Part shown: piece after piece, positions 1 to 64,000 of the stretch
How the letters are laid out: each line of letters starts with the position of its first letter
Position numbering within the stretch: the first letter of the stretch is position 1
Assembly: GCA_002070115.1 (NCBI GenBank)
Contig: MWCO01000002.1
Span: 124,001 to 188,000, forward strand
Direction of reading: 5' to 3'
Length of the DNA stretch: 64,000 bases
Origin: Deltaproteobacteria bacterium ADurb.Bin207
GTDB lineage: Bacteria > Myxococcota_A > Polyangia > Polyangiales > Polyangiaceae
Notes under the pieces: model-generated
Seen by the model: only the letters and a program-made list of their open reading frames with translations
Told to the model about the DNA's origin: nothing
Databases searched by the model: none
Position numbers and translations under genes: made by a program

Positions 1-136
1 GGTGCCGAACGGTATGGGCTGGTGGGGGGACCTTGGCAAGGGAAGCGAGGTTCGACCAAGCTACGACAGCGCTCAGGGCGTCATCGACCGTGGTGAATGA
101 GGTCAGCGTCGAGTGTTTGGAAGGCGGGATGGGGGA

Positions 137-2095
137 TTACGGAATAGCAATGATGCGCTGGAAGGGCTCAGGCGTTTTCAGATCTTTGACCTTTTTGATG
201 TAGTCCGCCACGGCATCGTTGAACAAGCCCCACGGGACGGTAGGCACTTCCTCTTTGAGCATCTCGTATCCATCACCGCCCGTGTTCATGAAGTCATTCA
301 CGGCGATCCTGTAGATGGTGGTATCTGTTTTTGTGATTGGCTTGTTCGAACCGTCGCCCGTGAAGAGAATGGACTGAACGCGGGCGCCAGGGGCGGCAGA
401 AGCCTTATATGTGACCTTGATGCCGCCAACTTGAAGGAATCGGCCATGGTTCGCCTCCACGGTCGACACCGAAAACTCCACGACATCCCACACCACCGAC
501 CCGGGGACATCGCGGAGCACGACGGTATTGTTGAAGGGAAGGATCGAATAGATATCACCGAGCACCACGTCACAAGGCGTGGTAGTTGAGCAGCCGACTC
601 GAACCAACGAGGTGTCCGTGGGCTTATAGGAAGAGGGCATGGAGTCCCGGATGCCTCCACCATTCATGAAAGCGATTTGGATTCCGAGACCCGCGTAGGA
701 ATCGAGGATGGCGTCCGTGATGATGTCTCCCATGGGGACCTCCTGGGAGCGCTCGACAATCCCGTTACGAGGCCAAACACCATCGACAGTGCCGACCTTT
801 TCGTCGAATAGCTCTTTGACGTGCGTTTTCCACGGCTCAATCATGGTAGCCACCGCGGGGTCCGGTTCTTCGATGACCTGTTCGCATAGTTTTTCCGCGA
901 CACACTCGAAGCCGGTGGGACACTGCGCCGTGTTGTCTTTGCAGGATGCGCTTAGTGTGATGGCCTTTTTCCCTAGAACCTGAACGTGGGAACCTTGGAT
1001 GTCGGTGACGACACCATCTTCCACCGTGATCAACACTTTGTTGTACGCGGTGAGCTGGCCATCGCTCTGCACGAGCATGACATCGCCCATTTTCCAGTTG
1101 ACCTCTGCTTCCGTATGTCCCCCCTGCACCAGATCAGCACCGTTAATATTTTTTGCAAAATCTACGATCGGTCCAATCGGGGCGCCAGAACCGTCGGTGT
1201 TGAGCCCCGTGGCGCCGATATGAGCGGTCACCAAGACGACATGAGCGCCATCGGCTCGGGCTTGGGCAATGGCAGCGTTGGCGGGAGCGACGGGCTCGGT
1301 GATCTTGACATCTCCCATGTGTCCAGCGATGACAATTTCTTCCGTTTCGGGATTGGACACCCCCACGACGGCCACCTTGATCGGGTTGGCTGGATCGCCG
1401 AAAGTGAGCATTTTGTACGGCTTGACGACATGGCCGCCGAGTTCGTTTTTGGGATCTTCGACGTTGACCCCCACATAATCGAAGTCAGCGATTTCCATCA
1501 GATCTTTGAAGTGCGCCGTGCCATCGTCGAAGCTATGGTTGCCGATGTTGCTCGCATTGACGCCCAAATAATTCAAAGAGACGATGGCGGGTTCATCGCG
1601 CAAATCTGTTCCGTAGGCGCTGAGCGTGGGGCTTGCGCCAACCTCATCACCTCCATTGAGAATGATGGTGTTGGGGTTCGCCGCTCTTTCTTTCTGGAAG
1701 TAGGTCGAAGCGTAAGCGACTCCGCCCAGGTAGTTGGTATAGCCATCCTTGTCTTTCACGGTGATCGGGTCAATCTGACCGTGGAAGTCATTGATGGTCA
1801 GCACTTGGATGGTGCCGGAAGGAGGCGGGAGAACGACATCCTCGACCACATCGGGGTTGGTCGTTTCCGATTCTACGTCTTTCCCCGTATCGGGTCCCGT
1901 TTCCGGGCCGGTTTCCGTACCCGTTTCCGTTGCTGCTTCGGTTTGCGTATCCAGGGGCGCATCGGGAAGTGACGTATCCGGTCGCACGTCAACCCCGGCA
2001 TCCACCGGGTTGGTGGTGACTTCGTCATCCCAACACCCTGCCGCTCCAATCCCGAGCAGCGCAAGAGCAACAAGAACACCTCGTTTTTCGCGCAT
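137..2095 (-). CDS. 5'-nucleotidase / metallophosphatase family lipoprotein
   Basis: Predicted surface or periplasmic lipoprotein that would dephosphorylate extracellular nucleotides. The 652-residue product starts with a lipoprotein signal ending at Cys21 (GAAGC). A Thr/Glu/Gly/Pro-rich linker follows (about 45-90), then a calcineurin-like domain. Metal ligands that can be recognised by comparison with UshA are D103 and H105 (NDFHG), D151 (GGDE), N187-H188 (GNHSFD), H293 and H328. E330 (GGHTE) sits where UshA has Gln and relatives have His. The C-terminal 5'-nucleotidase domain shows MGDIITDA, FMNGGGIRD and a late GGDGYEML. It is the last gene of a four-gene minus-strand operon; the gap to the lipoprotein gene upstream is 30 bp and AGGAAAGG precedes its ATG. 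The substrate cannot be read from sequence; a UDP-sugar hydrolase or cyclic-nucleotide phosphodiesterase is also possible. Confidence 0.9.
   Translation of the reverse strand: MREKRGVLVALALLGIGAAGCWDDEVTTNPVDAGVDVRPDTSLPDAPLDTQTEAATETGTETGPETGPDTGKDVESETTNPDVVEDVVLPPPSGTIQVLTINDFHGQIDPITVKDKDGYTNYLGGVAYASTYFQKERAANPNTIILNGGDEVGASPTLSAYGTDLRDEPAIVSLNYLGVNASNIGNHSFDDGTAHFKDLMEIADFDYVGVNVEDPKNELGGHVVKPYKMLTFGDPANPIKVAVVGVSNPETEEIVIAGHMGDVKITEPVAPANAAIAQARADGAHVVLVTAHIGATGLNTDGSGAPIGPIVDFAKNINGADLVQGGHTEAEVNWKMGDVMLVQSDGQLTAYNKVLITVEDGVVTDIQGSHVQVLGKKAITLSASCKDNTAQCPTGFECVAEKLCEQVIEEPDPAVATMIEPWKTHVKELFDEKVGTVDGVWPRNGIVERSQEVPMGDIITDAILDSYAGLGIQIAFMNGGGIRDSMPSSYKPTDTSLVRVGCSTTTPCDVVLGDIYSILPFNNTVVLRDVPGSVVWDVVEFSVSTVEANHGRFLQVGGIKVTYKASAAPGARVQSILFTGDGSNKPITKTDTTIYRIAVNDFMNTGGDGYEMLKEEVPTVPWGLFNDAVADYIKKVKDLKTPEPFQRIIAIP
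1887..1946 (-). repeat. 12-nt tandem repeat coding for TETG/PETG linker
   Basis: About five imperfect copies of a 12-nt unit resembling GTTTCCGTACCC (plus-strand reading) lie in register inside the nucleotidase gene. They encode a run of Thr-Glu-Thr-Gly and Pro-Glu-Thr-Gly units between the lipid anchor and the enzyme domain. Since the unit is a multiple of three, slippage would change linker length without a frameshift. Confidence 0.7.
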
Positions 2096-2125
2096 TGTCT
2101 TTGCCTTTCCTGAGCTGATTGGTGG

Positions 2126-4282
2126 CTAGTTGAGCGGGCAGCTCATGACCTCACTCGGGTTTTGCGACAACTTCGTCGTGATGAACGTCGCGACATCTCC
2201 ATATTTATCTTTGGAAGCGGGAGTATTGTTCAATTCCGTGACCTGCCCGGAAACCGGAGGACCATAAGGCACCATTGCGGGAATCACCGTGGCAAGAACG
2301 ATATCCTTATAGAGCGGTAACTCCCATACTCCCTGCACGAACCAGCACATACGGTCCACTTCCTCCTCGGAGAGTTTTTGGGTGCTGGTCAGATTCTGGT
2401 CGGGATCCGCGACACCGTCCCTGTCGAGATCCCGCTGCCCATTGAAGGAATAGGGACCTTTGAACACCTTATCCCAACCATCGTTGGCCACCGCGGCTAG
2501 CACGTTATTGACGTCCGTAGTCGTAATGCCGGTGGTGGTGGTATTGGGGCTAAGCTCGAATTTCATGATCGCCGAGGCCCCCACCTGGAAAGGCCATCGA
2601 GTTTCCTGGCCGAGCCAAGCATCCCGGTTCATTTCGTCGAAAATCTTGCTATATAGCGGACCCCAATTCCAATAGGGCAAACCCAGGCACGTGGGGATCC
2701 AGGAACCGGAAGCGTTGGCGTTGGTTCGACATTGGTCTTTCATGTCGACGCCGAGAGACAGAAGGTTGTAGTTGGCGGGATCGGGTTTGGCGACATTCAC
2801 CCGATTGGCGATGAGATCGATGAAGCTAATCACGCGCTGCGTGTCGGTGCGATGCCCGATCACCGTGCATCCCATATCGGCTAATTGCGCGGCAAGCAGT
2901 TCTTCACGGTAAAGCTTTCCATCTGTCGCCGTGTCGAATTCGTAGTTCTGGGCCTTGTAGGTGTAGGTAGGCTGACCTGATGGATCTCGGTCCCTGGTGG
3001 CGCCAAGCCATCGAAGGACGACCTTGATATCGGGGTCGAAGGATGCCACACCGCGCGCAAAGGCATTGGTTTCGCGCACGATTTGCCTTGTTGCCGTAGG
3101 AAGGACCAACCCGATGCATTTGGTGCCTTTGTCGGCACGTCGCGCGGCGAGTCTACCCGTGGCATACCACTGTTGGTCGCTCTTTCCAGAATATGCTCCC
3201 ACGTTAGGCAGTGAATTTCGGTCACGGGCTCCCGTCAAAATGAAGTTGACGTTGGGGAACTTGGCCGCGGCGACCAAGGCTTGCGCGTTCGCCGACGGAG
3301 TATGGGTGGTGATAGTTTTGGCGCCCGCGGCGACCGCATCGCCAATGGCTTTTTCCACGGCTTGCGCGGTGGAAGCGTTATCGGTGATACGATAGCGATC
3401 TTTGCCGAACAGCACATAATCGGCCGAAGCCACCGCCTGGTCCAATCCCAGCTTGTGACTCGCGGTCAGGGCGTCTTCCGCCGGACGAGTTGAGTCCCCG
3501 GAAAAAACCGCGGCCACTTTCAATGTCGGCTTGCACTGCTTTTCACTACTACAGTAGTCCCCATCCAAACAGCCATCGTTGTTCCGACACCCGGGCACAC
3601 ACTCTTTCTTTTCGCATATAAATCCTTTTCCACACGTATCGTCGACCTTGCACCCCGACACACACTCATTCGTCTCCGTGTTGCAGATCGTCCCCACCTG
3701 GCTGGCGCAATAATCATCGTTTCTGCATCCGGTGACACACTCCTTGTCCACACAGATTTTTCCGTCGGAGACTTCACCACATTGATTGTCGGTTCGGCAT
3801 CCAGCGACACAGGTATTTTGTTCGCAGATTTTGCCGGTACCGCAGGATGTATCGGTTCGACAGCCGTCGACGCACGCGTTGTGTTCGCAGATTTTGCCAG
3901 CGCCGCAGGGCTCATCTGCTCGGCAGCCGGTAACGCAGGTAAGGTTTTGGCAGATTTGTCCGGATCCGCATTTTTGGTCGTTCCTGCATCCTACCTGACA
4001 GGCGTTTCCCTCACAAATCTGCCCCTCACCACAGGCGTCGTCTTCGATACAGCCAAGCTTACACAAGCCGGAAATACAGATAGCCGGATCGGGACAGTTG
4101 TCCGACGTGGAGCATTCGAGGGAACACAAGCCATCGCTGCAAACGCCTCCCTGGCAGTCGTCATCCGACGAGCAAGAGGCTCCGATACCGTTTTTGAGTT
4201 CTGACGAAGCGATCAAGGAGCAATTGGCTCCCACCGCGAGAAGAAAAAGGCCTGCAATGATTGCTGGAGTACGACGCCGCAT
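2126..4282 (-). CDS. Cys-rich lipoprotein with BMP/PnrA-like ligand-binding domain
   Basis: The 718-residue product has a signal peptide with a probable lipid-attachment Cys21. The lipobox (GANC) is imperfect. A Cys-rich region spans about residues 37-250, roughly ten units of the pattern C-x(2)D-x(2)-C-G-x-G-x-I-C. From about 253 there is a type-1 periplasmic-binding fold resembling the BMP/PnrA family: a strand opening LKVAAVFSGD, a region VNFILTGARD, and NVGAYSGKSDQQWYATGRLA, which corresponds to the conserved 'gaY..q..YlaG..A' segment. Known PnrA-type proteins bind purine nucleosides for ABC uptake, but no permease or ATPase gene adjoins this one. Only 2 bp separate it from the PEGA gene upstream (TAACCATG), and GGGAG near that gene's end can serve as ribosome-binding site. 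Nucleoside binding is inferred from family resemblance and the adjacent nucleotidase. Confidence 0.8.
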   Translation of the reverse strand: MRRRTPAIIAGLFLLAVGANCSLIASSELKNGIGASCSSDDDCQGGVCSDGLCSLECSTSDNCPDPAICISGLCKLGCIEDDACGEGQICEGNACQVGCRNDQKCGSGQICQNLTCVTGCRADEPCGAGKICEHNACVDGCRTDTSCGTGKICEQNTCVAGCRTDNQCGEVSDGKICVDKECVTGCRNDDYCASQVGTICNTETNECVSGCKVDDTCGKGFICEKKECVPGCRNNDGCLDGDYCSSEKQCKPTLKVAAVFSGDSTRPAEDALTASHKLGLDQAVASADYVLFGKDRYRITDNASTAQAVEKAIGDAVAAGAKTITTHTPSANAQALVAAAKFPNVNFILTGARDRNSLPNVGAYSGKSDQQWYATGRLAARRADKGTKCIGLVLPTATRQIVRETNAFARGVASFDPDIKVVLRWLGATRDRDPSGQPTYTYKAQNYEFDTATDGKLYREELLAAQLADMGCTVIGHRTDTQRVISFIDLIANRVNVAKPDPANYNLLSLGVDMKDQCRTNANASGSWIPTCLGLPYWNWGPLYSKIFDEMNRDAWLGQETRWPFQVGASAIMKFELSPNTTTTGITTTDVNNVLAAVANDGWDKVFKGPYSFNGQRDLDRDGVADPDQNLTSTQKLSEEEVDRMCWFVQGVWELPLYKDIVLATVIPAMVPYGPPVSGQVTELNNTPASKDKYGDVATFITTKLSQNPSEVMSCPLN
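3533..4174 (-). repeat. about 60-bp tandem repeats coding for Cys-rich units
   Basis: Roughly ten coding repeats of 60-63 bp occupy residues 37-250 of the BMP-like lipoprotein. Each unit gives about 20 residues with four cysteines, for example CRADEPCGAGKICEHNAC. The units most alike lie at residues 80-165. The pattern resembles the disulfide-rich stalk modules common in myxobacterial lipoproteins. Confidence 0.75.
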
Positions 4283-4284
4283 GG

Positions 4285-5256
4285 TTAGAAGCTCCCGGCA
4301 AAGGACGCGCTGCCTGGTCCCACGAAAAGGCCGACGCTTGGCTCAGGGGTTTTTTCAGGCTCCACATCACGGGACAAGGTGAAGTACAAAGTCGCTCCCA
4401 GAGTGAGAATGCCAGCCGCGGAGAGAATATCGGAGGTCAACCGATAGGCTTGCACATCCGATTGCAAGTCTTTGGCTCGATCACTTGGCGTTCCCACATA
4501 CTGTTCCTTTTCCATTTTGGAAGAGGAACTCAAAGCCATGGCGCCGGTGACTCCGCCACCCACGAGCAAGGCTCCCCCCACACCAAGACCGATGTACGAA
4601 AGGGTTGTCCATTGTGACTCGGGTTCTTTGATGCGTTCGGTTTCGCGAACCACCACCCGGGAAGAACCCGCTGGTTCCAATTGCAAGCGAATCGTGCGTT
4701 TTTCGGCGCCCGCCACTTCGATGGCCTGCGATATGGGGATGTAACCTTCCTTCGATACGGCCACCCGATGCGCCCCAGCGCTCAACAAAATGGTATCGAG
4801 CGGCGTTTTACCCACCGGGATGTCATCAATCACCACGGAGGCCCCCTCGACATTCACGGCGATAGAGACCGTAGCGATTCGGGGCCTGAGTTTGCTGATT
4901 TCGTTTTCCACGCTTTGACGACGATCCGCCGAGACATTGTTTCCCCCATCTTTGAGGTATTTCTCAAAAGAAGTGACGGCGCAAACGTAGTCTTGAAGCT
5001 GATAACAGACTTGGGCCACGTTATAGAGCACGCGATACTCGCCCGTAATTTCGTAAGATTTTCGAAACTCGGCGAGAGCGCCGCGGTAGTTCTCCTCGTT
5101 ATACAGATCAAGACCACGACGGTACCGGGCGGCAGCCTCGGAGGCATCTTGCTCTTCCGGGGCAGTTTGGGCACCTGCCGGTGTGGACACCACGAGAGGG
5201 GAAAACAGCAACAAGACGAACAGTAGGTTCGATGCGCTACCGGTACGCAGGATCAT
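4285..5256 (-). CDS. TPR and PEGA domain envelope protein
   Basis: The 323-residue product has a Sec signal peptide cleaved after about residue 29 (PAGAQ), TPR-like helices at about 40-110 (RRGLDLYNEENYRGALAEF), and a PEGA domain at about 127-194 (VVIDDIPVGKTPL ... KEGYIP). A hydrophobic segment (218-240) and a second one (272-292) follow. This order is frequent in myxobacterial envelope proteins; PEGA domains are small beta-sandwiches thought to bind surface polymers or partner proteins. The gene lies 18 bp after the kinase gene, whose own C-terminus is also a PEGA domain, and 2 bp before the Cys-rich lipoprotein. It may be a membrane adaptor between kinase and lipoprotein, which is inference. 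No catalytic motif was seen. Confidence 0.82.
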   Translation of the reverse strand: MILRTGSASNLLFVLLLFSPLVVSTPAGAQTAPEEQDASEAAARYRRGLDLYNEENYRGALAEFRKSYEITGEYRVLYNVAQVCYQLQDYVCAVTSFEKYLKDGGNNVSADRRQSVENEISKLRPRIATVSIAVNVEGASVVIDDIPVGKTPLDTILLSAGAHRVAVSKEGYIPISQAIEVAGAEKRTIRLQLEPAGSSRVVVRETERIKEPESQWTTLSYIGLGVGGALLVGGGVTGAMALSSSSKMEKEQYVGTPSDRAKDLQSDVQAYRLTSDILSAAGILTLGATLYFTLSRDVEPEKTPEPSVGLFVGPGSASFAGSF

Positions 5257-5274
5257 GTCCAGCTAACCTCGCTT

Positions 5275-6978
5275 TCACTCGAAGGGGTTGTCATCATCCA
5301 ATTTCCGTTTCGTTTTTCCCTTACTAGGATCTGGTGTGGGGACCGGAGGCGGAGTGGCCGTGGTGGGTTCCGCAGGCTCCGCGGTCGGCTTGGGCCCCCG
5401 AGGATGAGGACCCACTACAGGTCCAACCTTAGCCGGTGGAGCCGTTGTCGACGCCGCGGAAGTATCCGCTGGCAGCTCGTGCTTCTCGAGTTCGAATTGG
5501 ATGACCTGATCTCGATCGAATCGAATTTGCTCCGCCTTACCCACATACCCTGGCGCTTCCGCACGAATCACGTGCTTCTCGCCATCCTTCGGTACCGTCA
5601 ACTCCATCGGATTGGTCGCGAGCGTTTTGCCATCGAGAAACATCCGAGCAAGACTCGGCTGCGCCGATACTTGAAGGTGGATGGTTCCCACTGGCTGCTC
5701 AGCCGATGCACTTGCCGTCACAGGTGGCGTATCCGTGGCTGCATCCCCGGAGTTCAATCCGATCACCAAGGCCCCCACCAACAAGAGCCCCCCAACCCCT
5801 ACCACGACAGCCCACATTTTCGTTTTTCGAGCCGCGGGTAATTCCGTCGGAACGGAGAATTCCACGTTTCGATCCATGCCACTGCGCGAAGAACTCGAAG
5901 AGTCAGGCCACGAACCCGACGCGGTCGCCAAAGAAGCCACAGAGAATTCATCCGTGCTGGTAAGCGATGCCGCCGATAGATTCGCTTCAATCAGCGCACG
6001 AGCCTTCGCCCTATCCTCCGCAAACACACGCATCATGTGGGCGCTAATCTCTTTGCGCCCAATTGGCTGCCCCAACGACAAGATGAATTGATCGAGATCC
6101 GATTGGAATTCAAGAGCATCCTGGTATCGATCCTCCGGGCGAAACGCGATGGCTTTCATGCAGATTCGCTCGAGTTCCGGATGAATATGGGGCACCGCCT
6201 CCCGAATCGGAGGTGCCCCCACCGAAGCGACCCTCGTCATCACCGCCACATCCGACATTCCTTGGTATGGACGCTGTTTCGCGAGCGCTTCCCACAAACA
6301 ACAGCCCAACGCATAAATATCCACCCGAAGGTCAAGAGAAGCTTCTCCCAACAATTGCTCAGGAGCCAAAAAAGACACCTTGCCCTTGATGGTCCCTGCT
6401 CGCGTTTGGGTCGATACGGAGACGGCTTTGGCGATACCGAAATCCAGCATCTTCACGGTGCCGTCGTAGGTCACGAAAATGTTGTGCGGCGTGACATCCC
6501 GATGAACGAGTTGTAGGGGCGTGCCATCGTAGTCCGTGCATTCATGGGCATGCGCAAGACCTGCCAAGGCTTCGGACAAAATCCGCAACAACACCGGCAA
6601 AGGCACCAATTCCTCTTCGGACTTGCGAATGCGCGACATCAATCGGGACATGGGCTGCCCCTGCAAATATTCCATCGCAATGAATAGACGCCCGTCCTCC
6701 TCGCCCACTTCCTGAACACTCACCACGTTGGGATGACTCAAACGCGCGGCCAAACGCGCCTCGTTGAGAAACATCTCCCTTCCCTCTGGCTGCTCAGCGA
6801 ACTGCTCTCTCAGTATTTTGAGCGCGATCAACTTGCTGAACCGCGCAGGCCCCTCCATGACCGCAAGAAATACCTCGGCCATACCACCGTGGCCGATTTC
6901 CGCGATGAACCGGAACTTCCCTAATCTGCGCGGCCTAGCCATCTCTTGCTTTTTGACACCTTCGACGTCCGTTGTCAC
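5275..6978 (-). CDS. transmembrane Ser/Thr protein kinase with extracytoplasmic PEGA domain
   Basis: The 567-residue product is a Hanks-type kinase. It has a glycine loop GHGGMAEVF (29-37), ATP-binding Lys54 (IALK), catalytic loop HRDVTPHN (159-166), DFG (179-181) and APEQ (205-208). After a Ser-rich juxtamembrane stretch there is one membrane helix (about 388-407), then a PEGA domain (431-497) and a Pro/Lys-rich tail. The PEGA part should therefore lie outside the cytoplasmic membrane as a sensor. The open frame starts with GTG at 6978; an ATG at 6942 preceded by AAGAG is an alternative start and removes only 12 residues. It is the first gene of the operon ending with the nucleotidase. All catalytic residues are present, so activity is expected. 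Confidence 0.92.
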   Translation of the reverse strand: MTTDVEGVKKQEMARPRRLGKFRFIAEIGHGGMAEVFLAVMEGPARFSKLIALKILREQFAEQPEGREMFLNEARLAARLSHPNVVSVQEVGEEDGRLFIAMEYLQGQPMSRLMSRIRKSEEELVPLPVLLRILSEALAGLAHAHECTDYDGTPLQLVHRDVTPHNIFVTYDGTVKMLDFGIAKAVSVSTQTRAGTIKGKVSFLAPEQLLGEASLDLRVDIYALGCCLWEALAKQRPYQGMSDVAVMTRVASVGAPPIREAVPHIHPELERICMKAIAFRPEDRYQDALEFQSDLDQFILSLGQPIGRKEISAHMMRVFAEDRAKARALIEANLSAASLTSTDEFSVASLATASGSWPDSSSSSRSGMDRNVEFSVPTELPAARKTKMWAVVVGVGGLLLVGALVIGLNSGDAATDTPPVTASASAEQPVGTIHLQVSAQPSLARMFLDGKTLATNPMELTVPKDGEKHVIRAEAPGYVGKAEQIRFDRDQVIQFELEKHELPADTSAASTTAPPAKVGPVVGPHPRGPKPTAEPAEPTTATPPPVPTPDPSKGKTKRKLDDDNPFE

Positions 6979-6996
6979 AACCTAACGTTCGCACAT

Positions 6997-7025
6997 ATTG
7001 AACCGTAATTCCATCGTAATCACAA
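6997..7025 (-). promoter_or_regulatory. weak sigma-70-like promoter for the kinase operon
   Basis: On the minus strand TTGTGA (7025-7020) and TTCAAT (7002-6997) are 17 bp apart, each matching four of six consensus bases. A start near 6990 would give a short leader. The rest of the 196-bp gap holds an AT-rich stretch (7131-7180) with a TATAAT on the minus strand (7171-7166) but no partner -35. Confidence 0.2.
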
Positions 7026-7174
7026 AGCCGGGGGGCTAACCTTTCTCCTTATTTTCAAGGCAAACCCGTTCCGGACGCCGCCCCATCGCTTCCCGAACAA
7101 GAATATTTTCTGAACGGTAATCATTCCCGTTATTTCATATAAATTTTATAAAACAATGAACTAACATTATATTT

Positions 7175-8146
7175 TCATAACCAACGCTTACGACGAAAAT
7201 AGGTAAGAAGTCCCACAACCACCAAAACCATTAGCCCCCAAACGAATAAGTACCCCCAACGCCACCGCAATTCAGGCATGTACTCGAAGTTCATCCCGTA
7301 CACACCCGCGATGAATGACAAAGGTAGCATGATCGTAGAGATGATTGCAAGCACACGCATGATCTCGTTGGTCCGATTGGCCGCCGACGACATATACATC
7401 TCTACCGAAGCGTTCACGAGTTCCCGATAGGAATCCGCATGGTCGGCAATCCGCACGAAATGGTCATAAGCGTCACGAAAAAATGGTAGAGCATGCTCGG
7501 GAATCACCCCAAATTCACCACGCGACAGCCGAAGCAGCACGTCGCGCTGATACGTCGAAACACGACGCAACGCCTGCAACGAGCGTCGCAACGCAAATAA
7601 CCGCGTCAAAATATCAGGCACCGGCTCTTCGATGATCTGGCGACTCACCTCGTCAATATCATCGTCGAACGCTTCGATGACCGGATAATAATCATCCGCA
7701 AGCCGATCGATGATCGCATGGGCCACATATGCAGACCCACGCAAAAGAGCACGGGGGTTGCGCTCCAGCTCCGCTCGTAACCCCTCGACGGACCGCATGG
7801 ACCTCGGATGATGGGTAAACACCCACGTCGGTCCAATCAAAATGTCAATCTCTACCGTCCCCAACGACTCCGGATCCTGCGCCTCCCGATGGATTCCGTG
7901 AAGCACAATATAAAGGATATCGCCGTAATCCTCCACCTTGGGCGTCGGCTGATCAAAAAAGATATCCTCCACCGTCAAAGGATGTATCCCCATCTGCTCT
8001 TGCAAAAAACTCTCGACCTCGGCCCGGCGCTCATCGGTTTCTATCCACACCGTACGGTCTTTCGCCCGTATCAACGCCGGAACCTCGGAGAAATCCCGAA
8101 TGACGTAGCGGCCTTCCGAATCAACCAGATGGGCTCGTGTCACCAT
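7175..8146 (-). CDS. corA: CorA family Mg2+/Co2+ transporter
   Basis: The 323-residue protein has the usual CorA length and shape: a large cytoplasmic N-terminal domain and two C-terminal helices. The diagnostic YGMNF loop motif is at about residues 283-287, after the first helix (IISTIMLPLSFIAGVYG), followed by the second helix (YLFVWGLMVLVVVGLLTYF) and a basic tail RRKRWL. FTHHPRS and EVSRQI in the N-terminal half are typical of the family. It forms a pentameric channel in the cytoplasmic membrane for divalent cations. The ATG at 8146 has GGAAG upstream at suitable spacing. The gene is divergent from the lipoprotein gene at 8480. Mg2+ is the likely ion, but Co2+, Ni2+ or Zn2+ cannot be excluded. 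Confidence 0.94.
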   Translation of the reverse strand: MVTRAHLVDSEGRYVIRDFSEVPALIRAKDRTVWIETDERRAEVESFLQEQMGIHPLTVEDIFFDQPTPKVEDYGDILYIVLHGIHREAQDPESLGTVEIDILIGPTWVFTHHPRSMRSVEGLRAELERNPRALLRGSAYVAHAIIDRLADDYYPVIEAFDDDIDEVSRQIIEEPVPDILTRLFALRRSLQALRRVSTYQRDVLLRLSRGEFGVIPEHALPFFRDAYDHFVRIADHADSYRELVNASVEMYMSSAANRTNEIMRVLAIISTIMLPLSFIAGVYGMNFEYMPELRWRWGYLFVWGLMVLVVVGLLTYFRRKRWL

Positions 8147-8479
8147 GGCCCGTCACTTCCCATCGCTCGATACAACCATCCACGTCCCATCGCTTCGTGT
8201 CTCGACCCCCTCGCCATGATTCGTACGACCCATGGATCACCCTTTCTCTTGCTCCGAAAACCCATCATCCACCCAAACCCTACGGCGAGTTCCGAAGGCG
8301 AATCAAGCCATCCTCGGACAAAATGAACCTGCTTTGCCCCCGTATTACCCCAACCCCGCTCGACCACCTCGTCATCATGCACGTTTCCGAAACACCCCCA
8401 CACCTCATCTGTTGCTCGCGGCGCGTTGGCGCTACACTGTGATGTTGGTGTGTGTTGTGCCACGACGAAAGGATCCACG
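8147..8479. other. divergent intergenic region with a repeated 9-mer
   Basis: This 333-bp gap lies between divergent corA and the MopE-motif lipoprotein gene and must hold both promoters. The 9-mer CCCATCGCT occurs at 8159-8167 and 8186-8194, and again nearby at 7082-7090 and 8485-8493. A weak -10-like TACACT lies near 8440. I see no credible small gene and no hairpin with a T-run. Confidence 0.4.
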
Positions 8480-9820
8480 ATGTCCCCATCGCTCCGCCTC
8501 GCGAGCGTTTGCTCCTTATCGCTTATTTTTTCAGCAACCTGCGGTGCCGGTTGTCAGTCCGCGGCTGGCGATTCCAAGCCCTACGTAAGCACACCCGAAA
8601 ACGACGCCTCCCAAGATGAACCAGACGCCAATGAACTCGACGCGGTCGAGGAACCAGAACAAGAAACTTCGTTCATCGATCCGGATACCGGCACCAAAGA
8701 AAGCGGTGTCGTGGTCGTGGAACCCCCTTGCGACAACGCAAACCTGTATGGCGACGAAGACGGCGACGGATGGTCGGTGGCCGATGGGGATTGCAACGAT
8801 TGTACGCCGCTGATGAACCCCGGCGCCTACGATTATCCCGGAAGCAAAGTAGACGAAGACTGCAATGGTATCGTGGACGACGAGCCAAAGGGATGCGACG
8901 AAGGACTGCCCATCGAAGGCAATGATCCCATGGACGCAGTACGCGCCCTGGGGTTGTGCCGAACCGCCGATCCCAACGCTCCCATGGCCAAAAAATCCTG
9001 GGGCGTTTTATCGGCTCGCTATGTCTTTCCAGATGGGTCCACCGCCTCGCGCACCCCGAAACAATTTGGCCCCCATTGCGTAGGCGACGGGCAAAAGGGG
9101 ACTCCTCCCAACTCCTTGTCACGGGGTATCTTGACCCATTTTGGGAACGTGACCGTGCCGACCGGAGGCAAAACCATGCTCGCGCTGTCCACGGGGGTCG
9201 CCCGTTCGGGCTCGCAGGGAACCTCACCCGCCGGCGCACAAATGTGTACGTCCAGCCATACTCCCCCGGGTTTTCCCACCCCATCGAAAGCAGCTTGCCC
9301 CAATCAGAAAATCGACGAAGACGACACCGCTTATGACGCCATCGCCCTGGAGATCGAAATAAGAACCCCAACGAATGCCGAAGGGTTCTCTTTCGACTTC
9401 AACTTTCATACCTACGAATACCCCAACTTCATTTGCTCGCAATACAATGACTTCTTCGTGGCTCTGTTGTGGCCCGTCCATGCCACGAACGTGCTGCATA
9501 ACAACATCAGCTTCGATCCGCAGGGCAATCCAGTGTCCGTCAACAATGGCTTTTTGGAAGCCTGCCTACCCGGAACCCACGGCGGAAAGACCTTCCCATG
9601 TCCTCTTGGCATCGATGAACTCGCGGGGACCGGGTTCGACAGCCGAGGCGCCACCGGTTGGCTTCGCACCACCGCCCCCATCGAACCCGGCGAAACCATC
9701 AAACTCCGGTTCGCCATCTGGGATATGGGCGATGATGCCTATGACTCCACCGTGCTGCTCGACAACTTCACCTGGGCCGTCGAAAGCCTTCCCCCCTTCA
9801 CCGATCGCCCCCCCAAATGA
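8480..9820 (+). CDS. lipoprotein with MopE-type metal-binding motif and choice-of-anchor L-like domain
   Basis: The start is the ATG at 8480, preceded by GAAAGGA, rather than the upstream in-frame ATG at 8426. The 446-residue product has a lipoprotein-like signal (Cys21 or Cys25) and an acidic spacer. Residues about 87-135 form a Ca/metal-binding motif of MopE type (GDEDGDGW, DGDCND, DEDCNG). The rest (about 155-440) resembles the choice-of-anchor L domain of secreted proteins, with FSFDFNFHTYEYPNF, ICSQYNDFF and a C-terminal LLDNFTW. Such proteins are common surface proteins in Myxococcota. The exact role is unknown; adhesion or metal binding is the family-level expectation. It converges with the next gene across 14 bp. 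Confidence 0.85.
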   Translation: MSPSLRLASVCSLSLIFSATCGAGCQSAAGDSKPYVSTPENDASQDEPDANELDAVEEPEQETSFIDPDTGTKESGVVVVEPPCDNANLYGDEDGDGWSVADGDCNDCTPLMNPGAYDYPGSKVDEDCNGIVDDEPKGCDEGLPIEGNDPMDAVRALGLCRTADPNAPMAKKSWGVLSARYVFPDGSTASRTPKQFGPHCVGDGQKGTPPNSLSRGILTHFGNVTVPTGGKTMLALSTGVARSGSQGTSPAGAQMCTSSHTPPGFPTPSKAACPNQKIDEDDTAYDAIALEIEIRTPTNAEGFSFDFNFHTYEYPNFICSQYNDFFVALLWPVHATNVLHNNISFDPQGNPVSVNNGFLEACLPGTHGGKTFPCPLGIDELAGTGFDSRGATGWLRTTAPIEPGETIKLRFAIWDMGDDAYDSTVLLDNFTWAVESLPPFTDRPPK

Positions 9821-9834
9821 ACCTCACGCATGAT

Positions 9835-10569
9835 CTACGAATCCCGAGGTTCCCCCGACTCATCGTCCCCATCGTCCACCACCGCATCCGTCATGCCCAA
9901 TGGCTCTGCCAAACGCTGCTCGAGTTGCGGATTGGCTTCGAATAGGCGTTGGGCCTGCTCGGCCAGAGTACCAAAATCCATTGGAAAATTAGGAAGTTGC
10001 GCCATATCGGGCAGCAGCTCTTGCTCCGCTTGGCTCAGACCTGTCCCCTGGCCGTTTCCGATCAAGTGCTGCGCGAACCGCATCGCCTTTTCCAGCATTT
10101 CGGGCGAAACCTGCTCCTGCATCTGCGCCATCAGCGACACCAGATCCCCCTGAAAATCCAACTCAGAACCGAAGTCCCCCAGCATCACTTCCGCACTTTC
10201 GAGGGGTGCCCAATCGAGGGCATCGCCCATCTCTTCCAACAACCCTGCCCAGGTTCGCGCACGAGGTTGATAGGTTTCTGGGTACAACGCAACCCCTCGC
10301 GGATCGTCATGCTCTTCGACGAGATCACCGAGAACCGCCGCCACGAGCGCTCCCATCACCTCCGGCTCCGCATAACCAAGCGCAACCTGCATCCGAATGC
10401 CGGTCGCATCCTCGAAAGCATCGATGACATAGCTGTTGCCATCCGCACCTTCCACCGTCTCGCACCCAGACCCCTCGAGCGCTTGCCGTTGGCTGTCCGA
10501 TCCCGGCTCCAGCATCTCCATCACACGGCTGGGAGCAATATGCACGAGGGCTACAGCACGAATTGCCAT
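9835..10569 (-). CDS. conserved hypothetical acidic protein
   Basis: The 244-residue soluble protein starts at ATG 10569 with AGGA seven bases upstream. No signal peptide, membrane helix or known catalytic motif is visible. The N-terminal half has alternating beta/alpha character (IRAVALVHIAPS; GYAEPEVMGALVAAVLGDLV). The C-terminal half is helical and Glu/Gln-rich (QMQEQVSPEMLEKAMRFAQHL) and ends in an acidic tail DDGDDESGEP. Codon use and the ribosome-binding site support a real gene. I do not recognise the family. It sits upstream-to-downstream with the SEC-C mini-protein on the same strand, 62 bp apart. Confidence 0.7.
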   Translation of the reverse strand: MAIRAVALVHIAPSRVMEMLEPGSDSQRQALEGSGCETVEGADGNSYVIDAFEDATGIRMQVALGYAEPEVMGALVAAVLGDLVEEHDDPRGVALYPETYQPRARTWAGLLEEMGDALDWAPLESAEVMLGDFGSELDFQGDLVSLMAQMQEQVSPEMLEKAMRFAQHLIGNGQGTGLSQAEQELLPDMAQLPNFPMDFGTLAEQAQRLFEANPQLEQRLAEPLGMTDAVVDDGDDESGEPRDS

Positions 10570-10631
10570 GGTTCGTCCTGTACCAGGGAGTAGGTGCCGA
10601 GGCTAGCCGCTTGCGGCCCCGCAGGTCGGAA

Positions 10632-10862
10632 TCATACGGCCCGACGACGAGGGGCATCGCTTCGAACGGTCTTTTTGCCCTTGGATCGATTCGCAGGGGC
10701 GAATGACTCGGGTTTTGCCTTGGGCACATCGGCAGCCACCGCGCCGACGTTACGATTCTCGCGAACCGCTTCCGCTTCCGTTTCGCGATCTTTCAACCAA
10801 CAGCATTTTTTATACTTTTTTCCGGAGCCACAAGGGCACGGTTCATTGGGACCGACTTTCAT
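10632..10862 (-). CDS. SEC-C motif mini-protein
   Basis: The product is 76 residues from the chosen [23 protein letters not shown] at its start. The [13 protein letters not shown] block is the SEC-C zinc-binding motif found at the end of SecA and in many small proteins, where it coordinates Zn through three Cys and a final Cys/His. The rest is a basic Lys/Arg/Ala-rich tail. In-frame ATGs at 10892 and 10928 would add 10 or 22 residues, but the motif normally sits right at the N-terminus of such mini-proteins, so 10862 is preferred. The function is unknown; binding to SecB, ribosomes or another partner is possible. Confidence 0.8.
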
Positions 10863-10952
10863 GGGTAGCCTCGTGGGTTGCGCCAACCTCATGCTATTTG
10901 ACGTGCTTTCCCTGGTGTCGTCAAGCACGGCCCGGCAATCGCCTCGTGCAAC

Positions 10953-13900
10953 CTATTGCGCGTCGCTCGGCGCTGGAGGGGGAAGGCTTATCAACGGACG
11001 GGTCAACGACAGGCGATCGCTGGCGATATCGAGGATTTTTCTGCACTCGAACAGATTGGAAAGATAGGCTTCTCGATGGGTATTGTTGCTGAGCCGGGCA
11101 CACCGGGCCGTCACGCAATCATACGCCTGCCGGGCCGCCAAATCCGCTTCCTGTTCCCGACCGAGATCCAACAAGACCAGCAGTTGCGTCAGATGCAACC
11201 CCTCTTCCCCATCTTCCAATGCCTCCAAAGAGGAGGAGCGCTCGAAATAGTCTTTGCAACGTCGAAGGGCAGTTTCCGGATCCTTACGCGCTCGAGCCAC
11301 TTGCGCGTCTGCCAACGCCAACTCCTTGTCTGCAAACGGAAAAGCCGCGGACTCTTCCCGCGTCGCTTGCATCACGGTCACGGCCTGCTCCACATCGTCG
11401 CCTTGCCGTCGCCAGGCAAGAAACATTGCCAAATACAGCCTAGAAAGCAGGGTTAGACGTTGGTAACCGATGCGTTGTCCAATCGCGATGGCCTGCATCA
11501 TGATGTCGATGGCTTCATCCAAGCGCCGTTGACGGGCTCGGATGACTCCAAGGTTGTGCAAAGCAAATCCTTCTCCCGCAGGCATTCGCAGCAGGCGCGC
11601 ATCATTCAGGGCCCGATCGATACACACTTGGCCTTGGTCGATGCAACCGACTCGAATCAGCGCGAAACCGAGATTGATTCGCGATCGCGTGGCCTGCATC
11701 ATGTCGCCGAGTTGGTCCGCCAGCTTCACCACCGCATCGGTGGCTTCGATGCTGGCCGAATAATCTCCAAGATAACTGATGGCGAGACTGCGTGCGTCGA
11801 GCGCCCGAAGATGCGCATGGAAAGCACGGGGGCCCGCGCGTTGCGCTTGCACCAACGCACGCTCCGCCACGGCAAGCGCCTCCTTGGCTCTTCCAATCTC
11901 CACCAAACACCGAGCCCATTCCGACAACAACCGCGAGCGTGTCGCAAACGACAACCCCGCCGCCCTCGATTTCTGCAGCGTCGCCGTCATCATCGCATCC
12001 GCTTCGCTCACACTGCCCTCTTCTCGCAAAGCCGTCGCGGCCAACCTTCGAGCTTCCCCCCATAAATCCGACCCCGAACTCGCCAACATCGCCGCCGCGT
12101 TCGCCGCTTCTCGCTGCTCGGAAAATCGACACATCCACGACAATATCTGTGCCCGTTGCAGCAAACACTCCGCTCGAACCAGAGGATCGTCGGCACACGC
12201 CGCGCCGCGTGTCGAAAACTCGAGGGCCGCCTCCAACTGACCTTTGCCAAACGCCTGGCTGCAAGCTTTGGAATACAACCGCACCGCTTGATCGCGATCG
12301 CTTCTGGCTTCCGCATGCCTCGCCAACGCCGCCGGATCCGGAGCCCCCACCAGTTTCAACCACTCCGCAGCACGACGATGATAACGGACCAAATCTTTTT
12401 CAAGCAACGACGCGTACACCGTATCGCGAACCAGGTCGTGACGAAAGGACCATTGGTCGTGACCATGAACACGCGTGACGCGATGACGCACAAGAATTTC
12501 TTGTTGGACCAATTCCAACAACTCCGCTTCGCAATCTCGGTCGAGCAGCGCGCATACCCCTTCCGTCCAAAAAACATCGCCATACACCGATGCCGCCCGA
12601 AGCACTTGCCGCTGCGATTCCTCCAGTTCATCGACTCGCGTTTGAATCAACGACTGAACCGAAAGAGGCAGGGAACGACGACCCGCGGCCGCATGACGAA
12701 TGAGTTCTTCCAAAAATAACGGATTGCCATGCGCCTGCTGAACGAGACGCTGCACCATGCTCTCCGAGCCTTCGGCAAGAGCCATCTGAGCAATTTGCTC
12801 GCAGGCCTCCCGAGACAATGGCCCAATTCGCAGCCGCGTCACCGGACGCCCTTCCTCCCACAATTGCGGGAAACGACTATCCACCGCGGGACGTCCCAAC
12901 GCGATCACGGTCAACGCAAGCCCCTTGCACTCCAAGAGCCATTCCACCAGGGCCACGGAACCGGCGTCCACCTTGTCGAAGTCTTCCAAGATGAGCAACT
13001 GCGGCGCGATCTCCGCATCGAGACGACACAACACTTCGATGGTGTGAAATACTCGTGCCGCCATGATGGGTGGAGTCTCCCGCGCAATTCTCAACGCCTG
13101 ACTATCCTCGAACGGTGTCAACCCAACGAATTCACTAAGGAAATCTATCCCTCCCTCCGGGAATCCCGGTCGCGCGGATACATATCGAACCAGCTTCATC
13201 GCTTGACGATCCGGCGTTTGCCCATCGCGAATCCCCATGCGCGCTCGTAACGCACGGCCCACATCCGATAACCCCCGGTAGGAAACCGTCGGATCTCCGC
13301 GCGCAAGAAGCACGTCGATAGCCGGTAGCTGCGCGCGAAGGCGACGAACGATCTCCTTGCGAATGCGGGATTTGCCACTTCCCGCTGGACCCGTAACCAC
13401 AACCAGATGAGGCTGTTTTGCCCGCTGCACTTCGTCAAAAACCTCGATCACAGACTCCACTTCCCGCGTCCGTCCCACGATGGGTGTCGTTTTTCCCACC
13501 AGCGGACGAGGTTCATGATCCACGATATCCTCCCGCAACAACCTCGCTCCGTTGGCGTCCTCCTCCAACACGAAATGCCCATCGAGAAGGGAGCAAGACG
13601 ACACGTCACAGCGAATGCCCGGCGTCTGCAAGTAGCTCAATTGCAACGCCGCGCCATCGAGTGCTTCCCCCGCAAGCCCTTGACGCCCTGCCACCGCTCT
13701 TCCTATGGCAAGCGCGATATGGGCACCGGGAACCGAGGTGGATAGAAAAAGTGCGCCTCGCGCCGCCCGCACCACCTCATCGCCCACCGTCTTGTCCAAC
13801 CCCAAAGCAGCCACGAATTGACCGTCGCGCAACGTCTCAAAACGCGCCCGGTCTCCTACAATCGAAAGGAAACGGCGGGCATTGGACGCCGCCAACATCG

Positions 13901-14891
13901 CCATCGGAAGCTGCGCAAACAAAACCGCCACCACGCGACTTTCCACCGTCCCCAACAGGATTTTTCCCGGACCTGGAGGCGAAGACACCAGCCTGCCATG
14001 CACCATTCCTCCGAGCGTCTGCTCCAAAGGCGGAGGACGAACACTCGGCACAAGACGCGGCAATTCGTTGGAAAGGTGCGGCAAACGCGCCAATAGCCTC
14101 GACAATTCGCCGGCATCCGCCGGACGCTCCGCGGGGTTGCGCCGAAGCATTCGCTCCACCAAATCATCGAGTTCGACGGGAATGTCTTTTCGAATCAATG
14201 ACGCTCGCGGCGCATCCTCGAGCACCAACCGTCCCAAGTAGGCAATGAGATGCGTCGACTCGAATACGTTGCGCCCCGTGACCAGACGAAATAGCACCGA
14301 ACCGAGCGAATACACATCCGCTCGCGCATCTACCGGATTTCCTTTGGCTTGTTCAGGAGCGATGAACCACGGCGTGCCAAGCATCGCCCCCTGTCGCGTA
14401 AACGTCTCTTCCGACTCCGGTACTTTCACCATTCCAAAATCGATGAGCTTGATGGCATGGCTGCGCCCACGACGAATGATGAATATATTCGAGGGCTTGA
14501 GATCCCGGTGGACGATGCCTCGTGCATGCACAGCGGCCAACGCTTGAGAGGCGCGACGCACGATCTCCACCGCGTCTTTCAAGCCGACCTGCGATCGAGC
14601 CAAACGCACTGCCAAGTCCTCCCCGTCGAGCCATTCCATGACCAAAAACAGCCGACGATCCGAGGTGACTCCGTGGTCCACGTAATGCACGACGCCCGGA
14701 TGCCTCAGGTCCTTGAGAATTTGGATCTCTCGCAAAAAACGTTTGCGGTCGATCTTTCGCGCTTTGGCCTGCAACACCTTGATGGCCACCACCGCCTGCG
14801 TGGAGGTATCCGTGGCGCGATATACCTCCCCCATTCCCCCGGTACCAACCCGCTGCTCCACACGGTACCGACCTGACAACAATGCTCCCAC
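10953..14891 (-). CDS. multidomain Ser/Thr kinase with pseudo-cyclase, AAA ATPase and TPR array
   Basis: The product is 1,312 residues from a GTG at 14891 (VGALLSGRYRV), a start typical of myxobacterial kinases; the frame stays open to a GTG at 14960. Numbered from 14891, the kinase domain (about 8-275) has GTGGMGEV, Lys38 (AIKV), HRDLKPSN (128-135), DFG (152-154) and APEQ. Residues about 320-450 look like a nucleotide-cyclase fold that has lost the metal-binding Asp pair. A PknK/MalT-type ATPase follows, with Walker A GPAGSGKSR (501-509) and Walker B LLILED (about 632-637), then a long TPR superhelix to the C-terminus. No membrane helix was seen, so it should be cytoplasmic. It lies downstream of oppF on the same strand. 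Similar proteins act as large signalling hubs; the input here is unknown. Confidence 0.92.
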   Translation of the reverse strand: MGALLSGRYRVEQRVGTGGMGEVYRATDTSTQAVVAIKVLQAKARKIDRKRFLREIQILKDLRHPGVVHYVDHGVTSDRRLFLVMEWLDGEDLAVRLARSQVGLKDAVEIVRRASQALAAVHARGIVHRDLKPSNIFIIRRGRSHAIKLIDFGMVKVPESEETFTRQGAMLGTPWFIAPEQAKGNPVDARADVYSLGSVLFRLVTGRNVFESTHLIAYLGRLVLEDAPRASLIRKDIPVELDDLVERMLRRNPAERPADAGELSRLLARLPHLSNELPRLVPSVRPPPLEQTLGGMVHGRLVSSPPGPGKILLGTVESRVVAVLFAQLPMAMLAASNARRFLSIVGDRARFETLRDGQFVAALGLDKTVGDEVVRAARGALFLSTSVPGAHIALAIGRAVAGRQGLAGEALDGAALQLSYLQTPGIRCDVSSCSLLDGHFVLEEDANGARLLREDIVDHEPRPLVGKTTPIVGRTREVESVIEVFDEVQRAKQPHLVVVTGPAGSGKSRIRKEIVRRLRAQLPAIDVLLARGDPTVSYRGLSDVGRALRARMGIRDGQTPDRQAMKLVRYVSARPGFPEGGIDFLSEFVGLTPFEDSQALRIARETPPIMAARVFHTIEVLCRLDAEIAPQLLILEDFDKVDAGSVALVEWLLECKGLALTVIALGRPAVDSRFPQLWEEGRPVTRLRIGPLSREACEQIAQMALAEGSESMVQRLVQQAHGNPLFLEELIRHAAAGRRSLPLSVQSLIQTRVDELEESQRQVLRAASVYGDVFWTEGVCALLDRDCEAELLELVQQEILVRHRVTRVHGHDQWSFRHDLVRDTVYASLLEKDLVRYHRRAAEWLKLVGAPDPAALARHAEARSDRDQAVRLYSKACSQAFGKGQLEAALEFSTRGAACADDPLVRAECLLQRAQILSWMCRFSEQREAANAAAMLASSGSDLWGEARRLAATALREEGSVSEADAMMTATLQKSRAAGLSFATRSRLLSEWARCLVEIGRAKEALAVAERALVQAQRAGPRAFHAHLRALDARSLAISYLGDYSASIEATDAVVKLADQLGDMMQATRSRINLGFALIRVGCIDQGQVCIDRALNDARLLRMPAGEGFALHNLGVIRARQRRLDEAIDIMMQAIAIGQRIGYQRLTLLSRLYLAMFLAWRRQGDDVEQAVTVMQATREESAAFPFADKELALADAQVARARKDPETALRRCKDYFERSSSLEALEDGEEGLHLTQLLVLLDLGREQEADLAARQAYDCVTARCARLSNNTHREAYLSNLFECRKILDIASDRLSLTRPLISLPPPAPSDAQ

Positions 14892-15012
14892 GATGACGAA
14901 AAATCTTAGAGGAACAAGCGGACGTGAGCAAGCCCAGCGCACGGGCCCTCGACCACCCACGACGGCTTTCCTACTGCCTATCCCCTTTGGATTGGCTCGC
15001 TCGTTACCTTCA

Positions 15013-16032
15013 TTACATGGTCCTGCCCTCGGGATGCCAACAGGCTACCCGATGATGGACCCCTTCCGGCATTTCACGCAGCGGTGGCATTCGCTGCACA
15101 CAATCGACCCCATCGTTTTTTGGGCAACGAGGGTGAAATGGACATCCCGACGGAGGCGATATCGGACTGGGTACCTCGCCTTCGAGCACCATGCGCAACT
15201 GCTTTCGTTCCGGATCCGCCACGGGAACCGCCGATAGTAGTGCTCGTGAATACGGATGCCATGGCCCCGAGAACACGTCGTCGGTCGGTCCCACTTCCAC
15301 GATTTTTCCCAGATACATCACCGCCGTGCGATGACTCAGATGACGCACGACCCCCAAGTCATGAGAAATGAATAAATACGCGATCTTACGTTTTTCTTGC
15401 AGGTCTTGCAGCAGGTTGAGGATGTGCGCCCTCACCGATACGTCGAGGGCGCTAACCGGCTCATCGCAAACCATGAACGAAGGCTCGACCGCCAGAGCGC
15501 GCGCCATGCCCACACGCTGTCGTTGCCCCGCGGAAAACTCATGCGGATAGCGCATGATCACATCCCGCGACAACCCCACGGAATCGAGAACGGCCACCAC
15601 CCTATCCATCACCTCCGAACCGGATGCCAATCGGTGGATTCGAATGCCCTCTGCCACGATATCCCCGATCCGCATCCTCGGATTCAACGATGCGTACGGG
15701 TCTTGAAAAATGATCTGCATCTGCTTTCGAAACGGACGAAGCTGCCGCTGCGACAAGGGACTCAAGTCCTTTCCTTCAAACACGATTCGACCGAACGTCG
15801 GCTCGATCAAACGGAGAATGCAGCGTCCCAAGGTAGTCTTTCCGCATCCGGACTCCCCCACCAACGCCAGCGTTTCGGCATGACGCACATGAAGGGTCAC
15901 GTCATCGACGGCTCGTGCAAACGACGGTTTTCCCCAAAGCCCGGAGGATACCGCGAAGAGCTTGGACAGGCGCTCGACCTGCAACAAGGGGCGACGCTTC
16001 ATCGAGGCATTGTCAGCGCTGGCGCCGGTCAT
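15013..16032 (-). CDS. oppF: oligopeptide-type ABC transporter ATPase (OppF/DppF)
   Basis: The ATG at 16032 overlaps the oppD stop (ATGA, 16032-16029), so the 339-residue form is preferred to an open frame reaching 16107. The product has Walker A GESGCGKT, signature FSAGQRQRVG, Walker B FMVCDEP with VSALD, and the C-terminal oligopeptide-transporter extension with CPFHPRCPKN. The signature has SAG where SGG is usual. With OppD it would form the heterodimeric motor of a peptide or nickel importer, but no permease or binding-protein genes of the system lie in this window. It is the third gene of the lipoprotein-oppD-oppF set and precedes the large kinase gene. Confidence 0.93.
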   Translation of the reverse strand: MTGASADNASMKRRPLLQVERLSKLFAVSSGLWGKPSFARAVDDVTLHVRHAETLALVGESGCGKTTLGRCILRLIEPTFGRIVFEGKDLSPLSQRQLRPFRKQMQIIFQDPYASLNPRMRIGDIVAEGIRIHRLASGSEVMDRVVAVLDSVGLSRDVIMRYPHEFSAGQRQRVGMARALAVEPSFMVCDEPVSALDVSVRAHILNLLQDLQEKRKIAYLFISHDLGVVRHLSHRTAVMYLGKIVEVGPTDDVFSGPWHPYSRALLSAVPVADPERKQLRMVLEGEVPSPISPPSGCPFHPRCPKNDGVDCVQRMPPLREMPEGVHHRVACWHPEGRTM

Positions 16033-17021
16033 GGTTCTTTCTCCGAAAGCAGCACACATCTTGCGCCTCGCCCCGCTTTTTCGACCCACGGAGGATCCTC
16101 GAGACACGCCTCATGCGCTCGTGGACATCGCGGACGAAAACGACAACCGCTAGGACGTGATTCGATATCGGCAATGCGCCCCTCGACAAGCGGCAGCCTT
16201 GTATGCCGCGTGGTGCCATCCACTCCCACCGCGGACACGCATTGGATCAAAGCTTGCGTGTAGGGATGTAACGGTGACCGAAATAGCTCCTTGACCGGCG
16301 AAGATTCCACAATCTGCCCCGCGTACATCACCAGCACATGCTCGGCAAACCCGGCCACCACGCCAAGATCGTGCGTGATGAGCCATGTCGCCGTGCCATC
16401 TTGCTCTCGTATCTGCTCGAATAAGTCCAGAATCTGCCCTTGAATGGTCACATCCAACGCGGTGGTTGGCTCATCGGCAATCATCAACGAAGGTCTGCAT
16501 CCCATCGCTATCGCGATCATCACGCGCTGTCGCATCCCTCCCGATAACTGATGCGGATAGGCATCGACCCGCGTGGACGGCGAAGGGATTCCCACACGAT
16601 GAAGCAATTCCACCGCTCGCTGTTTTGCCTGCTTTCTCGATATCTTTTGATGCGCCCGCAGCGTCTCCACGATCTGGTAGCCGACCGACAACATCGGATT
16701 GAGCGATGTCATCGGCTCCTGAAAAACCATCGCAAGCTCACTGCCTCGCAGATGCCGCATCTGGTTTTCACGGAGCAACAGCAAGTCCTGTCCTTTGAAT
16801 TCCACCACCCCCGCCACGATTCGTACGCCCGGATCCGTCAGCCGCAACACCGACAAAGCCGTCATCGTCTTGCCACTGCCAGACTCGCCGACCAGCGCCA
16901 CCTTCCCAGCCGCGGGAACGGTAAACGAAACGTCGTCGACCGCACGAAAGACCCCTCGACGAGTCTGCACCTCGGTGCTCAACCCACGAATGGCAAGGAC
17001 AGGACGAGAAGATTCATTCAT
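16029..17021 (-). CDS. oppD: oligopeptide-type ABC transporter ATPase (OppD/DppD)
   Basis: The 330-residue ATPase has Walker A GESGSGKT (45-52), Q-loop QEPMTSLNP, signature LSGGMRQRV (159-167), Walker B LMIADEP (179-185) and the C-terminal peptide-transporter domain with [10 protein letters not shown]. It matches OppD/DppD in length and order. Its start overlaps the stop of the DNRLRE lipoprotein gene and its stop overlaps oppF, both as ATGA, so the three genes should be translationally coupled. The transporter's substrate class (peptides, nickel or sugars) cannot be decided without the permeases. Confidence 0.94.
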
Positions 17022-17698
17022 CGCAAGTAAACGTCGAGCCTGGGCCCACGACCTTGCAAAAGACCAAGGGAGTAGGTTTCTCCGATTTCATTCTGCGGGG
17101 AAGACACAATCGCCAATCCCTGCTCGTCTCGTCGATGCTCTCGCCAACGCTGCACTTGCTCGGTCACATCGATACGCAAAGGGCGCTCGCCCCAGGTGGA
17201 AGCCCAGAATGTGGTATTCACCACGCGAAGCTGGGGCAAAGTCGCCCACGAGGCTTGCGCGGCCGACCAGGGTTCCACGATTCGCGCCACTTGCAGACGA
17301 ACCGGTTGCGGTCCAGGAACGAATCCGACGGAAGGCTCCAAAACCACATGCGCAGATAGAATCTGGGTCGTCTCTCCAAAGGGCGCGGCAAACCGCAGCA
17401 GCAATACGACATCCCCCCACGACGCTTTGCCGAAAGACACAATCGACGTGTTGCGCTCATGAGTCCCAGAAGACGATACGACCGCCATCGCCACGGGTTC
17501 CAGCACGAGACGCTGAGCACTGGCCGGCACAGGCGCGTCTTTGCCTTCGCGGCAACGGCCAGCCACACAGACCGTATCCGGCCCGCATGCCGCCGATGAC
17601 ACGCAGGGAATCGGTTTTCCGGCACAACCCGCACCGGCGATCCCTACACCCACCGCGACTACCGCGGTCCAACAGGCAGGCGAAAAAGCTAACCTCAT
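17018..17698 (-). CDS. DNRLRE-domain lipoprotein coupled to oppD
   Basis: The start is taken at ATG 17698 (MRLAFSPACW), which gives a clean lipoprotein signal ending GIAGAGC; the open frame extends 22 codons upstream. The 226-residue product then has a Cys-rich motif CVSSAACGPDTVCVAGRC as in many myxobacterial lipoproteins. A beta-rich domain follows, of the DNRLRE/CBM96 type usually found on secreted proteins that attach to surfaces or polysaccharides: SWATLPQLRVVNTTFWAST, then LRIDVTEQVQRW and GLAIVSS. The stop overlaps the oppD start by 4 bp. A surface lipoprotein fused by overlap to importer ATPases is unusual; a role as accessory ligand-capture protein is inference. Confidence 0.78.
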   Translation of the reverse strand: MRLAFSPACWTAVVAVGVGIAGAGCAGKPIPCVSSAACGPDTVCVAGRCREGKDAPVPASAQRLVLEPVAMAVVSSSGTHERNTSIVSFGKASWGDVVLLLRFAAPFGETTQILSAHVVLEPSVGFVPGPQPVRLQVARIVEPWSAAQASWATLPQLRVVNTTFWASTWGERPLRIDVTEQVQRWREHRRDEQGLAIVSSPQNEIGETYSLGLLQGRGPRLDVYLR

Positions 17699-18181
17699 GG
17701 CTCGCGGCTTCTTATGGCTTTGCGAGAGCGCCGTTGCAACAAGATAGGATGACCAACCTTCCAAAACGTCCGTCGAATCATGACGATACCAAGCCTATTT
17801 TTCGATATCCGTGGCCTTCTTCGACGAGCCAGGCCCTCCAACAACTCACCCCAAACGGCTGCCTGTTGCCTGTTCCACCCTCTTTCGACTCCAACCCATC
17901 GCAGGGCTTCGCTCTTCGACACCGCCACGGAGAATCATGATCCCATCCCTGTGTATCCGTATACGGATTTAATCATATCATGGCCGAATCGAAAGGCTAC
18001 CCATGGGATCTGGCATCGATTTATCCGTGGAAATTGAATAGTTTCAGTTGAAATTAAATAAAAGTATCATCCATCCAAGACCATGGGAAGAGCAGAAGAT
18101 TCCGAAGAATAACCGTATAGGGATATATTGGATTCGAAGCTGGGGGAACGGAAGGGTGCCGCGGAAAGAGCGTACGATTCG
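17699..18181. other. intergenic region upstream of the DNRLRE-opp operon
   Basis: This 483-bp gap lies between two minus-strand units. It should hold the 3' end of the crotonase transcript and the promoter of the lipoprotein-opp operon. It contains a perfect 14-bp palindrome (17955-17968) and an AT-rich stretch at 18020-18065 with the inverted repeat TTTCAGTTGAAA. A 77-codon minus-strand frame at 17695-17928 has no convincing features. No T-run terminator was found. Confidence 0.4.
17955..17968. promoter_or_regulatory. 14-bp perfect palindrome, possible operator
   Basis: ATCCGTATACGGAT equals its own reverse complement. It lies 257 bp upstream of the DNRLRE lipoprotein start in non-coding sequence, as expected for the site of a dimeric repressor or activator. 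No matching regulator gene is adjacent. Confidence 0.3.
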
Positions 18182-18976
18182 CTATCGTCCGAGGAACGAC
18201 GGCTCGCGTTTTTCGAGAAAGGCTTTCATGCCTTCGGCTTGATCCGCTGTTCCAAAAAGAACTGCAAATTCAGCAGCTTCCAATTCATTGGCGTTGACCA
18301 AGTCCTGGTCGTAGCCGCGCAGCATGCACCGTTTTGCTGCCGCGACGGCCACGGGACCACGCGCGGCGATTTCTTGCGCCACCTCGCGCACCTTCGACAT
18401 CAAGTCTGCATGAGGCACCACGCGATTGACGAGTCCGATGCGCAGCGCTTCAGCAGCATCGATCAAGCGCCCGGAATACACGAGTTCCCGTGCCATACCG
18501 AGTCCCACTCGTCGAGCCAGACGCTGGGTTCCTCCGAAGCCCGGAATGACGCCGAGTTTCACCTCCGGTTGTCCGAACCGTGCTTTGTCCGAGGCGTAGA
18601 TGAAGTCACCACAAAGGGCCAATTCGGTTCCTCCGCCCAGGGCGAACCCATTGACCGCACAGATCACGACAAACGGAGCGGACTCCATCAACGCTCCCAA
18701 CCGATGCCCCGCGTCGGCAAAAGCCTTGGCTTGCGCGGCGGTCATGGTTGCCATCTCCCCGATATCCGCTCCGGCCACGAAAGCTTTTTCGCCCGAACCG
18801 GTCAGGATGACAACCCGAGGACGCTCGCCATCGCCAGGGAATACGAGTTGATGAAACGCCATCATCAGGTCCCGGACCACCGCGGCGCTCAAGGCATTGA
18901 GTTTATCAGGACGGTGAATCGTAACGAGTGCGACGTATCCATCGCGTTCGACTTTCACAAATTCGAGATCGCTCAT
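18182..18976 (-). CDS. enoyl-CoA hydratase/isomerase (crotonase family)
   Basis: The ATG at 18976 is chosen because AGGAG lies seven bases before it; ATG 18982 is too close and the TTG at 18994 is unlikely. The 264-residue crotonase has oxyanion-hole residues in FVAGADIGEM (A68-D71) and GFALGGGTELAL. Both catalytic glutamates of hydratases are present, E118 (GGGTEL) and E138 (FGQPEVKLG). It should add water to 2-enoyl-CoA, with short chains likely given the neighbour. The 3-hydroxybutyryl-CoA dehydrogenase gene precedes it by 14 bp, so the pair would catalyse successive steps in beta-oxidation, or the reverse in butyrate or polyhydroxybutyrate synthesis. Confidence 0.93.
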   Translation of the reverse strand: MSDLEFVKVERDGYVALVTIHRPDKLNALSAAVVRDLMMAFHQLVFPGDGERPRVVILTGSGEKAFVAGADIGEMATMTAAQAKAFADAGHRLGALMESAPFVVICAVNGFALGGGTELALCGDFIYASDKARFGQPEVKLGVIPGFGGTQRLARRVGLGMARELVYSGRLIDAAEALRIGLVNRVVPHADLMSKVREVAQEIAARGPVAVAAAKRCMLRGYDQDLVNANELEAAEFAVLFGTADQAEGMKAFLEKREPSFLGR

Positions 18977-18990
18977 GGTCATGCTCCTGC

Positions 18991-19884
18991 TCAAAGAACG
19001 CGCGGATTGGGCTTTTTGTCCGAGCCTTCATAGCAATAGAAACCGATGCCCGTTTTTCGTCCAAGCCATCCCGCCGCCACCATGTTTCGAAGCAGCGTCG
19101 AAGCCCGGTACTTGTCATCGCCAAACTCCTTGTGCAGCACGTCCGCGATGAAAAGCAACGTGTCCAACCCTACCAAATCGGCCAACTCCAGCGGCCCCAT
19201 CGGATGATTCAGGCCAAGCTTGGCCCCCATGTCGATGTCCTGGACCGACCCCAACCTCGATTGAAGAGCGAAACACGCTTCGTTGAGGAAAGGAATGAGC
19301 ATCCGATTGACAATGAAACCAGGTTCATCATTCGAGGTAATCACCGTCTTACCGAGTTTTTCGGACAGAGCTTTGACCGTTTCATAGGTCTGATCGCTCG
19401 TTTGCAGTCCGCGCACCAACTCGATGAGTTTCATCAAGGGGACGGGATTCATGAAGTGCATGCCGATGACGGATTCGGGACGACCCGTACAGGCAGCGAG
19501 TTTGGTGATGGAAATGGATGAGGTATTGGAGGCAAGGATGGCTCCTTGTCGCATGGCTTCATCGGCAGAACGGAAGAGTTTGAGTTTGATTTCGGTATTT
19601 TCCGTGGCGGCTTCCACGACGATATCGGCCTGTTGCAGCACGCTGATTTCACTGCAAGGTTCGATATGGTCGAGCAGGCGTTCGCGCGCGCTTGCCTCCA
19701 TCTTGCCTTTGTCCACTTGTTTTTGGAGGATCGCCCCAATTTTGCCTTTGGCGTTGTCGACCAAGGCGCGGTTCACATCCAGCAAAAGAACTTTGAAGCC
19801 GTGGGCCGCTGCCACTTGCGCGATGCCCGAGCCCATCTGCCCGGCACCGATCACGCCAAACACCTTCACGTCGGATGCATTCAT
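18991..19884 (-). CDS. 3-hydroxybutyryl-CoA dehydrogenase
   Basis: The 297-residue protein has an N-terminal Rossmann fold with GAGQMGSG (13-20), followed by the acidic end of the second strand (LLLDVN). The catalytic His143 is in GMHFMNPVPLMKLIELV, and ASNTSSISI is also present. The C-terminal domain reads DEPGFIVNRML and GPLELADLVGLDT, as in Hbd/PaaH enzymes. It interconverts acetoacetyl-CoA and 3-hydroxybutyryl-CoA with NAD(P). GAGG lies eight bases before the ATG. It is the first gene of a two-gene operon with the crotonase and is divergent from the TPR protein at 20054. Confidence 0.94.
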   Translation of the reverse strand: MNASDVKVFGVIGAGQMGSGIAQVAAAHGFKVLLLDVNRALVDNAKGKIGAILQKQVDKGKMEASARERLLDHIEPCSEISVLQQADIVVEAATENTEIKLKLFRSADEAMRQGAILASNTSSISITKLAACTGRPESVIGMHFMNPVPLMKLIELVRGLQTSDQTYETVKALSEKLGKTVITSNDEPGFIVNRMLIPFLNEACFALQSRLGSVQDIDMGAKLGLNHPMGPLELADLVGLDTLLFIADVLHKEFGDDKYRASTLLRNMVAAGWLGRKTGIGFYCYEGSDKKPNPRVL

Positions 19885-19927
19885 CGGTTTTCCTCATGCG
19901 TCGTTGGGGATGGAGACGGTCCCTGTT

Positions 19928-19944
19928 TGCGTTCACCATGCCAG
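19928..19944 (-). promoter_or_regulatory. degenerate sigma-54-like element before the dehydrogenase gene
   Basis: On the minus strand CTGGCATGGTGAACGCA has GG and GC separated by exactly ten bases, as in sigma-54 promoters (YTGGCACG-N4-TTGCW). The -24 half is good, but the -12 half has AC in place of TT. A start about 33 bp upstream of the ATG would follow. Confidence 0.25.
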
Positions 19945-20053
19945 TCCACGAATGAACCGACACCCTTGCCTTTCGGTTAGGCGGGCTGGACTGGTGGGTC
20001 AATGGTGTCTTGGAAAGTACCTCGTACGGGCCGGTTGATGTACATTGGTCGCA

Positions 20054-21388
20054 ATGGGATTACGGCTTCACCCGCTTGTGTTTTTCCTGCTCGTCTCCAC
20101 CTCCGCTTGGGCGCAAACGGATTCGGACAGGGCCACCGCACGGCTCCTTGCGGAAGAAGGAATCGCTCTTCAACAGCAGGGGAAATATGAAGAGGCACTC
20201 GACAAACTCACGCGCGCCCAGCAGATTTTCAACGCTCCGACCCATTTGTTGCTCATCGCCCAATGCCAAGTCGCTGTCGGAAAACTCGTCGAAGGCGCCG
20301 AAACCTATCGGCAACTGCTACGGAAACCCTTGACGGAGCAGGCCCCCCAAGCCTTTGTTCGCGCCAAGGAAACTGCCGCGCGCGAGTTGGCCGAACTCGA
20401 GCCGCGCATCCCGAAAATTCGCATCCTCATCCACCCGGACGGCATTGAGCAACTCCACATTCGTATTGACGAAACGGCGGTCCCCGCCGCCATCGTCGGT
20501 ATCGACCGCGTCGAAAACCCAGGAAAACACATCATCCAGGTCTCCGCCCCGGGATTTCAAACCGCCCAAGTGCAATTCCAGCTACAAGAAAGCCAAATCC
20601 TGCCCGTCGAAGTAACGCTTGAAGCGGATACGCCCAGCAAGCCTGCCCCTGCTCCCACAACCCAGGTTCCCCATTCGTATACCGTGGCTTCTACCCCCGA
20701 GGCCAATGCACCGTCCTCCCACAGCACCGACCTTCTTATGTCCATTCGGCTCCAATGGACTGCTCCCAATGGCGAACTCGGTGAGACCCACTTCAATGGC
20801 TCCTGGATCGACCCCGGAGCGGTGCGCGACAGCTTCCACGCGGGAGGAGGTCTCGAATTGCAGGCGGACTTGCTTTTCGGCAACTGGGCCGTGGGCTTGC
20901 TATTCGGCGTGGATGACCACGGTCAGCCTTCCGGCAGTCACGAGGCCGTGAAATCGCTGTATCCCACTATCGAATCGGTACAAACCACCAAGTCGTTCAG
21001 CGCTTTCGGCGGAATCAGCGGACAGTGGCATAGCTGCCAACGCTGTCTCGGCTTCGTGGGCGAAACGGCCATCATCATGCGTCAAATGGTCCAAACCTTC
21101 GAGATTCAGCCCCAATCCGGCCCCCCCGACCCTTGCTCCCTGTCGTGGGAGCGCGACGTTCCCACCGTCCGACTGCTTGCCGGACTCCAAATCCCCGTCG
21201 GAAGCGACTTCTTTGTCACACCCTACCTGTCTTTCGCCGGCGGCTCCACGTCCGTCACCCGACTCGAACCGTCGGACGATGCTCCTCGTTGCCCGTCGAA
21301 CAAGATCGAGTCTTCGGAAACGACCGGTGGCTCGATCACATTTTTTTCGGTCGGTGTGGCGGGAACCTATGCCCTCGCCCTCGATTGA
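20054..21388 (+). CDS. secreted TPR protein with beta-rich C-terminal domain
   Basis: The ATG at 20054 gives a clean signal peptide (cleavage after SAWA, residue about 20); an in-frame TTG at 20045 is the alternative. The 444-residue product has TPR-like helices at about 25-110 (EEGIALQQQGKYEEALDKL) and a PEGA-like sandwich at about 120-190 (IRILIHPDGIEQLHIRID). A beta-rich C-terminal half has alternating hydrophobic strands (ELQADLLFGNWAVGLLFGV; RLLAGLQIPVGSDFFVTPYL; FFSVGVAGTYALAL) and ends near the terminus, suggesting a small outer-membrane barrel. It sits divergently from the hbd-type operon and before the GT2 gene. The function is not recognised. Confidence 0.75.
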   Translation: MGLRLHPLVFFLLVSTSAWAQTDSDRATARLLAEEGIALQQQGKYEEALDKLTRAQQIFNAPTHLLLIAQCQVAVGKLVEGAETYRQLLRKPLTEQAPQAFVRAKETAARELAELEPRIPKIRILIHPDGIEQLHIRIDETAVPAAIVGIDRVENPGKHIIQVSAPGFQTAQVQFQLQESQILPVEVTLEADTPSKPAPAPTTQVPHSYTVASTPEANAPSSHSTDLLMSIRLQWTAPNGELGETHFNGSWIDPGAVRDSFHAGGGLELQADLLFGNWAVGLLFGVDDHGQPSGSHEAVKSLYPTIESVQTTKSFSAFGGISGQWHSCQRCLGFVGETAIIMRQMVQTFEIQPQSGPPDPCSLSWERDVPTVRLLAGLQIPVGSDFFVTPYLSFAGGSTSVTRLEPSDDAPRCPSNKIESSETTGGSITFFSVGVAGTYALALD

Positions 21389-21426
21389 GCGGGGCGAAAC
21401 CATCCCGAACGAACCGCAAAGCCTAT

Positions 21427-21452
21427 CTTAGTAACTACATTTACCCACTAAG
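21427..21452 (+). repeat. inverted repeat after the TPR protein gene
   Basis: CTTAGT (21427-21432) and ACTAAG (21447-21452) are perfect complements flanking a 14-base loop, 38 bp after the stop codon. No T-run follows, so it is a poor intrinsic terminator. Confidence 0.25.
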
Positions 21453-21591
21453 CCCCACTCATGACAACCTTGTGCAACGAATTACACTTCCGTGACAATT
21501 GAGACTGAAGACGGTGGTAGCAGTGGCGGCAAGACCACGTCCAGAGCCTCGAATTGGACTCGAAGACGCGTTGTCGAGGAGAATGTCCCTG

Positions 21592-23085
21592 ATGATGCAT
21601 CTACCCTTCTTCGCCCTGTATTTCGCCGTGCTGCTCGTGCTGTGCGGTTATGGGTTGCATCGCTCTCACCTCGTTCTGCTGTTTTGGCGTCACCGCAAGC
21701 AAGTCCCCTTGTTGCGGGAAGGAGGAAAAGAGCCGATTTCTACAACGTCCACCCCGTTCGTCACGATTCAACTGCCGCTATATAATGAAGCGACCGTCGT
21801 CGCCCGCCTGCTACGCGCTGTCGCCCATATGGATTATCCAAAAAACCGCTTTGAAATCCAGGTGTTAGACGATTCTACGGACGAAACCCGCCATATCGTG
21901 GACCGTGAGGTAGGCCGATTGCGCGACGCGGGTGTGGACGCGGTGGTGGTGCGTCGAAGTGACCGTGTGGGGTACAAGGCGGGAGCGCTCGACGCTGGGT
22001 TGAAGGTGGCGAAGGGAGAATTGGTGGCGATTTTCGATGCGGATTTCGTGCCCCAGCCGGATTTTTTGCGACGATTGGTGGGTGAATTCCGTGATCCTAC
22101 GGTGGGTATGGTGCAAGCCCGCTGGGGTCATATGAATCGAGAGCATTCGTTGATGACGCGGGTGCAGGCGTTGATGCTCGACGGTCACCATTTGGTGGAG
22201 AATCGAGCGCGATTTTCTTCGGGGCGTCTGTTCAATTTCTCGGGGACGGGTGGGATGTGGCGAATTCGAGCCATTCAAGATGCGGGGGGGTGGCAGCATG
22301 ACACGCTGACGGAGGATTTGGATCTATCGTATCGTGCGCAGCTTCGGGGGTGGCGGTTCGTCTATCGGGAAGACGTGGTAACTCCTTCCGAGTTGCCGGA
22401 AGACGTTTCTTCTCTTCGGGCGCAGCAGTATCGGTGGGCGAAAGGAACGGTTCAAACCGCTCGAAAGCTGCTGAAGACCGTGTTGCGCTCGCAGCTTAGT
22501 TTGGCGCAACGAACGGAGGCGTTATTTCATCTCACGCCTCATTTCGCCTATCCGTTGATGATGGTGCTGAGCATCCTGTTGCTGCCGGCCTTGCTCCTGT
22601 CGCCGCGGACGGACTTATGGGCCATGGTGGTGGTCGACCTTCCCCTATGCATTGGCACAACGACGTCGCTGGCGCTGTTTTATGGCATGGCCGAGCGTTC
22701 CCAAGGAGGGTCGGCCTGGATGGCTCTTCGTCGCCTGCCCGCTCTCATCGCTCTTGGCATGGGAATGGCCCCTCACTTGTCCCGGGCGGTTTTGGACGGC
22801 ATGCAATCGATGGCGGGAGAATTCGTCCGCACACCCAAAAAAGGAACGTTGGCGGGTCGCTACACGTCGTATGCTTCTCTTCCCTTGTCGGAAATGGCGC
22901 TCTGCCTGGTTTCGCTAGCCAGCGTTTTTGTCGCCATCCAGACCGACCATTGGATCGCCATGCCGTTTGCCTCGCTTTTCGCCTTTGGATATGGCTATGT
23001 CGCCGTATTGGTGATGCGAGAACAGAGTGCCAGACGTCGTGCCGCGGCGCGTTTGGAAATGCAGCGGGCGACGGTCGCGGGTTAA
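21592..23085 (+). CDS. processive family 2 glycosyltransferase (cellulose-synthase-like)
   Basis: The start is probably ATG 21592, ten bases after AGGAG; ATG 21583 lies too close to that site, and a TTG at 21499 would add 31 residues. The 497-residue protein begins with a membrane helix (FFALYFAVLLVLCGYGL). It has the GT2 motifs LDDSTDET, FDADF (DxD), LTEDLDLS (general base) and QQYRWAKG (the QxxRW motif of processive enzymes), and four or so C-terminal helices. It should polymerise a polysaccharide from a nucleotide sugar while exporting it. The closest type is the cellulose-synthase-like/glucomannan group. No BcsB, BcsC or PilZ partner is nearby, so the polymer is unknown. Confidence 0.9.
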   Translation: MMHLPFFALYFAVLLVLCGYGLHRSHLVLLFWRHRKQVPLLREGGKEPISTTSTPFVTIQLPLYNEATVVARLLRAVAHMDYPKNRFEIQVLDDSTDETRHIVDREVGRLRDAGVDAVVVRRSDRVGYKAGALDAGLKVAKGELVAIFDADFVPQPDFLRRLVGEFRDPTVGMVQARWGHMNREHSLMTRVQALMLDGHHLVENRARFSSGRLFNFSGTGGMWRIRAIQDAGGWQHDTLTEDLDLSYRAQLRGWRFVYREDVVTPSELPEDVSSLRAQQYRWAKGTVQTARKLLKTVLRSQLSLAQRTEALFHLTPHFAYPLMMVLSILLLPALLLSPRTDLWAMVVVDLPLCIGTTTSLALFYGMAERSQGGSAWMALRRLPALIALGMGMAPHLSRAVLDGMQSMAGEFVRTPKKGTLAGRYTSYASLPLSEMALCLVSLASVFVAIQTDHWIAMPFASLFAFGYGYVAVLVMREQSARRRAAARLEMQRATVAG

Positions 23086-23175
23086 TCAGATATCAAGGGG
23101 CTGGACTCTTAGCCCGTGCGAGGTAGGATCTCAGGCTGTACCGGCGGCGCTCATTCACGCACCCTGGGAGGGTTC

Positions 23176-23502
23176 ATGACGAAGGCTGATATTGCTCATA
23201 TCATTTACACGAGAATTGGTGGCTTCAGCAAAAAGGAGTCGACAGACCTCGTTGATTTGGTTTTCGAAACCATGAAGGAAACCCTCGGTCGTGGTGATAA
23301 GATCAAGATTTCCGGATTCGGAAACTTCGTGCTTCGCGACAAACGAAAGCGTCAGGGCCGCAACCCACAAACAGGCGAGCCCATCACCATCACCGAACGT
23401 CGCGTGCTGAGTTTCAAACCCAGCCAAATCCTGAAGCAAACGCTCAATGACGCCCCAACCGCCTCCAGCACCGAAGGCTCATCACCGAATCGTCATCCTT
23501 GA
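23176..23502 (+). CDS. ihfA: integration host factor subunit alpha
   Basis: The ATG at 23176 follows GGGAGGG at four bases, which settles the start against a longer frame from 23116. The 108-residue protein is a DNABII family member: MTKADIAHIIYTRIGGFSKK, then GDKIKISGFGNFVLRDK and the beta-arm tip GRNPQTGEPI with the intercalating Pro. The GRNPQTGE and FKPSQILK stretches favour IHF-alpha over HU. A 12-residue Ser/Pro-rich tail is extra. It bends DNA as a heterodimer with IHF-beta, which is not in the window. The merR-type gene follows 18 bp later, an arrangement known from many proteobacteria downstream of pheT; here the gene before is the GT2. Confidence 0.92.
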   Translation: MTKADIAHIIYTRIGGFSKKESTDLVDLVFETMKETLGRGDKIKISGFGNFVLRDKRKRQGRNPQTGEPITITERRVLSFKPSQILKQTLNDAPTASSTEGSSPNRHP

Positions 23503-23520
23503 GGCATCTAGGTTCCGACC

Positions 23521-23901
23521 ATGTCCTCGGACGGAACGCAGATTCGCAAGTTGTATTATCGCATCGGGGAAGTAGCCAGACTGCTGGGCGTCGAAACCTC
23601 CGCTATCCGCCACTGGGAGTCGGAATTCCCAAGCCTTCGACCTCGGCGCACCAAAACCGGACAGCGCATGTATTCCCAGCATGAACTCGAGCGATTGAAA
23701 GAGATCAAACGGCTTCGTTTCGACCTCGGCTATACCATCCGCGGCGCTCGCATGGCGCTGCGAAACAAAGGGCTCGAAGCAAGAGAACCCCAAGACCCTG
23801 TCGTCATCGACAACGAACAGCTCCGAGACACGTTGCTCGACTTGCATCAGCAAATCACTTCGTTCATCGATGCCTTGGAACGGGAGCGAAATCAGGCATG
23901 A
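23521..23901 (+). CDS. MerR family transcriptional regulator
   Basis: The 126-residue protein has an N-terminal MerR winged helix: YRIGEVARLLGVETSAIRHWESEFPSLRPRR, cut here only by reading order, then TGQRMYSQHELERLKEIKRL. A C-terminal coiled-coil helix (DTLLDLHQQITSFIDALERE) would drive dimerisation. There is no Cys-rich metal-binding tail, so it resembles the short MerR protein that accompanies ihfA in many proteobacteria, not the mercury or copper sensors. Its TGA overlaps the ATG of the next gene (ATGA, 23898-23901). Confidence 0.92.
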   Translation: MSSDGTQIRKLYYRIGEVARLLGVETSAIRHWESEFPSLRPRRTKTGQRMYSQHELERLKEIKRLRFDLGYTIRGARMALRNKGLEAREPQDPVVIDNEQLRDTLLDLHQQITSFIDALERERNQA

Positions 23902-24842
23902 GCGCTCGGACTGCACTCGTCCACGGCACAATGGCCTCATTGCTCGTTGCTTCCGCCACGGTCCTTCCCGCCCTGGCTTTCGCACAACAAGATGCCAGCG
24001 CGGACGCTTTCGACGCAGAGGTTGCCATGGACACGGCATCCGATGCGTTGGAATCCGCGGATGCAGAACAAGAGCCCACCGCTGCCACGCTCGGTCCCGA
24101 AACGTCCTTGGTCATTTCCGAAGGCGTGAATCTGCGCTTTTCCCCCCCTGAAGGCTGGATGAGCGTCGAATCAAAACCCGTCGATATTCCAGACCTCGAT
24201 AAAATCCCGGGAGCACAAGCACTTTTCAAACATACCTGGACGGCTCCGCATCGTCGCAAAGCCATGGCGCCTCGGATGTCGGTCGTATGCGCAACCGCTC
24301 CCAGCGATAGCTGGACCCGCGGCCTAGAGTCTCGCGTTTTCGAACACCTCACGAGCGTAGCCCACAACGAACTCAGCGAATGGATGAGTGTCGATTCCTT
24401 GCAATCAGGCCCCATCGACTCAACTTCGCCACTTTTCTTTCAGTCTTTCGAAGCCAAAGGCCGCGCCGGAGGCCAACGAAAAACCGGTGCATTGCGAGTC
24501 CTCGAAGAAGACGCCATCGACAATAAACGTGCCCCGTTCGTCGGCGTGGGACGCCATACCCTTGGTTTTCTCGCTAATCCGGACCGCGTCTTCGTCTGCT
24601 CGATGGCATGCATAGAACCCGCCTGGCGAGAGACGGCCATTTGCCCCACCTCCGTCGCCTCGCTGCATATCGATGGCGCTCTCGCCCCCGAACCTTCTTC
24701 CTCCACCCTCGGGCGTTTGGCCATCGGTATCCAACGACGTCCCTCCGCCCTGGTCGGCATGGCTGCGGGCTTGCTGCTCGCGTTTGTGGGAACTCTGGCC
24801 GTATTGCGCGGCTCGTTGCTCCGACCAGCATCCAAGTCATGA
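23898..24842 (+). CDS. secreted protein with C-terminal membrane anchor, unknown function
   Basis: The 314-residue product has a signal peptide (cleavage after about ALAFA, residue 29), an Asp/Ala/Glu-rich spacer (30-65) and a globular middle. One C-terminal membrane helix (about 282-304, LVGMAAGLLLAFVGTLAVLRG) is followed by a basic end, so most of it lies outside the cytoplasmic membrane. Six or so cysteines in the middle (VVCATA, VCSMACIEP, ICPTS) may form disulfides. It is coupled to the merR gene by an ATGA overlap. Its stop codon shares TCATGA with the stop of the opposite gene. I do not recognise the family. Confidence 0.75.
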   Translation: MSARTALVHGTMASLLVASATVLPALAFAQQDASADAFDAEVAMDTASDALESADAEQEPTAATLGPETSLVISEGVNLRFSPPEGWMSVESKPVDIPDLDKIPGAQALFKHTWTAPHRRKAMAPRMSVVCATAPSDSWTRGLESRVFEHLTSVAHNELSEWMSVDSLQSGPIDSTSPLFFQSFEAKGRAGGQRKTGALRVLEEDAIDNKRAPFVGVGRHTLGFLANPDRVFVCSMACIEPAWRETAICPTSVASLHIDGALAPEPSSSTLGRLAIGIQRRPSALVGMAAGLLLAFVGTLAVLRGSLLRPASKS

Positions 24843-25553
24843 ATCGTGGATTCGGATGGCCCACGCCAATCGCAAGACTTGTTTCACGACATTGGGAACA
24901 CGACGCACCAAGTTGATGGAAGGTCTACGTTTTTCCACGACGCGAACAGGGATTTCGCGAATGGAAAGCCCTTTTCGATACGCACGAATCACGAACTCGC
25001 TCGCAAAAACGTCCTTGTCCACGACACAAGCATGGACCACAGGCAGTAGACGTTCGCGATGAAACGCTTTCAAACCATGCGTATCGGTTCCACGAAACCC
25101 CAGCGTGGTGCGCAACAGCCCGTTGTACACACGGCTCGCCATGTTACGAGCCCACGGCCGTTCATCGCTCGAACCCGACAAGAGTTTCGAACCAATCACC
25201 AGGTCCACACCACCATGCTGCAACAACGCCACCGATGATTCGTGGAAGACCGTATCGCAAAGATCGATCTCATCACATACGACGAACGTGCCTTTGGCCT
25301 CGAGAATCCCTCGTCGCAAAGCCAGTCCATAGTTTGGCTCACCCAGTGAAAACCATCGTATTTCCTCATACTTAGCAGCAAGCGGAGCCAGTATGGCCAC
25401 GGTGGCGTCGGTCGATCCATTTTCCGCGATGATGATTTCGAACGTCCACGGGGCTTCTTTGAGTTTTTCACGAAGGTCGACGATGGCCGCGCGAAGGATA
25501 GCTTCTTCGTTGAACACCGGAATGACGATCGAAACGGTAGGGGTCGTGGTCAT
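24837..25553 (-). CDS. family 2 glycosyltransferase (dolichyl-phosphate mannosyltransferase-like)
   Basis: The start is ATG 25553, overlapping the stop of the FAD-protein gene (ATGA), not the longer frame from 25628. The 238-residue soluble GT-A enzyme opens TPTVSIVIPVFNEEAIL, typical of DPM1/GtrB-like enzymes. Two canonical acidic motifs are altered: AENGSTDAT stands where DDGSxD is usual, and CDEIDLCD where DADL is usual. DTHGLKAFHRERL corresponds to the conserved 'D..sGfr.~r' region. It should move a sugar from a nucleotide to a lipid phosphate carrier. Its partner is the FAD oxidoreductase upstream. Confidence 0.85.
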   Translation of the reverse strand: MTTTPTVSIVIPVFNEEAILRAAIVDLREKLKEAPWTFEIIIAENGSTDATVAILAPLAAKYEEIRWFSLGEPNYGLALRRGILEAKGTFVVCDEIDLCDTVFHESSVALLQHGGVDLVIGSKLLSGSSDERPWARNMASRVYNGLLRTTLGFRGTDTHGLKAFHRERLLPVVHACVVDKDVFASEFVIRAYRKGLSIREIPVRVVEKRRPSINLVRRVPNVVKQVLRLAWAIRIHDS

Positions 25554-26854
25554 GGCAACGATTTCCTGGCCCAATGAGCCGCGGCTTGGCCGAACAGCAG
25601 AGCATCTTCCATGGACGAATAATTCCATCCCCCATAGCGCCCGGTAGAGAGAATGTCTTGGTCTTTCAGAAAGCCATGCACGCTATCGACCGAGGCATAA
25701 TAGGCGTGATCGAAGATGACGTAGGCGTGTTCGATGGTTCGGTGTTCCGCGAACAGCACTTGGTTGGGCTGGTCGATGAATCCCATTTCCACCAAGCCGG
25801 CAGCCACATCCGGCACGAGAGACTCGAGGATGGGAGGCTGTCGATCCGCCAGTTCGATGTACATACAAGCTTTGCCCTCGGGGGCCATTTCTTTCGAGAA
25901 GTTGGAATATACGCCCACCCGATAAAACGGATATCGCTGTTCAGGAACATAGACCCAGTGGAAAGGATGGGCCGAGGGCACATCGAGAGCGACATCGAGG
26001 TAATGAAGAGAGCTACACCGAAGTTTGGAGGCCGCTTGCCGAATGGGCTCAGCAATTCCCTCGGTGCGCGCGAGCAGATGGTCCAGGGGAATCGTTGAAA
26101 TCAGCACGTCGTAATCGATCTGCTCCCCATCTTGCAGCGTGAGCCGTTTTCGTTGTGGGTCGAGGGCCACGAGTTCTTTGCCGCATTCTACAGGGCCGAC
26201 AGCTTTCGCCAGCGCGCTCGTCAGGGCTCCAATTCCCTTTCGGGGATACAGAAAAGAGGCATTGTATCCCATCTCCGGTCCCGCCAGTCCAACCGCCCCC
26301 GCAATCACTTCCTCCAACGTGGGCAGAGGAACGAAACGGCTGCACCATTCCGCCGTGATCTCGCGGGGATGCACGCCCCAGAGCCGACTATTGTATGGAA
26401 TCATGAAGTGTTTGCTGAAGCCATCACCGAAATGCTGAAGACAATACTGTTCGAAATCCGTGGGAGCCTGCGCATGCGGCTGGCGCAGCGCATGAACGAA
26501 ACCGACGATGCATTCGTACGCCACCTTGGCAGGCAGGCCCAACGTATTGGCCTGGAACGGATAGCGAGTATATGCCCCGTGGGACCAAATCATGGACCGT
26601 CGCTCGATCGAGAGCCATTCGTTGCCGAGCCAGGCGGTGGCAAGCGAGCGCATGGCGGGATCGCGAAGATGCAGAAGATGGCCGGTGCGATCGAAGCGAA
26701 AACCAGATTGCTCTACGGTGATGGCGAGTCCACCGGGCTGGGGGGCGCGTTCGAGCAGCCGGTGACCGATGCCCATGGACTGCAGGTGGTAGGAGGCGGA
26801 CATCCCCGTCAAACCGGCTCCCAACACGACCACCGATGGTTGTTTGCTCGACAT
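25550..26854 (-). CDS. FAD-dependent oxidoreductase, amine oxidase / UDP-galactopyranose mutase-like
   Basis: The ATG at 26854 places the dinucleotide-binding motif VVVLGAGLTGMSASYHL at residue 8, as in family members; an open frame runs back to 26977. The 434-residue product has LLERAPQPGGLA and FRFDRTGHLLHLRDP, as in NAD_binding_8/amine-oxidase flavoproteins. It also has TRYPFQANTLGLP, which is seen in the polysaccharide-cluster subgroup related to UDP-galactopyranose mutase and protoporphyrinogen oxidase. The C-terminus closes the FAD site with STGRYGGWNYSSMEDAL. It overlaps the glycosyltransferase gene, so a role in surface-glycan synthesis is likely; the substrate is not known. Confidence 0.85.
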   Translation of the reverse strand: MSSKQPSVVVLGAGLTGMSASYHLQSMGIGHRLLERAPQPGGLAITVEQSGFRFDRTGHLLHLRDPAMRSLATAWLGNEWLSIERRSMIWSHGAYTRYPFQANTLGLPAKVAYECIVGFVHALRQPHAQAPTDFEQYCLQHFGDGFSKHFMIPYNSRLWGVHPREITAEWCSRFVPLPTLEEVIAGAVGLAGPEMGYNASFLYPRKGIGALTSALAKAVGPVECGKELVALDPQRKRLTLQDGEQIDYDVLISTIPLDHLLARTEGIAEPIRQAASKLRCSSLHYLDVALDVPSAHPFHWVYVPEQRYPFYRVGVYSNFSKEMAPEGKACMYIELADRQPPILESLVPDVAAGLVEMGFIDQPNQVLFAEHRTIEHAYVIFDHAYYASVDSVHGFLKDQDILSTGRYGGWNYSSMEDALLFGQAAAHWARKSLP

Positions 26855-27154
26855 GGGAGACGGCACTTTAATCGGTCTTGGGCAATGTGCAATGCCGACA
26901 GGATCATGTGCCTGACACGAAAGTCGCGCCCTTGCCTTCGTCAACCTCCGCAATTCCCGATCTTTCCCCCTTGGCACATAGTTTGAACAATGTCCGATGT
27001 TCTGGCATTCCTATCGTCGGATTCGTCATGCCATGCTCCTGGGCTATCCACGATTTCGGTACGATTCTTCACCTTGGAGGGAAGAGTTGAATAGTCTTTG
27101 CAGTAGATCGTCATAATAGGACTGCTGGTACAAGACCTCATGGAGGGAACGAGA
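26855..27154. other. divergent intergenic region before a lipoprotein gene
   Basis: This 300-bp gap lies between the FAD-protein gene (minus) and the lipoprotein gene (plus). It holds a sigma-70-like promoter candidate at 27087-27117 and an incomplete sigma-54-like TTGGCAC-N4-TTGA at 26971-26985 that lacks the essential GC. No small gene was seen. Confidence 0.4.
27087..27117 (+). promoter_or_regulatory. candidate promoter of the 27155 lipoprotein gene
   Basis: TTGAAT (27087-27092) and CATAAT (27112-27117) resemble -35 and -10 boxes with a long 19-bp spacer. Transcription would start near 27124, about 30 bases before the ATG. Confidence 0.3.
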
Positions 27155-27865
27155 ATGAACATGCGATTGGCTTTGGTTCCGTTGTGCCTACTTTCTGCGG
27201 TGAGCGTCATGGGTTGCACCGCACCGGAAGAAGACTCCTGCAACATCAAAACTGGTGGAATTTATGTCGAGTACGAGGTGTTTGAAGAAGGCAACCAGGC
27301 TCGCGCCACCGCTACGTTCTGGGTTGGCGACAAACCCGGTGGGACGTACCTTTCCCTTGGAAGTTGTGGGGATAACATCACCGTCAACGGCCAGGGCATG
27401 TCGAAAAAAACCGACAACGTCAATCACGACTATTACGAGGCCAAGCTTGGCAAGGCTGACTCGTACGAATTCGTGTTTACCCGGGAAGACGAAGACCCGT
27501 ATTCGAGCAGCGTGAGCCCCAGAAAGCCGGTCAACATCACGGCACCGACCAGTGGCACGTCAATCTCCCGCGCGGACGCTTTCGAAATCACCTGGGAGAA
27601 TAACGACAGCGGGAAAATCGAGCTGCTCATCGAAGGCGATTGCATCGAAGACTTCCCGAGCGTCAACGGAGATGACGTGGCGGATACGGGCAGCTATTCG
27701 GTCAACGCCGACGGCATCAAGCCGTTCATGAAGGACGATGCGGACAAGACATGCTCCGCTTCCCTCAGCCTAACCCGCAAAAACAGCGGAAGTTTGAGCC
27801 CCTCGCTCAAAGGAACCATCAAAGGCTACTCCATGGGACACACAAGCTTCACGTCGACTCCCTGA
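27155..27865 (+). CDS. lipoprotein of unknown function
   Basis: The ATG at 27155 lies seven bases after GGAGGG, better than the ATG at 27140, which overlaps that site. The 236-residue product has a lipoprotein signal ending SVMGC (Cys20). Its mature part is beta-rich: YVEYEVFEEGNQARATATFWVG, then a central VNITAPTSGTSISRADAFEITWEN resembling an Ig-like or fibronectin-type extracellular fold. It ends with a Ser-rich stretch. No enzyme motif was seen. Its last 40 bp overlap the 3' end of rsmE on the opposite strand. Confidence 0.78.
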   Translation: MNMRLALVPLCLLSAVSVMGCTAPEEDSCNIKTGGIYVEYEVFEEGNQARATATFWVGDKPGGTYLSLGSCGDNITVNGQGMSKKTDNVNHDYYEAKLGKADSYEFVFTREDEDPYSSSVSPRKPVNITAPTSGTSISRADAFEITWENNDSGKIELLIEGDCIEDFPSVNGDDVADTGSYSVNADGIKPFMKDDADKTCSASLSLTRKNSGSLSPSLKGTIKGYSMGHTSFTSTP

Positions 27866-28590
27866 GATTCTTCCCGGCTAAGGTGCCACGCGCCCAGGGC
27901 GGCAAGGACAGCGGTTTCCGTTCGAAGAATCAGGCCGCCCAACGAGCCAAGTATAAATCCAGATGCTTCCGCCTGACGGGCTTCTTCGTTTTCGATTCCC
28001 CCTTCGGGACCGATGATGAGGGCAACGCCGTTTCGGGCCGTTCGAATCCACTTTCCCACGGGCTCCGTGGCTTTTTCCCACAAACACAGGCGAACGAGCG
28101 AGTCGGGAACCCGCGATAACGATTGCTCCAACGTGCAAACATCGTGAAGGATGGGAATATTTCCCCGACCGCATTGACGTGCTCCCTGCACCAGGATTTT
28201 TCGCCATCGAACCATGCGCTTGGCGTCGGGCCGGTGGGTCGAAGAGGCCGACCGAGAGAGCATCAACGGCACGATGTCGGTGACTCCCAGAGCGGTAGCC
28301 TCGCGAAGGGCCCATGCAAAGGATTCCGTTTTGCATAAGCCGAGCAGCAACCAAGCGGGCGTGGAAGGAACACAAGAGGCGGTTTTCACGTCGCTCAATT
28401 CGCAAACGACGCGGTCCCGATGTATGGAAACCACCGTTGCCTCGGCTTCGGTAGCCTGTTCCGGGTCAAATACTTGCAACCTATCCCCGGGCTGAAGACG
28501 AAGCACATGGCGGATATAATGAGCAGCCTCCTGATCGAGCCGTCGCGCTCCGGGTTCGATCCCCGCCAAGGGAACTCGAACGATGCTCAA
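27826..28590 (-). CDS. rsmE: 16S rRNA m3U1498 methyltransferase RsmE
   Basis: The chosen start is TTG 28590, which overlaps the prmA stop as TTGA (28590-28587) and follows GGAGAG at suitable spacing. The 254-residue SPOUT methyltransferase has the N-terminal PUA-like part (RRLDQEAAHYIRHVLRLQPGDRLQVFD). It also has the knot motifs ALIIGPEGGIENEE and LGGLILRTETAVLAAL, which bind S-adenosylmethionine. It methylates uridine 1498 of 16S rRNA. The prmA-rsmE order is common in bacteria. Confidence 0.94.
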   Translation of the reverse strand: MSIVRVPLAGIEPGARRLDQEAAHYIRHVLRLQPGDRLQVFDPEQATEAEATVVSIHRDRVVCELSDVKTASCVPSTPAWLLLGLCKTESFAWALREATALGVTDIVPLMLSRSASSTHRPDAKRMVRWRKILVQGARQCGRGNIPILHDVCTLEQSLSRVPDSLVRLCLWEKATEPVGKWIRTARNGVALIIGPEGGIENEEARQAEASGFILGSLGGLILRTETAVLAALGAWHLSREESQGVDVKLVCPME

Positions 28591-29456
28591 CGAACGCTCT
28601 CCAACTCGATGGCGACCCAATCGGATTCAGCCATCGTTTGGCGCAAACGAAGCGCGCCATACGCCGCAATCACCTCATCCACCTGCGTTCGAAGGATACC
28701 GCTCAACACGACAATTCCTGCCGGGGCAAGACGTCGAACGATAGGTTCCGCCATGGGGATGAGCACCCTCGCCTCGATATTCGCTACGATGAAAGGATAA
28801 GAGGATTCGATCGTGGCGACATCCGAGGTGTCGGCGGTTATCCGATGGGCCAAATCATTGCGGAGGGCGTTTTCGAGGGTGACGGCGACGGCATCAGGGT
28901 CATTGTCGACGGCGCGCGCGTGTTTGGCTCCTAGCACGAGGGCGCATAAGGAAAGCACGCCACTGCCACAACCCACGTCGAGAATGGTGCAGTCGGTGAG
29001 TCGGGGGGCGAGATTATCCATCGATTGGGCGACGAGGCGGGTGGTCGGGTGCAATCCCGTGCCAAAAGCTCTTCCTGGATCCATCTCCAGCCAATGCACG
29101 CCAGGCCGCGGCTCCGCGGGAGCCCAGGGCGGACGAATGGCAATATGGGGGGTGAGCAAAAAGGGTTGGAAATGTTCTTTCCAGCTATCACGCCAGGCAT
29201 CTCCCAGCACATCGTCGCGCCGTGGGTTCCATTCGGCGGCGAGATGAGCGATGGCTTGCGTGGCTTCGTCGTCGGAGGAAAAGCTCGCCAATAAGGTGAC
29301 GGTACCGTCCACCCGCGCTTGTTCCCACGTGGTATGGTCTCGGATTTCGACGCCGGTGGCGTGCAAGTCGAAAAGGCCGTAGCTGATTTCATCGGCCAGC
29401 GGAGCGGGAACATCCAGGGCCACGCGGGGGAATCGCGGAGGAGAAGAAGCATTCAT
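28587..29456 (-). CDS. prmA: ribosomal protein L11 methyltransferase PrmA
   Basis: The 289-residue protein has the PrmA signature DPGRAFGTGLHPTTR (126-140), the S-adenosylmethionine loop LDVGCGSGVLSL (159-170), and VANIEARVL where other methyltransferases have NPPY. It should trimethylate L11. The gene follows the TPR-protein gene by 5 bp and overlaps rsmE by 4 bp, forming one translation-related unit. Confidence 0.94.
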   Translation of the reverse strand: MNASSPPRFPRVALDVPAPLADEISYGLFDLHATGVEIRDHTTWEQARVDGTVTLLASFSSDDEATQAIAHLAAEWNPRRDDVLGDAWRDSWKEHFQPFLLTPHIAIRPPWAPAEPRPGVHWLEMDPGRAFGTGLHPTTRLVAQSMDNLAPRLTDCTILDVGCGSGVLSLCALVLGAKHARAVDNDPDAVAVTLENALRNDLAHRITADTSDVATIESSYPFIVANIEARVLIPMAEPIVRRLAPAGIVVLSGILRTQVDEVIAAYGALRLRQTMAESDWVAIELESVR

Positions 29457-29461
29457 GCGGT

Positions 29462-30391
29462 TTAGTTTCCAATGACAATCACGACACGACTGGTCGGGGC
29501 GGGTTGCTGGGGAGGCGGTTTTTGGGAATCGGTTTTGGTGTCGCTAAGCAGGATGGCGCCTGTGACGCCGCCCGCGACGACAGCAGCAGTGGCTACCCAG
29601 AACCATGGGCTTGCGAACAGGGAGCCGCCCTTTTCGGGCTCCGGGATGGCGATTCTGAGCGGTGCCGCCGCATCTCCCCGGGATGCAATCGGTAGGTGGG
29701 CTTCGTCGAGGGCCTCGATATAGTATTCCACCAGCGGTGGGGTGAGCATCGGGCCAGGGATGGAAGTGCGGAACACGCCCTGGGCAAGGCGGGCTTCGAG
29801 GTGTCGGTACTTGCCTTTCGAGCCGGAGCGAACGTGAACGACGATGGAAGCGACGCGATGGTTTGGGTCTGCGATTTGGCCGGTGACGGGGACGGGTTTT
29901 CCTCGTTCCCATTCGGCGGGGGAGGCATGTTTGATAACGGGGGCCGCGAGCGCGGCACTGCCACGCTCCAGCCCGGGGCGTCCTTCTGCTTCCCAACGCT
30001 CCCTCACCTCTTTGAAAAAGGAACGGAATCTCGGCGATTCGGTGTCTGCGAGGGAAAATTGTGGATCCAACACATACAATCCACGCACCGCGGCCTCGGC
30101 TTCGTCCATCTGACTGAGCACCAGATAGTTGAAAGCGAGGTATCGGTACACGTCGATACGGTCGGATTGGGAAGTCGTTGGGCGAAGCAACGCGGCCGAC
30201 AGGGTTTGGATGGATTCTTCGTAGCGCTGGTCTTCGAACAACTGCACCCCGGAACGAATCAAATCAGTTTGGGAAGCAGGTCGGGAGGATTGTCCGAAGG
30301 CAGGACAAGGAGATATCGACAGCAGGGTCGAGGACAGGAAAAGGATGAGTCCGACGATCGAGATGCGATGCGACAGCGGTTTCGTCGACAT
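29462..30391 (-). CDS. secreted TPR protein with C-terminal membrane helix
   Basis: The ATG at 30391 places a signal peptide directly at the N-terminus (ISIVGLILFLSSTLLS, cleavage near PAFGQ). The open frame back to 30622 overlaps the phosphatase gene and is rejected. The 309-residue product has TPR-like helices (GVQLFEDQRYEESIQTLSAAL; LAFNYLVLSQMDEAEAAVRGL), a beta-sandwich (about 155-255) and a late hydrophobic helix (FWVATAAVVAGGVTGAILL), then a Pro/Gln tail. This domain order resembles the PEGA/TPR protein at 4285-5256. The role is unknown; envelope scaffold is likely. Confidence 0.75.
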   Translation of the reverse strand: MSTKPLSHRISIVGLILFLSSTLLSISPCPAFGQSSRPASQTDLIRSGVQLFEDQRYEESIQTLSAALLRPTTSQSDRIDVYRYLAFNYLVLSQMDEAEAAVRGLYVLDPQFSLADTESPRFRSFFKEVRERWEAEGRPGLERGSAALAAPVIKHASPAEWERGKPVPVTGQIADPNHRVASIVVHVRSGSKGKYRHLEARLAQGVFRTSIPGPMLTPPLVEYYIEALDEAHLPIASRGDAAAPLRIAIPEPEKGGSLFASPWFWVATAAVVAGGVTGAILLSDTKTDSQKPPPQQPAPTSRVVIVIGN

Positions 30392-30480
30392 AAGGGAACC
30401 GTACCACGTCCGGGGGCGGTCTTTCATCTTGGAGTTCGTCGAAGAGAGCATCGGCGAGAGCATTGAATCCGTCGAAGACG

Positions 30481-31194
30481 TCAGCGGCCATAATTTTTTC
30501 GTACGGGGTAGTAAGCACGCCGTGCGGAAACGGAGACCAGCAACTCCTGTCTTTCCTCGATACTTGGGATCGTTTGACCGGGACCGAGGACCAAAGCGGC
30601 CAAAAAGCCGCCGTAGACGCATCCCAGGTCGATGCCGGTCGCCCAGGGGTGGAGTTGGGGATGCATCAGGGCGTTATGGCCGAAAACGATATGCGGCGGC
30701 CCGTGGTACCAACGTGCCCAGGGTTCTCCCCCCCGGGTGATCGAAGCCTGTCCCCTCTGCGTAATTGCGCGAATTGTAAGTAGAATTCCAGTATCCGTCG
30801 CCTCGATGGGGACTCCTGGTTTCACACCCGCGTGAACGATACGCAGGTCGTGTTCTGGCAGGTCATGCCATAGCGGCATGGCTTCGAGCCAGGCCCAATC
30901 TTGTTCGGATAGGGAGTGAACGAGCTGCAGGTGTCCGGGGCCCAGGCGCACGAGCGGGCCTCCTTCTCGTTGCGACTGAACGAAACTCAGTAGTTTTTGC
31001 TCGTGATTTCCTCGGACGGCGACAGCTCCGAGTTGTTGAGCCAAGGCGAGGACACCCAGGGTATCAGGCCCCCTTCCTACCAGGTCCCCTACGAAATACA
31101 GGTGGTCATCGTCGGAAAACCCCACGCGAGCGAGCAATTCTTGAAGCTCGGCGCAACAACCGTGGACGTCTCCGACGATGACGGTACGGGACAT
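30481..31194 (-). CDS. symmetrical diadenosine tetraphosphatase-like metallophosphatase
   Basis: ATG 31194 (MSRTVIVGDVHGC) is chosen over the frame start at 31236; AGGTG lies upstream. The 237-residue calcineurin-like enzyme has GDVHGC (8-13), GDLVGRGPDT and RGNHEQ, with HDLPEHDLRIVHAGVKPG downstream, which fits ApaH or PrpE. These hydrolyse Ap4A to ADP or act as protein phosphatases. ApaH is favoured by GDLVxRGP and the spacing. It lies 60 bp downstream of glgC on the same strand. Confidence 0.85.
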   Translation of the reverse strand: MSRTVIVGDVHGCCAELQELLARVGFSDDDHLYFVGDLVGRGPDTLGVLALAQQLGAVAVRGNHEQKLLSFVQSQREGGPLVRLGPGHLQLVHSLSEQDWAWLEAMPLWHDLPEHDLRIVHAGVKPGVPIEATDTGILLTIRAITQRGQASITRGGEPWARWYHGPPHIVFGHNALMHPQLHPWATGIDLGCVYGGFLAALVLGPGQTIPSIEERQELLVSVSARRAYYPVRKNYGR

Positions 31195-31254
31195 AGTGCC
31201 AACACCTAGTCGGCCCTTATGAACCACGCAACCCAAACCGGGACCGCTGCTCGG

Positions 31255-32526
31255 CTATCCTTTTGAAAAGACTGCATTCTTGGGGACAACGACGACACCG
31301 CCGGCGCTTACGTGAAATTTTCGCTTATCACTCTCGAGATCGAGACCAATTTCCACGCCGGGGGGGATTTGGACGCCTTTTTCGACGATCGCTCTTCGGA
31401 TGCGGGCGTAGCGTCCGACGGAAACTTCATCGAAAAGGATGGATTCTTCAACTTCGCTGAAGGAGTTGATGCGAACGCGGCGACCGAGCACGCATTTGTG
31501 GATGCGACCTCCGGAGATGATGCTTCCGCCGGACACGAGGCTATCGGTAGCGATGCCCACGCGAGCGCTGGCTTCGTCGCGAAAAACGAATTTGGGGGGA
31601 GGGTCGTGGGAACCTGCGGTACGGATGGGCCAGCGGGGATTGTAGAGGTTGAGGTGAGGGTGGATGGAAACGAGGTCCATATGCGCGGCCCAGTACGAGT
31701 CGACCGTACCGACATCGAGCCAATATCCGCGTTCGTGTTCGGATTCGCCGGGGATGCGATTATGGGTGAAGTCGTAGACATGCATTTTTCGTCCGGCGAT
31801 ATGCATGGCGGGGATGAGGTCACGGCCGAAGTCATGGGTGGAAAACGGATTTCGCGAATCGAGTTCGAGTTCTTCGAGCAGGGCGGTGGCATTGAAGACG
31901 TAGTTTCCCATGGAAACCAACGATAGATGGGGTTGGGAAGGGATGGGGGGAGGGTTTTCTGGTTTTTCGACGAAGCCTGTCACCGAGCCGTGGTCATCGA
32001 AGGTGACGCAACCGAAAGCGCGAGCTTTTTCCCGTGCGATGGGGATGGCGGCGACGGTGCAATCGGCACCGACATCGAGGTGTTCGGCGAGCATTTGTCG
32101 CAGGTCCATTTTGTAGACGTGGTCGCTTCCGAACACGCAAACGATATCCGGGGCTTCGTCGGAGATGACGTGTTGCGTTTGGTACACGGCGTCGACGGAG
32201 CCTTTGAACCAGCTTTTTCCGGTGCGTTGTTGAGCGGGGATGGTTTCGATGAAGTTATCGAGGATGGCGGACATTCGCCAGGCGCGGGCGACGTGTTCTT
32301 CGAGGCTTGCGCTTTTGTATTGGGTGAGGATTTTGATACGAACGATGCCCGAGTTCACGAAGTTGGACAGCACGATATCGATGAGGCGATATCGGCCACC
32401 GAAGGAGATGGCGGCTTTGGCGCGGTCGGCCGTCAGCGGGCCGAGGCGTCGTCCTTCTCCACCGGCCAGGATCATACCGAGTACGTGAGGGACATCGAGC
32501 GGGTAGCGATGGCGGGACGGCGTCAT
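31255..32526 (-). CDS. glgC: glucose-1-phosphate adenylyltransferase
   Basis: ATG 32526 starts a 423-residue protein of the usual GlgC size; the frame upstream to 32616 adds non-homologous residues. It has the nucleotidyltransferase motif ILAGGEGRRLGPLT, then DRAKAAISFGGRYRLIDIVLSN, FGSDHVYKMD and GFVEKPENPP, and a C-terminal left-handed beta-helix (SGGSIISGG, VLGRRVRI). RAKAAISFGG differs from the common RAKPAVPFGG in the sugar-binding loop. It makes ADP-glucose for glycogen. No glgA or glgB lies nearby. Confidence 0.94.
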   Translation of the reverse strand: MTPSRHRYPLDVPHVLGMILAGGEGRRLGPLTADRAKAAISFGGRYRLIDIVLSNFVNSGIVRIKILTQYKSASLEEHVARAWRMSAILDNFIETIPAQQRTGKSWFKGSVDAVYQTQHVISDEAPDIVCVFGSDHVYKMDLRQMLAEHLDVGADCTVAAIPIAREKARAFGCVTFDDHGSVTGFVEKPENPPPIPSQPHLSLVSMGNYVFNATALLEELELDSRNPFSTHDFGRDLIPAMHIAGRKMHVYDFTHNRIPGESEHERGYWLDVGTVDSYWAAHMDLVSIHPHLNLYNPRWPIRTAGSHDPPPKFVFRDEASARVGIATDSLVSGGSIISGGRIHKCVLGRRVRINSFSEVEESILFDEVSVGRYARIRRAIVEKGVQIPPGVEIGLDLESDKRKFHVSAGGVVVVPKNAVFSKG

Positions 32527-32661
32527 GGTTGGTCGATGATATCCTTGCTTGTCTCCGAACAATAGCGGGCATGCGTTGCTAGCCCTTGCCCAACGGCGGC
32601 AGTCCGTGATACGCATGCAGCGCTCGTTGTGTGAACATCAATCAAGGAGTCTGGAGGGCGC

Positions 32662-33348
32662 ATGACCTTCACTCGTTCGCTTGTCGCGATGGCGGCTGTC
32701 ACGCAGCTCGTGATTCTCACCGGTTGCGGCGATAGCGCTAAGCCCTATTCCCCGAAGCCAGCTTGGAGCGGTACTCCGGTGGCTCTTCCCGACGTCCCCA
32801 CGATCCCGGCTCGTCCGGTCAAAGTGGGGGACGCCTATACGGTTTGGGGCGCATCGCACCACCTTCGCAGCATCGTCCACGTAGATGATGTAAAAAATAA
32901 AGACATTTCTATTATCGGATGGGTTGTCAAGACAAATTTTGCGGATGCACCTGCTTGTGCGGTACATCCGACGGGCAAGGCGGATCCCGATGGTTGCAAC
33001 CCTCCCGTTCCGGCATTTTGGATTGCGGACGAGAAGGGGGATACCAAAAACGCGATGAAAGTGCTTGGTTTTGCCTCTAATTTCGCCCAGCTTTACGATC
33101 AGATCAAAAAAGATGAAAAGGCGAAAGATGGCGATACGCCGAACCAAGACGAGTTTTTGGGTACGCCCTTGCCGATGCCTACGCCGAACGTAGATGCAAA
33201 AGTCAAGATATCCGGGACGTATGGCTACGCTTATACGAAGGCGACCTCTGGCATCGAAACGGATCCGAGGATGGGCGTGATGACATACGCGAAACTGGAG
33301 TATATTGAAAAGCCACCAGAGCCGGCAAAACTCCCGGGAATGAAGTAA
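32662..33348 (+). CDS. lipoprotein of unknown function
   Basis: The ATG at 32662 lies four bases after GGAGGG. The 228-residue product has a lipoprotein signal ending VILTGC (Cys22) and a Pro-rich spacer. A beta-rich domain follows, with YTVWGASHHLRSIVHVDDV and ISIIGWVVKTNF that reads like an OB-type fold. A Cys pair (APACAVHP, PDGCNP) and a C-terminal SGTYGYAYTKA are also present. I do not recognise the family. The gene stands alone between divergent glgC and the pilC-like gene. Confidence 0.75.
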   Translation: MTFTRSLVAMAAVTQLVILTGCGDSAKPYSPKPAWSGTPVALPDVPTIPARPVKVGDAYTVWGASHHLRSIVHVDDVKNKDISIIGWVVKTNFADAPACAVHPTGKADPDGCNPPVPAFWIADEKGDTKNAMKVLGFASNFAQLYDQIKKDEKAKDGDTPNQDEFLGTPLPMPTPNVDAKVKISGTYGYAYTKATSGIETDPRMGVMTYAKLEYIEKPPEPAKLPGMK

Positions 33349-33487
33349 CGTCGGGTCGACGCGACGGTTTCGCAACTGCCTTATTCTTCTTGTCAGTGTC
33401 GCATTATATGCTCGGTCTTTGGCCGAATACGTCAAGAACCGTTAAGCTGCGGTAACTCAACCAAAGGGTCCCAAGAGGTTTCCGAGC

Positions 33488-34696
33488 ATGCCCGATTTCC
33501 TATGGGAAGCACGATCCCGCACGGGGGAACTCCGCAAGGGAGTGATGAGTGCGGATAATGCTGCCACGGTCGAACAACGACTACGGCAGCAACAACTCAC
33601 GCCAACGCAAGTCAAGAAAAAGCCAAGGGAGTTCACCATCACCATTGGCTCGGGGGTGGACTCCAAGGAGCTTGTCACCTTCACCCGGCAGTTTGCCACG
33701 ATGATCGACGCTGGCTTGCCGCTGGTTCAATGCCTCGACATTCTCGCCAACCAACAAGAAAACAAGATCTTTCAAGCGGCCCTGCGAGATATCAAGTCCT
33801 CGGTGGAACAAGGAGCCACGTTCTCTGACTCGCTTCGCAAGCACCCAAGAATCTTCGATGAGCTTTACGTCAACCTGGTGCATGCGGGCGAGGTCGGCGG
33901 CATCCTCGATAGCATTCTCAATCGTCTGGCGGTGTACATCGAGAAAAACGTCAAGCTCATGCGTCAAATCCGTGGCGCTCTGGCGTATCCCATCGCGGTC
34001 ATCCTCATCCTCATCGTCATCGTCATCGTCATGCTCACGTTCGTCATCCCGGCGTTCGAGAGAATGTTCGCTGATTTTGGCAACAAGGAAGCGTTGCCCA
34101 AATTGACCCAAATGGTCATTTGGGTGTCACGCAACTTCGTCACCGCCCTGCCCGTCGTCATTCCCGTCACCATCCTGCTCATCACGGGGGGTATCTTCTT
34201 TTACCGCAATCCAAAGGGGAAACGCTTCGTGCATCACGCATTGCTGGTCATACCCATCATGGGACCTGTCATGCGCAAGATCGCGGTCGCGCGATTTACC
34301 CGAACGCTCGGCACGTTGCTTCAGTCCGGTGTTCCCATTCTCGATTCGCTCGAAGTCTGCGCCAAAAGCGCCGGCAATGTCGTTGTGTCCTCCGGCATTC
34401 TTTTCGCGCGAGATCGAATCTCGGAAGGCAAGAACATGGCCGAGCCTTTGGCCGAATCCAAAGTGTTTCCCACCATGGTCGTCCAGATGATCGCCGTCGG
34501 CGAACAGACCGGCGCGCTAGATCAAATGCTCAATAAAATCGCTGACTTCTATGAAGACGAGGTCGATGTCGCGGTCGCTGCCCTCACCTCTTTGCTCGAA
34601 CCTTTGATCATGGTGGTCGTCGGCACCGTGGTCGGTACGGTGCTCATCGCCATGTATCTTCCGATCTTCTCGCTCGCCGGTGCGATGAAAGAGTAA
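33488..34696 (+). CDS. pilC: type IV pilus / type II secretion inner-membrane platform protein PilC
   Basis: The 402-residue protein matches PilC/GspF in length. An N-terminal WEARSRTGELRKGVMSADNA segment precedes two GspF repeats (about 65-190 and 268-390), each with a helix bundle such as TRQFATMIDAGLPLVQCLDIL and TRTLGTLLQSGVPILDSLEVC. Three membrane helices lie at about 167-192, 215-235 and 370-392. It forms the platform that couples the PilB/PilT ATPases to pilin assembly. AGAGG precedes the ATG by nine bases. The gene continues into the pilS-like gene 33 bp later; pilB, pilT, pilA and pilR are absent here. Confidence 0.93.
   Translation: MPDFLWEARSRTGELRKGVMSADNAATVEQRLRQQQLTPTQVKKKPREFTITIGSGVDSKELVTFTRQFATMIDAGLPLVQCLDILANQQENKIFQAALRDIKSSVEQGATFSDSLRKHPRIFDELYVNLVHAGEVGGILDSILNRLAVYIEKNVKLMRQIRGALAYPIAVILILIVIVIVMLTFVIPAFERMFADFGNKEALPKLTQMVIWVSRNFVTALPVVIPVTILLITGGIFFYRNPKGKRFVHHALLVIPIMGPVMRKIAVARFTRTLGTLLQSGVPILDSLEVCAKSAGNVVVSSGILFARDRISEGKNMAEPLAESKVFPTMVVQMIAVGEQTGALDQMLNKIADFYEDEVDVAVAALTSLLEPLIMVVVGTVVGTVLIAMYLPIFSLAGAMKE
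33998..34036 (+). repeat. hexanucleotide-like run in a pilC membrane helix
   Basis: The stretch is built of GTCATC and CTCATC units and encodes an Ile/Val/Leu run in the first membrane helix. All units are in frame, so copy-number change would lengthen or shorten the helix without a frameshift. Confidence 0.6.
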
Positions 34697-34729
34697 GGTC
34701 CGGGTGATTCTCCCCCTGTTCGATCGCCC

Positions 34730-36031
34730 ATGAAAATTCCTCTCGGCCTACCGTATGAGCCGTCGGCTCTTGGTCCCCGGCTCGCGACCTTGACCCTATT
34801 TCGGCTGATTTTTCTTTCTGCTCTGTTAGTAGTCCTTGCGCAATGGCATTTGCGAGACGTTCATCTCCGGGCGTTCTCCGTGCAGATTGCTCTGATCGCA
34901 CTTGCCATCGCTTTTGCGCTGGCTGCCGGATACGCGCTCGTATTGCGATCGGGAAAGCGTTATCGCGAGCTATCTTGGGCGCAGATTTTTTTCGATCAGG
35001 CGACATGGACAGCGCTGGTCTACGTCACGGGTGGTGCCGCGAGCGGAGCTTCCTCATTATACGGGCTGACCGTAGTCACCGGCGCGGTGGTCAGTGGATT
35101 GACAGGAGCTGCCATTGCCGCGGTCGTTGGCTACGTTTTCTATATCTCCCTCAGTTTGATGATGATTGCGCGCTGGATTCCCGTCCCATCCGACCAACTG
35201 GATGTTCCCTACGCACTCACGCTCGAGCAAGCCGCTTCACCTCTCGCGCTCAACCTTCTCGTGATCACGGTCGTGACATTGCTGTCAGGATACCTGGCGG
35301 AAAGGCTTCGTTTGACGGGAGGGAAACTGGAGGAAGTCACAGAAAGAGCGATGCAAGCCGAGCGTCTTGCGTACTTGGGCAAGGTTGCCGCCGGTCTTGC
35401 TCACGAAATTCGCAATCCCCTTGGCTCGATCACCGCATCGATCGAGTTATTGCACGACACCCCAGGATTGTCGCAAGAGGATCGAAAGCTGTGCGAGATC
35501 ATCAAAAACGAATCCTCGCGGCTCAACGATCTCGTGGGGGATATGCTCGATCTGGCGCGTCCGCGTAAACCAGATTTTCAGCCCACGAATATCATCTATC
35601 TGCTCCACGAGGTGGTGACTCTTGCGCATCGCTCCGGGCGAGGCAGCCAGGATGTGCAGGTCGCGCTCGTCGTTCCCGACGAGCCATCGGCAATCGTGGA
35701 TGCGGATCCAGCGCATTTCCGGCAACTTGTCTGGAATCTCGTTCGTAATGCCGTTCAGGCAACCTCTCCGGGCAGCACAGTCACGCTTCGTCTCGAGACG
35801 GTGGGCTCCACCGCTTTTCTGCTCGAAGTGGAGGATGCGGGAGCAGGGATTCCGGAAGAGATTCGGGCTCACCTTTTTGAAGCGTTCGTCTCCACCCGGG
35901 TCCATGGTTCGGGAATTGGCCTTGCGGTCGTCAAACGTATCACCGAGGAACACGGCTGGACGATAGAGGCCGTGGGCAATCGACATGGGGGAGCGACATT
36001 TCGTCTATCGATTCCCCGGAATCAGCCGTGA
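34730..36031 (+). CDS. pilS: PilS-like sensor histidine kinase
   Basis: The 433-residue product has about six N-terminal membrane helices (20-190), with YVTGGAASGASSLYGL between helices as in PilS sensors. A linker coiled coil follows, then the H-box GLAHEIRNPLG with phospho-acceptor His225. The ATPase domain has N-box WNLVRNAVQA (N336/N340), G1 EDAGAGIP and G2 GSGIGLAVV. No PAS domain is visible between membrane part and H-box, unlike Pseudomonas PilS. The normal partner PilR, a sigma-54 activator, is not adjacent; a sigma-54-like promoter stands downstream. It follows pilC by 33 bp. Confidence 0.88.
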   Translation: MKIPLGLPYEPSALGPRLATLTLFRLIFLSALLVVLAQWHLRDVHLRAFSVQIALIALAIAFALAAGYALVLRSGKRYRELSWAQIFFDQATWTALVYVTGGAASGASSLYGLTVVTGAVVSGLTGAAIAAVVGYVFYISLSLMMIARWIPVPSDQLDVPYALTLEQAASPLALNLLVITVVTLLSGYLAERLRLTGGKLEEVTERAMQAERLAYLGKVAAGLAHEIRNPLGSITASIELLHDTPGLSQEDRKLCEIIKNESSRLNDLVGDMLDLARPRKPDFQPTNIIYLLHEVVTLAHRSGRGSQDVQVALVVPDEPSAIVDADPAHFRQLVWNLVRNAVQATSPGSTVTLRLETVGSTAFLLEVEDAGAGIPEEIRAHLFEAFVSTRVHGSGIGLAVVKRITEEHGWTIEAVGNRHGGATFRLSIPRNQP

Positions 36032-36177
36032 TCTTAGCGGTCTGTTGTTCTTGCTAGGACGGTCCCGCGGCGGCATGCTGGGCGACGGAGACGTTCATCA
36101 GCAAACCATCGAGCCCATTGAATGGAACCGTGTTGGAATTCGTCTTTCATGGTGTATTTTCAGTCATCGAATCAGGT

Positions 36178-36194
36178 TTGGCATTCTGATTGCT
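36178..36194 (+). promoter_or_regulatory. candidate sigma-54 promoter
   Basis: TTGGCATTCTGATTGCT has TTGGCA at the -24 position, TTGCT at -12, and exactly ten bases between GG (36180-36181) and GC (36192-36193). It differs from YTGGCACGRNNNTTGCW at three positions. Transcription would begin near 36205, 43 bases before the MlaC-like gene. Confidence 0.45.
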
Positions 36195-36247
36195 TGCGTT
36201 CTGACTGAACCCGCTCTTCGCCACGCAGTGGAAAGGATATCGCAGCA

Positions 36248-36847
36248 ATGAATTCACTTCGACCCTCTTTCTTTGGTGCCCTCGCTCTGACTTTTGCGCT
36301 GTCTTTCGGTCAGCTTGCGCATGCGGGACCTGCTCAGGACTTCGTTCGTGCCAAGCACACCAGTCTGACGACCGAGCTTGGAAAAGCTCCTTCGCCCGCA
36401 CGCCAGAAAAACGTCGAGCATCTCATGGACGGCTTTTTTGACTTCGACAAGTTAACCAAGGATGCCCTTGCCAGGCATTACGACGATCTTACGGAGTCTG
36501 AGCACAACGAACTCAAAGCGCTCGTTCAGGCCCTGGTTACGAAGAACTACCGAAAAAACATTGAAAAAACGCTTAATTACGAGGTAGCTTTTCTTGGCGA
36601 CGAGGCGATCGACGGAGGTAAGGGCCAGAAGGTTCGAACCCGCGCGTCGAAGCGAAACTCGGGGGATGCCCCGGTCGAAATAACGTATTATCTCCACAAA
36701 AAAGGTGATGCGTGGATGGTGTACGATGTCGAGACGGACGGGTCCTCGATGTTACGTAACTATCGGAACCAGTTTGGGAAAGTGATTCGCCGGGACGGAT
36801 TTGGTGCCTTGCTTGCCAAGCTTCAAGACCGTCTCGACAAGACATGA
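36248..36847 (+). CDS. MlaC-like phospholipid-binding protein (Tgt2 family)
   Basis: The 199-residue product has a signal peptide (cleavage after AHA, residue 26) and the MlaC/Tgt2 fold: KNVEHLMDGFFDFDKLTKDALARHYDDLTESE, then LVTKNYRKNIEKTLNYEV, VRTRASKR and YYLHKKGDAWMVYDVETDGSS. MlaC carries phospholipids across the periplasm to keep outer-membrane asymmetry. AAGGA lies about ten bases before the ATG. No mlaDEF genes are in the window, so it may work with a distant transporter. Confidence 0.85.
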   Translation: MNSLRPSFFGALALTFALSFGQLAHAGPAQDFVRAKHTSLTTELGKAPSPARQKNVEHLMDGFFDFDKLTKDALARHYDDLTESEHNELKALVQALVTKNYRKNIEKTLNYEVAFLGDEAIDGGKGQKVRTRASKRNSGDAPVEITYYLHKKGDAWMVYDVETDGSSMLRNYRNQFGKVIRRDGFGALLAKLQDRLDKT

Positions 36848-36952
36848 TTGTGTACGCCAGGGTGTTGCATATTCGCCACACCCGCTTGTAACGTATCCTT
36901 CAAATTGGTCTCCGTTCGCAAGAACCGATACGATCAACGGGCGCCCGGAGAC

Positions 36953-39268
36953 ATGAGCAAGCATCCCGCGAAGGTATCCCGTAAGAGCGCTCCCAGTTCG
37001 GAGCCGAAGGTTCTTATGCAACTAAGCGCCTGTCGGGGTGGGCTTGCCCTCGAGCTGGCCGAGCCTTTTACCGTGGGTCCGTTGACGGTAACGCGTCTGG
37101 TGTCGTCCCTGCAGGGCCTGTCATTTCCGATAGATTTGACAGGGGGAGTAGGGCGTTTTCGTCATCGTCGCGGCGTTCTCGATCATTTGGTTGTGGAAAG
37201 CCAATTGGCGCAACTAGCCATGGCGCTACAACCGCGTGCGCGTGCGGTTTTCGATTCTCCCAAACTTCGGCTTTCGCTACTTCCCACGGCCCTGGGGCTT
37301 TCGGTGGGTGTATGCGATGAGGACAGGGCCCTCAGTTTTTCGGCGCACTTCACTTCGGATGGGCCGACGCTTCAATTCGTGGTTAGCGATGCGCGCGCGG
37401 TGGGGTTTGGATTTCACAGTCATGCCCTCGCGGTGCGTTTGGCGCGAGCGCTCACGGGTTGCACGCAATCGCAGGGAAGCCTCATCAGCTTGGAGCGTGG
37501 GATCGCGCACCTGGTGCGAGAGGTATTGTTGGACGCCGGGGCTCGTCTTCCATCGTGTCAACAGTTACAGTACGCATGGGACGAGACGTTGGATGGAATT
37601 CGGTTGACGGCTAGTTCAGCGGCCCCCGAGGCTTGCCCGGCGGCGGAAGTGCTGCGTGCGATCGAGTTGGCGACCATCGCGCGGCAGGGGGATGAGGCGC
37701 TTGTAGCGGGAAATTTTGACGATGCGCGAGCGGCGTATGTGACGGCGTTGGAATCCGCGCCGCGTCATCCCGATCTTGCGCTTCGGATTGCCGAGATCGA
37801 CTTGTTGGCGGGATACGCACCGGAATCCGCGCTTGCGTCGCTGGTGGAGACGATGCCGGCGCTTGACGGTGGACTCATTGGCGCTGAACTTCTCGCGGCG
37901 CTCGGCGATCGACAAGCATCGGTCCTCGCCTTGCGACGGGCGGCGGATCGTGAACCTTTTGCGCCGATGGCAGCTCGAATGCTCGGTCGGGCAGCAGCCA
38001 TCACCGAAGAGCGTTCCGACCGCTTATCGTTGCTAGATGAGGCTCTTGCGCGCTGCGTCGGGTGTGAGTCGATTCGTTGGCAGCGAGCGATCACAAGGTT
38101 GGAAGCCGGCTGTTTTTCGGACGCGATCGCGGATTTAGGTCATCTCGAAGCAGCAGCCCAGGGAGCCGAAAAACGCTACCAGGTTTGTCTTCGCGCCGGA
38201 CAACACCTTCTTCAGGCACGGCTTGCCCTGGACGCCCGCACTTTTTTTGAAAAAGCCTTGCGCTATGCACCTCGAAGTGCGCAAGCAAGCTCGGGGCTCG
38301 CACGCGCATTTTATGCCCTCGGCGATGGGCGTCGCGCGGTCCGTTTGCTCACCCGAGCCACAGAACTTTCCGGTTCCTCCTCTCCACCCCCAACGACTTT
38401 GCTGGAGCTAGCCACGGCGATCGTGGAATTCACGCGGGATTATCCTGCAGCGATTTATCATGTGCGGTCGATTCCCTTCGGGTTACCACAAACGGTTGCT
38501 GCACGTGCTCTCGAAGGCAGATGGCGCAATCAGCTCGGTGATATCGTGGGAGCGAGCCATGCGTTTTCACAAGCCAGAGAAGCCGCGGCACAGCTTCCCC
38601 GAGACACGATCGCAGAGCAATCCCAATGGCTCATCGAAGCCGCGCAATTCGAATTGGATATCCGCAACGATCCTCGCGTAGCCAAACGCCACGTAGAGCT
38701 TGCGCTTCAGGCCGATCCGAACAATCCACACGTTCAGCAGGTGTTTCGTCGAGCGGTTCGGGAGGAACAACAAGCCGTCGCGACACGGATGGATCCGGTG
38801 GCTTCCCCTGAGAGCCACGACGGTGCCGCCGCTTCTGATTCGCCTCTCGTCATTGCGGACGAACCCATAACGAAGTCCGCGGTGTCGAGTACCAACTTAT
38901 TCGACCCGGCATCGACTTCCGGAGAGATATATGACGAAGGGCCACTCGATGCGAACGAAGAGGCCCAGATCGAAGTGTTGGAAGACCGGGTACTCGCGAA
39001 TCCCAATGACCAAGAAACCATAAGACAATTGAGCGAATTGCTCGATCGAGGAAAGCAATACCCAAGGCTGCTGGCCCTGGTTTCGGCGCGATTGGACGAG
39101 ACTTCTGAACCATCTTATCGGGCCGAATTGATGGCAATGCGGATACACGCGTTACAGCAGCTCATGGCTGCCTGTCGCGCCCAGGGCAACGAAGGGGAAG
39201 CGGAGTTATATGAAGCGGCTTTGGCCGACGCTACTGAGTCGAGTTCGGACGATTCCCTGGAAGGATAG
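36953..39268 (+). CDS. TPR repeat protein, 771 residues
   Basis: ATG 36953 follows CGGAG by three bases; the frame extends to 36848 without support. The first 210 residues are not TPR but alternate strands and helices (LSACRGGLALELAEPFTVG; RLSLLPTALGLSVGVC). TPR-like helices fill about 230-640 (EALVAGNFDDARAAYVTALE; LARAFYALGDGRRAVRLLTRA). After a low-complexity acidic stretch the C-terminus (LEDRVLANPNDQETIRQLSE, then LLALVSARLDE) resembles one unit of the giant protein encoded on the other strand. No signal peptide was seen. The last 38 bp overlap the aminotransferase gene. The function is unknown. Confidence 0.8.
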   Translation: MSKHPAKVSRKSAPSSEPKVLMQLSACRGGLALELAEPFTVGPLTVTRLVSSLQGLSFPIDLTGGVGRFRHRRGVLDHLVVESQLAQLAMALQPRARAVFDSPKLRLSLLPTALGLSVGVCDEDRALSFSAHFTSDGPTLQFVVSDARAVGFGFHSHALAVRLARALTGCTQSQGSLISLERGIAHLVREVLLDAGARLPSCQQLQYAWDETLDGIRLTASSAAPEACPAAEVLRAIELATIARQGDEALVAGNFDDARAAYVTALESAPRHPDLALRIAEIDLLAGYAPESALASLVETMPALDGGLIGAELLAALGDRQASVLALRRAADREPFAPMAARMLGRAAAITEERSDRLSLLDEALARCVGCESIRWQRAITRLEAGCFSDAIADLGHLEAAAQGAEKRYQVCLRAGQHLLQARLALDARTFFEKALRYAPRSAQASSGLARAFYALGDGRRAVRLLTRATELSGSSSPPPTTLLELATAIVEFTRDYPAAIYHVRSIPFGLPQTVAARALEGRWRNQLGDIVGASHAFSQAREAAAQLPRDTIAEQSQWLIEAAQFELDIRNDPRVAKRHVELALQADPNNPHVQQVFRRAVREEQQAVATRMDPVASPESHDGAAASDSPLVIADEPITKSAVSSTNLFDPASTSGEIYDEGPLDANEEAQIEVLEDRVLANPNDQETIRQLSELLDRGKQYPRLLALVSARLDETSEPSYRAELMAMRIHALQQLMAACRAQGNEGEAELYEAALADATESSSDDSLEG

Positions 39269-40139
39269 CGGGAAGACCTCCGATGGCACGGAAAGCCCGA
39301 TGAATGGCTCGGGTGATGGGGCCCACTTTTCCCGTTCCAATCGTTCGATCATCGATTCGCGTAACCGGCAACACCTCTCGGGTCGTCGACGACACGAATA
39401 CTTCATCTGCATCGAGGAGTTCCGTTTGGGTCAAGGACGTTTCGCGCAGCTCAAGTCCCTCGTGCGCTGCGGCTTTCAAAAGATACGATCGAGTGATTCC
39501 TGATAGAATTCCTTCGTTTACGGGTGGCGTCCTAATCACGCCGGAGCGAACGATGAAGACGTTGGAAGAAGCTCCTTCGAGCACTCTACCTCTGCCATCG
39601 ACGATGATGGCTTCTTTCGCTCCCACGGCGTGCGCCTGTCGTAATGCCAGCAAGCTCACCAGATAGTTGGCAACTTTGGCACCTGCGGCGGACGTATTAT
39701 CTGTCGTTCGCTGGCTTTGAAAGAGAGCGGCGGCGATACCATCTCGGTATTGATCCTCCGAGGGAACGAGCAAAGGCACCACGATCATCACGCGCGTCGG
39801 TTGGCGTGCCCCCGTGGGATCCAGTCCATAAGGTCCAATTCCTCTGGTGATGTGGACACGGATCAACAGATTGGGAAGCTCCAGCAACGAGGCCGCATGC
39901 AAGATTTCTTGTGAGAGTCGGTCTTTGGACACGGGGATATCGATGAAAACCTGCTCGGCGGATCGGAACAGACGATCGATATGTTCGCGAAGCGCAAATA
40001 TTTTTCCATCGTAGGTTCTCATCACCTCGTAGATCGAATCGCCGTACAGAAAGCCTCGATCGAATACGGAGATCCGTGCTTGATCTTGGGCGACGACCTG
40101 ACCGTCGATCATAACCGCGAAGATTTCTGATTCTGTCAT
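39231..40139 (-). CDS. class IV aminotransferase (D-amino-acid / branched-chain type)
   Basis: The 302-residue PLP enzyme has SVFDRGFLYGDSIYEVMR near the N-terminus, the Schiff-base Lys155 in AAGAKVANYL, E188 in RVLEGASSNVF, and EGILSGITRSYLL binding phosphate. It belongs with D-alanine transaminase, BCAT and 4-amino-4-deoxychorismate lyase; FDRGFLYGD and RTYDGK favour a D-amino-acid or branched-chain aminotransferase, but the substrate is undecided. Its ATG overlaps the acyltransferase stop (ATGA, 40139-40136), making it the last gene of the giant-TPR operon. Its 3' end overlaps the convergent TPR gene by 38 bp. Confidence 0.9.
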   Translation of the reverse strand: MTESEIFAVMIDGQVVAQDQARISVFDRGFLYGDSIYEVMRTYDGKIFALREHIDRLFRSAEQVFIDIPVSKDRLSQEILHAASLLELPNLLIRVHITRGIGPYGLDPTGARQPTRVMIVVPLLVPSEDQYRDGIAAALFQSQRTTDNTSAAGAKVANYLVSLLALRQAHAVGAKEAIIVDGRGRVLEGASSNVFIVRSGVIRTPPVNEGILSGITRSYLLKAAAHEGLELRETSLTQTELLDADEVFVSSTTREVLPVTRIDDRTIGTGKVGPITRAIHRAFRAIGGLPAILPGNRPNSTQ

Positions 40140-40798
40140 GGGTTTGCGTGAAAGTGGGAGAGGGTGCAGGGCGCGCTCTTCGTAGCCGACCAGCTTAGCA
40201 GGAGGTCATGGGCGCGTTGCGTGGTGTGATCGATGGCGCATGCCAGATCCCGTTCATTGATTGCGCTTGGATTTGTGATGGGTTTGCCAAGCACGATGAC
40301 CATGCGACTGAACGGTCTCGGAATGATGAAACGATCCCAGGAAGCGAGGCAGAAGCCATGGGAGCATGCGGCGGCGTAGGGAACGACCCAAGCGTGTGCG
40401 CGATAGGCGGCGGCAAGGGCACCAGGGCGTGCGACTTGTCGCGGTCCACGAGGGCCATCGACCGCCAATGCAGCATCCCATCCTTCTTGCACTCGTTGGA
40501 CAATCGCTTGAAGCCCTTGCCTTCCTCCTTTCGAACTCGAGCCCCGCATCGAAAACACCCCAAACCAACGCATGGCCCAGGTCAAACGCTCACCATCTGG
40601 GGAATGACTGACCAGGGCAATGGTTCGGCGGCACCTACGATGGGCAAGGAGAAGGAGCAATTGCCCGTGCCAAAGGGCGAGAACACGTGGCTGGCTGGAA
40701 TCGTTGAGGAGAGGATGCTGAAAGACGCGAAGGCGAACCGTGAGCAGCCAAGCTCGCGCGACCAAACCCAATGCGAGGCCGACGAGCATCGAGAGCAT
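40136..40798 (-). CDS. DUF374 lysophospholipid acyltransferase-like protein
   Basis: The start is ATG 40798, four bases after the stop of the giant TPR gene. The frame that continues to 41338 lies inside that gene and is an out-of-frame shadow. The 220-residue product has one N-terminal membrane helix (LVGLALGLVARAWLLTV), RVLALWHGQLL, the DUF374 motif SHSPDGE, and VDGPRGPR, then a family C-terminus. DUF374 proteins belong to the PlsC-like superfamily and are thought to acylate lipids or lipid A precursors. AAGG in the upstream gene serves as ribosome-binding site. It overlaps the aminotransferase gene by 4 bp. Confidence 0.87.
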   Translation of the reverse strand: MLSMLVGLALGLVARAWLLTVRLRVFQHPLLNDSSQPRVLALWHGQLLLLLAHRRCRRTIALVSHSPDGERLTWAMRWFGVFSMRGSSSKGGRQGLQAIVQRVQEGWDAALAVDGPRGPRQVARPGALAAAYRAHAWVVPYAAACSHGFCLASWDRFIIPRPFSRMVIVLGKPITNPSAINERDLACAIDHTTQRAHDLLLSWSATKSAPCTLSHFHANP

Positions 40799-40802
40799 GC
40801 GC

Positions 40803-43800
40803 TTATGCCTTGAGCTTCTCGTAGAGTTCTTTTGCTTTTTCGAAAGAAGCGTCGTTTTCGAGGGCTCGCTCGAGCATCTGGATGGCTCTTTGCGTCTCCC
40901 CTTGTCGGTGGCTGATTTCACCGAGGTAGTAGAACACCTCAGCTTTGGTGATCGGCGCCTTATCATCCAAACGTTGGAGTAGTAGAGCCCGGAAAGTTTT
41001 CTGCGCTCGATCGAGATCGCCCAAGTCGAGAGCCAGGCGTCCCAGATCGACGAGAATGGCGAGGTTACCCGGTGTGATGCGGAACGCCTGATCGAGTTCG
41101 GCGAGGCCTTGTTCCTTGTTGCCTTCGGAAACGTGGGCCTTGGCCAAACGGTGATGAATGGCCGCCAATTCTTTGACTCGTTTTCCGCCGTAAGACTCCA
41201 CGATTTTTTCGAGCGCGGAGATGGCATCCTTGCCACGTCCGGAGGCGCTATAGGCGTCGCACAGCGAAAGCAGCAACTCCCTATCGTCGGGGGCCAGCTC
41301 GCTAGCCTGGTCGAGGAGTTTGGCAGCCGTGGCGGCATCGTTACGTTTGGTCATGTGAATATCGGCAGCCCGCTGAAGCAACTTGACCTTGTCGGCAGGA
41401 TCTGACGCGTTTTCCGCATCTTGCGCGAGCATGGCGGCAACTTCCGCCCAAGCGCCCGTCCGCTCGTACAGCTTTCTCAACATCTCGCGCACTTCCGCGG
41501 ACGCCGGATTGGCAGCCAAGCCTCGTTCGAGCACGCGGCGCGCTCCGCTTTCGTCTTCCATCAGATCGAAGATTCCGGCAAGACGAAGAGCCAAGGTGAC
41601 CGCCTCATCGCCTTCGAGCAAAGCAAGCAGCCGTTCGAGTGTTTCGACCGCTTTCTGTTTGTCACCCGTGGCTTCGTACAGACGGCCCAGCGCCTCGAGG
41701 GCTTGTTTATGCGATGGGTCCCTTTCGAGTACGGCCCCGAAGGTGTCGATTGCTTTCTGTTTATCTCCAAGTCGTGTTTCGTAGACCTCACCCAACCGGA
41801 CCGTGAAGGTAAGTTCCGCTTCTGCCTGTCCATTTTCTTTTGCGAGTTTGATTTGCGTGTCGAGCAAGTCCGCGAGGTCCCTTATTCTTTCCGTGCGTTC
41901 ATAGAGTTGTGAAAGAACCACGACGGCATCGGTCTGTCCGGGTTCCTCATCCAACACGCTGAGCAGCACGAAGACGGCCTCATCGACTTGGTCAAAACGA
42001 GATACGAGCAAATCCACCAATTCCAAGCGAAGTTTCGTGCGTTCCGATGCATCGGAAGCCACATCGATGAGACGGCCCAGCAATTCGGACAAGTCCTTGA
42101 AACGCTTTTGGTCCGCATAGAGTTTTCTAAGAGCCGAAGCAGCTTTCGAATCCATGGGGTCGGCTTCGAACACTTCTTCATAGATTTTCAACGCGCGTTC
42201 CGGCTCCTGGAGCTGGCTGCTCAACACTTCCGCGGCTTGATGGCGAAGCTGCAACGAATCCGGACCATGGGCCGTCAGCTCGGCACGCTTGAGCAGAAGC
42301 TCCACCACTTCCGCAAAATCCTCTTTCTTTTCGCGAAGTTGAGTTAGCTCCTCGTAGGGCCATAGGTAACCATCATCGAGTTCGATGAGTTGTCGAAGCA
42401 CTTGTTCGGTAAGTTCATCATCCGCCAACACGGCGTGAGCGAGCGTTTTGGCCTCACGGAACAACTCACGACGTTTTTCCGTATCGAGGTCAAGGATGGC
42501 GCGACGGCGCAAGGTAGCGATGAGATCTCGTTCGCGACCTGGTTCCCGCTGAAGTTCTTCAATGGCTTGAAGCAACTCGAGGTTGTCAGGGTCGACATGG
42601 AGCGCCTGCTGCATGGCGGACTCCGCGGATTTTCCGTCCGCCAGGCGTATTCGGTACCAGTCAGCGAGGCGCACGTACAGATCTCGCAGGGTCATGGGAT
42701 CCAAACCGTCGGCCTTGGAAAGGGCCCCGTGGAAAGCTTTGCAAGCTTCTGTCCACTGCTGGTTGGCGCCAGCGAGTTGCTCGAGTTTTGCAAGGACGTC
42801 GGAATCGCAGACGTCATCTTCAAGGGCGGCTTCGATCACGCGTTGAGCGCGCTTCGGATCTTCGGCTTGCTCTTCCAGAACGCCCGCGAGATCAAGACGT
42901 AAGCGCAGTCTTTCGGAGGGGTCTTCCGCGAACGAAACACGTTTTTCGTACAGCGATGCCAGGCGCGAGAAGTCGCCTCTTGCGCGATACACGCCTTCGA
43001 GAGCAGCCGCAGTGTCCTCGAACAAGTTCTTGTCCTCGGTAAGTTTCTCTAACGTATCGCAAGCTTTTTCGTGAGTAGGAACATGGTCCAAGGCCTGGCG
43101 GAGGTTCTCCAACGCCGTCATTTTGTCGTCGAACGACTCGAGCTGAAGCACGGCGATGCGGTGATATAGATCGGCTTGTCCTTCCGGCGTCGTTTCCACA
43201 TGGACTCGTCGGTCGAGAATTTCGTTCAACTCTCGGGTGTTGCCCAACTTGGAGTGCAATCGATCCAGCGAAGCTAGCAATTCAGGTTCATCACCAGCTT
43301 GATCGAGGGCACGAGACAGAGCCTCGACGGCACGTTTATCGTTTTCGAGTTTTTGCTCACAGATTCGGCCAAGGCGCTTCCACAAATCGGTGGCGAGAGC
43401 GGCGTCGAAAGTCTTGCCGGCACGTTCTTCCAACACGTCGGCGTATTGCTGGAAGCCGTTGCTGGCGGCTTCGGCCATTCGTTCGATATCGTCGTGCAGG
43501 CCGGTATCCTCGGGGGTTTCCGCCAGGGCACGCAGCAATGCCTCGAGGGCGCGCTCTGTGTTGTGAAGCGAGTCATGCAAGACGGTGGCAATCGACCGCA
43601 AGGTCAACGCTCGTTCGGCAACATCATGTTGTGCGAGCAAGCGCATTTCCATGACAGTAACCAACATATCGAATTGGCTGGTATTGCGCAGGACCGGCTC
43701 CAAGATATCCGCCGCGTCGAGGCGCAGATCTTCGAATCCTTCTCCAATTTCGCGTACGGCTTCGATCGTGTCTCGGTCCTCTGGCGCTTCTTCGAGCACC

Positions 43801-46800
43801 ATTCGAAACGCTTCGAGCGCTTCGGTTGGCTCGGCCATCTCGGAGGCAAGTAGTTTTCCGATTTCCCGTCGAAGCGAGGCTCGCTCCTTTTTATCTTCCG
43901 CGATGGTGGCTTCTTGCCGTAAGGTTTCAAGCAGTTCGGGCCACATTTTTTCTACACGGAACAGCGTTTCGAGTTTCGACAGCACGTTTTTGTCCGCGCC
44001 CCGCACTTCCAACGCCTGTCGCAACACGTCGATAGCCGCCTGGTTATCCTCGAGGTCTTTCTGATACCGGTTCGCCGCTTTGAGGAGCATGTCGTATTTG
44101 AGATCTTCCTCGGCCTCACCTTCCGCAAGTTCGACGCGCCGCTGATAGAGTTCGACGAGTTTATCTCCCGCATTGCGCGCCTCTAGAAGATCGATCAACG
44201 CATCGATGGTCGATGCACTTGCGGGTTCCAATTCGAGAGCGTGCTCGAACGCTTCGATGGCGCCGTGCGCATCTTCGAGCATGTCTCGTTTGCATTCTCC
44301 GACTCTTCTCCATGCCAAAGCGCGATCTTCATCGCTTCCGATCAGCTCGGCTTTTTTCATGAGTACGGAGACAAGGACTTGCCAATCCGCGAGCAGCATC
44401 GATAGCACGTCCATTTTTTCGAGCGGCTCGGCATCCGTTTCGTCCAATTGGTGCAATCGGCTGTAGGCATCGAGGGCACGACGAGGGTCATCTCGTTTTT
44501 CATCGTGGATGGTGGCAAGAGCCGAAAGCAGGTCACGCTTGCCGCTGTGTTCCGCAGCTTCAATACCTTCTTCGTATGCCTCGGCAAGCTCATCCCACGC
44601 GCCAAGCGTCCCTGCCAGCCGTTCCAACTCCTGCCGAATGTCCATGTCTTCGGCATCGATTTCGAAGGCGGCGCGGAACGCATCGAAGGCACGTTGATTG
44701 TCTTTTCCTCTCAACTCCCACAAACGGGCAGTTTCACGGAGAATAGCAACGCGTTCCAGCTCGTCCGTGGACAGGTCGAAGCGCTGTGCATTGAGGTAGA
44801 TTTGCTTGCGCCAATCATCGGCGCCCTCGTAAAGCGGCAGCAAGATATCCACGACGCGCGCTTTTTGATCTTCTCTCGCCAGTAGCGCCTCGAGTTCGGC
44901 AATGGCCAGGTTATTCGAGGGAACCTGCCTTACGATCTCCTCGAGCTGATCGACCGCCGAATCGGCGTCGTTCATTTCATCACGATACAGGCGCGCCAGA
45001 GCGAGACGATACTCACAAGCCCGATCCACATCCGAATCGTTTTCTGCCCTTCGGGCATACAGCTCGGCGAGATCGGCGAAGCGTTCCCGTTGTCGGTACA
45101 GCTCGGTAAGAGCGTCGAGGGAAACACTATCGTTTTCATCGACATCGAGAGCGGCGCAGTAGGTTTCAATGGCCTTGTCGGGCTCTTGGAGGGCCGTACG
45201 TTCGAGTTCGGCGATCGTGTGAAGTATCCGGATGCGGTCTTCCGGTTCGAATCGATGATCCAGGGCTCCTTGATAAAGCTCCACCCGGTCTTTGGCTCGC
45301 TGGGCATCGATGAGCAACTTGTCGATGGCATCGAACAAGACAGTGGAATCGGGTTCGAAAGCCAGTGCGCGGCGATAATGCAGCAGCGATTTTTCCGTGT
45401 CTCCGAGAGAGGCAAAGAGTTCGCCCGTGCGACGCGCCAGGCTTGCGGTGGCTTCATCATCCGACACCACGTGTTCGAGTTCCGCGGCGAAAATCTCGGC
45501 CAAGCGCCGCTCGGCACCCGCCACGCGGGCTTGGCTTTCGAGCTGCTTCCACGTATCACGGTCCGTAATATCTTCATGAAGCAGCTTTGCCGTCGTCTCC
45601 AAAGCCGCCGAGAAGTCCTCTTCCTGCTCTTCTTGCATGACAGCCAAACGACGGAGCAATTCCCTTCGTTTATCCGTATCGGGACAGGCATCCAATCGCG
45701 CGGCGATGGTTCGTTTTACCTTTTTCCAATCGGCCCTGCCGAGGTAGAACGGTTCGAGCATTTCCGCGGCACGAGCGCGATTTTCCGGGTCTTGAGCACT
45801 GTCCAGCAGTCGCTCGAGTTCCGCAATCGCAGCCTCGTTTTGGCTGTCCTCCGCAAGCGCTTCCCCCAACTCATCGAAAGCACGCATCGTATCTCCGAGC
45901 TTTCCTTCCGCGACCTGGGCGATCTTGACGCGAAGCTCGGCCTTGCCCTCCGTGCTTTGCTCGAGTTGCCGTTCGTACAGGGAGATGAGATCGGACGGGC
46001 GCTGTGCCTGCGAATATAGCGTTTCGAGCGCCTCCACGGCTGCCGGATCGAGGTCGATGTCCAAAACGGTTTCGAAAACAGCAATGGCGCCTTCCGAGTC
46101 TTCGAGCACGTCGCTACACAGCTTCGCTTGGCGGAACAACAACTGTTTTCGTTCCTCATCGTTCTCGGCCACGTCCACGCGGCGACGGATGACGTCGAGC
46201 AATGCGGTAGCATCACCGATTTCCTCGTACAACGATTCGAGGGCAACCAAAGCCCTGCGGTCGTCACCACGAATATCCAACGCTCGGATATAGTGTTCGC
46301 GCGCGAGTTCGCGGTCCGCGAGTTCCGTGCGCGCCAGTTCAGCGATTCGTAACGTGACATCCAATTGTACATCGCCGTCGAGAATGTCCGTCACGACTTC
46401 TCGAAGGAGAGTGACAAGGTCGGAGAAGCGACGTGTCGTCGTAGCCAATCGTTCGACGATTTCGAGCCAGATTGTGATTTCTTCGCTTCCCGCCGCTTCT
46501 TTGGTACCCCGCACGGCGAATCCGAAGGCGCGGGAGGCATCGTCGAGCGGCCCCTCCGCAACACGAACCGCCTGTTGAAGCAGCGAAAGACGCTCGTCGG
46601 GATTCAAAGTGGTGTCGGCTTCAATCTCAACGACACGCAGCAGTTTTTCATTGTCACCATCGGCTTCGTACAACGGGTGCAATACCTGAGCCGCCTCTCG
46701 CTTCGCTCCTTCTTCCGTCAGCAAGCGTTCCAGAGCCTCCCGACTCGGTTTATGACTCGGATCCACCGTCAATGCTTGCCGGAAAGCATCCAGGGCACCG

Positions 46801-49800
46801 TCGAGGTCTTGCAAATGTTCGCGGCGCACATCGCCCAACCTCACCAATAAGGCGAGCCGATCGGCTGGCTCATCGGCCAGGTTCAAGTGCGTGTCGATAC
46901 AATCGGACAAGTCCGTCCACCGCTCTGCTTTTTCATAAAGTGTTTCGAGCGCTTCCAGGGTCGAGGGGTCGGGACCGTAATCTTCGACGATGGCGCGCCA
47001 CGCAAGCGTGGCTTCGGATACATCCTGGAGCTGATTGGTTAGGGTTTCGGCGATACGAACCATCAAGCGACGACGTTCATCGGCGTCTTCGGCGCCGTCA
47101 TGACGCGTTCGCAACACGCTCACCAAGTCCCGCCATGCTTGGACTTTCTCGAACAACCGTTCGAGCGCCACAAGGGCGGCCGGATCGACGGGGTCATCCT
47201 CGAGTCTCGACCGCCAGGCATCGATTGCCCCAGGCCAATCCTCCAAGATGTTTTCGCAGATCTCGCCCAGTCGGCTGTAGATTTCGGCTCGACGCTGGGC
47301 ATCATCTTCCAGTTTTACCTCGGTGCGAAGCACTTCGACCAAGGCAACGTGGTTTTCCAGACCCGCATAAATTTCCTCCAGCGCCCGTCCGGCAGGCAGC
47401 ACGAGGTTCGGGTCAGCGGGGTCAATCGCCAACACACGACGATACACGGCTTCGGCCCGTTCGACATCGGAGAGGTGATCTCGGTAAATGGAAGCGACAT
47501 CCATGAGGATGGCGCCTTGAACATCGGGGGTAAGGGAAAGCACGGCCGCTTGTGTCAGCACCTTGGCTGCCGTCTCGTGCTCTCCAATTCTCCTACCGAT
47601 GTCGATGAGTCGGGACCGTGCGTGGCCATCAATCGGATCGAGTGGCACAAGCTTGGTCAAGGCTTCAAAAGCACCTTGATCATCGGCAAGCCTTTCATCA
47701 CGCAAGGCGGCCATGCGCCGGAGCAATTCTCTTCGCTCCGATTCATCCTCGGTCACTTCGAGGCGAATATCGAGAACACGAACCAGATCCCTGATTTCGT
47801 CGCGATTTTCGTAAACCTCTTCCAACACTCGCGCGGCACGAGCGCGCAACGCCGGCACCGTAAGCAACCGTTCCGCCAAGTCGCGCGCTTCCTGCTCGCT
47901 CGGGCGAAGATGCAAGACGTCTTCCACGTGGGGCATGGCGTTGACAGGATTGCCAAGGTTATCGAGGTGGAGCTTTCCAAGGCGCAACTTGATGGCGATA
48001 AGGTCGGATTCCCCTGCCCGATTCAGCCGACCTTCCAACAAGGAGACCAGTTTGTCATACCGTTTTTCCGAAGCGTATAGCTTCTCGAGAGCCATCGTCG
48101 CCGTACCATGCAGCGGATCGATGTCCAAAATCCGTTCGTAATAGTCGATCGACTTGCTCGGATCCTCGATGATGTCCTCGCAAATCATGGCAACTTCAGC
48201 AAGAAACTCGATGCGACGCGCGCCGTCGGTGGTACCGGTGATGGCGCGAGCGTATAAGGCTTCCAGGTCTTGCCAACGTTCACGCGACATGAGGATCTCC
48301 TTGAGATCCTTGAAGGCTTCCTCGTTGGCCGGCTGACGAGCCAATACGCGCTCGAGGTACGGAATGGCGGCATCTTGATCGCCAATATGCTCACGACACA
48401 GCTTCGCCGCGCGCTGACACAATTCCACCTCGATATCATCGGGCAACGACAATTGCGTATCGAGAACCGATCGATACACCTGGGCCAGTTCCCCAGGCCT
48501 TTCGACCACGATCGACAAATCTCGAGCACGATCCCAAAGTGAAACCTGCTCAGGGAACTCCGTCACCGCTTTGAGTACGACATCGAAAGCCGTACTCGCA
48601 TCGCGCATTTTCAATTCATACACGTCGATCAGCCGAAGGAGCAGTTGCAAACGCTCTTGGGAATCGGTCGTGGCATCGACGAGCAGCGCAAGCGCATCTG
48701 CCTCGCGCGTGGGATCTCCCAAATCCGCATGCACACCCACCAACAGCGACGCAGCACGCGCGCGTGTTTCCTCGGTTCCTACAAGCGCATCGAGGACAGC
48801 GATCGCTCGAGCCGAGTCTGCATCATGCTCCAGCGCCCGTTGTACCGCATCGAGGGCATCCAAGGGTCGTTGCAAACGCTGCACATACAATTCCGCAAGC
48901 ACCAATTCCAATTCCCCCCGCTCCGCTCCCTGCTTTTGATCCCGATGGGTTTCCACGATCTGCGCCGCTGCCGCAGCATTTCCTTCCGCCAAAAGCAGCC
49001 GTGGCAACGATGTGAGCGCTTGCGTATTGGAAGGGTCCAACTGCAACGTTCGACGATACAAGGCGATGGCACCGTCGGGCGACGAGAACGCATCTTCTTC
49101 GAGAGTTGCCCATTCCGTAAGCAGAGCGATTTTGGAAGAGTCGTCGGCTCGTTCGATCCGGAGTTCGAACAGCCAGCGCAAGTCATCCTGCCGTGCGGCA
49201 GCGCGCAAGATTCGGTCCAGGGTTTTCAGGATATCGATGTCGGAAGGGTCTTCTGCCACGATCTGACGATAGGTCTTGATGGCATCTTCCATTCGACCGA
49301 GGTCGGAGGCGTACACATTGGCAAGCCGAAGCTGAAGCGCGCGGATTTCGTCCGCTGGCATATCTGGGTCGTTGGCAATCCGTTTTTCCAGCGCTTCTAC
49401 GAAAGGCTCCCACAAAGCCGCAGCCCTCGCATACCCTTCGAGCAGTTCGAGAGCGCCTTCAGCATCCGGTGCCAAGTCGAAAGCGCGGCGGGCATACGTC
49501 AAGGCGGCTTCCTTGTCGGACAGACGGTTTCCCGTCACGTCCGCGAGTTTGCGAAGCAACTCGAGTTGTCGCTCGGGGTCTTCGGAACGCGCGAGCAGGA
49601 TTTCATACAATGCAGGCAGACGACTCCAACGCTCGTCTTTTTCATAGATGGGCACCAAGGCATTGGCCGCGCGCAAGTCATCGGGCCGTACGCTCAACAC
49701 GCGCTCATACGCGCGAAAAGCTCGTTCGGGGGCCTGAAGCTTCGACTCAAAAACCTCGGCAACTCGGAAGGATAGATCGACTTTCGATTCGGTCACGGTC

Positions 49801-52013
49801 GTTCGATCCGCGGCCGATGACAACACCTCCGCAAGCCCCTCCCAATCGTCATTTTGTCCGTATAACTCAGTGATCGCGTCAAAATCCTCCGCGGCCAAGT
49901 AGGCGTCGCGAAGCACACGCATGGCGCGAGAATGGTCCGGTCGGATTTCGAGCACACGACGCCAGGCCGAAGCAGCCCGGCGAGGGTCGTTCAGCCTTTC
50001 CGCGTATACGCCACCAAGCTTCTGCAGCACGGCAATTCGGGCGTTTTCGTCTTCGGCTGTCTGCACCCGTCGCTCCAGCACTTGCGCTACCGTTTCGTAA
50101 TCCTTGTCACGTTCACCCTGTTTTTCGAGGGCATCCATGACTCCCGGCGCGTGCGGATCGATCTCCAAAATCTGTTTGTAAAGGGCGATGGCATCCGCGG
50201 CACGGTCAAGTCTCTCCGCTGCCAATTTGGCCATCTCCGTGAGCAGCCGAACCTTCGTCTCTTCATCGGCATACTCGACTTCTTTGCCGAGAAGACCGAA
50301 GAGCTGCGGCCAAGCGCGGCGACGTTGGTATAGGTCACGCAACCGCTGCCTGGCTTCTTCATCTGTTGGATCCAAGGCGAAAACGCGCTCGAACACATCC
50401 GTAGCGTTTTGCACGTTCTGGAATTGCTCCATCCACCGCTTTCCCGCCGATCGAAGTAACGAAAGTTTCTCTTGCGGATCGTCGGAAAGCTCCGCGAGTT
50501 TCTGCTGATGAACCAACAGGTCCCGCCATCGCTGCAAGGACTCGTACACACGACAAAGCTCTCGCACGGCCGCCACATCGCTGTCGTCGAGGGCCAAGAT
50601 TTGGCCGAGTACGGTCACCAAAGCGCTGTCGCTCTTGATGTGGTCACGATATACCGCCGCAATCTCACGAAGAACTTCGAGACGCCCCTGCGCATCGTCC
50701 GCGGCAATGGCATCGAGGTCCTGCCGAAGAACGTCGACAAGGGAAGTCCAGGCACTCGTTTGACGGTACAGACGCTTGAGCGCACCACGGGCTTCGCGGT
50801 TTCCGGGGTCCTGACGCAACAGAGCCTTGTATTGTTCGATGGCTTTGTGGACGTCTTCCTGGTTCTCGGCGAGTTGAGCGATCTCCGCGGCAAGCTGTGC
50901 TTTCTGATCGCCATCGGGCAAAGAGCGCTGAGCATCGGTCAAAATGGTGATGAGTCGGGAGGTATCCTTGCGCTGCTCACACCACGTTCGATAGAAACTG
51001 AGCATGCCAAGGTGAGCGGGTTCGGTGCGTCGCACCTTGTCGAAGTACGGTTCTGCAAGGTCGGGTTCTCCCCGCATGCGCCAATGGACCATGGCGATTT
51101 GAAGCAGGATCCCGAGGTCCTGCCCGGACTTGAAAGCACCGCTTCGAAGATGATCTTCGTACAAGGCAACGAGATGATCCCATTGCTCTTCCCGACTGAA
51201 GTAGTCAGACAGGAAGTTCATGGCCTCCGGATACCCAGGGACGAGGTCGAGCGCTCTTTCGTAGGCAGCAACACCACGCGCTTCGGCCCCGAGCTTTCGT
51301 ACGACGACTCTGGCCAAGCGCAACCACGCGGCGAACCTTTCCTCTCGGACCGGTGACTCCGTTGCCAGAATTTCGAGGATTCGACACGCGTCGTTCCATC
51401 GCTCCACCTGTCGGTAGACACGCTCCAACAACATGCAGGCACGACGATTGCGGGGATCGAGTTCGATGGCCTGTTCGAGCAAAGCCATGAGTTCATCAAG
51501 GTCGAGTTGCTCCCGCCCGAACCGGAACTTGGCTTCGGCCACCCAAGACAGCATCGAGCTTCGAATGGACGAATCCTCGACTCCTTTGGCCTCTTCGAGC
51601 TTTCGTTCGGCCAATTCCTCCCAAACGGCGCGCTGGTCCTCGACACGCGCCATCGCTTCCGTGGCCGTCGGATCGTCCGGGCGAAGGTCCAGCCACCGCT
51701 TATAAACATCGACCGCTCGCTTGTCGTCGAGTAACTCGTCCTCCAACACACGAGCGAGTTCCGCCAACCGTGCGACTTCTTTTGAGGAACCTTGACATTG
51801 AGCGATCTCATACTCGAGCAGATTGGCGACAGCGGACCACTCTCGCCGGGTTTCGTGTTCCCTTCGGGCCGCTCCGAGCAGGTCGATCAGTTCCTCATCG
51901 GATAATCCCACATCAGGCGAGGTGAGGGCATCCTGCAATTCGAGCCAGGCAGCCTCGTTGTCTTCGTCGTCTTGCAACAACCCAAGAGCATTTCGAATCT
52001 TCTGCGAGCTCAT
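40803..52013 (-). CDS. giant TPR-like repeat protein, 3,736 residues
   Basis: ATG 52013 has GGAG five bases upstream and begins MSSQKIRNALGLLQDDEDN; the frame runs 76 codons further without support. The product is one uninterrupted alpha-solenoid of TPR-like units about 72 to 95 residues long, roughly 45-50 in number. The unit reads approximately 'R..LL.RLA.l....L.D...Ai..y..vLeldP....A...Le.LY....rW.dL...le.r...a.d'. It is rich in Asp and Glu, has no signal peptide, membrane helix or catalytic motif, and should be a cytoplasmic scaffold. The acyltransferase gene starts 4 bases after its stop. The last units (40850-41500) are closest to ordinary TPRs. The role is unknown; similar very long TPR proteins occur in other Myxococcota. 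Confidence 0.93.
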   Translation of the reverse strand: MSSQKIRNALGLLQDDEDNEAAWLELQDALTSPDVGLSDEELIDLLGAARREHETRREWSAVANLLEYEIAQCQGSSKEVARLAELARVLEDELLDDKRAVDVYKRWLDLRPDDPTATEAMARVEDQRAVWEELAERKLEEAKGVEDSSIRSSMLSWVAEAKFRFGREQLDLDELMALLEQAIELDPRNRRACMLLERVYRQVERWNDACRILEILATESPVREERFAAWLRLARVVVRKLGAEARGVAAYERALDLVPGYPEAMNFLSDYFSREEQWDHLVALYEDHLRSGAFKSGQDLGILLQIAMVHWRMRGEPDLAEPYFDKVRRTEPAHLGMLSFYRTWCEQRKDTSRLITILTDAQRSLPDGDQKAQLAAEIAQLAENQEDVHKAIEQYKALLRQDPGNREARGALKRLYRQTSAWTSLVDVLRQDLDAIAADDAQGRLEVLREIAAVYRDHIKSDSALVTVLGQILALDDSDVAAVRELCRVYESLQRWRDLLVHQQKLAELSDDPQEKLSLLRSAGKRWMEQFQNVQNATDVFERVFALDPTDEEARQRLRDLYQRRRAWPQLFGLLGKEVEYADEETKVRLLTEMAKLAAERLDRAADAIALYKQILEIDPHAPGVMDALEKQGERDKDYETVAQVLERRVQTAEDENARIAVLQKLGGVYAERLNDPRRAASAWRRVLEIRPDHSRAMRVLRDAYLAAEDFDAITELYGQNDDWEGLAEVLSSAADRTTVTESKVDLSFRVAEVFESKLQAPERAFRAYERVLSVRPDDLRAANALVPIYEKDERWSRLPALYEILLARSEDPERQLELLRKLADVTGNRLSDKEAALTYARRAFDLAPDAEGALELLEGYARAAALWEPFVEALEKRIANDPDMPADEIRALQLRLANVYASDLGRMEDAIKTYRQIVAEDPSDIDILKTLDRILRAAARQDDLRWLFELRIERADDSSKIALLTEWATLEEDAFSSPDGAIALYRRTLQLDPSNTQALTSLPRLLLAEGNAAAAAQIVETHRDQKQGAERGELELVLAELYVQRLQRPLDALDAVQRALEHDADSARAIAVLDALVGTEETRARAASLLVGVHADLGDPTREADALALLVDATTDSQERLQLLLRLIDVYELKMRDASTAFDVVLKAVTEFPEQVSLWDRARDLSIVVERPGELAQVYRSVLDTQLSLPDDIEVELCQRAAKLCREHIGDQDAAIPYLERVLARQPANEEAFKDLKEILMSRERWQDLEALYARAITGTTDGARRIEFLAEVAMICEDIIEDPSKSIDYYERILDIDPLHGTATMALEKLYASEKRYDKLVSLLEGRLNRAGESDLIAIKLRLGKLHLDNLGNPVNAMPHVEDVLHLRPSEQEARDLAERLLTVPALRARAARVLEEVYENRDEIRDLVRVLDIRLEVTEDESERRELLRRMAALRDERLADDQGAFEALTKLVPLDPIDGHARSRLIDIGRRIGEHETAAKVLTQAAVLSLTPDVQGAILMDVASIYRDHLSDVERAEAVYRRVLAIDPADPNLVLPAGRALEEIYAGLENHVALVEVLRTEVKLEDDAQRRAEIYSRLGEICENILEDWPGAIDAWRSRLEDDPVDPAALVALERLFEKVQAWRDLVSVLRTRHDGAEDADERRRLMVRIAETLTNQLQDVSEATLAWRAIVEDYGPDPSTLEALETLYEKAERWTDLSDCIDTHLNLADEPADRLALLVRLGDVRREHLQDLDGALDAFRQALTVDPSHKPSREALERLLTEEGAKREAAQVLHPLYEADGDNEKLLRVVEIEADTTLNPDERLSLLQQAVRVAEGPLDDASRAFGFAVRGTKEAAGSEEITIWLEIVERLATTTRRFSDLVTLLREVVTDILDGDVQLDVTLRIAELARTELADRELAREHYIRALDIRGDDRRALVALESLYEEIGDATALLDVIRRRVDVAENDEERKQLLFRQAKLCSDVLEDSEGAIAVFETVLDIDLDPAAVEALETLYSQAQRPSDLISLYERQLEQSTEGKAELRVKIAQVAEGKLGDTMRAFDELGEALAEDSQNEAAIAELERLLDSAQDPENRARAAEMLEPFYLGRADWKKVKRTIAARLDACPDTDKRRELLRRLAVMQEEQEEDFSAALETTAKLLHEDITDRDTWKQLESQARVAGAERRLAEIFAAELEHVVSDDEATASLARRTGELFASLGDTEKSLLHYRRALAFEPDSTVLFDAIDKLLIDAQRAKDRVELYQGALDHRFEPEDRIRILHTIAELERTALQEPDKAIETYCAALDVDENDSVSLDALTELYRQRERFADLAELYARRAENDSDVDRACEYRLALARLYRDEMNDADSAVDQLEEIVRQVPSNNLAIAELEALLAREDQKARVVDILLPLYEGADDWRKQIYLNAQRFDLSTDELERVAILRETARLWELRGKDNQRAFDAFRAAFEIDAEDMDIRQELERLAGTLGAWDELAEAYEEGIEAAEHSGKRDLLSALATIHDEKRDDPRRALDAYSRLHQLDETDAEPLEKMDVLSMLLADWQVLVSVLMKKAELIGSDEDRALAWRRVGECKRDMLEDAHGAIEAFEHALELEPASASTIDALIDLLEARNAGDKLVELYQRRVELAEGEAEEDLKYDMLLKAANRYQKDLEDNQAAIDVLRQALEVRGADKNVLSKLETLFRVEKMWPELLETLRQEATIAEDKKERASLRREIGKLLASEMAEPTEALEAFRMVLEEAPEDRDTIEAVREIGEGFEDLRLDAADILEPVLRNTSQFDMLVTVMEMRLLAQHDVAERALTLRSIATVLHDSLHNTERALEALLRALAETPEDTGLHDDIERMAEAASNGFQQYADVLEERAGKTFDAALATDLWKRLGRICEQKLENDKRAVEALSRALDQAGDEPELLASLDRLHSKLGNTRELNEILDRRVHVETTPEGQADLYHRIAVLQLESFDDKMTALENLRQALDHVPTHEKACDTLEKLTEDKNLFEDTAAALEGVYRARGDFSRLASLYEKRVSFAEDPSERLRLRLDLAGVLEEQAEDPKRAQRVIEAALEDDVCDSDVLAKLEQLAGANQQWTEACKAFHGALSKADGLDPMTLRDLYVRLADWYRIRLADGKSAESAMQQALHVDPDNLELLQAIEELQREPGRERDLIATLRRRAILDLDTEKRRELFREAKTLAHAVLADDELTEQVLRQLIELDDGYLWPYEELTQLREKKEDFAEVVELLLKRAELTAHGPDSLQLRHQAAEVLSSQLQEPERALKIYEEVFEADPMDSKAASALRKLYADQKRFKDLSELLGRLIDVASDASERTKLRLELVDLLVSRFDQVDEAVFVLLSVLDEEPGQTDAVVVLSQLYERTERIRDLADLLDTQIKLAKENGQAEAELTFTVRLGEVYETRLGDKQKAIDTFGAVLERDPSHKQALEALGRLYEATGDKQKAVETLERLLALLEGDEAVTLALRLAGIFDLMEDESGARRVLERGLAANPASAEVREMLRKLYERTGAWAEVAAMLAQDAENASDPADKVKLLQRAADIHMTKRNDAATAAKLLDQASELAPDDRELLLSLCDAYSASGRGKDAISALEKIVESYGGKRVKELAAIHHRLAKAHVSEGNKEQGLAELDQAFRITPGNLAILVDLGRLALDLGDLDRAQKTFRALLLQRLDDKAPITKAEVFYYLGEISHRQGETQRAIQMLERALENDASFEKAKELYEKLKA

Positions 52014-52513
52014 CGTCACTCCATCCAGGAGGTCGTCGTTCAACAGGAACGAGATTCGGTTCGAAAGCGGGTACCCAAATGGCACGCCAACGGCTCGTGC
52101 CCTTTTCCGCGCTTCACCGAGTCTTCCGGAAACCAATGGTCCCAGGAAAGGGCACCCGCTGAGGGTCAGGATGCTACGCCGCAGGGGTCGTGGATACAAG
52201 ACACGCCAGTCGTTAAGGCGGATAGAGAAGGAAATCGTCAACCGGAGCTTGACTTTGGGAACGGGATCGGCTTTCGGGCGAGGGCTGACGCGCTATTATT
52301 CATATTTTTCTAAGTAGTTATACAATATATATATTCCTTATTTATGATTTCGAATTGGAAGCGTCATTTCGCTGATGACAGGGAAATAAGTTTCACGGTT
52401 TCCCCTCCATCGCAAGCTTGCGTTTGCCCGCGCTCGATGTGCTATGATGCGGCAAGCTATTCGTAGCGTTGCCGATGCCGATGGCGCGTTACGCTCATCA
52501 CGCGAGACTTCCG
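52014..52513. other. divergent intergenic region with AT-rich tract
   Basis: This 500-bp gap separates the giant TPR gene (minus) and lolA (plus). The section 52300-52370 is strikingly AT-rich for this DNA and holds the palindrome AATATATATATT (52324-52335). A promoter candidate for lolA lies at 52418-52448. The frame upstream of 52013 is open to 52241 but lacks a start signal. Confidence 0.45.
52418..52448 (+). promoter_or_regulatory. candidate promoter of lolA
   Basis: TATGAT (52443-52448) matches the -10 consensus at five of six positions. TTGCGT (52418-52423) is a poor -35 at 19 bp. A start near 52455 would leave a 20-60 base leader depending on the lolA start codon. Confidence 0.3.
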
Positions 52514-53197
52514 ATGCACAGCCTCCAGAAGGTCGCAATTATTCTTTGCGCTCTTATTGCTACACTCGTTCTCATTTTCACCATTGGAACGACTGCCAGA
52601 GCCGCCGAGCCACCGACAGCGGATCAAGTCGCTTCCCGTGTTCAGGCATTTTACAATCAGACCCGAACCTTTCAGGCTCGGTTCCAGCAAGACTATACCG
52701 TCAAGGCGTTCAACAAGCGCAAGCGTTCCACCGGACAAGTGTGTTTCGAACGTCCGGGCAAAATGAGTTGGAAATATGACAATCCCAACGGAAACCGGGT
52801 GGTATCCAACGGCGCGACGTTGAAAGTCTATGAAAAAGACAACAAACAAATGTTCGAGCAGCCCATCAACGATTCCCAGTATCCAGCCGCGCTCGCGTTT
52901 TTGATGGGCAAGGGGGATTTGAAGAAAACCTTCACCTTACGGCTTCTCGATGCAAAACGGATGAACTTCGAAGGGGGGTATGTGTTGGAAGGCACCCCCA
53001 AATCTCCCACCCCTGCCTACCAAAAAGTGTTGATGTACGTCGACGCCTCCACAGCGCAAGTCCGTCGCATGCTCATTCTCGACGCCCAGGGGAACCGGAA
53101 TATGTTCACCTTCGACAACCCCGTGGTCAATACCAGCATTCCATCGGGGGAATTCAACTTCGATCCCCCCAAGGGAACCACGATCGTTCATCCGTGA
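52514..53197 (+). CDS. lolA: outer-membrane lipoprotein carrier LolA
   Basis: The 227-residue form starts at ATG 52514, directly before a signal peptide (VAIILCALIATLVLIFTIG, cleavage after ARA); in-frame ATGs at 52475 and 52481 would add a basic extension. The mature protein has the LolA pattern: VQAFYNQTRTFQARFQQDY, STGQVCFERPGKMSWKYDNP, VSNGATLKVYEKDNKQ, and PALAFLMGKGDL. The C-terminal NTSIPSGEFNFDPPKGT matches the family end 'F.f.pP.g'. It shuttles lipoproteins from LolCDE to the outer membrane, fitting the many lipoproteins encoded here. It converges with ruvC across 16 bp. Confidence 0.92.
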   Translation: MHSLQKVAIILCALIATLVLIFTIGTTARAAEPPTADQVASRVQAFYNQTRTFQARFQQDYTVKAFNKRKRSTGQVCFERPGKMSWKYDNPNGNRVVSNGATLKVYEKDNKQMFEQPINDSQYPAALAFLMGKGDLKKTFTLRLLDAKRMNFEGGYVLEGTPKSPTPAYQKVLMYVDASTAQVRRMLILDAQGNRNMFTFDNPVVNTSIPSGEFNFDPPKGTTIVHP

Positions 53198-53213
53198 TGG
53201 CATTGGGGCGCGG

Positions 53214-53711
53214 TCAACGCCCTCCCCGGTGAACCGCACGTTCGAAAAAGACTTGTTGCGCATGGGTGATCGCCACCGCCAAAGCATCCGTGGCGTCAAC
53301 CCCTGGCAATTCTCGAAGACCCAACACGGCCTTGACCATCAACGCAACCTGCCTTTTATCCGCCCTGCCACGACCCGTTACCGCTCGCTTGACGCGTGCG
53401 GGCTCGACCTCGTGGATGGGAATCGCGGCTTTGGCAAGCAGAAGCAAGATCACCCCCCGGGCATGCCCGAGTTTGCTGGCCGCTTGAGCATCTTTCGCAA
53501 AAAATAGCGATTCCACCGCCGCCACTTCCGGCTCATGGACCCGCAAAATCTCCCCAAGCGCCCGGTCGATCTGCAGCAAACGTTCGGCGATCGACAATCG
53601 CCCGTCCAGGTCCACGATACCGTAATCTTCCGCGCTGAGCCGTGTCCCCTGCACTCGCACGATCCCCCATCCCAAATGTCTCGTTCCAGGGTCAATTCCT
53701 ATGACGCGCAT
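53214..53711 (-). CDS. ruvC: Holliday junction endonuclease RuvC
   Basis: The 165-residue RNase H-fold resolvase has all four catalytic acids: D7 (GIDPGTRHLGWG), E67 (VESLFF), D139 and D142 (GVDATDALAVAI). KRAVTGRGRADKRQV matches the DNA-binding region. It cuts Holliday junctions made by RuvAB. Its ATG follows the stop of the flavoprotein gene with no base between (TAG then ATG at 53712/53711). ruvA and ruvB are not next to it. Confidence 0.96.
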   Translation of the reverse strand: MRVIGIDPGTRHLGWGIVRVQGTRLSAEDYGIVDLDGRLSIAERLLQIDRALGEILRVHEPEVAAVESLFFAKDAQAASKLGHARGVILLLLAKAAIPIHEVEPARVKRAVTGRGRADKRQVALMVKAVLGLRELPGVDATDALAVAITHAQQVFFERAVHRGGR

Positions 53712-55130
53712 CTACACTCTCAGCGGAAATATCTTACCAGGGTTGAGCAACCCTTTCGGATCAAATACTTTTTTCACACGTTCCTGCAACGAAACCAGCT
53801 CATGGCTCTGCTCCAATCCCAAATACGGGGCCTTAAGAACGCCGATTCCGTGCTCACCGGAAATGGTGCCCCGCAAAGCGATCACATCTCGAAACAAGTT
53901 TTCAATCGCTCCAAGCACGCGAGGTAGGTCCGCCGGGTCATCCCAAAGAAAGTTAACGTGCATATTCCCATCGCCAGCGTGACCATAGGTCAAGATCCTC
54001 ACCTTATACCGTTCTGCAAGAGCCTCGGTTTTTTCTAGTAAAGCTGGAATCTGAGATACGGGAACCACCACATCTTCGGCGAGTTTGTACTTCGCCAGCT
54101 TTCTCACCGCGGGCGATAGCTCCCGCCGCGCTGCCCAAAGCCGGGCCGATTGCGTCCCTGCTTGCGCCACCAACACGTCGAGCGCCCCGACGGCTACGCA
54201 GGCTTCCCCCGTTCTTTCCATATCTCGTTCACAAGCGGGCCCCTCGCCATCCACCTCGATCAAAAGCAGCGCTCCCGCCAAAGGGTCGATGCCAACCCCT
54301 TGTGCCCGAACCGCTTGCAGCGCGCCGGCATCCATCAGTTCCACACATCGTGGGCAAATCCGAGATCGAAAAATGGCCGCCACCGCCCGGCCCGCCTCGT
54401 GGGGTGTAGGAAAAATTGCTAATAAAGTCAACACCATATCTGGTTTGTGAAGCAGGGCAAGCGTGGCTTCCGTCACCACCCCCAAAGTCCCCTCACTGCC
54501 CACGAAAAGCCCGGTCATATCGTAGCCAACCACCCCTTTGACCGTTCGTCGCCCCATGCGAATCAACGGTCCGGTCATCGCTGCCATTTCGACACCGAGG
54601 ACATAATCCCGGGTTACCCCGTATTTGACGGCTCTTGGGCCCCCCGCGTTTTCAGCAATATTTCCGCCAAGTCCGCAAGAAGCACGAGAGTTGGGATCCG
54701 GCGGGTAAAAAAGGCCTTCCCGCTCCACCGCATCATGAAATTGTTCAAGAATTACACCAGGTTGCACCACGGCTACCCGATCATGATGATTGATTTCCTT
54801 GATATCGCCCATGCCCAACGTACTCAGCACAATTCCCCCGCGCAAAGGTACGGCACCCCCAGTCCTGCCCGTTCCAGCACAACGAGGCGTCACGGGAACG
54901 CCTGCTCGACGCGCACAATCGAGGGTGAGCACCACATCCTTCGGGGTGGAAGCCAAGACAACGGCGTCGGGCGTGCGGCCTACGGCCTCCGACTCATCCC
55001 TCGCGAAAGGTTCGCAACCGTCTTTGGAGGTGATGATTTTGGAGGGGCCCAACGAGCGGTGCAACAAACGTAGCGCTTTTTCCACGCGACTGGGGTCCAC
55101 GGCTGGCAAGGGGGAGTGGATTTCGAACAC
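53712..55130 (-). CDS. FAD-linked oxidase, glycolate oxidase GlcD / D-lactate dehydrogenase type
   Basis: The 472-residue flavoprotein starts with GTG 55130. It has an FAD_binding_4 domain (about 47-185) with RCAGTGRTGGAVPLRGG and CGLGGNIAENAGGPRAVKYGVTRDYVLG, then a vanillyl-alcohol-oxidase-type C-terminal domain (about 225-470) with YGHAGDGNMHVNFLW and GTISGEHGIGVLKAPYL. It should oxidise a 2-hydroxy acid such as glycolate or D-lactate and pass electrons to an iron-sulfur partner (GlcF-like) that is not in the window. It is divergent from nfeD and coupled to ruvC. Confidence 0.92.
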   Translation of the reverse strand: MFEIHSPLPAVDPSRVEKALRLLHRSLGPSKIITSKDGCEPFARDESEAVGRTPDAVVLASTPKDVVLTLDCARRAGVPVTPRCAGTGRTGGAVPLRGGIVLSTLGMGDIKEINHHDRVAVVQPGVILEQFHDAVEREGLFYPPDPNSRASCGLGGNIAENAGGPRAVKYGVTRDYVLGVEMAAMTGPLIRMGRRTVKGVVGYDMTGLFVGSEGTLGVVTEATLALLHKPDMVLTLLAIFPTPHEAGRAVAAIFRSRICPRCVELMDAGALQAVRAQGVGIDPLAGALLLIEVDGEGPACERDMERTGEACVAVGALDVLVAQAGTQSARLWAARRELSPAVRKLAKYKLAEDVVVPVSQIPALLEKTEALAERYKVRILTYGHAGDGNMHVNFLWDDPADLPRVLGAIENLFRDVIALRGTISGEHGIGVLKAPYLGLEQSHELVSLQERVKKVFDPKGLLNPGKIFPLRV

Positions 55131-55252
55131 GTTGGCTTCTCGCTGGTTCCACCAACGCTAGTACAACGGGCGACGGGTGGATAGGCGTTACAAAAGGGCG
55201 GAACGCAAGGAAGCGGTTTCGTTGGGGCGATGAAAGCGATAAGCTCAAGGGC

Positions 55253-55834
55253 GTGGGAATCGTCTATCTTGCGGCGCTCATCCTTGGACTGGGAACCCTA
55301 ACCCTTCAATTTATTCTTTCGCATGCGGGGGGTGCGGACGCCGATGCGGGGGGAGGGGACGGCGCGGATGGTACGCATGAGCTGGACGACGCGCATGGCG
55401 GCGGGGCGTATGGCGCGGCCGGTGTTTTTCTATCGATGCGTTTTTGGACGTTTGCCTTGATGGCGTTCGGCATGGTCGGTTCGTTGCTGCATTACTTTGA
55501 TATGGCGGGGTTTGGCCTATCCCTCGGGCTATCCGTGGCTTCCGGTGTTTTGTCGGGTCTGGCGGCAAGCCTTGTGTTTCGCGCGCTTCGAGGAAGTGTG
55601 TCGTCGACGATGGGCGAGCAAGACACCATTGGAAAAATGGCGAAGGTCACGATACCGGTGAAAAAAGGCTCCCTCGGAAAGGTCCGTGTGATGGTAAAAG
55701 GTAAGCAAGTCGATATGTTAGCCATCACCGACGCGGATTCTATCGAGACGGGGGATGAAGTGGTGGTGGTGGAGTATCGCGGGGAATATGCTTGCGTGGA
55801 GCCCATCGGCAAGCCATCGGAGCCATCCGAATAG
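55253..55834 (+). CDS. NfeD-like membrane protein
   Basis: The GTG at 55253 has AAGG upstream. The 193-residue protein has a first hydrophobic segment (1-22), an Asp/Gly/His-rich loop (AGGADADAGGGDGADG), two or three more helices (58-112) and a C-terminal OB-fold domain (about 122-185: GKMAKVTIPVKKGSLGKVRVMVKG, then GDEVVVVEYRGEYACVEPI). This is the short NfeD form without a protease domain. NfeD proteins accompany flotillins and are thought to help organise membrane microdomains. Two SPFH genes follow on the same strand. Confidence 0.87.
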   Translation: MGIVYLAALILGLGTLTLQFILSHAGGADADAGGGDGADGTHELDDAHGGGAYGAAGVFLSMRFWTFALMAFGMVGSLLHYFDMAGFGLSLGLSVASGVLSGLAASLVFRALRGSVSSTMGEQDTIGKMAKVTIPVKKGSLGKVRVMVKGKQVDMLAITDADSIETGDEVVVVEYRGEYACVEPIGKPSEPSE

Positions 55835-55946
55835 GATGGTGGTTTTCTGATTTCCGGGGGATATCGACACGAGCAGGTCACCGGCTCGGTAACCGGGGAA
55901 GCGTCATGTCTTGGCAGCGAGCGTAAGCCGTGTATTCTCTTGTCCC

Positions 55947-57239
55947 ATGATGGAGAGTTCAGGCGTGGAAGGAGCCGCCCTGAGTGCGATCGTACTTGGG
56001 GCATCGGTGTTTACTCTGATCTTATTGGGGGCGATGCTGCTGATCATTCAGCGTTTGTTGCTCATCTGCCCACCCAACAAGGTCCTCATTTTCAGCGGAA
56101 GAAAGCATAAGCTTCCAGATGGTTCGGTGGTGGGATATCGGGTCTTGCATGGTGGCAGGGGAATCAGAATTCCGCTTCTCGAGACGGTATCTGAGCTGGA
56201 TATGCGGATTTTTCCCGTTCAGGTAACGGTTCAAAACGCCTTTTCCAAAGGCGGCATCCCGTTGGCGGTACAAGCGATCGCGAACGTGAAGATATCGAGC
56301 GACCCACGCTTTCTCCGAAGCGCGGCGGAACGGTTCCTCGACGTTCCGGTCCAGCGTTTGGCGGAGGTGGCCAAGGACACGCTGGAAGGAGCGCTGCGAG
56401 AAGTGCTCGCGGAATTGACACCGGAAGAGGTCAACCAGGATCGTCTCAAGTTTGCGGACAAGCTGTTGAGCAATGCGGGAGACGACTTCGAACGGTTGGG
56501 TCTGCAGCTCGACGTTCTGAAAATCCAGCATGTGTCCGATGAGCAGGGGTACTTGACGAATTTGGGGCGTGAAGCCATTGCGAACATGCTTCGCGATGCG
56601 GAGAACGCCGAGAACGCGGCGAACCAAACGATTGCCGAGGCGCAGGCTGCCGCACGAACCCGGGCTGAGACCGCGCTAAAAAATGCGGAAGCCCAGGTTC
56701 TCAAGAAAAAGAACGAGTATCAAACCCAGCTTGCCAAGCTCGAAGCCGAAGCCGCCTCGGCAGAAAACGAGGCCACGGTCGATGCGGAGACGGCTCGTTC
56801 CATGGCGGAGCAAAATCTTCAAGAAATGCGCAAGCAGTACGAGCAGCTTCGTCTCGCCTGCGATGTCGTTCTTCCCGCCCAGGCAAAACGCCGAGCGGAA
56901 GAGCTTTTGGCTCGCGGAGAAGCTTCACCGTTCATCGAAACGGGCAAAGCCCGTGCGATAGCGCTGCAAGCGGTCGTGGCGGAATGGACGGCCGCTGGGC
57001 TTCAAGGGCGCGAGATTTACGTTTTGAACCATCTCAAAGAGCTGGTCGAGGCTGCGGTACAAAGGACAGCCTCGACGCAAATCAAAGAGATCAACGTGGT
57101 CGATGGCGGGGATGCGGCCAGTTATGGCTCTTTTGTGGCTGCTTTTCCCCAGGTTGTCAGTCAGATCATGCAGGAGACGGGACAAGCGGTGGGGGTGGAC
57201 CTGGGTGCGATGCTTCAGTCCCGAAAGGCAGGTGGGTGA
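55947..57239 (+). CDS. flotillin-like SPFH protein 1
   Basis: The ATG at 55947 (or 55950) fits better than the frame start at 55911. The 430-residue product has one N-terminal membrane helix (IVLGASVFTLILLGAMLLII), RLLLICPPNKVLIFSGRKHKL and an SPFH domain (about 55-225: GGIPLAVQAIANVKIS, TLEGALREVLAELTPEEVNQD). A long Ala/Glu coiled coil (230-330) follows, then a flotillin-type C-terminus (ETGKARAIALQAVVAEW). Flotillins form oligomeric scaffolds in membrane domains. Its stop overlaps the start of its paralogue by one base (TGATG). Confidence 0.9.
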   Translation: MMESSGVEGAALSAIVLGASVFTLILLGAMLLIIQRLLLICPPNKVLIFSGRKHKLPDGSVVGYRVLHGGRGIRIPLLETVSELDMRIFPVQVTVQNAFSKGGIPLAVQAIANVKISSDPRFLRSAAERFLDVPVQRLAEVAKDTLEGALREVLAELTPEEVNQDRLKFADKLLSNAGDDFERLGLQLDVLKIQHVSDEQGYLTNLGREAIANMLRDAENAENAANQTIAEAQAAARTRAETALKNAEAQVLKKKNEYQTQLAKLEAEAASAENEATVDAETARSMAEQNLQEMRKQYEQLRLACDVVLPAQAKRRAEELLARGEASPFIETGKARAIALQAVVAEWTAAGLQGREIYVLNHLKELVEAAVQRTASTQIKEINVVDGGDAASYGSFVAAFPQVVSQIMQETGQAVGVDLGAMLQSRKAGG

Positions 57240-58477
57240 TGGGCATCATCGGCGTTTTGTTTTTCGTGGCGATTGTGGTTGCCGCGTTCATTCTCATCAC
57301 GATCAAGCGAATGCTATATGTCGTTCCGCCCAACCAGGCGATGATCCTGTCGGGAGCCAAGCGAAAAATTGGCAACAAAGTGCTTGGTTTCCGGGTCGTT
57401 TGCGGCGGCCGAGCGCTGAGAATCCCGTTGTTGGAGCGGGTGGATTTCATCGACCTTCGCAACATCAACATCGACGTGGAGGTTCGTGGCGCCTTTTCCA
57501 AAGGAGGCATCCCGTTGAACGTCAAGGCGGTGGCCAACGTCAAGCTTCCCGGCGAAGAACCGATGATCCACAACGCAGTCGAGCGTTTCCTTGGAAGAAA
57601 CCGCAATGAAATCATGTATATAGCCAAAGAGACCCTGGAAGGCAATCTGCGTGGGGTGTTGGCGCAGCTCACCCCGGAGGAAGTGAATGAGGATAAAAAC
57701 CGTTTCACGCATATTCTGACGGAGGAAGCCGAGCACGACCTGTCCAAGCTCGGCATCAAGCTGGATCAACTCAAGATTCAGAACGTTACGGATGACGTGG
57801 GGTACCTCAATTCGATTGGTCGAATCCGCGGTGCGAGTCTTCGGCAGCGAGCGGTCATTGCGGAAACCCAAGCGCAATCGGGTGCGGCGGAGCAGAAGGC
57901 GTTGAACTGGAATGCATCGGAAATTGCCCGTTACGATGCGGAGATAGCGATTGCGGAGCGGGAGATGGCCAAACGCATCGTGGATGCGCGGACGCGACGG
58001 GATGCGATGATTGCCACGGCGGAAGGAGAAGTGCGGGCACAAATTGCGAAAGTGATGGCGGAGATCAAGCGCCAACAAGCACGGGCGGTGCAGGTGGAGC
58101 GTCAGCTCGAGGCCGATGTGGTGCAACCAGCGGATGCGGCTCGGCTACAAATGGAGGAGGCAGCGGTAGGCGCGGCCGCAGCGATCGTCGAGCGCGGCAA
58201 GGCGGAAGCAGCGGCGTTGCATCAACTCGTGGAGGCCTACAAAAAGGGAGGAGCGGCAGCCAAGGAAGTGCTGGTTCTTCAGAATATTTTGCCCATGATT
58301 CAAAAGATCAGCGGAGCAGAGCATCCGGTTCGCATCGCCAAGGTTACGGTGCTTCCACGAGCCTCAGGGGAGCAGGAGCCGTTGGCTCGTAAAATCATTG
58401 GAGCCAACGAGCAACTCAAAGCGGCCACCGGTGTGGATCTAGCCAGCGTTGCCGCACGTATCACTTCGAAAAGCTGA
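57239..58477 (+). CDS. flotillin-like SPFH protein 2
   Basis: ATG 57239 is fixed by the TGATG overlap and by AGGTGGG upstream; a longer frame from 56984 lies inside gene 1. The 412-residue paralogue has the helix IIGVLFFVAIVVAAFILITI, RMLYVVPPNQAMILSGAKRK and RGAFSKGGIPLNVKAVANVK. It also has ETLEGNLRGVLAQLTPEEVNED and a coiled coil rich in Ala/Glu/Arg (RYDAEIAIAEREMAKRIVD). The SPFH regions of both proteins align well, whereas the tails differ, so they may co-assemble. Gene order nfeD, SPFH1, SPFH2 suggests one membrane-domain complex. Confidence 0.91.
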   Translation: MGIIGVLFFVAIVVAAFILITIKRMLYVVPPNQAMILSGAKRKIGNKVLGFRVVCGGRALRIPLLERVDFIDLRNINIDVEVRGAFSKGGIPLNVKAVANVKLPGEEPMIHNAVERFLGRNRNEIMYIAKETLEGNLRGVLAQLTPEEVNEDKNRFTHILTEEAEHDLSKLGIKLDQLKIQNVTDDVGYLNSIGRIRGASLRQRAVIAETQAQSGAAEQKALNWNASEIARYDAEIAIAEREMAKRIVDARTRRDAMIATAEGEVRAQIAKVMAEIKRQQARAVQVERQLEADVVQPADAARLQMEEAAVGAAAAIVERGKAEAAALHQLVEAYKKGGAAAKEVLVLQNILPMIQKISGAEHPVRIAKVTVLPRASGEQEPLARKIIGANEQLKAATGVDLASVAARITSKS

Positions 58478-58480
58478 TAT

Positions 58481-59020
58481 TCAGGCCTCTCCTCCCCCAC
58501 CCCGTCGAATCAACGCCGCCAGTTTTGCCATCGCATCGAGCTGGGATTGGCGCTGCTCGGCTTCTTCTTCATCCACATCTTCGGAATCCAAAGCGGGATC
58601 TTTGCCCGTTTCCAAGATCGTGGTGAGACGTTTGTGAGCGAGAAACGCCACATCCAACAGCACGGCGCAACAGCGAAGAAGCTGCGCAGACGTAAGCTTT
58701 CCGTCCTCGAGCGCGATATCGATGCATGTGCTCACTTCACCGTCGGCTGGGTCATACTCGAATTGAACGAGCCGAATTTCATAGGCCATTTGCAGCATCG
58801 CACGAAATAACAACGGTTTGTTGGCGTCATCGTCGACCTGCAACAGGGTGGGGGCACGAAGCTGAACGAGTTCCCCGTCTTCGAGAACGAACACCACCAA
58901 GGTGACGGTCGATTCGCCGCGACTCCACAGGCTTCGAATCAGGTCAAGGTCTTCGTCGACATCGAAGTGGATGTTCGCTTCCTTGAAAATGGCCGTGATT
59001 TCTTGGATCGTAGTGCCCAT
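58481..59020 (-). CDS. YbjN-like protein A
   Basis: The 179-residue soluble protein resembles the YbjN/type III chaperone-like alpha-beta fold. An N-terminal helix (IQEITAIFKEANIHFDV) precedes strands (TVTLVVFVLEDGELVQL), then helix-strand-helix with LLFRAMLQMAYEIRLVQFEYDPADGEV, and an acidic C-terminal helix. It is a paralogue of the upstream gene product; both have PxxGEV after a hydrophobic strand and LxxILETGxDPxL near the end. GAGG, overlapping the stop codon of that gene, lies eight bases before its ATG. It converges with SPFH2, 3 bp apart. Confidence 0.75.
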   Translation of the reverse strand: MGTTIQEITAIFKEANIHFDVDEDLDLIRSLWSRGESTVTLVVFVLEDGELVQLRAPTLLQVDDDANKPLLFRAMLQMAYEIRLVQFEYDPADGEVSTCIDIALEDGKLTSAQLLRCCAVLLDVAFLAHKRLTTILETGKDPALDSEDVDEEEAEQRQSQLDAMAKLAALIRRGGGGEA

Positions 59021-59029
59021 GGAGTTGCC

Positions 59030-59575
59030 TCAATTCTGGTCCGTTTTTGATCGCTGAGCCTGCAGCAGCTCCTGCATACGAATCTGGAGACGTCGCAACT
59101 CTTTACGAGCTGGATCGTCATCGTCTTCCTCGAGCACGGGGTCTTGTCCCGTTTCGAGAATGGCGAGCAATCGCGGCCAGGCCCGGTCCGCAAGGCGCGC
59201 GGCCGCCGTCACCGTGCGAGCGACCTGATTGGCCGTGGGCTCCGCATCGAACAGGGGGAGCTGCACCGTGACACGCACTTCGCCATCGCTCGGATCCATT
59301 TCCCATTGTCCAAGTACGGTCAGATAGGCTTCATGGAGCATGGCCTGCATGAGTACGGGCAGCGAGGGATGGTCGGCCACACGTAAAAAGGCGGTCACCA
59401 TGGCGGTGAGCACGGAACCATCGGAGTCCACACGAACGTGAACGAAGACGGTCGGGCGGGTAGCGTGGTTGCCCATGAACGACACGAGACATCCGTCTTC
59501 TGGGTTCGGAGCTGTCCAGTAGCGGAATCCTGCTTCGTTCAGAAGTTCGAGAAGGCGTTGGGACGTGCAGGCCAT
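59030..59575 (-). CDS. YbjN-like protein B
   Basis: ATG 59575 (MACTSQRLLELLNEAGFRYW) starts a 181-residue protein; a TTG at 59614 would add 13 residues. The pattern is as in protein A: helix, hydrophobic strands (TVFVHVRVDSDGSVLTAMV), LMQAMLHEAYLTVLGQWEMDPSDGEV, then LLAILETGQDPVLEEDDDD and a basic/Gln-rich end. YbjN-like proteins in other bacteria include sensory regulators and chaperones; no function can be given here. It is 9 bp upstream of protein A. Confidence 0.75.
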   Translation of the reverse strand: MACTSQRLLELLNEAGFRYWTAPNPEDGCLVSFMGNHATRPTVFVHVRVDSDGSVLTAMVTAFLRVADHPSLPVLMQAMLHEAYLTVLGQWEMDPSDGEVRVTVQLPLFDAEPTANQVARTVTAAARLADRAWPRLLAILETGQDPVLEEDDDDPARKELRRLQIRMQELLQAQRSKTDQN

Positions 59576-59644
59576 GCAACCATTTGGACGCAAAACCCGT
59601 GTATTGTCGAGCAAGGAAAGACGTGAGGCGCTGGCGGGGATGCG

Positions 59645-60013
59645 TCAGTGGTGGGAAAATCGCCTGCGCAATCCGCGAAGACCCGCGGGGTAAGCGTCCA
59701 CGACGTGTTTCGAAGGGCGTTTTTCCTGCAGCAGCGGACTGGTGATGAGATCTCGTCCTCCGGTGGCAAAAAACAGGGCTTCGCCGATGCGAGGGGGACC
59801 GATATTGGGTCGGATGGCTCCATTGGGTAGGATCTGCAGGCTTCCGGATACGGGACGCAACAAGGCGACATGGTCGGTCATCCATTCGCCGGTTTGTCGG
59901 TCACGGACGGCGATACATAAGCCATCACGGAAGTGATATTCGGTGTTTTCGGTAATGAGGATTCGGTGACGGCGACGATCCAAACCTCTGTAGTTTTCCG
60001 GCTGTTTTGCCAT
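59645..60013 (-). CDS. small basic protein of unknown function
   Basis: The 122-residue product has ATG 60013 preceded by AGGAGTGACCAGGA, a strong ribosome-binding site. The sequence is rich in Arg/Gly/Pro and mixed beta: RRRHRILITENTEYHFRDGLC, then AVRDRQTGEWMTDHVALLRPVSGSLQ and PNIGPPRIGEALFF. There is no signal peptide or membrane helix. I do not recognise it. It is divergent from the gene at 60136. Confidence 0.6.
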   Translation of the reverse strand: MAKQPENYRGLDRRRHRILITENTEYHFRDGLCIAVRDRQTGEWMTDHVALLRPVSGSLQILPNGAIRPNIGPPRIGEALFFATGGRDLITSPLLQEKRPSKHVVDAYPAGLRGLRRRFSHH

Positions 60014-60135
60014 TCCTGGTCACTCCTGACGCTGGGTGGTCCAAGGGTTGTCCGGGGAGAGACGATTGGCCAAGTTTGCTGGTTTTCGAGCATCCTGTTT
60101 GGCCGGAGCCAGCGTGGATTCGTTACGATCCCCCC

Positions 60136-60573
60136 ATGAATCCATGGCAAGGTCCCGGCATCCGGAAGGTCAGGCATCCCCATCCGGAAACGGTCCGTGT
60201 CCTATCCTTCGTTCAAGTAGGTGACGCGTTCTGGTCTTCCCTGTTGGAGGACGCCGATGTCATTTCGGAAGGAGCGACGAGTCCGGAAGGTTCATCTCTC
60301 GTCTATCGAGGTTCGACCAGCATCATGGTGCGTTCGGACACGATGGCTTTGGTGACTCATGGTTCGAAGGGGCGCGCCATGATCATCGATCCTCATTTAC
60401 GTCTTCGAGCGATGAGAATTGCGAGACGAGAAGCGCAAGCTCGGGCTCCGGGGATGCTTGGACCGCTGCAGATGGATCTATTTGTCCACGCGGAAGCAAG
60501 AGCGCTTCGAATCGATATCGACGTAGACGCGGTGGTAGAGCATCGGGCGAGTCGCATGGGACGAGAAGCCTGA
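60136..60573 (+). CDS. small hypothetical protein
   Basis: The 145-residue frame from ATG 60136 (MNPWQGPGIRKVRHPHPETV) lacks a clear ribosome-binding site. It reads as an alpha-beta protein: LSFVQVGDAFWSSLL, SLVYRGSTSIMVRSDTMALVTHG, then HLRLRAMRIARREAQAR and a strand MDLFVHAEARALRIDIDVDAV. The opposite strand has no better frame here, which supports coding. Family and function are unknown. Confidence 0.5.
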   Translation: MNPWQGPGIRKVRHPHPETVRVLSFVQVGDAFWSSLLEDADVISEGATSPEGSSLVYRGSTSIMVRSDTMALVTHGSKGRAMIIDPHLRLRAMRIARREAQARAPGMLGPLQMDLFVHAEARALRIDIDVDAVVEHRASRMGREA

Positions 60574-60718
60574 AATATTGGTATTTAAGCGATTTCAATG
60601 AGGTTTTTCGATTTTCCGTAAGTCATGACCACGACTTGTCCTCGAATTGGGGGTTGGTTTGGCTAAGAGCCTCTTGACGCGGCCGCGCAGGCCATGCAGT
60701 TGTCGGTATCGTCGCACG

Positions 60719-61735
60719 ATGGTCGAAACGATGGGGCGAAAACAAAAATCGGATTTGGACCCACACAAGGTCATTCATGTGGACTTCGGCATGTCGAGGC
60801 GTCTGCCACATGACCTGCCTCAGACGCCCGATCAGGATTTGCCGCCTTTACCTTCCGCGCGGGAGCCCATTACGGATTTGTTTTCGGGCACCGAGGTCTG
60901 TCGATTGCTGGGGCTTTCGCGAGGTCAACTCCGTTCCCTGGATCGAACGGGGGTCGTATCCCCATCCGGACGGCGCCGGGGACGTCGAGCCTACACATTC
61001 AGTGACTTGATAGCGCTGCGGACGGCCAGTCACCTTCTCGAGCACAACGTTCGTTTGCGCGATGTGGCCCGTGCGGTAACCAAGCTCAAACACACGCTTC
61101 CCAAGGTCATACGTCCTCTGTCCGAACTGCGTGTGGTATCCGACGGCACCAAAGTCATCGTCCGTGGGCAAGACGGGGCTTATGAGCCGAGCACGGGTCA
61201 AATGCTTTTGGACTTCGAAGTCGAAACGTTGAGAAACGATGTCGTGCGGGTCCTTCGTCCGACCGTCAGCCGACAACGTACGCAATCGGCCTACGAACTC
61301 TATGAGCGAGCGAGCCGACTCGACGAAAGTCCGGCGACTTACGATGAGGCCGAAGAGTTGTACCGCCAGGCTTTGGAGTTGGATCCCTATTTGGCGATTG
61401 CCTATACGAATTGGGGCAATATTTGTTTTCGTCGCTGCAACGACAAGGCAGCCGAACGGTTGTATCGTCGGGCGTTGGAGATCGACGGAAAGCAACCGGA
61501 AGCGCATTACAACCTTGGGTACATCATGCTCGAGCGGGGGGAGCCAGGCGAAGCTATTACCTATTTTCAGGCTGCAATTGCATCGGATCCGACATTTGCC
61601 GATGCGTATTTCAACTTGGCGATGGCGTTCGAACATCTGGGAGACGAGCAGCAATCTCGGCCGCATTGGCAGAAGTACGTGCAGCTCGAACCGCATGGAA
61701 CGTGGGCAGAGATAGCGCGCAAGCACTTGCTCTGA
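60719..61735 (+). CDS. MerR-type HTH fused to TPR domain
   Basis: ATG 60719 or 60731 is likely; a TTG frame runs back to 60647. The 338-residue product has a basic start and a MerR-like winged helix at about 55-115 (GTEVCRLLGLSRGQLRSLDRTGVVSPSGRRRGRRAYTFSDLIALR, here in parts). A short sandwich with VVSDGTKVIVRGQDGAYEP follows, then TPRs from about 205 to the end (EELYRQALELDPYLAIAYTNWG; AERLYRRALEIDGKQPEAHYNLG). It appears to be a DNA-binding regulator with a protein-interaction array. It converges with the ImuA-like gene across 6 bp. Confidence 0.88.
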   Translation: MVETMGRKQKSDLDPHKVIHVDFGMSRRLPHDLPQTPDQDLPPLPSAREPITDLFSGTEVCRLLGLSRGQLRSLDRTGVVSPSGRRRGRRAYTFSDLIALRTASHLLEHNVRLRDVARAVTKLKHTLPKVIRPLSELRVVSDGTKVIVRGQDGAYEPSTGQMLLDFEVETLRNDVVRVLRPTVSRQRTQSAYELYERASRLDESPATYDEAEELYRQALELDPYLAIAYTNWGNICFRRCNDKAAERLYRRALEIDGKQPEAHYNLGYIMLERGEPGEAITYFQAAIASDPTFADAYFNLAMAFEHLGDEQQSRPHWQKYVQLEPHGTWAEIARKHLL

Positions 61736-61741
61736 CCTATT

Positions 61742-62419
61742 TCACGCGGATTGGGAGCACCAGGGATTGGAAAGATGGGTCCACGCCAATTCCGCGCAAG
61801 CGCCCATACGACCTTGTCGTTCTTTCGCCACCTCGACATGCAGCACGCCAGGTTTGGGCTGCTTCAATTCCAAGCGTAACGCAACAGGAAGCCCGAGATG
61901 TTGCGAGCGGCTTCGCTGCGTCAACAAGATCACGCATGTGCTTCCATCGCGAGCAGCCAAAGAGAGGCGTCGCACGATATTGGGCCATCGATCCAGGGAT
62001 AAGGGCAAAGGAAACCCCACAACGCCTTGGGTATCGATGATCAAGGTGGCAAAAGCTTGGCTGAGGGTCATGCGGACGGCAGTTTGCGGCAGGGTATGCG
62101 GGAGGGGATAAGCGACGAGCAGACGTTCGAGAACGACGCCGTGGGCGGCGACACCGGGAGCGTAGAGGGATTGGCCGGGGTCGATCCAAGCGCACCAGGC
62201 GGGTTGTCCGCTTTTCAGCCATGTTTGTTGTTGGGCGCACGCGCAGGCGTACAGCGCGAGGGAGGAGGCCAGGCTACTGCCGTGGCTAGACAATTCCACG
62301 ACGGCACCGCGGGGCAATCCGCCATCGGGCAAAGCGTGACCAAGAGCTGGCAGGGGTAAGGATGATCCAGGAGCAGTGATATGGGCGGCGGCAAAGGGGG
62401 CGAAGGCTGGGGCAGGCAT
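61742..62419 (-). CDS. ImuA-like RecA-related protein
   Basis: ATG 62419 (MPAPAFAPFAAAHIT) is preferred because the frame beyond it crosses into the divergent gene. The 226-residue product resembles ImuA and other degenerate RecA relatives: LPALGHALPDGGLPRGAVVEL, then SSHGSSLASSLAL in place of a true Walker A. WIDPGQSLYAPGVAAHGVVLERLLVAYP corresponds to the RecA segment after the P-loop, and a core strand AFATLIIDTQGVV is also visible. ImuA acts with ImuB and DnaE2 in SOS mutagenesis; neither gene lies here. A LexA-like site touches its start. Confidence 0.68.
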   Translation of the reverse strand: MPAPAFAPFAAAHITAPGSSLPLPALGHALPDGGLPRGAVVELSSHGSSLASSLALYACACAQQQTWLKSGQPAWCAWIDPGQSLYAPGVAAHGVVLERLLVAYPLPHTLPQTAVRMTLSQAFATLIIDTQGVVGFPLPLSLDRWPNIVRRLSLAARDGSTCVILLTQRSRSQHLGLPVALRLELKQPKPGVLHVEVAKERQGRMGACAELAWTHLSNPWCSQSA

Positions 62420-62421
62420 AT

Positions 62422-62438
62422 ACTGAACATACGATCCG
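62422..62438 (-). promoter_or_regulatory. LexA-like site in front of the ImuA-like gene
   Basis: The minus strand reads CGGATCGTATGTTCAGT, with the intact GTTCAG core of the Myxococcus motif CTRHAMRYBYGTTCAGS and 13 of 17 positions in agreement. It ends three bases before the ATG at 62419, where a bound repressor would block expression. Confidence 0.35.
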
Positions 62439-62530
62439 TGGTTACGTTTTGCCAGTTTATTCTCGTCTCGACTCTTTCTTCTTCGGAGATCTTCAGTAAC
62501 GTGCTCATCCACGCACAGTCTGGAGAAGCC

Positions 62531-64000
62531 CATGAAAAAGACCTACATATTACGATCGATGATGGGGATCGGCGCTTGGTTAGTCTTTTCGGCGTGTGAT
62601 CAACCCAAGACCACATCGAGCACCGTTTCCTCTTCCCCTTCCCCTTCCGTCTCTGCTCCGAAGGTGGTCGTTTACAATGCGATCGACCGCGGCACCTTCA
62701 ACCGCGTTGCGGTGCAGATGGACATACCGATTTTTTGGATCGAGGATAAAAATGGCAACAGGGCGATCGACCCCAACGAAGTAGCCTCGCTTCAATTCTA
62801 TCCGACCCAGGGCAATTGGGTCGATGGGGGGCGATTCACGGCACGTTTCGAGGAGGTTTATCGACAGATGCAGCAGTGGGCCAAAGCACCTGCATTTCCC
62901 AAAGATCTATCGGATGCGGAAAAAACGCGTCGACAGCTCATCATCGAAGAACTCGATCAGGGGCAGCCGACCTTGGTATTTTCTGACTTCACGAAGAATT
63001 CGCCGCAGGACAAGGTATTGATTCGCCACATGCTCGCCGCGGCCAAACTCATCGATGATTTGCACGGCATGCAGCGGGGATTGGCGCCTTTGGAGACGCA
63101 GATCCCGAAAGATGATCCATCGAGTCACGCGGCGTTTCGTCGTAATTGGGGGCCGAAGTGCGGGGCGCCCAAGACGGAGAAAAACCCGGCATGTTCTGCG
63201 ATTCCGAAGCTTCCGGACAAGATACCGGTGGCGATGTATCCGCAGGAAATGCAAAGCGAGGAGGGGTTTTGCGAGAAGTTGGCGAAGCAGGCGGATGGCG
63301 AAAAGCTGATGTCTCCGTTCGTGGTGGTGAAAAAGGAAGGGGATAAGCTGGTGACAGAGCCGCTGACGGAGGCGTTCCAGGATTTATCGGAGAAGGTATC
63401 CAAGGAGCTTCGCTTGGCCTCGGACGGTTTGGGGGCTGAGGAAGCGCCGTTCAAGGAGTATTTGCAAGCGGCCGCGCAAGCGTTTTTGGACAACCGATGG
63501 GAGCCCGCGGACGAGGCCTGGTCCAAGCTCAACGCGACGAATTCCAAGTGGTATCTGCGGATCGGGCCCGACGAGGTGTATTGGGAGCCGTGCAGTCGCA
63601 AGGCGGGATTCCACATGAGTTTTGCTCGTATCAACGAGGCTTCGGTGGCGTGGCAAAAGAAGCTCGAACCCGTACAGCAGGAGATGGAAGACGAGCTTGC
63701 GAAGCATATTGGAGCCCCGTACAAGGCGCGAACGGTTACGTTTCATTTGCCGGATTTCATCGATATCGTCGTCAATGCTGGTGATTCCAGGCATCCTCTT
63801 GGAGCGACCATCGGGCAGAGTCTTCCCAATTGGGGGCCCGTGGCCAATGAAGGGCGCGGTCGGACAGTCGTGATGAGCAATCTATACACGGATCCGGACA
63901 GCCAACTCATTCGTAAAGAGCAAGCGGAGTCGATGCTGGATGCGGCCACGGCGGCCAAGCGTTCTTCCGCCCAGGATCCTTCTTTGTTGTCGACGATTCT
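62531..64000 (+). CDS. lipoprotein related to dipeptidyl-peptidase III (M49), incomplete at window end
   Basis: The ATG at 62531 has GGAGA upstream; the frame stays open for 490 codons to the last base. The product has a lipoprotein signal ending VFSAC (Cys22) and a Ser/Pro-rich spacer, then a mostly helical body. Near residues 335-445 two stretches recall M49 peptidases: LRIGPDEVYWEPCSRKAGFH (family: 'iGpyEvYeD.l.gyKAaFE') and FIDIVVNAGDSRHPLGATIG (family: 'yyAGd.nag.ktIaiNLP'). In M49 the zinc motif HExxxH lies further on, beyond this window, so activity cannot be judged. It is divergent from the ImuA-like gene. Confidence 0.72.

Follow-up and report, generated by a model that had tools for sequence, protein, structure and literature searches.

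The question raised by this locus is whether an open reading frame of 11 kb, found in a 64,000-nucleotide stretch of the genome of Deltaproteobacteria bacterium ADurb.Bin207 (the window), is a gene kept by selection and, if so, to which family its product belongs and what such a giant might do in the cell. The intact frame of 3,736 codons described in an earlier reading made from the sequence only was confirmed and lies on the minus strand (ATG at 52013, TAA at 40803-40805), with stops throughout the plus strand across the same interval (Table 1). The frame can be extended upstream by 76 codons to a TTG at 52241, which would give a protein of 3,812 aa. This start was set aside in favor of the ATG at 52013, as the N-termini of orthologues agree from that ATG and a GGAG precedes it.

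The sequence-only reading had taken the intact 11-kb frame as a sign of selection. The selection is real, but the open frame itself is no proof of it, since open frames of 3,800-4,500 codons run antisense to the giant gene in GC-rich relatives, the longest with 4,513 codons. These antisense frames are presumably a by-product of codon usage and are a caution against inferring a gene from a long open frame. Evidence of selection comes instead from the relatives. In a scan of named genomes, full-length relatives with 65-68% identity were found in three metagenome-assembled genomes (Myxococcota or, by the older name, Deltaproteobacteria). Among 60 genomes of the host's family, probably Polyangiaceae, 58 contained a match and at least 54 an orthologue of the window type, mostly 44-72% identical, with the divergent orthologues of two genomes (G011 and G012) assigned by profile; most of the 60 also contained a further giant with about 30% identity. 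An internal stop, a single TGA in a fragmented genome, was present in only one of the matches. Across the phylum, a TPR query that matches both types of giant described below yielded matches in 73 of 143 near-complete genomes. Among four orthologues, dN was 0.14-0.29 and dS ranged from 0.73 to over 2.5, with dS saturated for the pairs that include the window gene. On the basis of dN relative to dS and conservation across the phylum, rather than frame length, the giant gene is intact and under purifying selection. The earlier reading had named absence of the gene from relatives, or broken copies in them, as the mark of a decaying gene; intact full-length orthologues, together with dN relative to dS, rule out such decay into a pseudogene. 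That this is a neutral or decaying repeat gene, open by chance, is an explanation that could draw on how common long open frames are in GC-rich genomes, even antisense, but the gene is under strong purifying selection and occurs throughout the family, with intact frames and a near-constant length, which makes this explanation extremely improbable.

Table 1. Features of the giant gene, its surroundings and its relatives. Positions refer to the window unless preceded by a genome or locus handle; residues are those of the 3,736-aa protein.
Feature	Position	Strand	Remarks
Giant TPR solenoid gene (A type), 3,736 aa	40803..52013	-	Full-length orthologues in L002-L004 and others
N-terminal conserved zone, residues 301-840	49494..51113	-	60-residue mean relative entropy 1.8-2.3 bits
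C-terminal conserved zone, residues 3601-3736, regular TPR cluster and closing helix	40806..41213	-	2.1-2.3 bits
Units 14-26, residues 1029-2016, 13-unit block copy one	45966..48929	-	Separation-13 peak, lag 993
Units 27-39, residues 2017-3028, 13-unit block copy two	42930..45965	-	Separation-13 peak, lag 993
AlphaFold2 segment, residues 1400-2420	44754..47816	-	pLDDT 87.5
DUF374 protein	40136..40798	-	PF04028, E 2.3e-19; 4-base gap downstream of giant gene
Class IV aminotransferase, PLP enzyme	39231..40139	-	PF01063, E 3.4e-58; 4-base overlap with DUF374 gene
806-aa protein with few TPRs, after MlaC-like gene	36848-39268	+	Length 759-806 aa among close relatives
Host paralogue (GltI type), ORF of 3,812 aa	G000:C8:39105-50543	-	
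C-terminal domain of about 318 aa	G000:C8:39108-40061 (L032:9109-10062)	-	Also in L111-L124; no Pfam match
Host glt-like cluster	G000:C8:39105-61348		GltI-type giant, TPR lipoprotein, GltG, weak GltE-like, 1,251-aa protein, GltC
Antisense open frame	L002:8291-21832	-	Opposite giant gene
Antisense open frame	L034:3692-15118	-	Opposite giant gene
Antisense open frame	L037:3818-15226	+	Opposite giant gene

The composition of the protein is of an acidic, soluble, helical type (net charge -268, 13% Ala, 15% Leu). Pfam profiles matched TPR_19 (E 6.7e-46), TPR_14, TPR_8 and others, and no family outside the TPR type was found with Pfam and NCBIfam, so that the protein, consisting of tandem helical hairpins that match TPR profiles, belongs to the TPR superfamily. 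Its NCBIfam scores were below the equivalog cut-offs for XrtA/PEP-CTERM PrsT (271.8 bits, cut-off 312.2), MamA (180.9 bits, cut-off 200) and PilW (92.5 bits, cut-off 154). No stretch resembling a membrane helix was detected (highest 19-residue Kyte-Doolittle mean 1.59), and no signal-peptide-like start was seen by eye, in agreement with the earlier reading, which had noted the lack of other domains, signal peptide and membrane helices. Given the lack of a signal peptide and membrane helix, the protein is predicted to be cytoplasmic.

The autocorrelation of the protein peaks at 72 residues, and an iterated single-unit profile with the consensus DLAEDPEERLALLLRLAELYEDRLGDPERAIDALERALELDPDDPEALEALERLY gave 53 matches (51 at E<0.01), so that about 50 repeats of about 72 aa run from end to end. 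AlphaFold2 models of residues 1400-2420 (57 helices, pLDDT 87.5, pTM 0.38) and of the C-terminal 647 residues (36 helices, pLDDT 89.9, pTM 0.51) were all helical, and in both a helical solenoid reaches the two ends of the segment. In these segments, the ordinary 72-aa unit consists of four helices forming two TPR-like hairpins. Units 9, 14, 23, 27, 31, 36 and 39 are longer (84-91 aa), as is unit 47 (83 aa), and the long units of 88-91 aa within residues 1400-2420 have five helices each. The 93 helices in the modelled residues scale to about 208 helices and about 104 hairpins over 3,736 aa, a total extrapolated from two segments covering 1,668 residues. The 45-50 TPR-like units counted in the earlier reading thus correspond well to the repeats, but each repeat contains two hairpins and the hairpin total is roughly double that number.

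The repeats are themselves organized in larger blocks. With 2,000 permutations of unit order, similarity between units peaked at separations of 4, 9 and 13 (z 5.0, 4.7 and 4.7; p at the floor of 0.0005), with a weaker peak at 5, and the residue autocorrelation was concordant at lags of 305-308, 380, 613 and 993. The array is hierarchical, with 72-aa units, blocks of four to five units and a 13-unit duplication of about 990 aa. These peaks and lags indicate growth by duplication of four- and five-unit blocks and of one 13-unit segment, the two copies of which are listed in Table 1.

Membership in a family of two ancient members, of which the other is GltI, had been missed in the earlier reading. 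GltI/AgmK, a large component of the gliding machine (the bacterial focal adhesion), is poorly understood. Every giant that was read, at 42 flanked loci and in two genes of the host genome, was clearly one of two types, here called A (window) type and B (GltI/AgmK) type. In 18 further loci the profile of the window type scored higher in 16 and that of the GltI type in 2. The host genome contains a paralogue of the B type that is collinear with the window protein at 24% identity over 3,060 aa, and the window protein thus has a giant TPR array homologous to that of the GltI type along most of its length. Next to this paralogue are genes matching GltG (E 1.1e-85), GltC (E 5.3e-82) and, weakly, GltE, all below NCBI equivalog cut-offs that were set on Myxococcaceae, and a match to the AgmX/PglI C-terminal domain above its cut-off. 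Across the phylum, the same TPR lipoprotein gene lies directly upstream of the B-type giant in 17 of 21 loci, with a GltG homologue next to it in 16 of 21. From this gltG-like neighbourhood and the published description of the Myxococcus xanthus member, B-type giants are read as GltI/AgmK orthologues. In a search for Myxococcaceae, none of 377 genomes passed the NF033760 cut-off.

In a tree of 43 proteins, built from the collinear N-terminal part of about 905 aa, the two types lie on opposite sides of one branch with a support of 100/99, and the window protein does not fall inside the GltI clade. Since the types are fully separated, their split predates the sampled families. No glt gene was found near the window gene or in the flanks of A-type genes at the loci read. 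Together, these relationships identify the window gene, on sequence evidence, as an ancient sister of GltI and not as GltI itself.

The two types also differ at the C-terminus. B-type proteins end in a non-TPR domain of about 318 aa, whereas A-type proteins do not have this domain and end in a TPR hairpin and a closing helix. The idea that the two are collinear up to the C-terminus was rejected: the register is kept at an offset near -19 residues for units 7-20, then shifts to about -505, and the two types differ by several repeat units in the C-terminal half. With the register lost after unit 20, the similar total lengths of A and B giants are partly a coincidence. The same genomes encode many TPR proteins of lesser length (about 500-1,950 aa) that also end in the domain of about 318 aa, which points to a wider family in the phylum that combines TPRs with this domain. 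A HEL motif in the host copy had suggested an M48-like metallopeptidase at the C-terminus of GltI, an assignment that was not supported, as HExxH is not conserved and no Pfam family matched.

Within each type, the length of the array is nearly frozen. Four A-type orthologues sharing 65-80% identity align in 3,737 columns with five one-residue gaps. The survey of relatives proposed in the sequence-only reading found an A-type core array of 3,189-3,310 aa (SD 36, n=22, across the phylum), and the GltI-type core measured 3,261-3,314 aa (SD 14, n=21). The A-type measure covers these 22 proteins, for which near-constancy holds, and the 18 extra loci lie outside it; some distant ones among the extra loci align piecewise or have longer N-termini. 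For contrast, in the genomes of the four aligned orthologues the unrelated 806-aa TPR gene nearby measures 759, 784, 791 and 806 aa, although its starts are uncertain. As the register is lost between the types and length is near-constant within each, length changed at the A/B split and has been almost fixed since then. Conservation is highest near the two ends of the protein (mean relative entropy for the whole protein 1.73 bits; 22 A-type proteins, phylum-wide).

We favor the reading that the giant is a fixed-length cytoplasmic TPR superhelix that acts as a scaffold, sister to GltI and outside the glt cluster, and place its probability at roughly 60%. This reading draws on the end-to-end TPR solenoid and on its one characterised relative, GltI/AgmK, in the gliding complex, and for the same reasons the assembly platform suggested in the sequence-only reading remains its best functional proposal. 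In such a scaffold, the better-conserved ends (residues of about 300-840 and about 3600-3736) would be docking sites for specific partners, and the long middle with its repeats would hold partners at a set distance or offer many sites of lower specificity, with selection on it acting more on length and helical fold than on the exact residues. Both the scaffold action and the spacer role of the middle are steps that we infer. Against this reading, the gene lies outside the glt cluster, its neighbours are not conserved beyond the order, a scaffold is what one would first propose for any TPR protein, and the overall shape is uncertain (pTM 0.38 and 0.51, with 1,668 of 3,736 residues modelled).

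The nearly fixed length also bears on the other role suggested in the sequence-only reading, that of a true molecular ruler, in which the end-to-end length of the superhelix would determine how far apart two structures lie or how large an assembly becomes. The circumstantial evidence is compatible with it: length is frozen although about one third of residues have changed among close relatives and, phylum-wide, more than two thirds, the ends are better conserved than the middle, and the past duplication of whole blocks shows that changes in length were feasible in principle and yet were not kept. A fixed row of binding sites would likewise hold length constant, a TPR superhelix is a flexible structure, and we know of no structure whose size follows the length of the giant. 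We regard a true ruler as unlikely.

Other roles can be weighed through the gene neighbourhood. In the window, the giant gene, the DUF374 gene and the class IV aminotransferase gene are tightly packed in one direction, separated by a 4-base gap and joined by a 4-base overlap. The giant gene is followed by a co-directional aminotransferase gene in 12 of 23 A-type loci (the window among them), which, among the loci read, all belong to the host's order, and the DUF374 gene adjoins the A-type gene in 6 other loci. This layout could be taken to mean that the giant is a housekeeping platform for envelope or lipid metabolism, tied to these two enzymes. The linkage is lost outside the host's order, where the A-type gene has other neighbours, such as a putative phosphatidylserine decarboxylase (assigned by eye) beside the giant gene at two loci (L046 and L047), and no phylum-wide conserved partner gene was detected in the loci read. 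This metabolic role is accordingly a doubtful one, to which we give little weight. Elsewhere in the window, two overlapping frames at 55911-58477 on the plus strand both match Band_7/SPFH and are possibly a tandem pair of flotillin-like proteins, and the second longest ORF (1,335 aa) lies at 10953-14960 on the minus strand.

The paralogy with GltI suggests a different setting, in which the A-type giant would be a second cytoplasmic platform within the gliding machinery, beside GltI. Nearly all lineages with an A-type giant also carry a GltI-type giant of similar size. Of 143 genomes of the phylum, 73 match the TPR query and 73 the GltI C-terminal domain, the same ones among those listed, two tallies that are not independent since the query matches both types. 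In one genome (G100), no full-length GltI was found and the GltG homologue (371-2671) is at the end of a contig, so that the absence is read as an assembly gap. On the other hand, no A-type gene lies in a glt cluster among the loci read, and a shared distribution may reflect nothing but shared descent. In addition, a 98% complete genome of 3.3 Mb (G079) carries GltI and a GltG homologue on one contig with no A-type gene found, all matches of the A-type query falling within the GltI gene, which indicates that the two giants are separable. A place in the gliding machinery is thus improbable on present evidence.

Comparison with known systems is consistent with the preferred scaffold reading. GltI/AgmK (MXAN_4863) of M. 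xanthus, which belongs to the gliding complex (PMC3169522, PMC9120999), is the one characterised relative: it is a giant TPR solenoid of similar size (3,351-4,021 aa among B-type giants), from which the A type differs in not being beside gltG or gltE, in being without the C-terminal domain of about 318 aa and by several repeat units in the C-terminal half. The published accounts conflict on length and membrane location: one (PMC3169522) gives AgmK/GltI 4,132 aa and neither signal peptide nor transmembrane segment, the other (PMC9120999) describes a transmembrane protein of 3,812 aa. In 2011, GltI was described as confined to Myxococcales, and group A genes as multi-copy at times (PMC3169522). 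Structural neighbours of the AlphaFold2 segments are scaffold TPRs (IFT-A, Ski3, Ctr9, APC/C, MamA, LGN and KLC). Residues 452-636 of the C-terminal model, approximately residues 3541-3725 of the protein, superpose on MamA (Z 18.8, rmsd 2.6, 173 residues, 20% identity, VIA-align), and the C-terminal cluster also superposes on peptide-binding TPRs, but MamA, YrrB and PilF are small proteins with few TPRs and the giant is far longer than any solved TPR chain that was matched. The top Foldseek matches were to eukaryotic scaffolds (IFT-A subunits, Ski3, Ctr9, Naa15 and APC/C), which are likewise platforms of long, irregular helical-hairpin solenoids. Here, identities of 11-15% and TM-scores of 0.07-0.22 show that architecture alone is common to them, with no sign of shared descent. 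In the open-licence literature, no description of the second subfamily, its frozen length or its hierarchical repeat was found, and nothing relevant on KapB or giant TPR proteins.

In total, the GltI/AgmK family has two branches of great age, whose giant proteins are similar in size and, within each branch, almost constant in array length, and the second branch, for which no described function was found, is about as widespread as GltI. Gain and loss of units are the usual course for repeat proteins; that roughly 100 hairpins should keep a near-constant length throughout a phylum is out of the ordinary and needs explaining. One speculative answer, which we think quite unlikely, is that in most gltI-carrying Myxococcota the length-locked giant would be a cytoplasmic ruler or spacer of about 13 turns, some 80-90 nm when extended (figures borrowed from consensus TPR superhelices), and would fix a distance within the envelope-associated machinery of GltI. 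A family of two such branches opens tests of TPR superhelices as length standards in bacteria and of what the second giant scaffolds.
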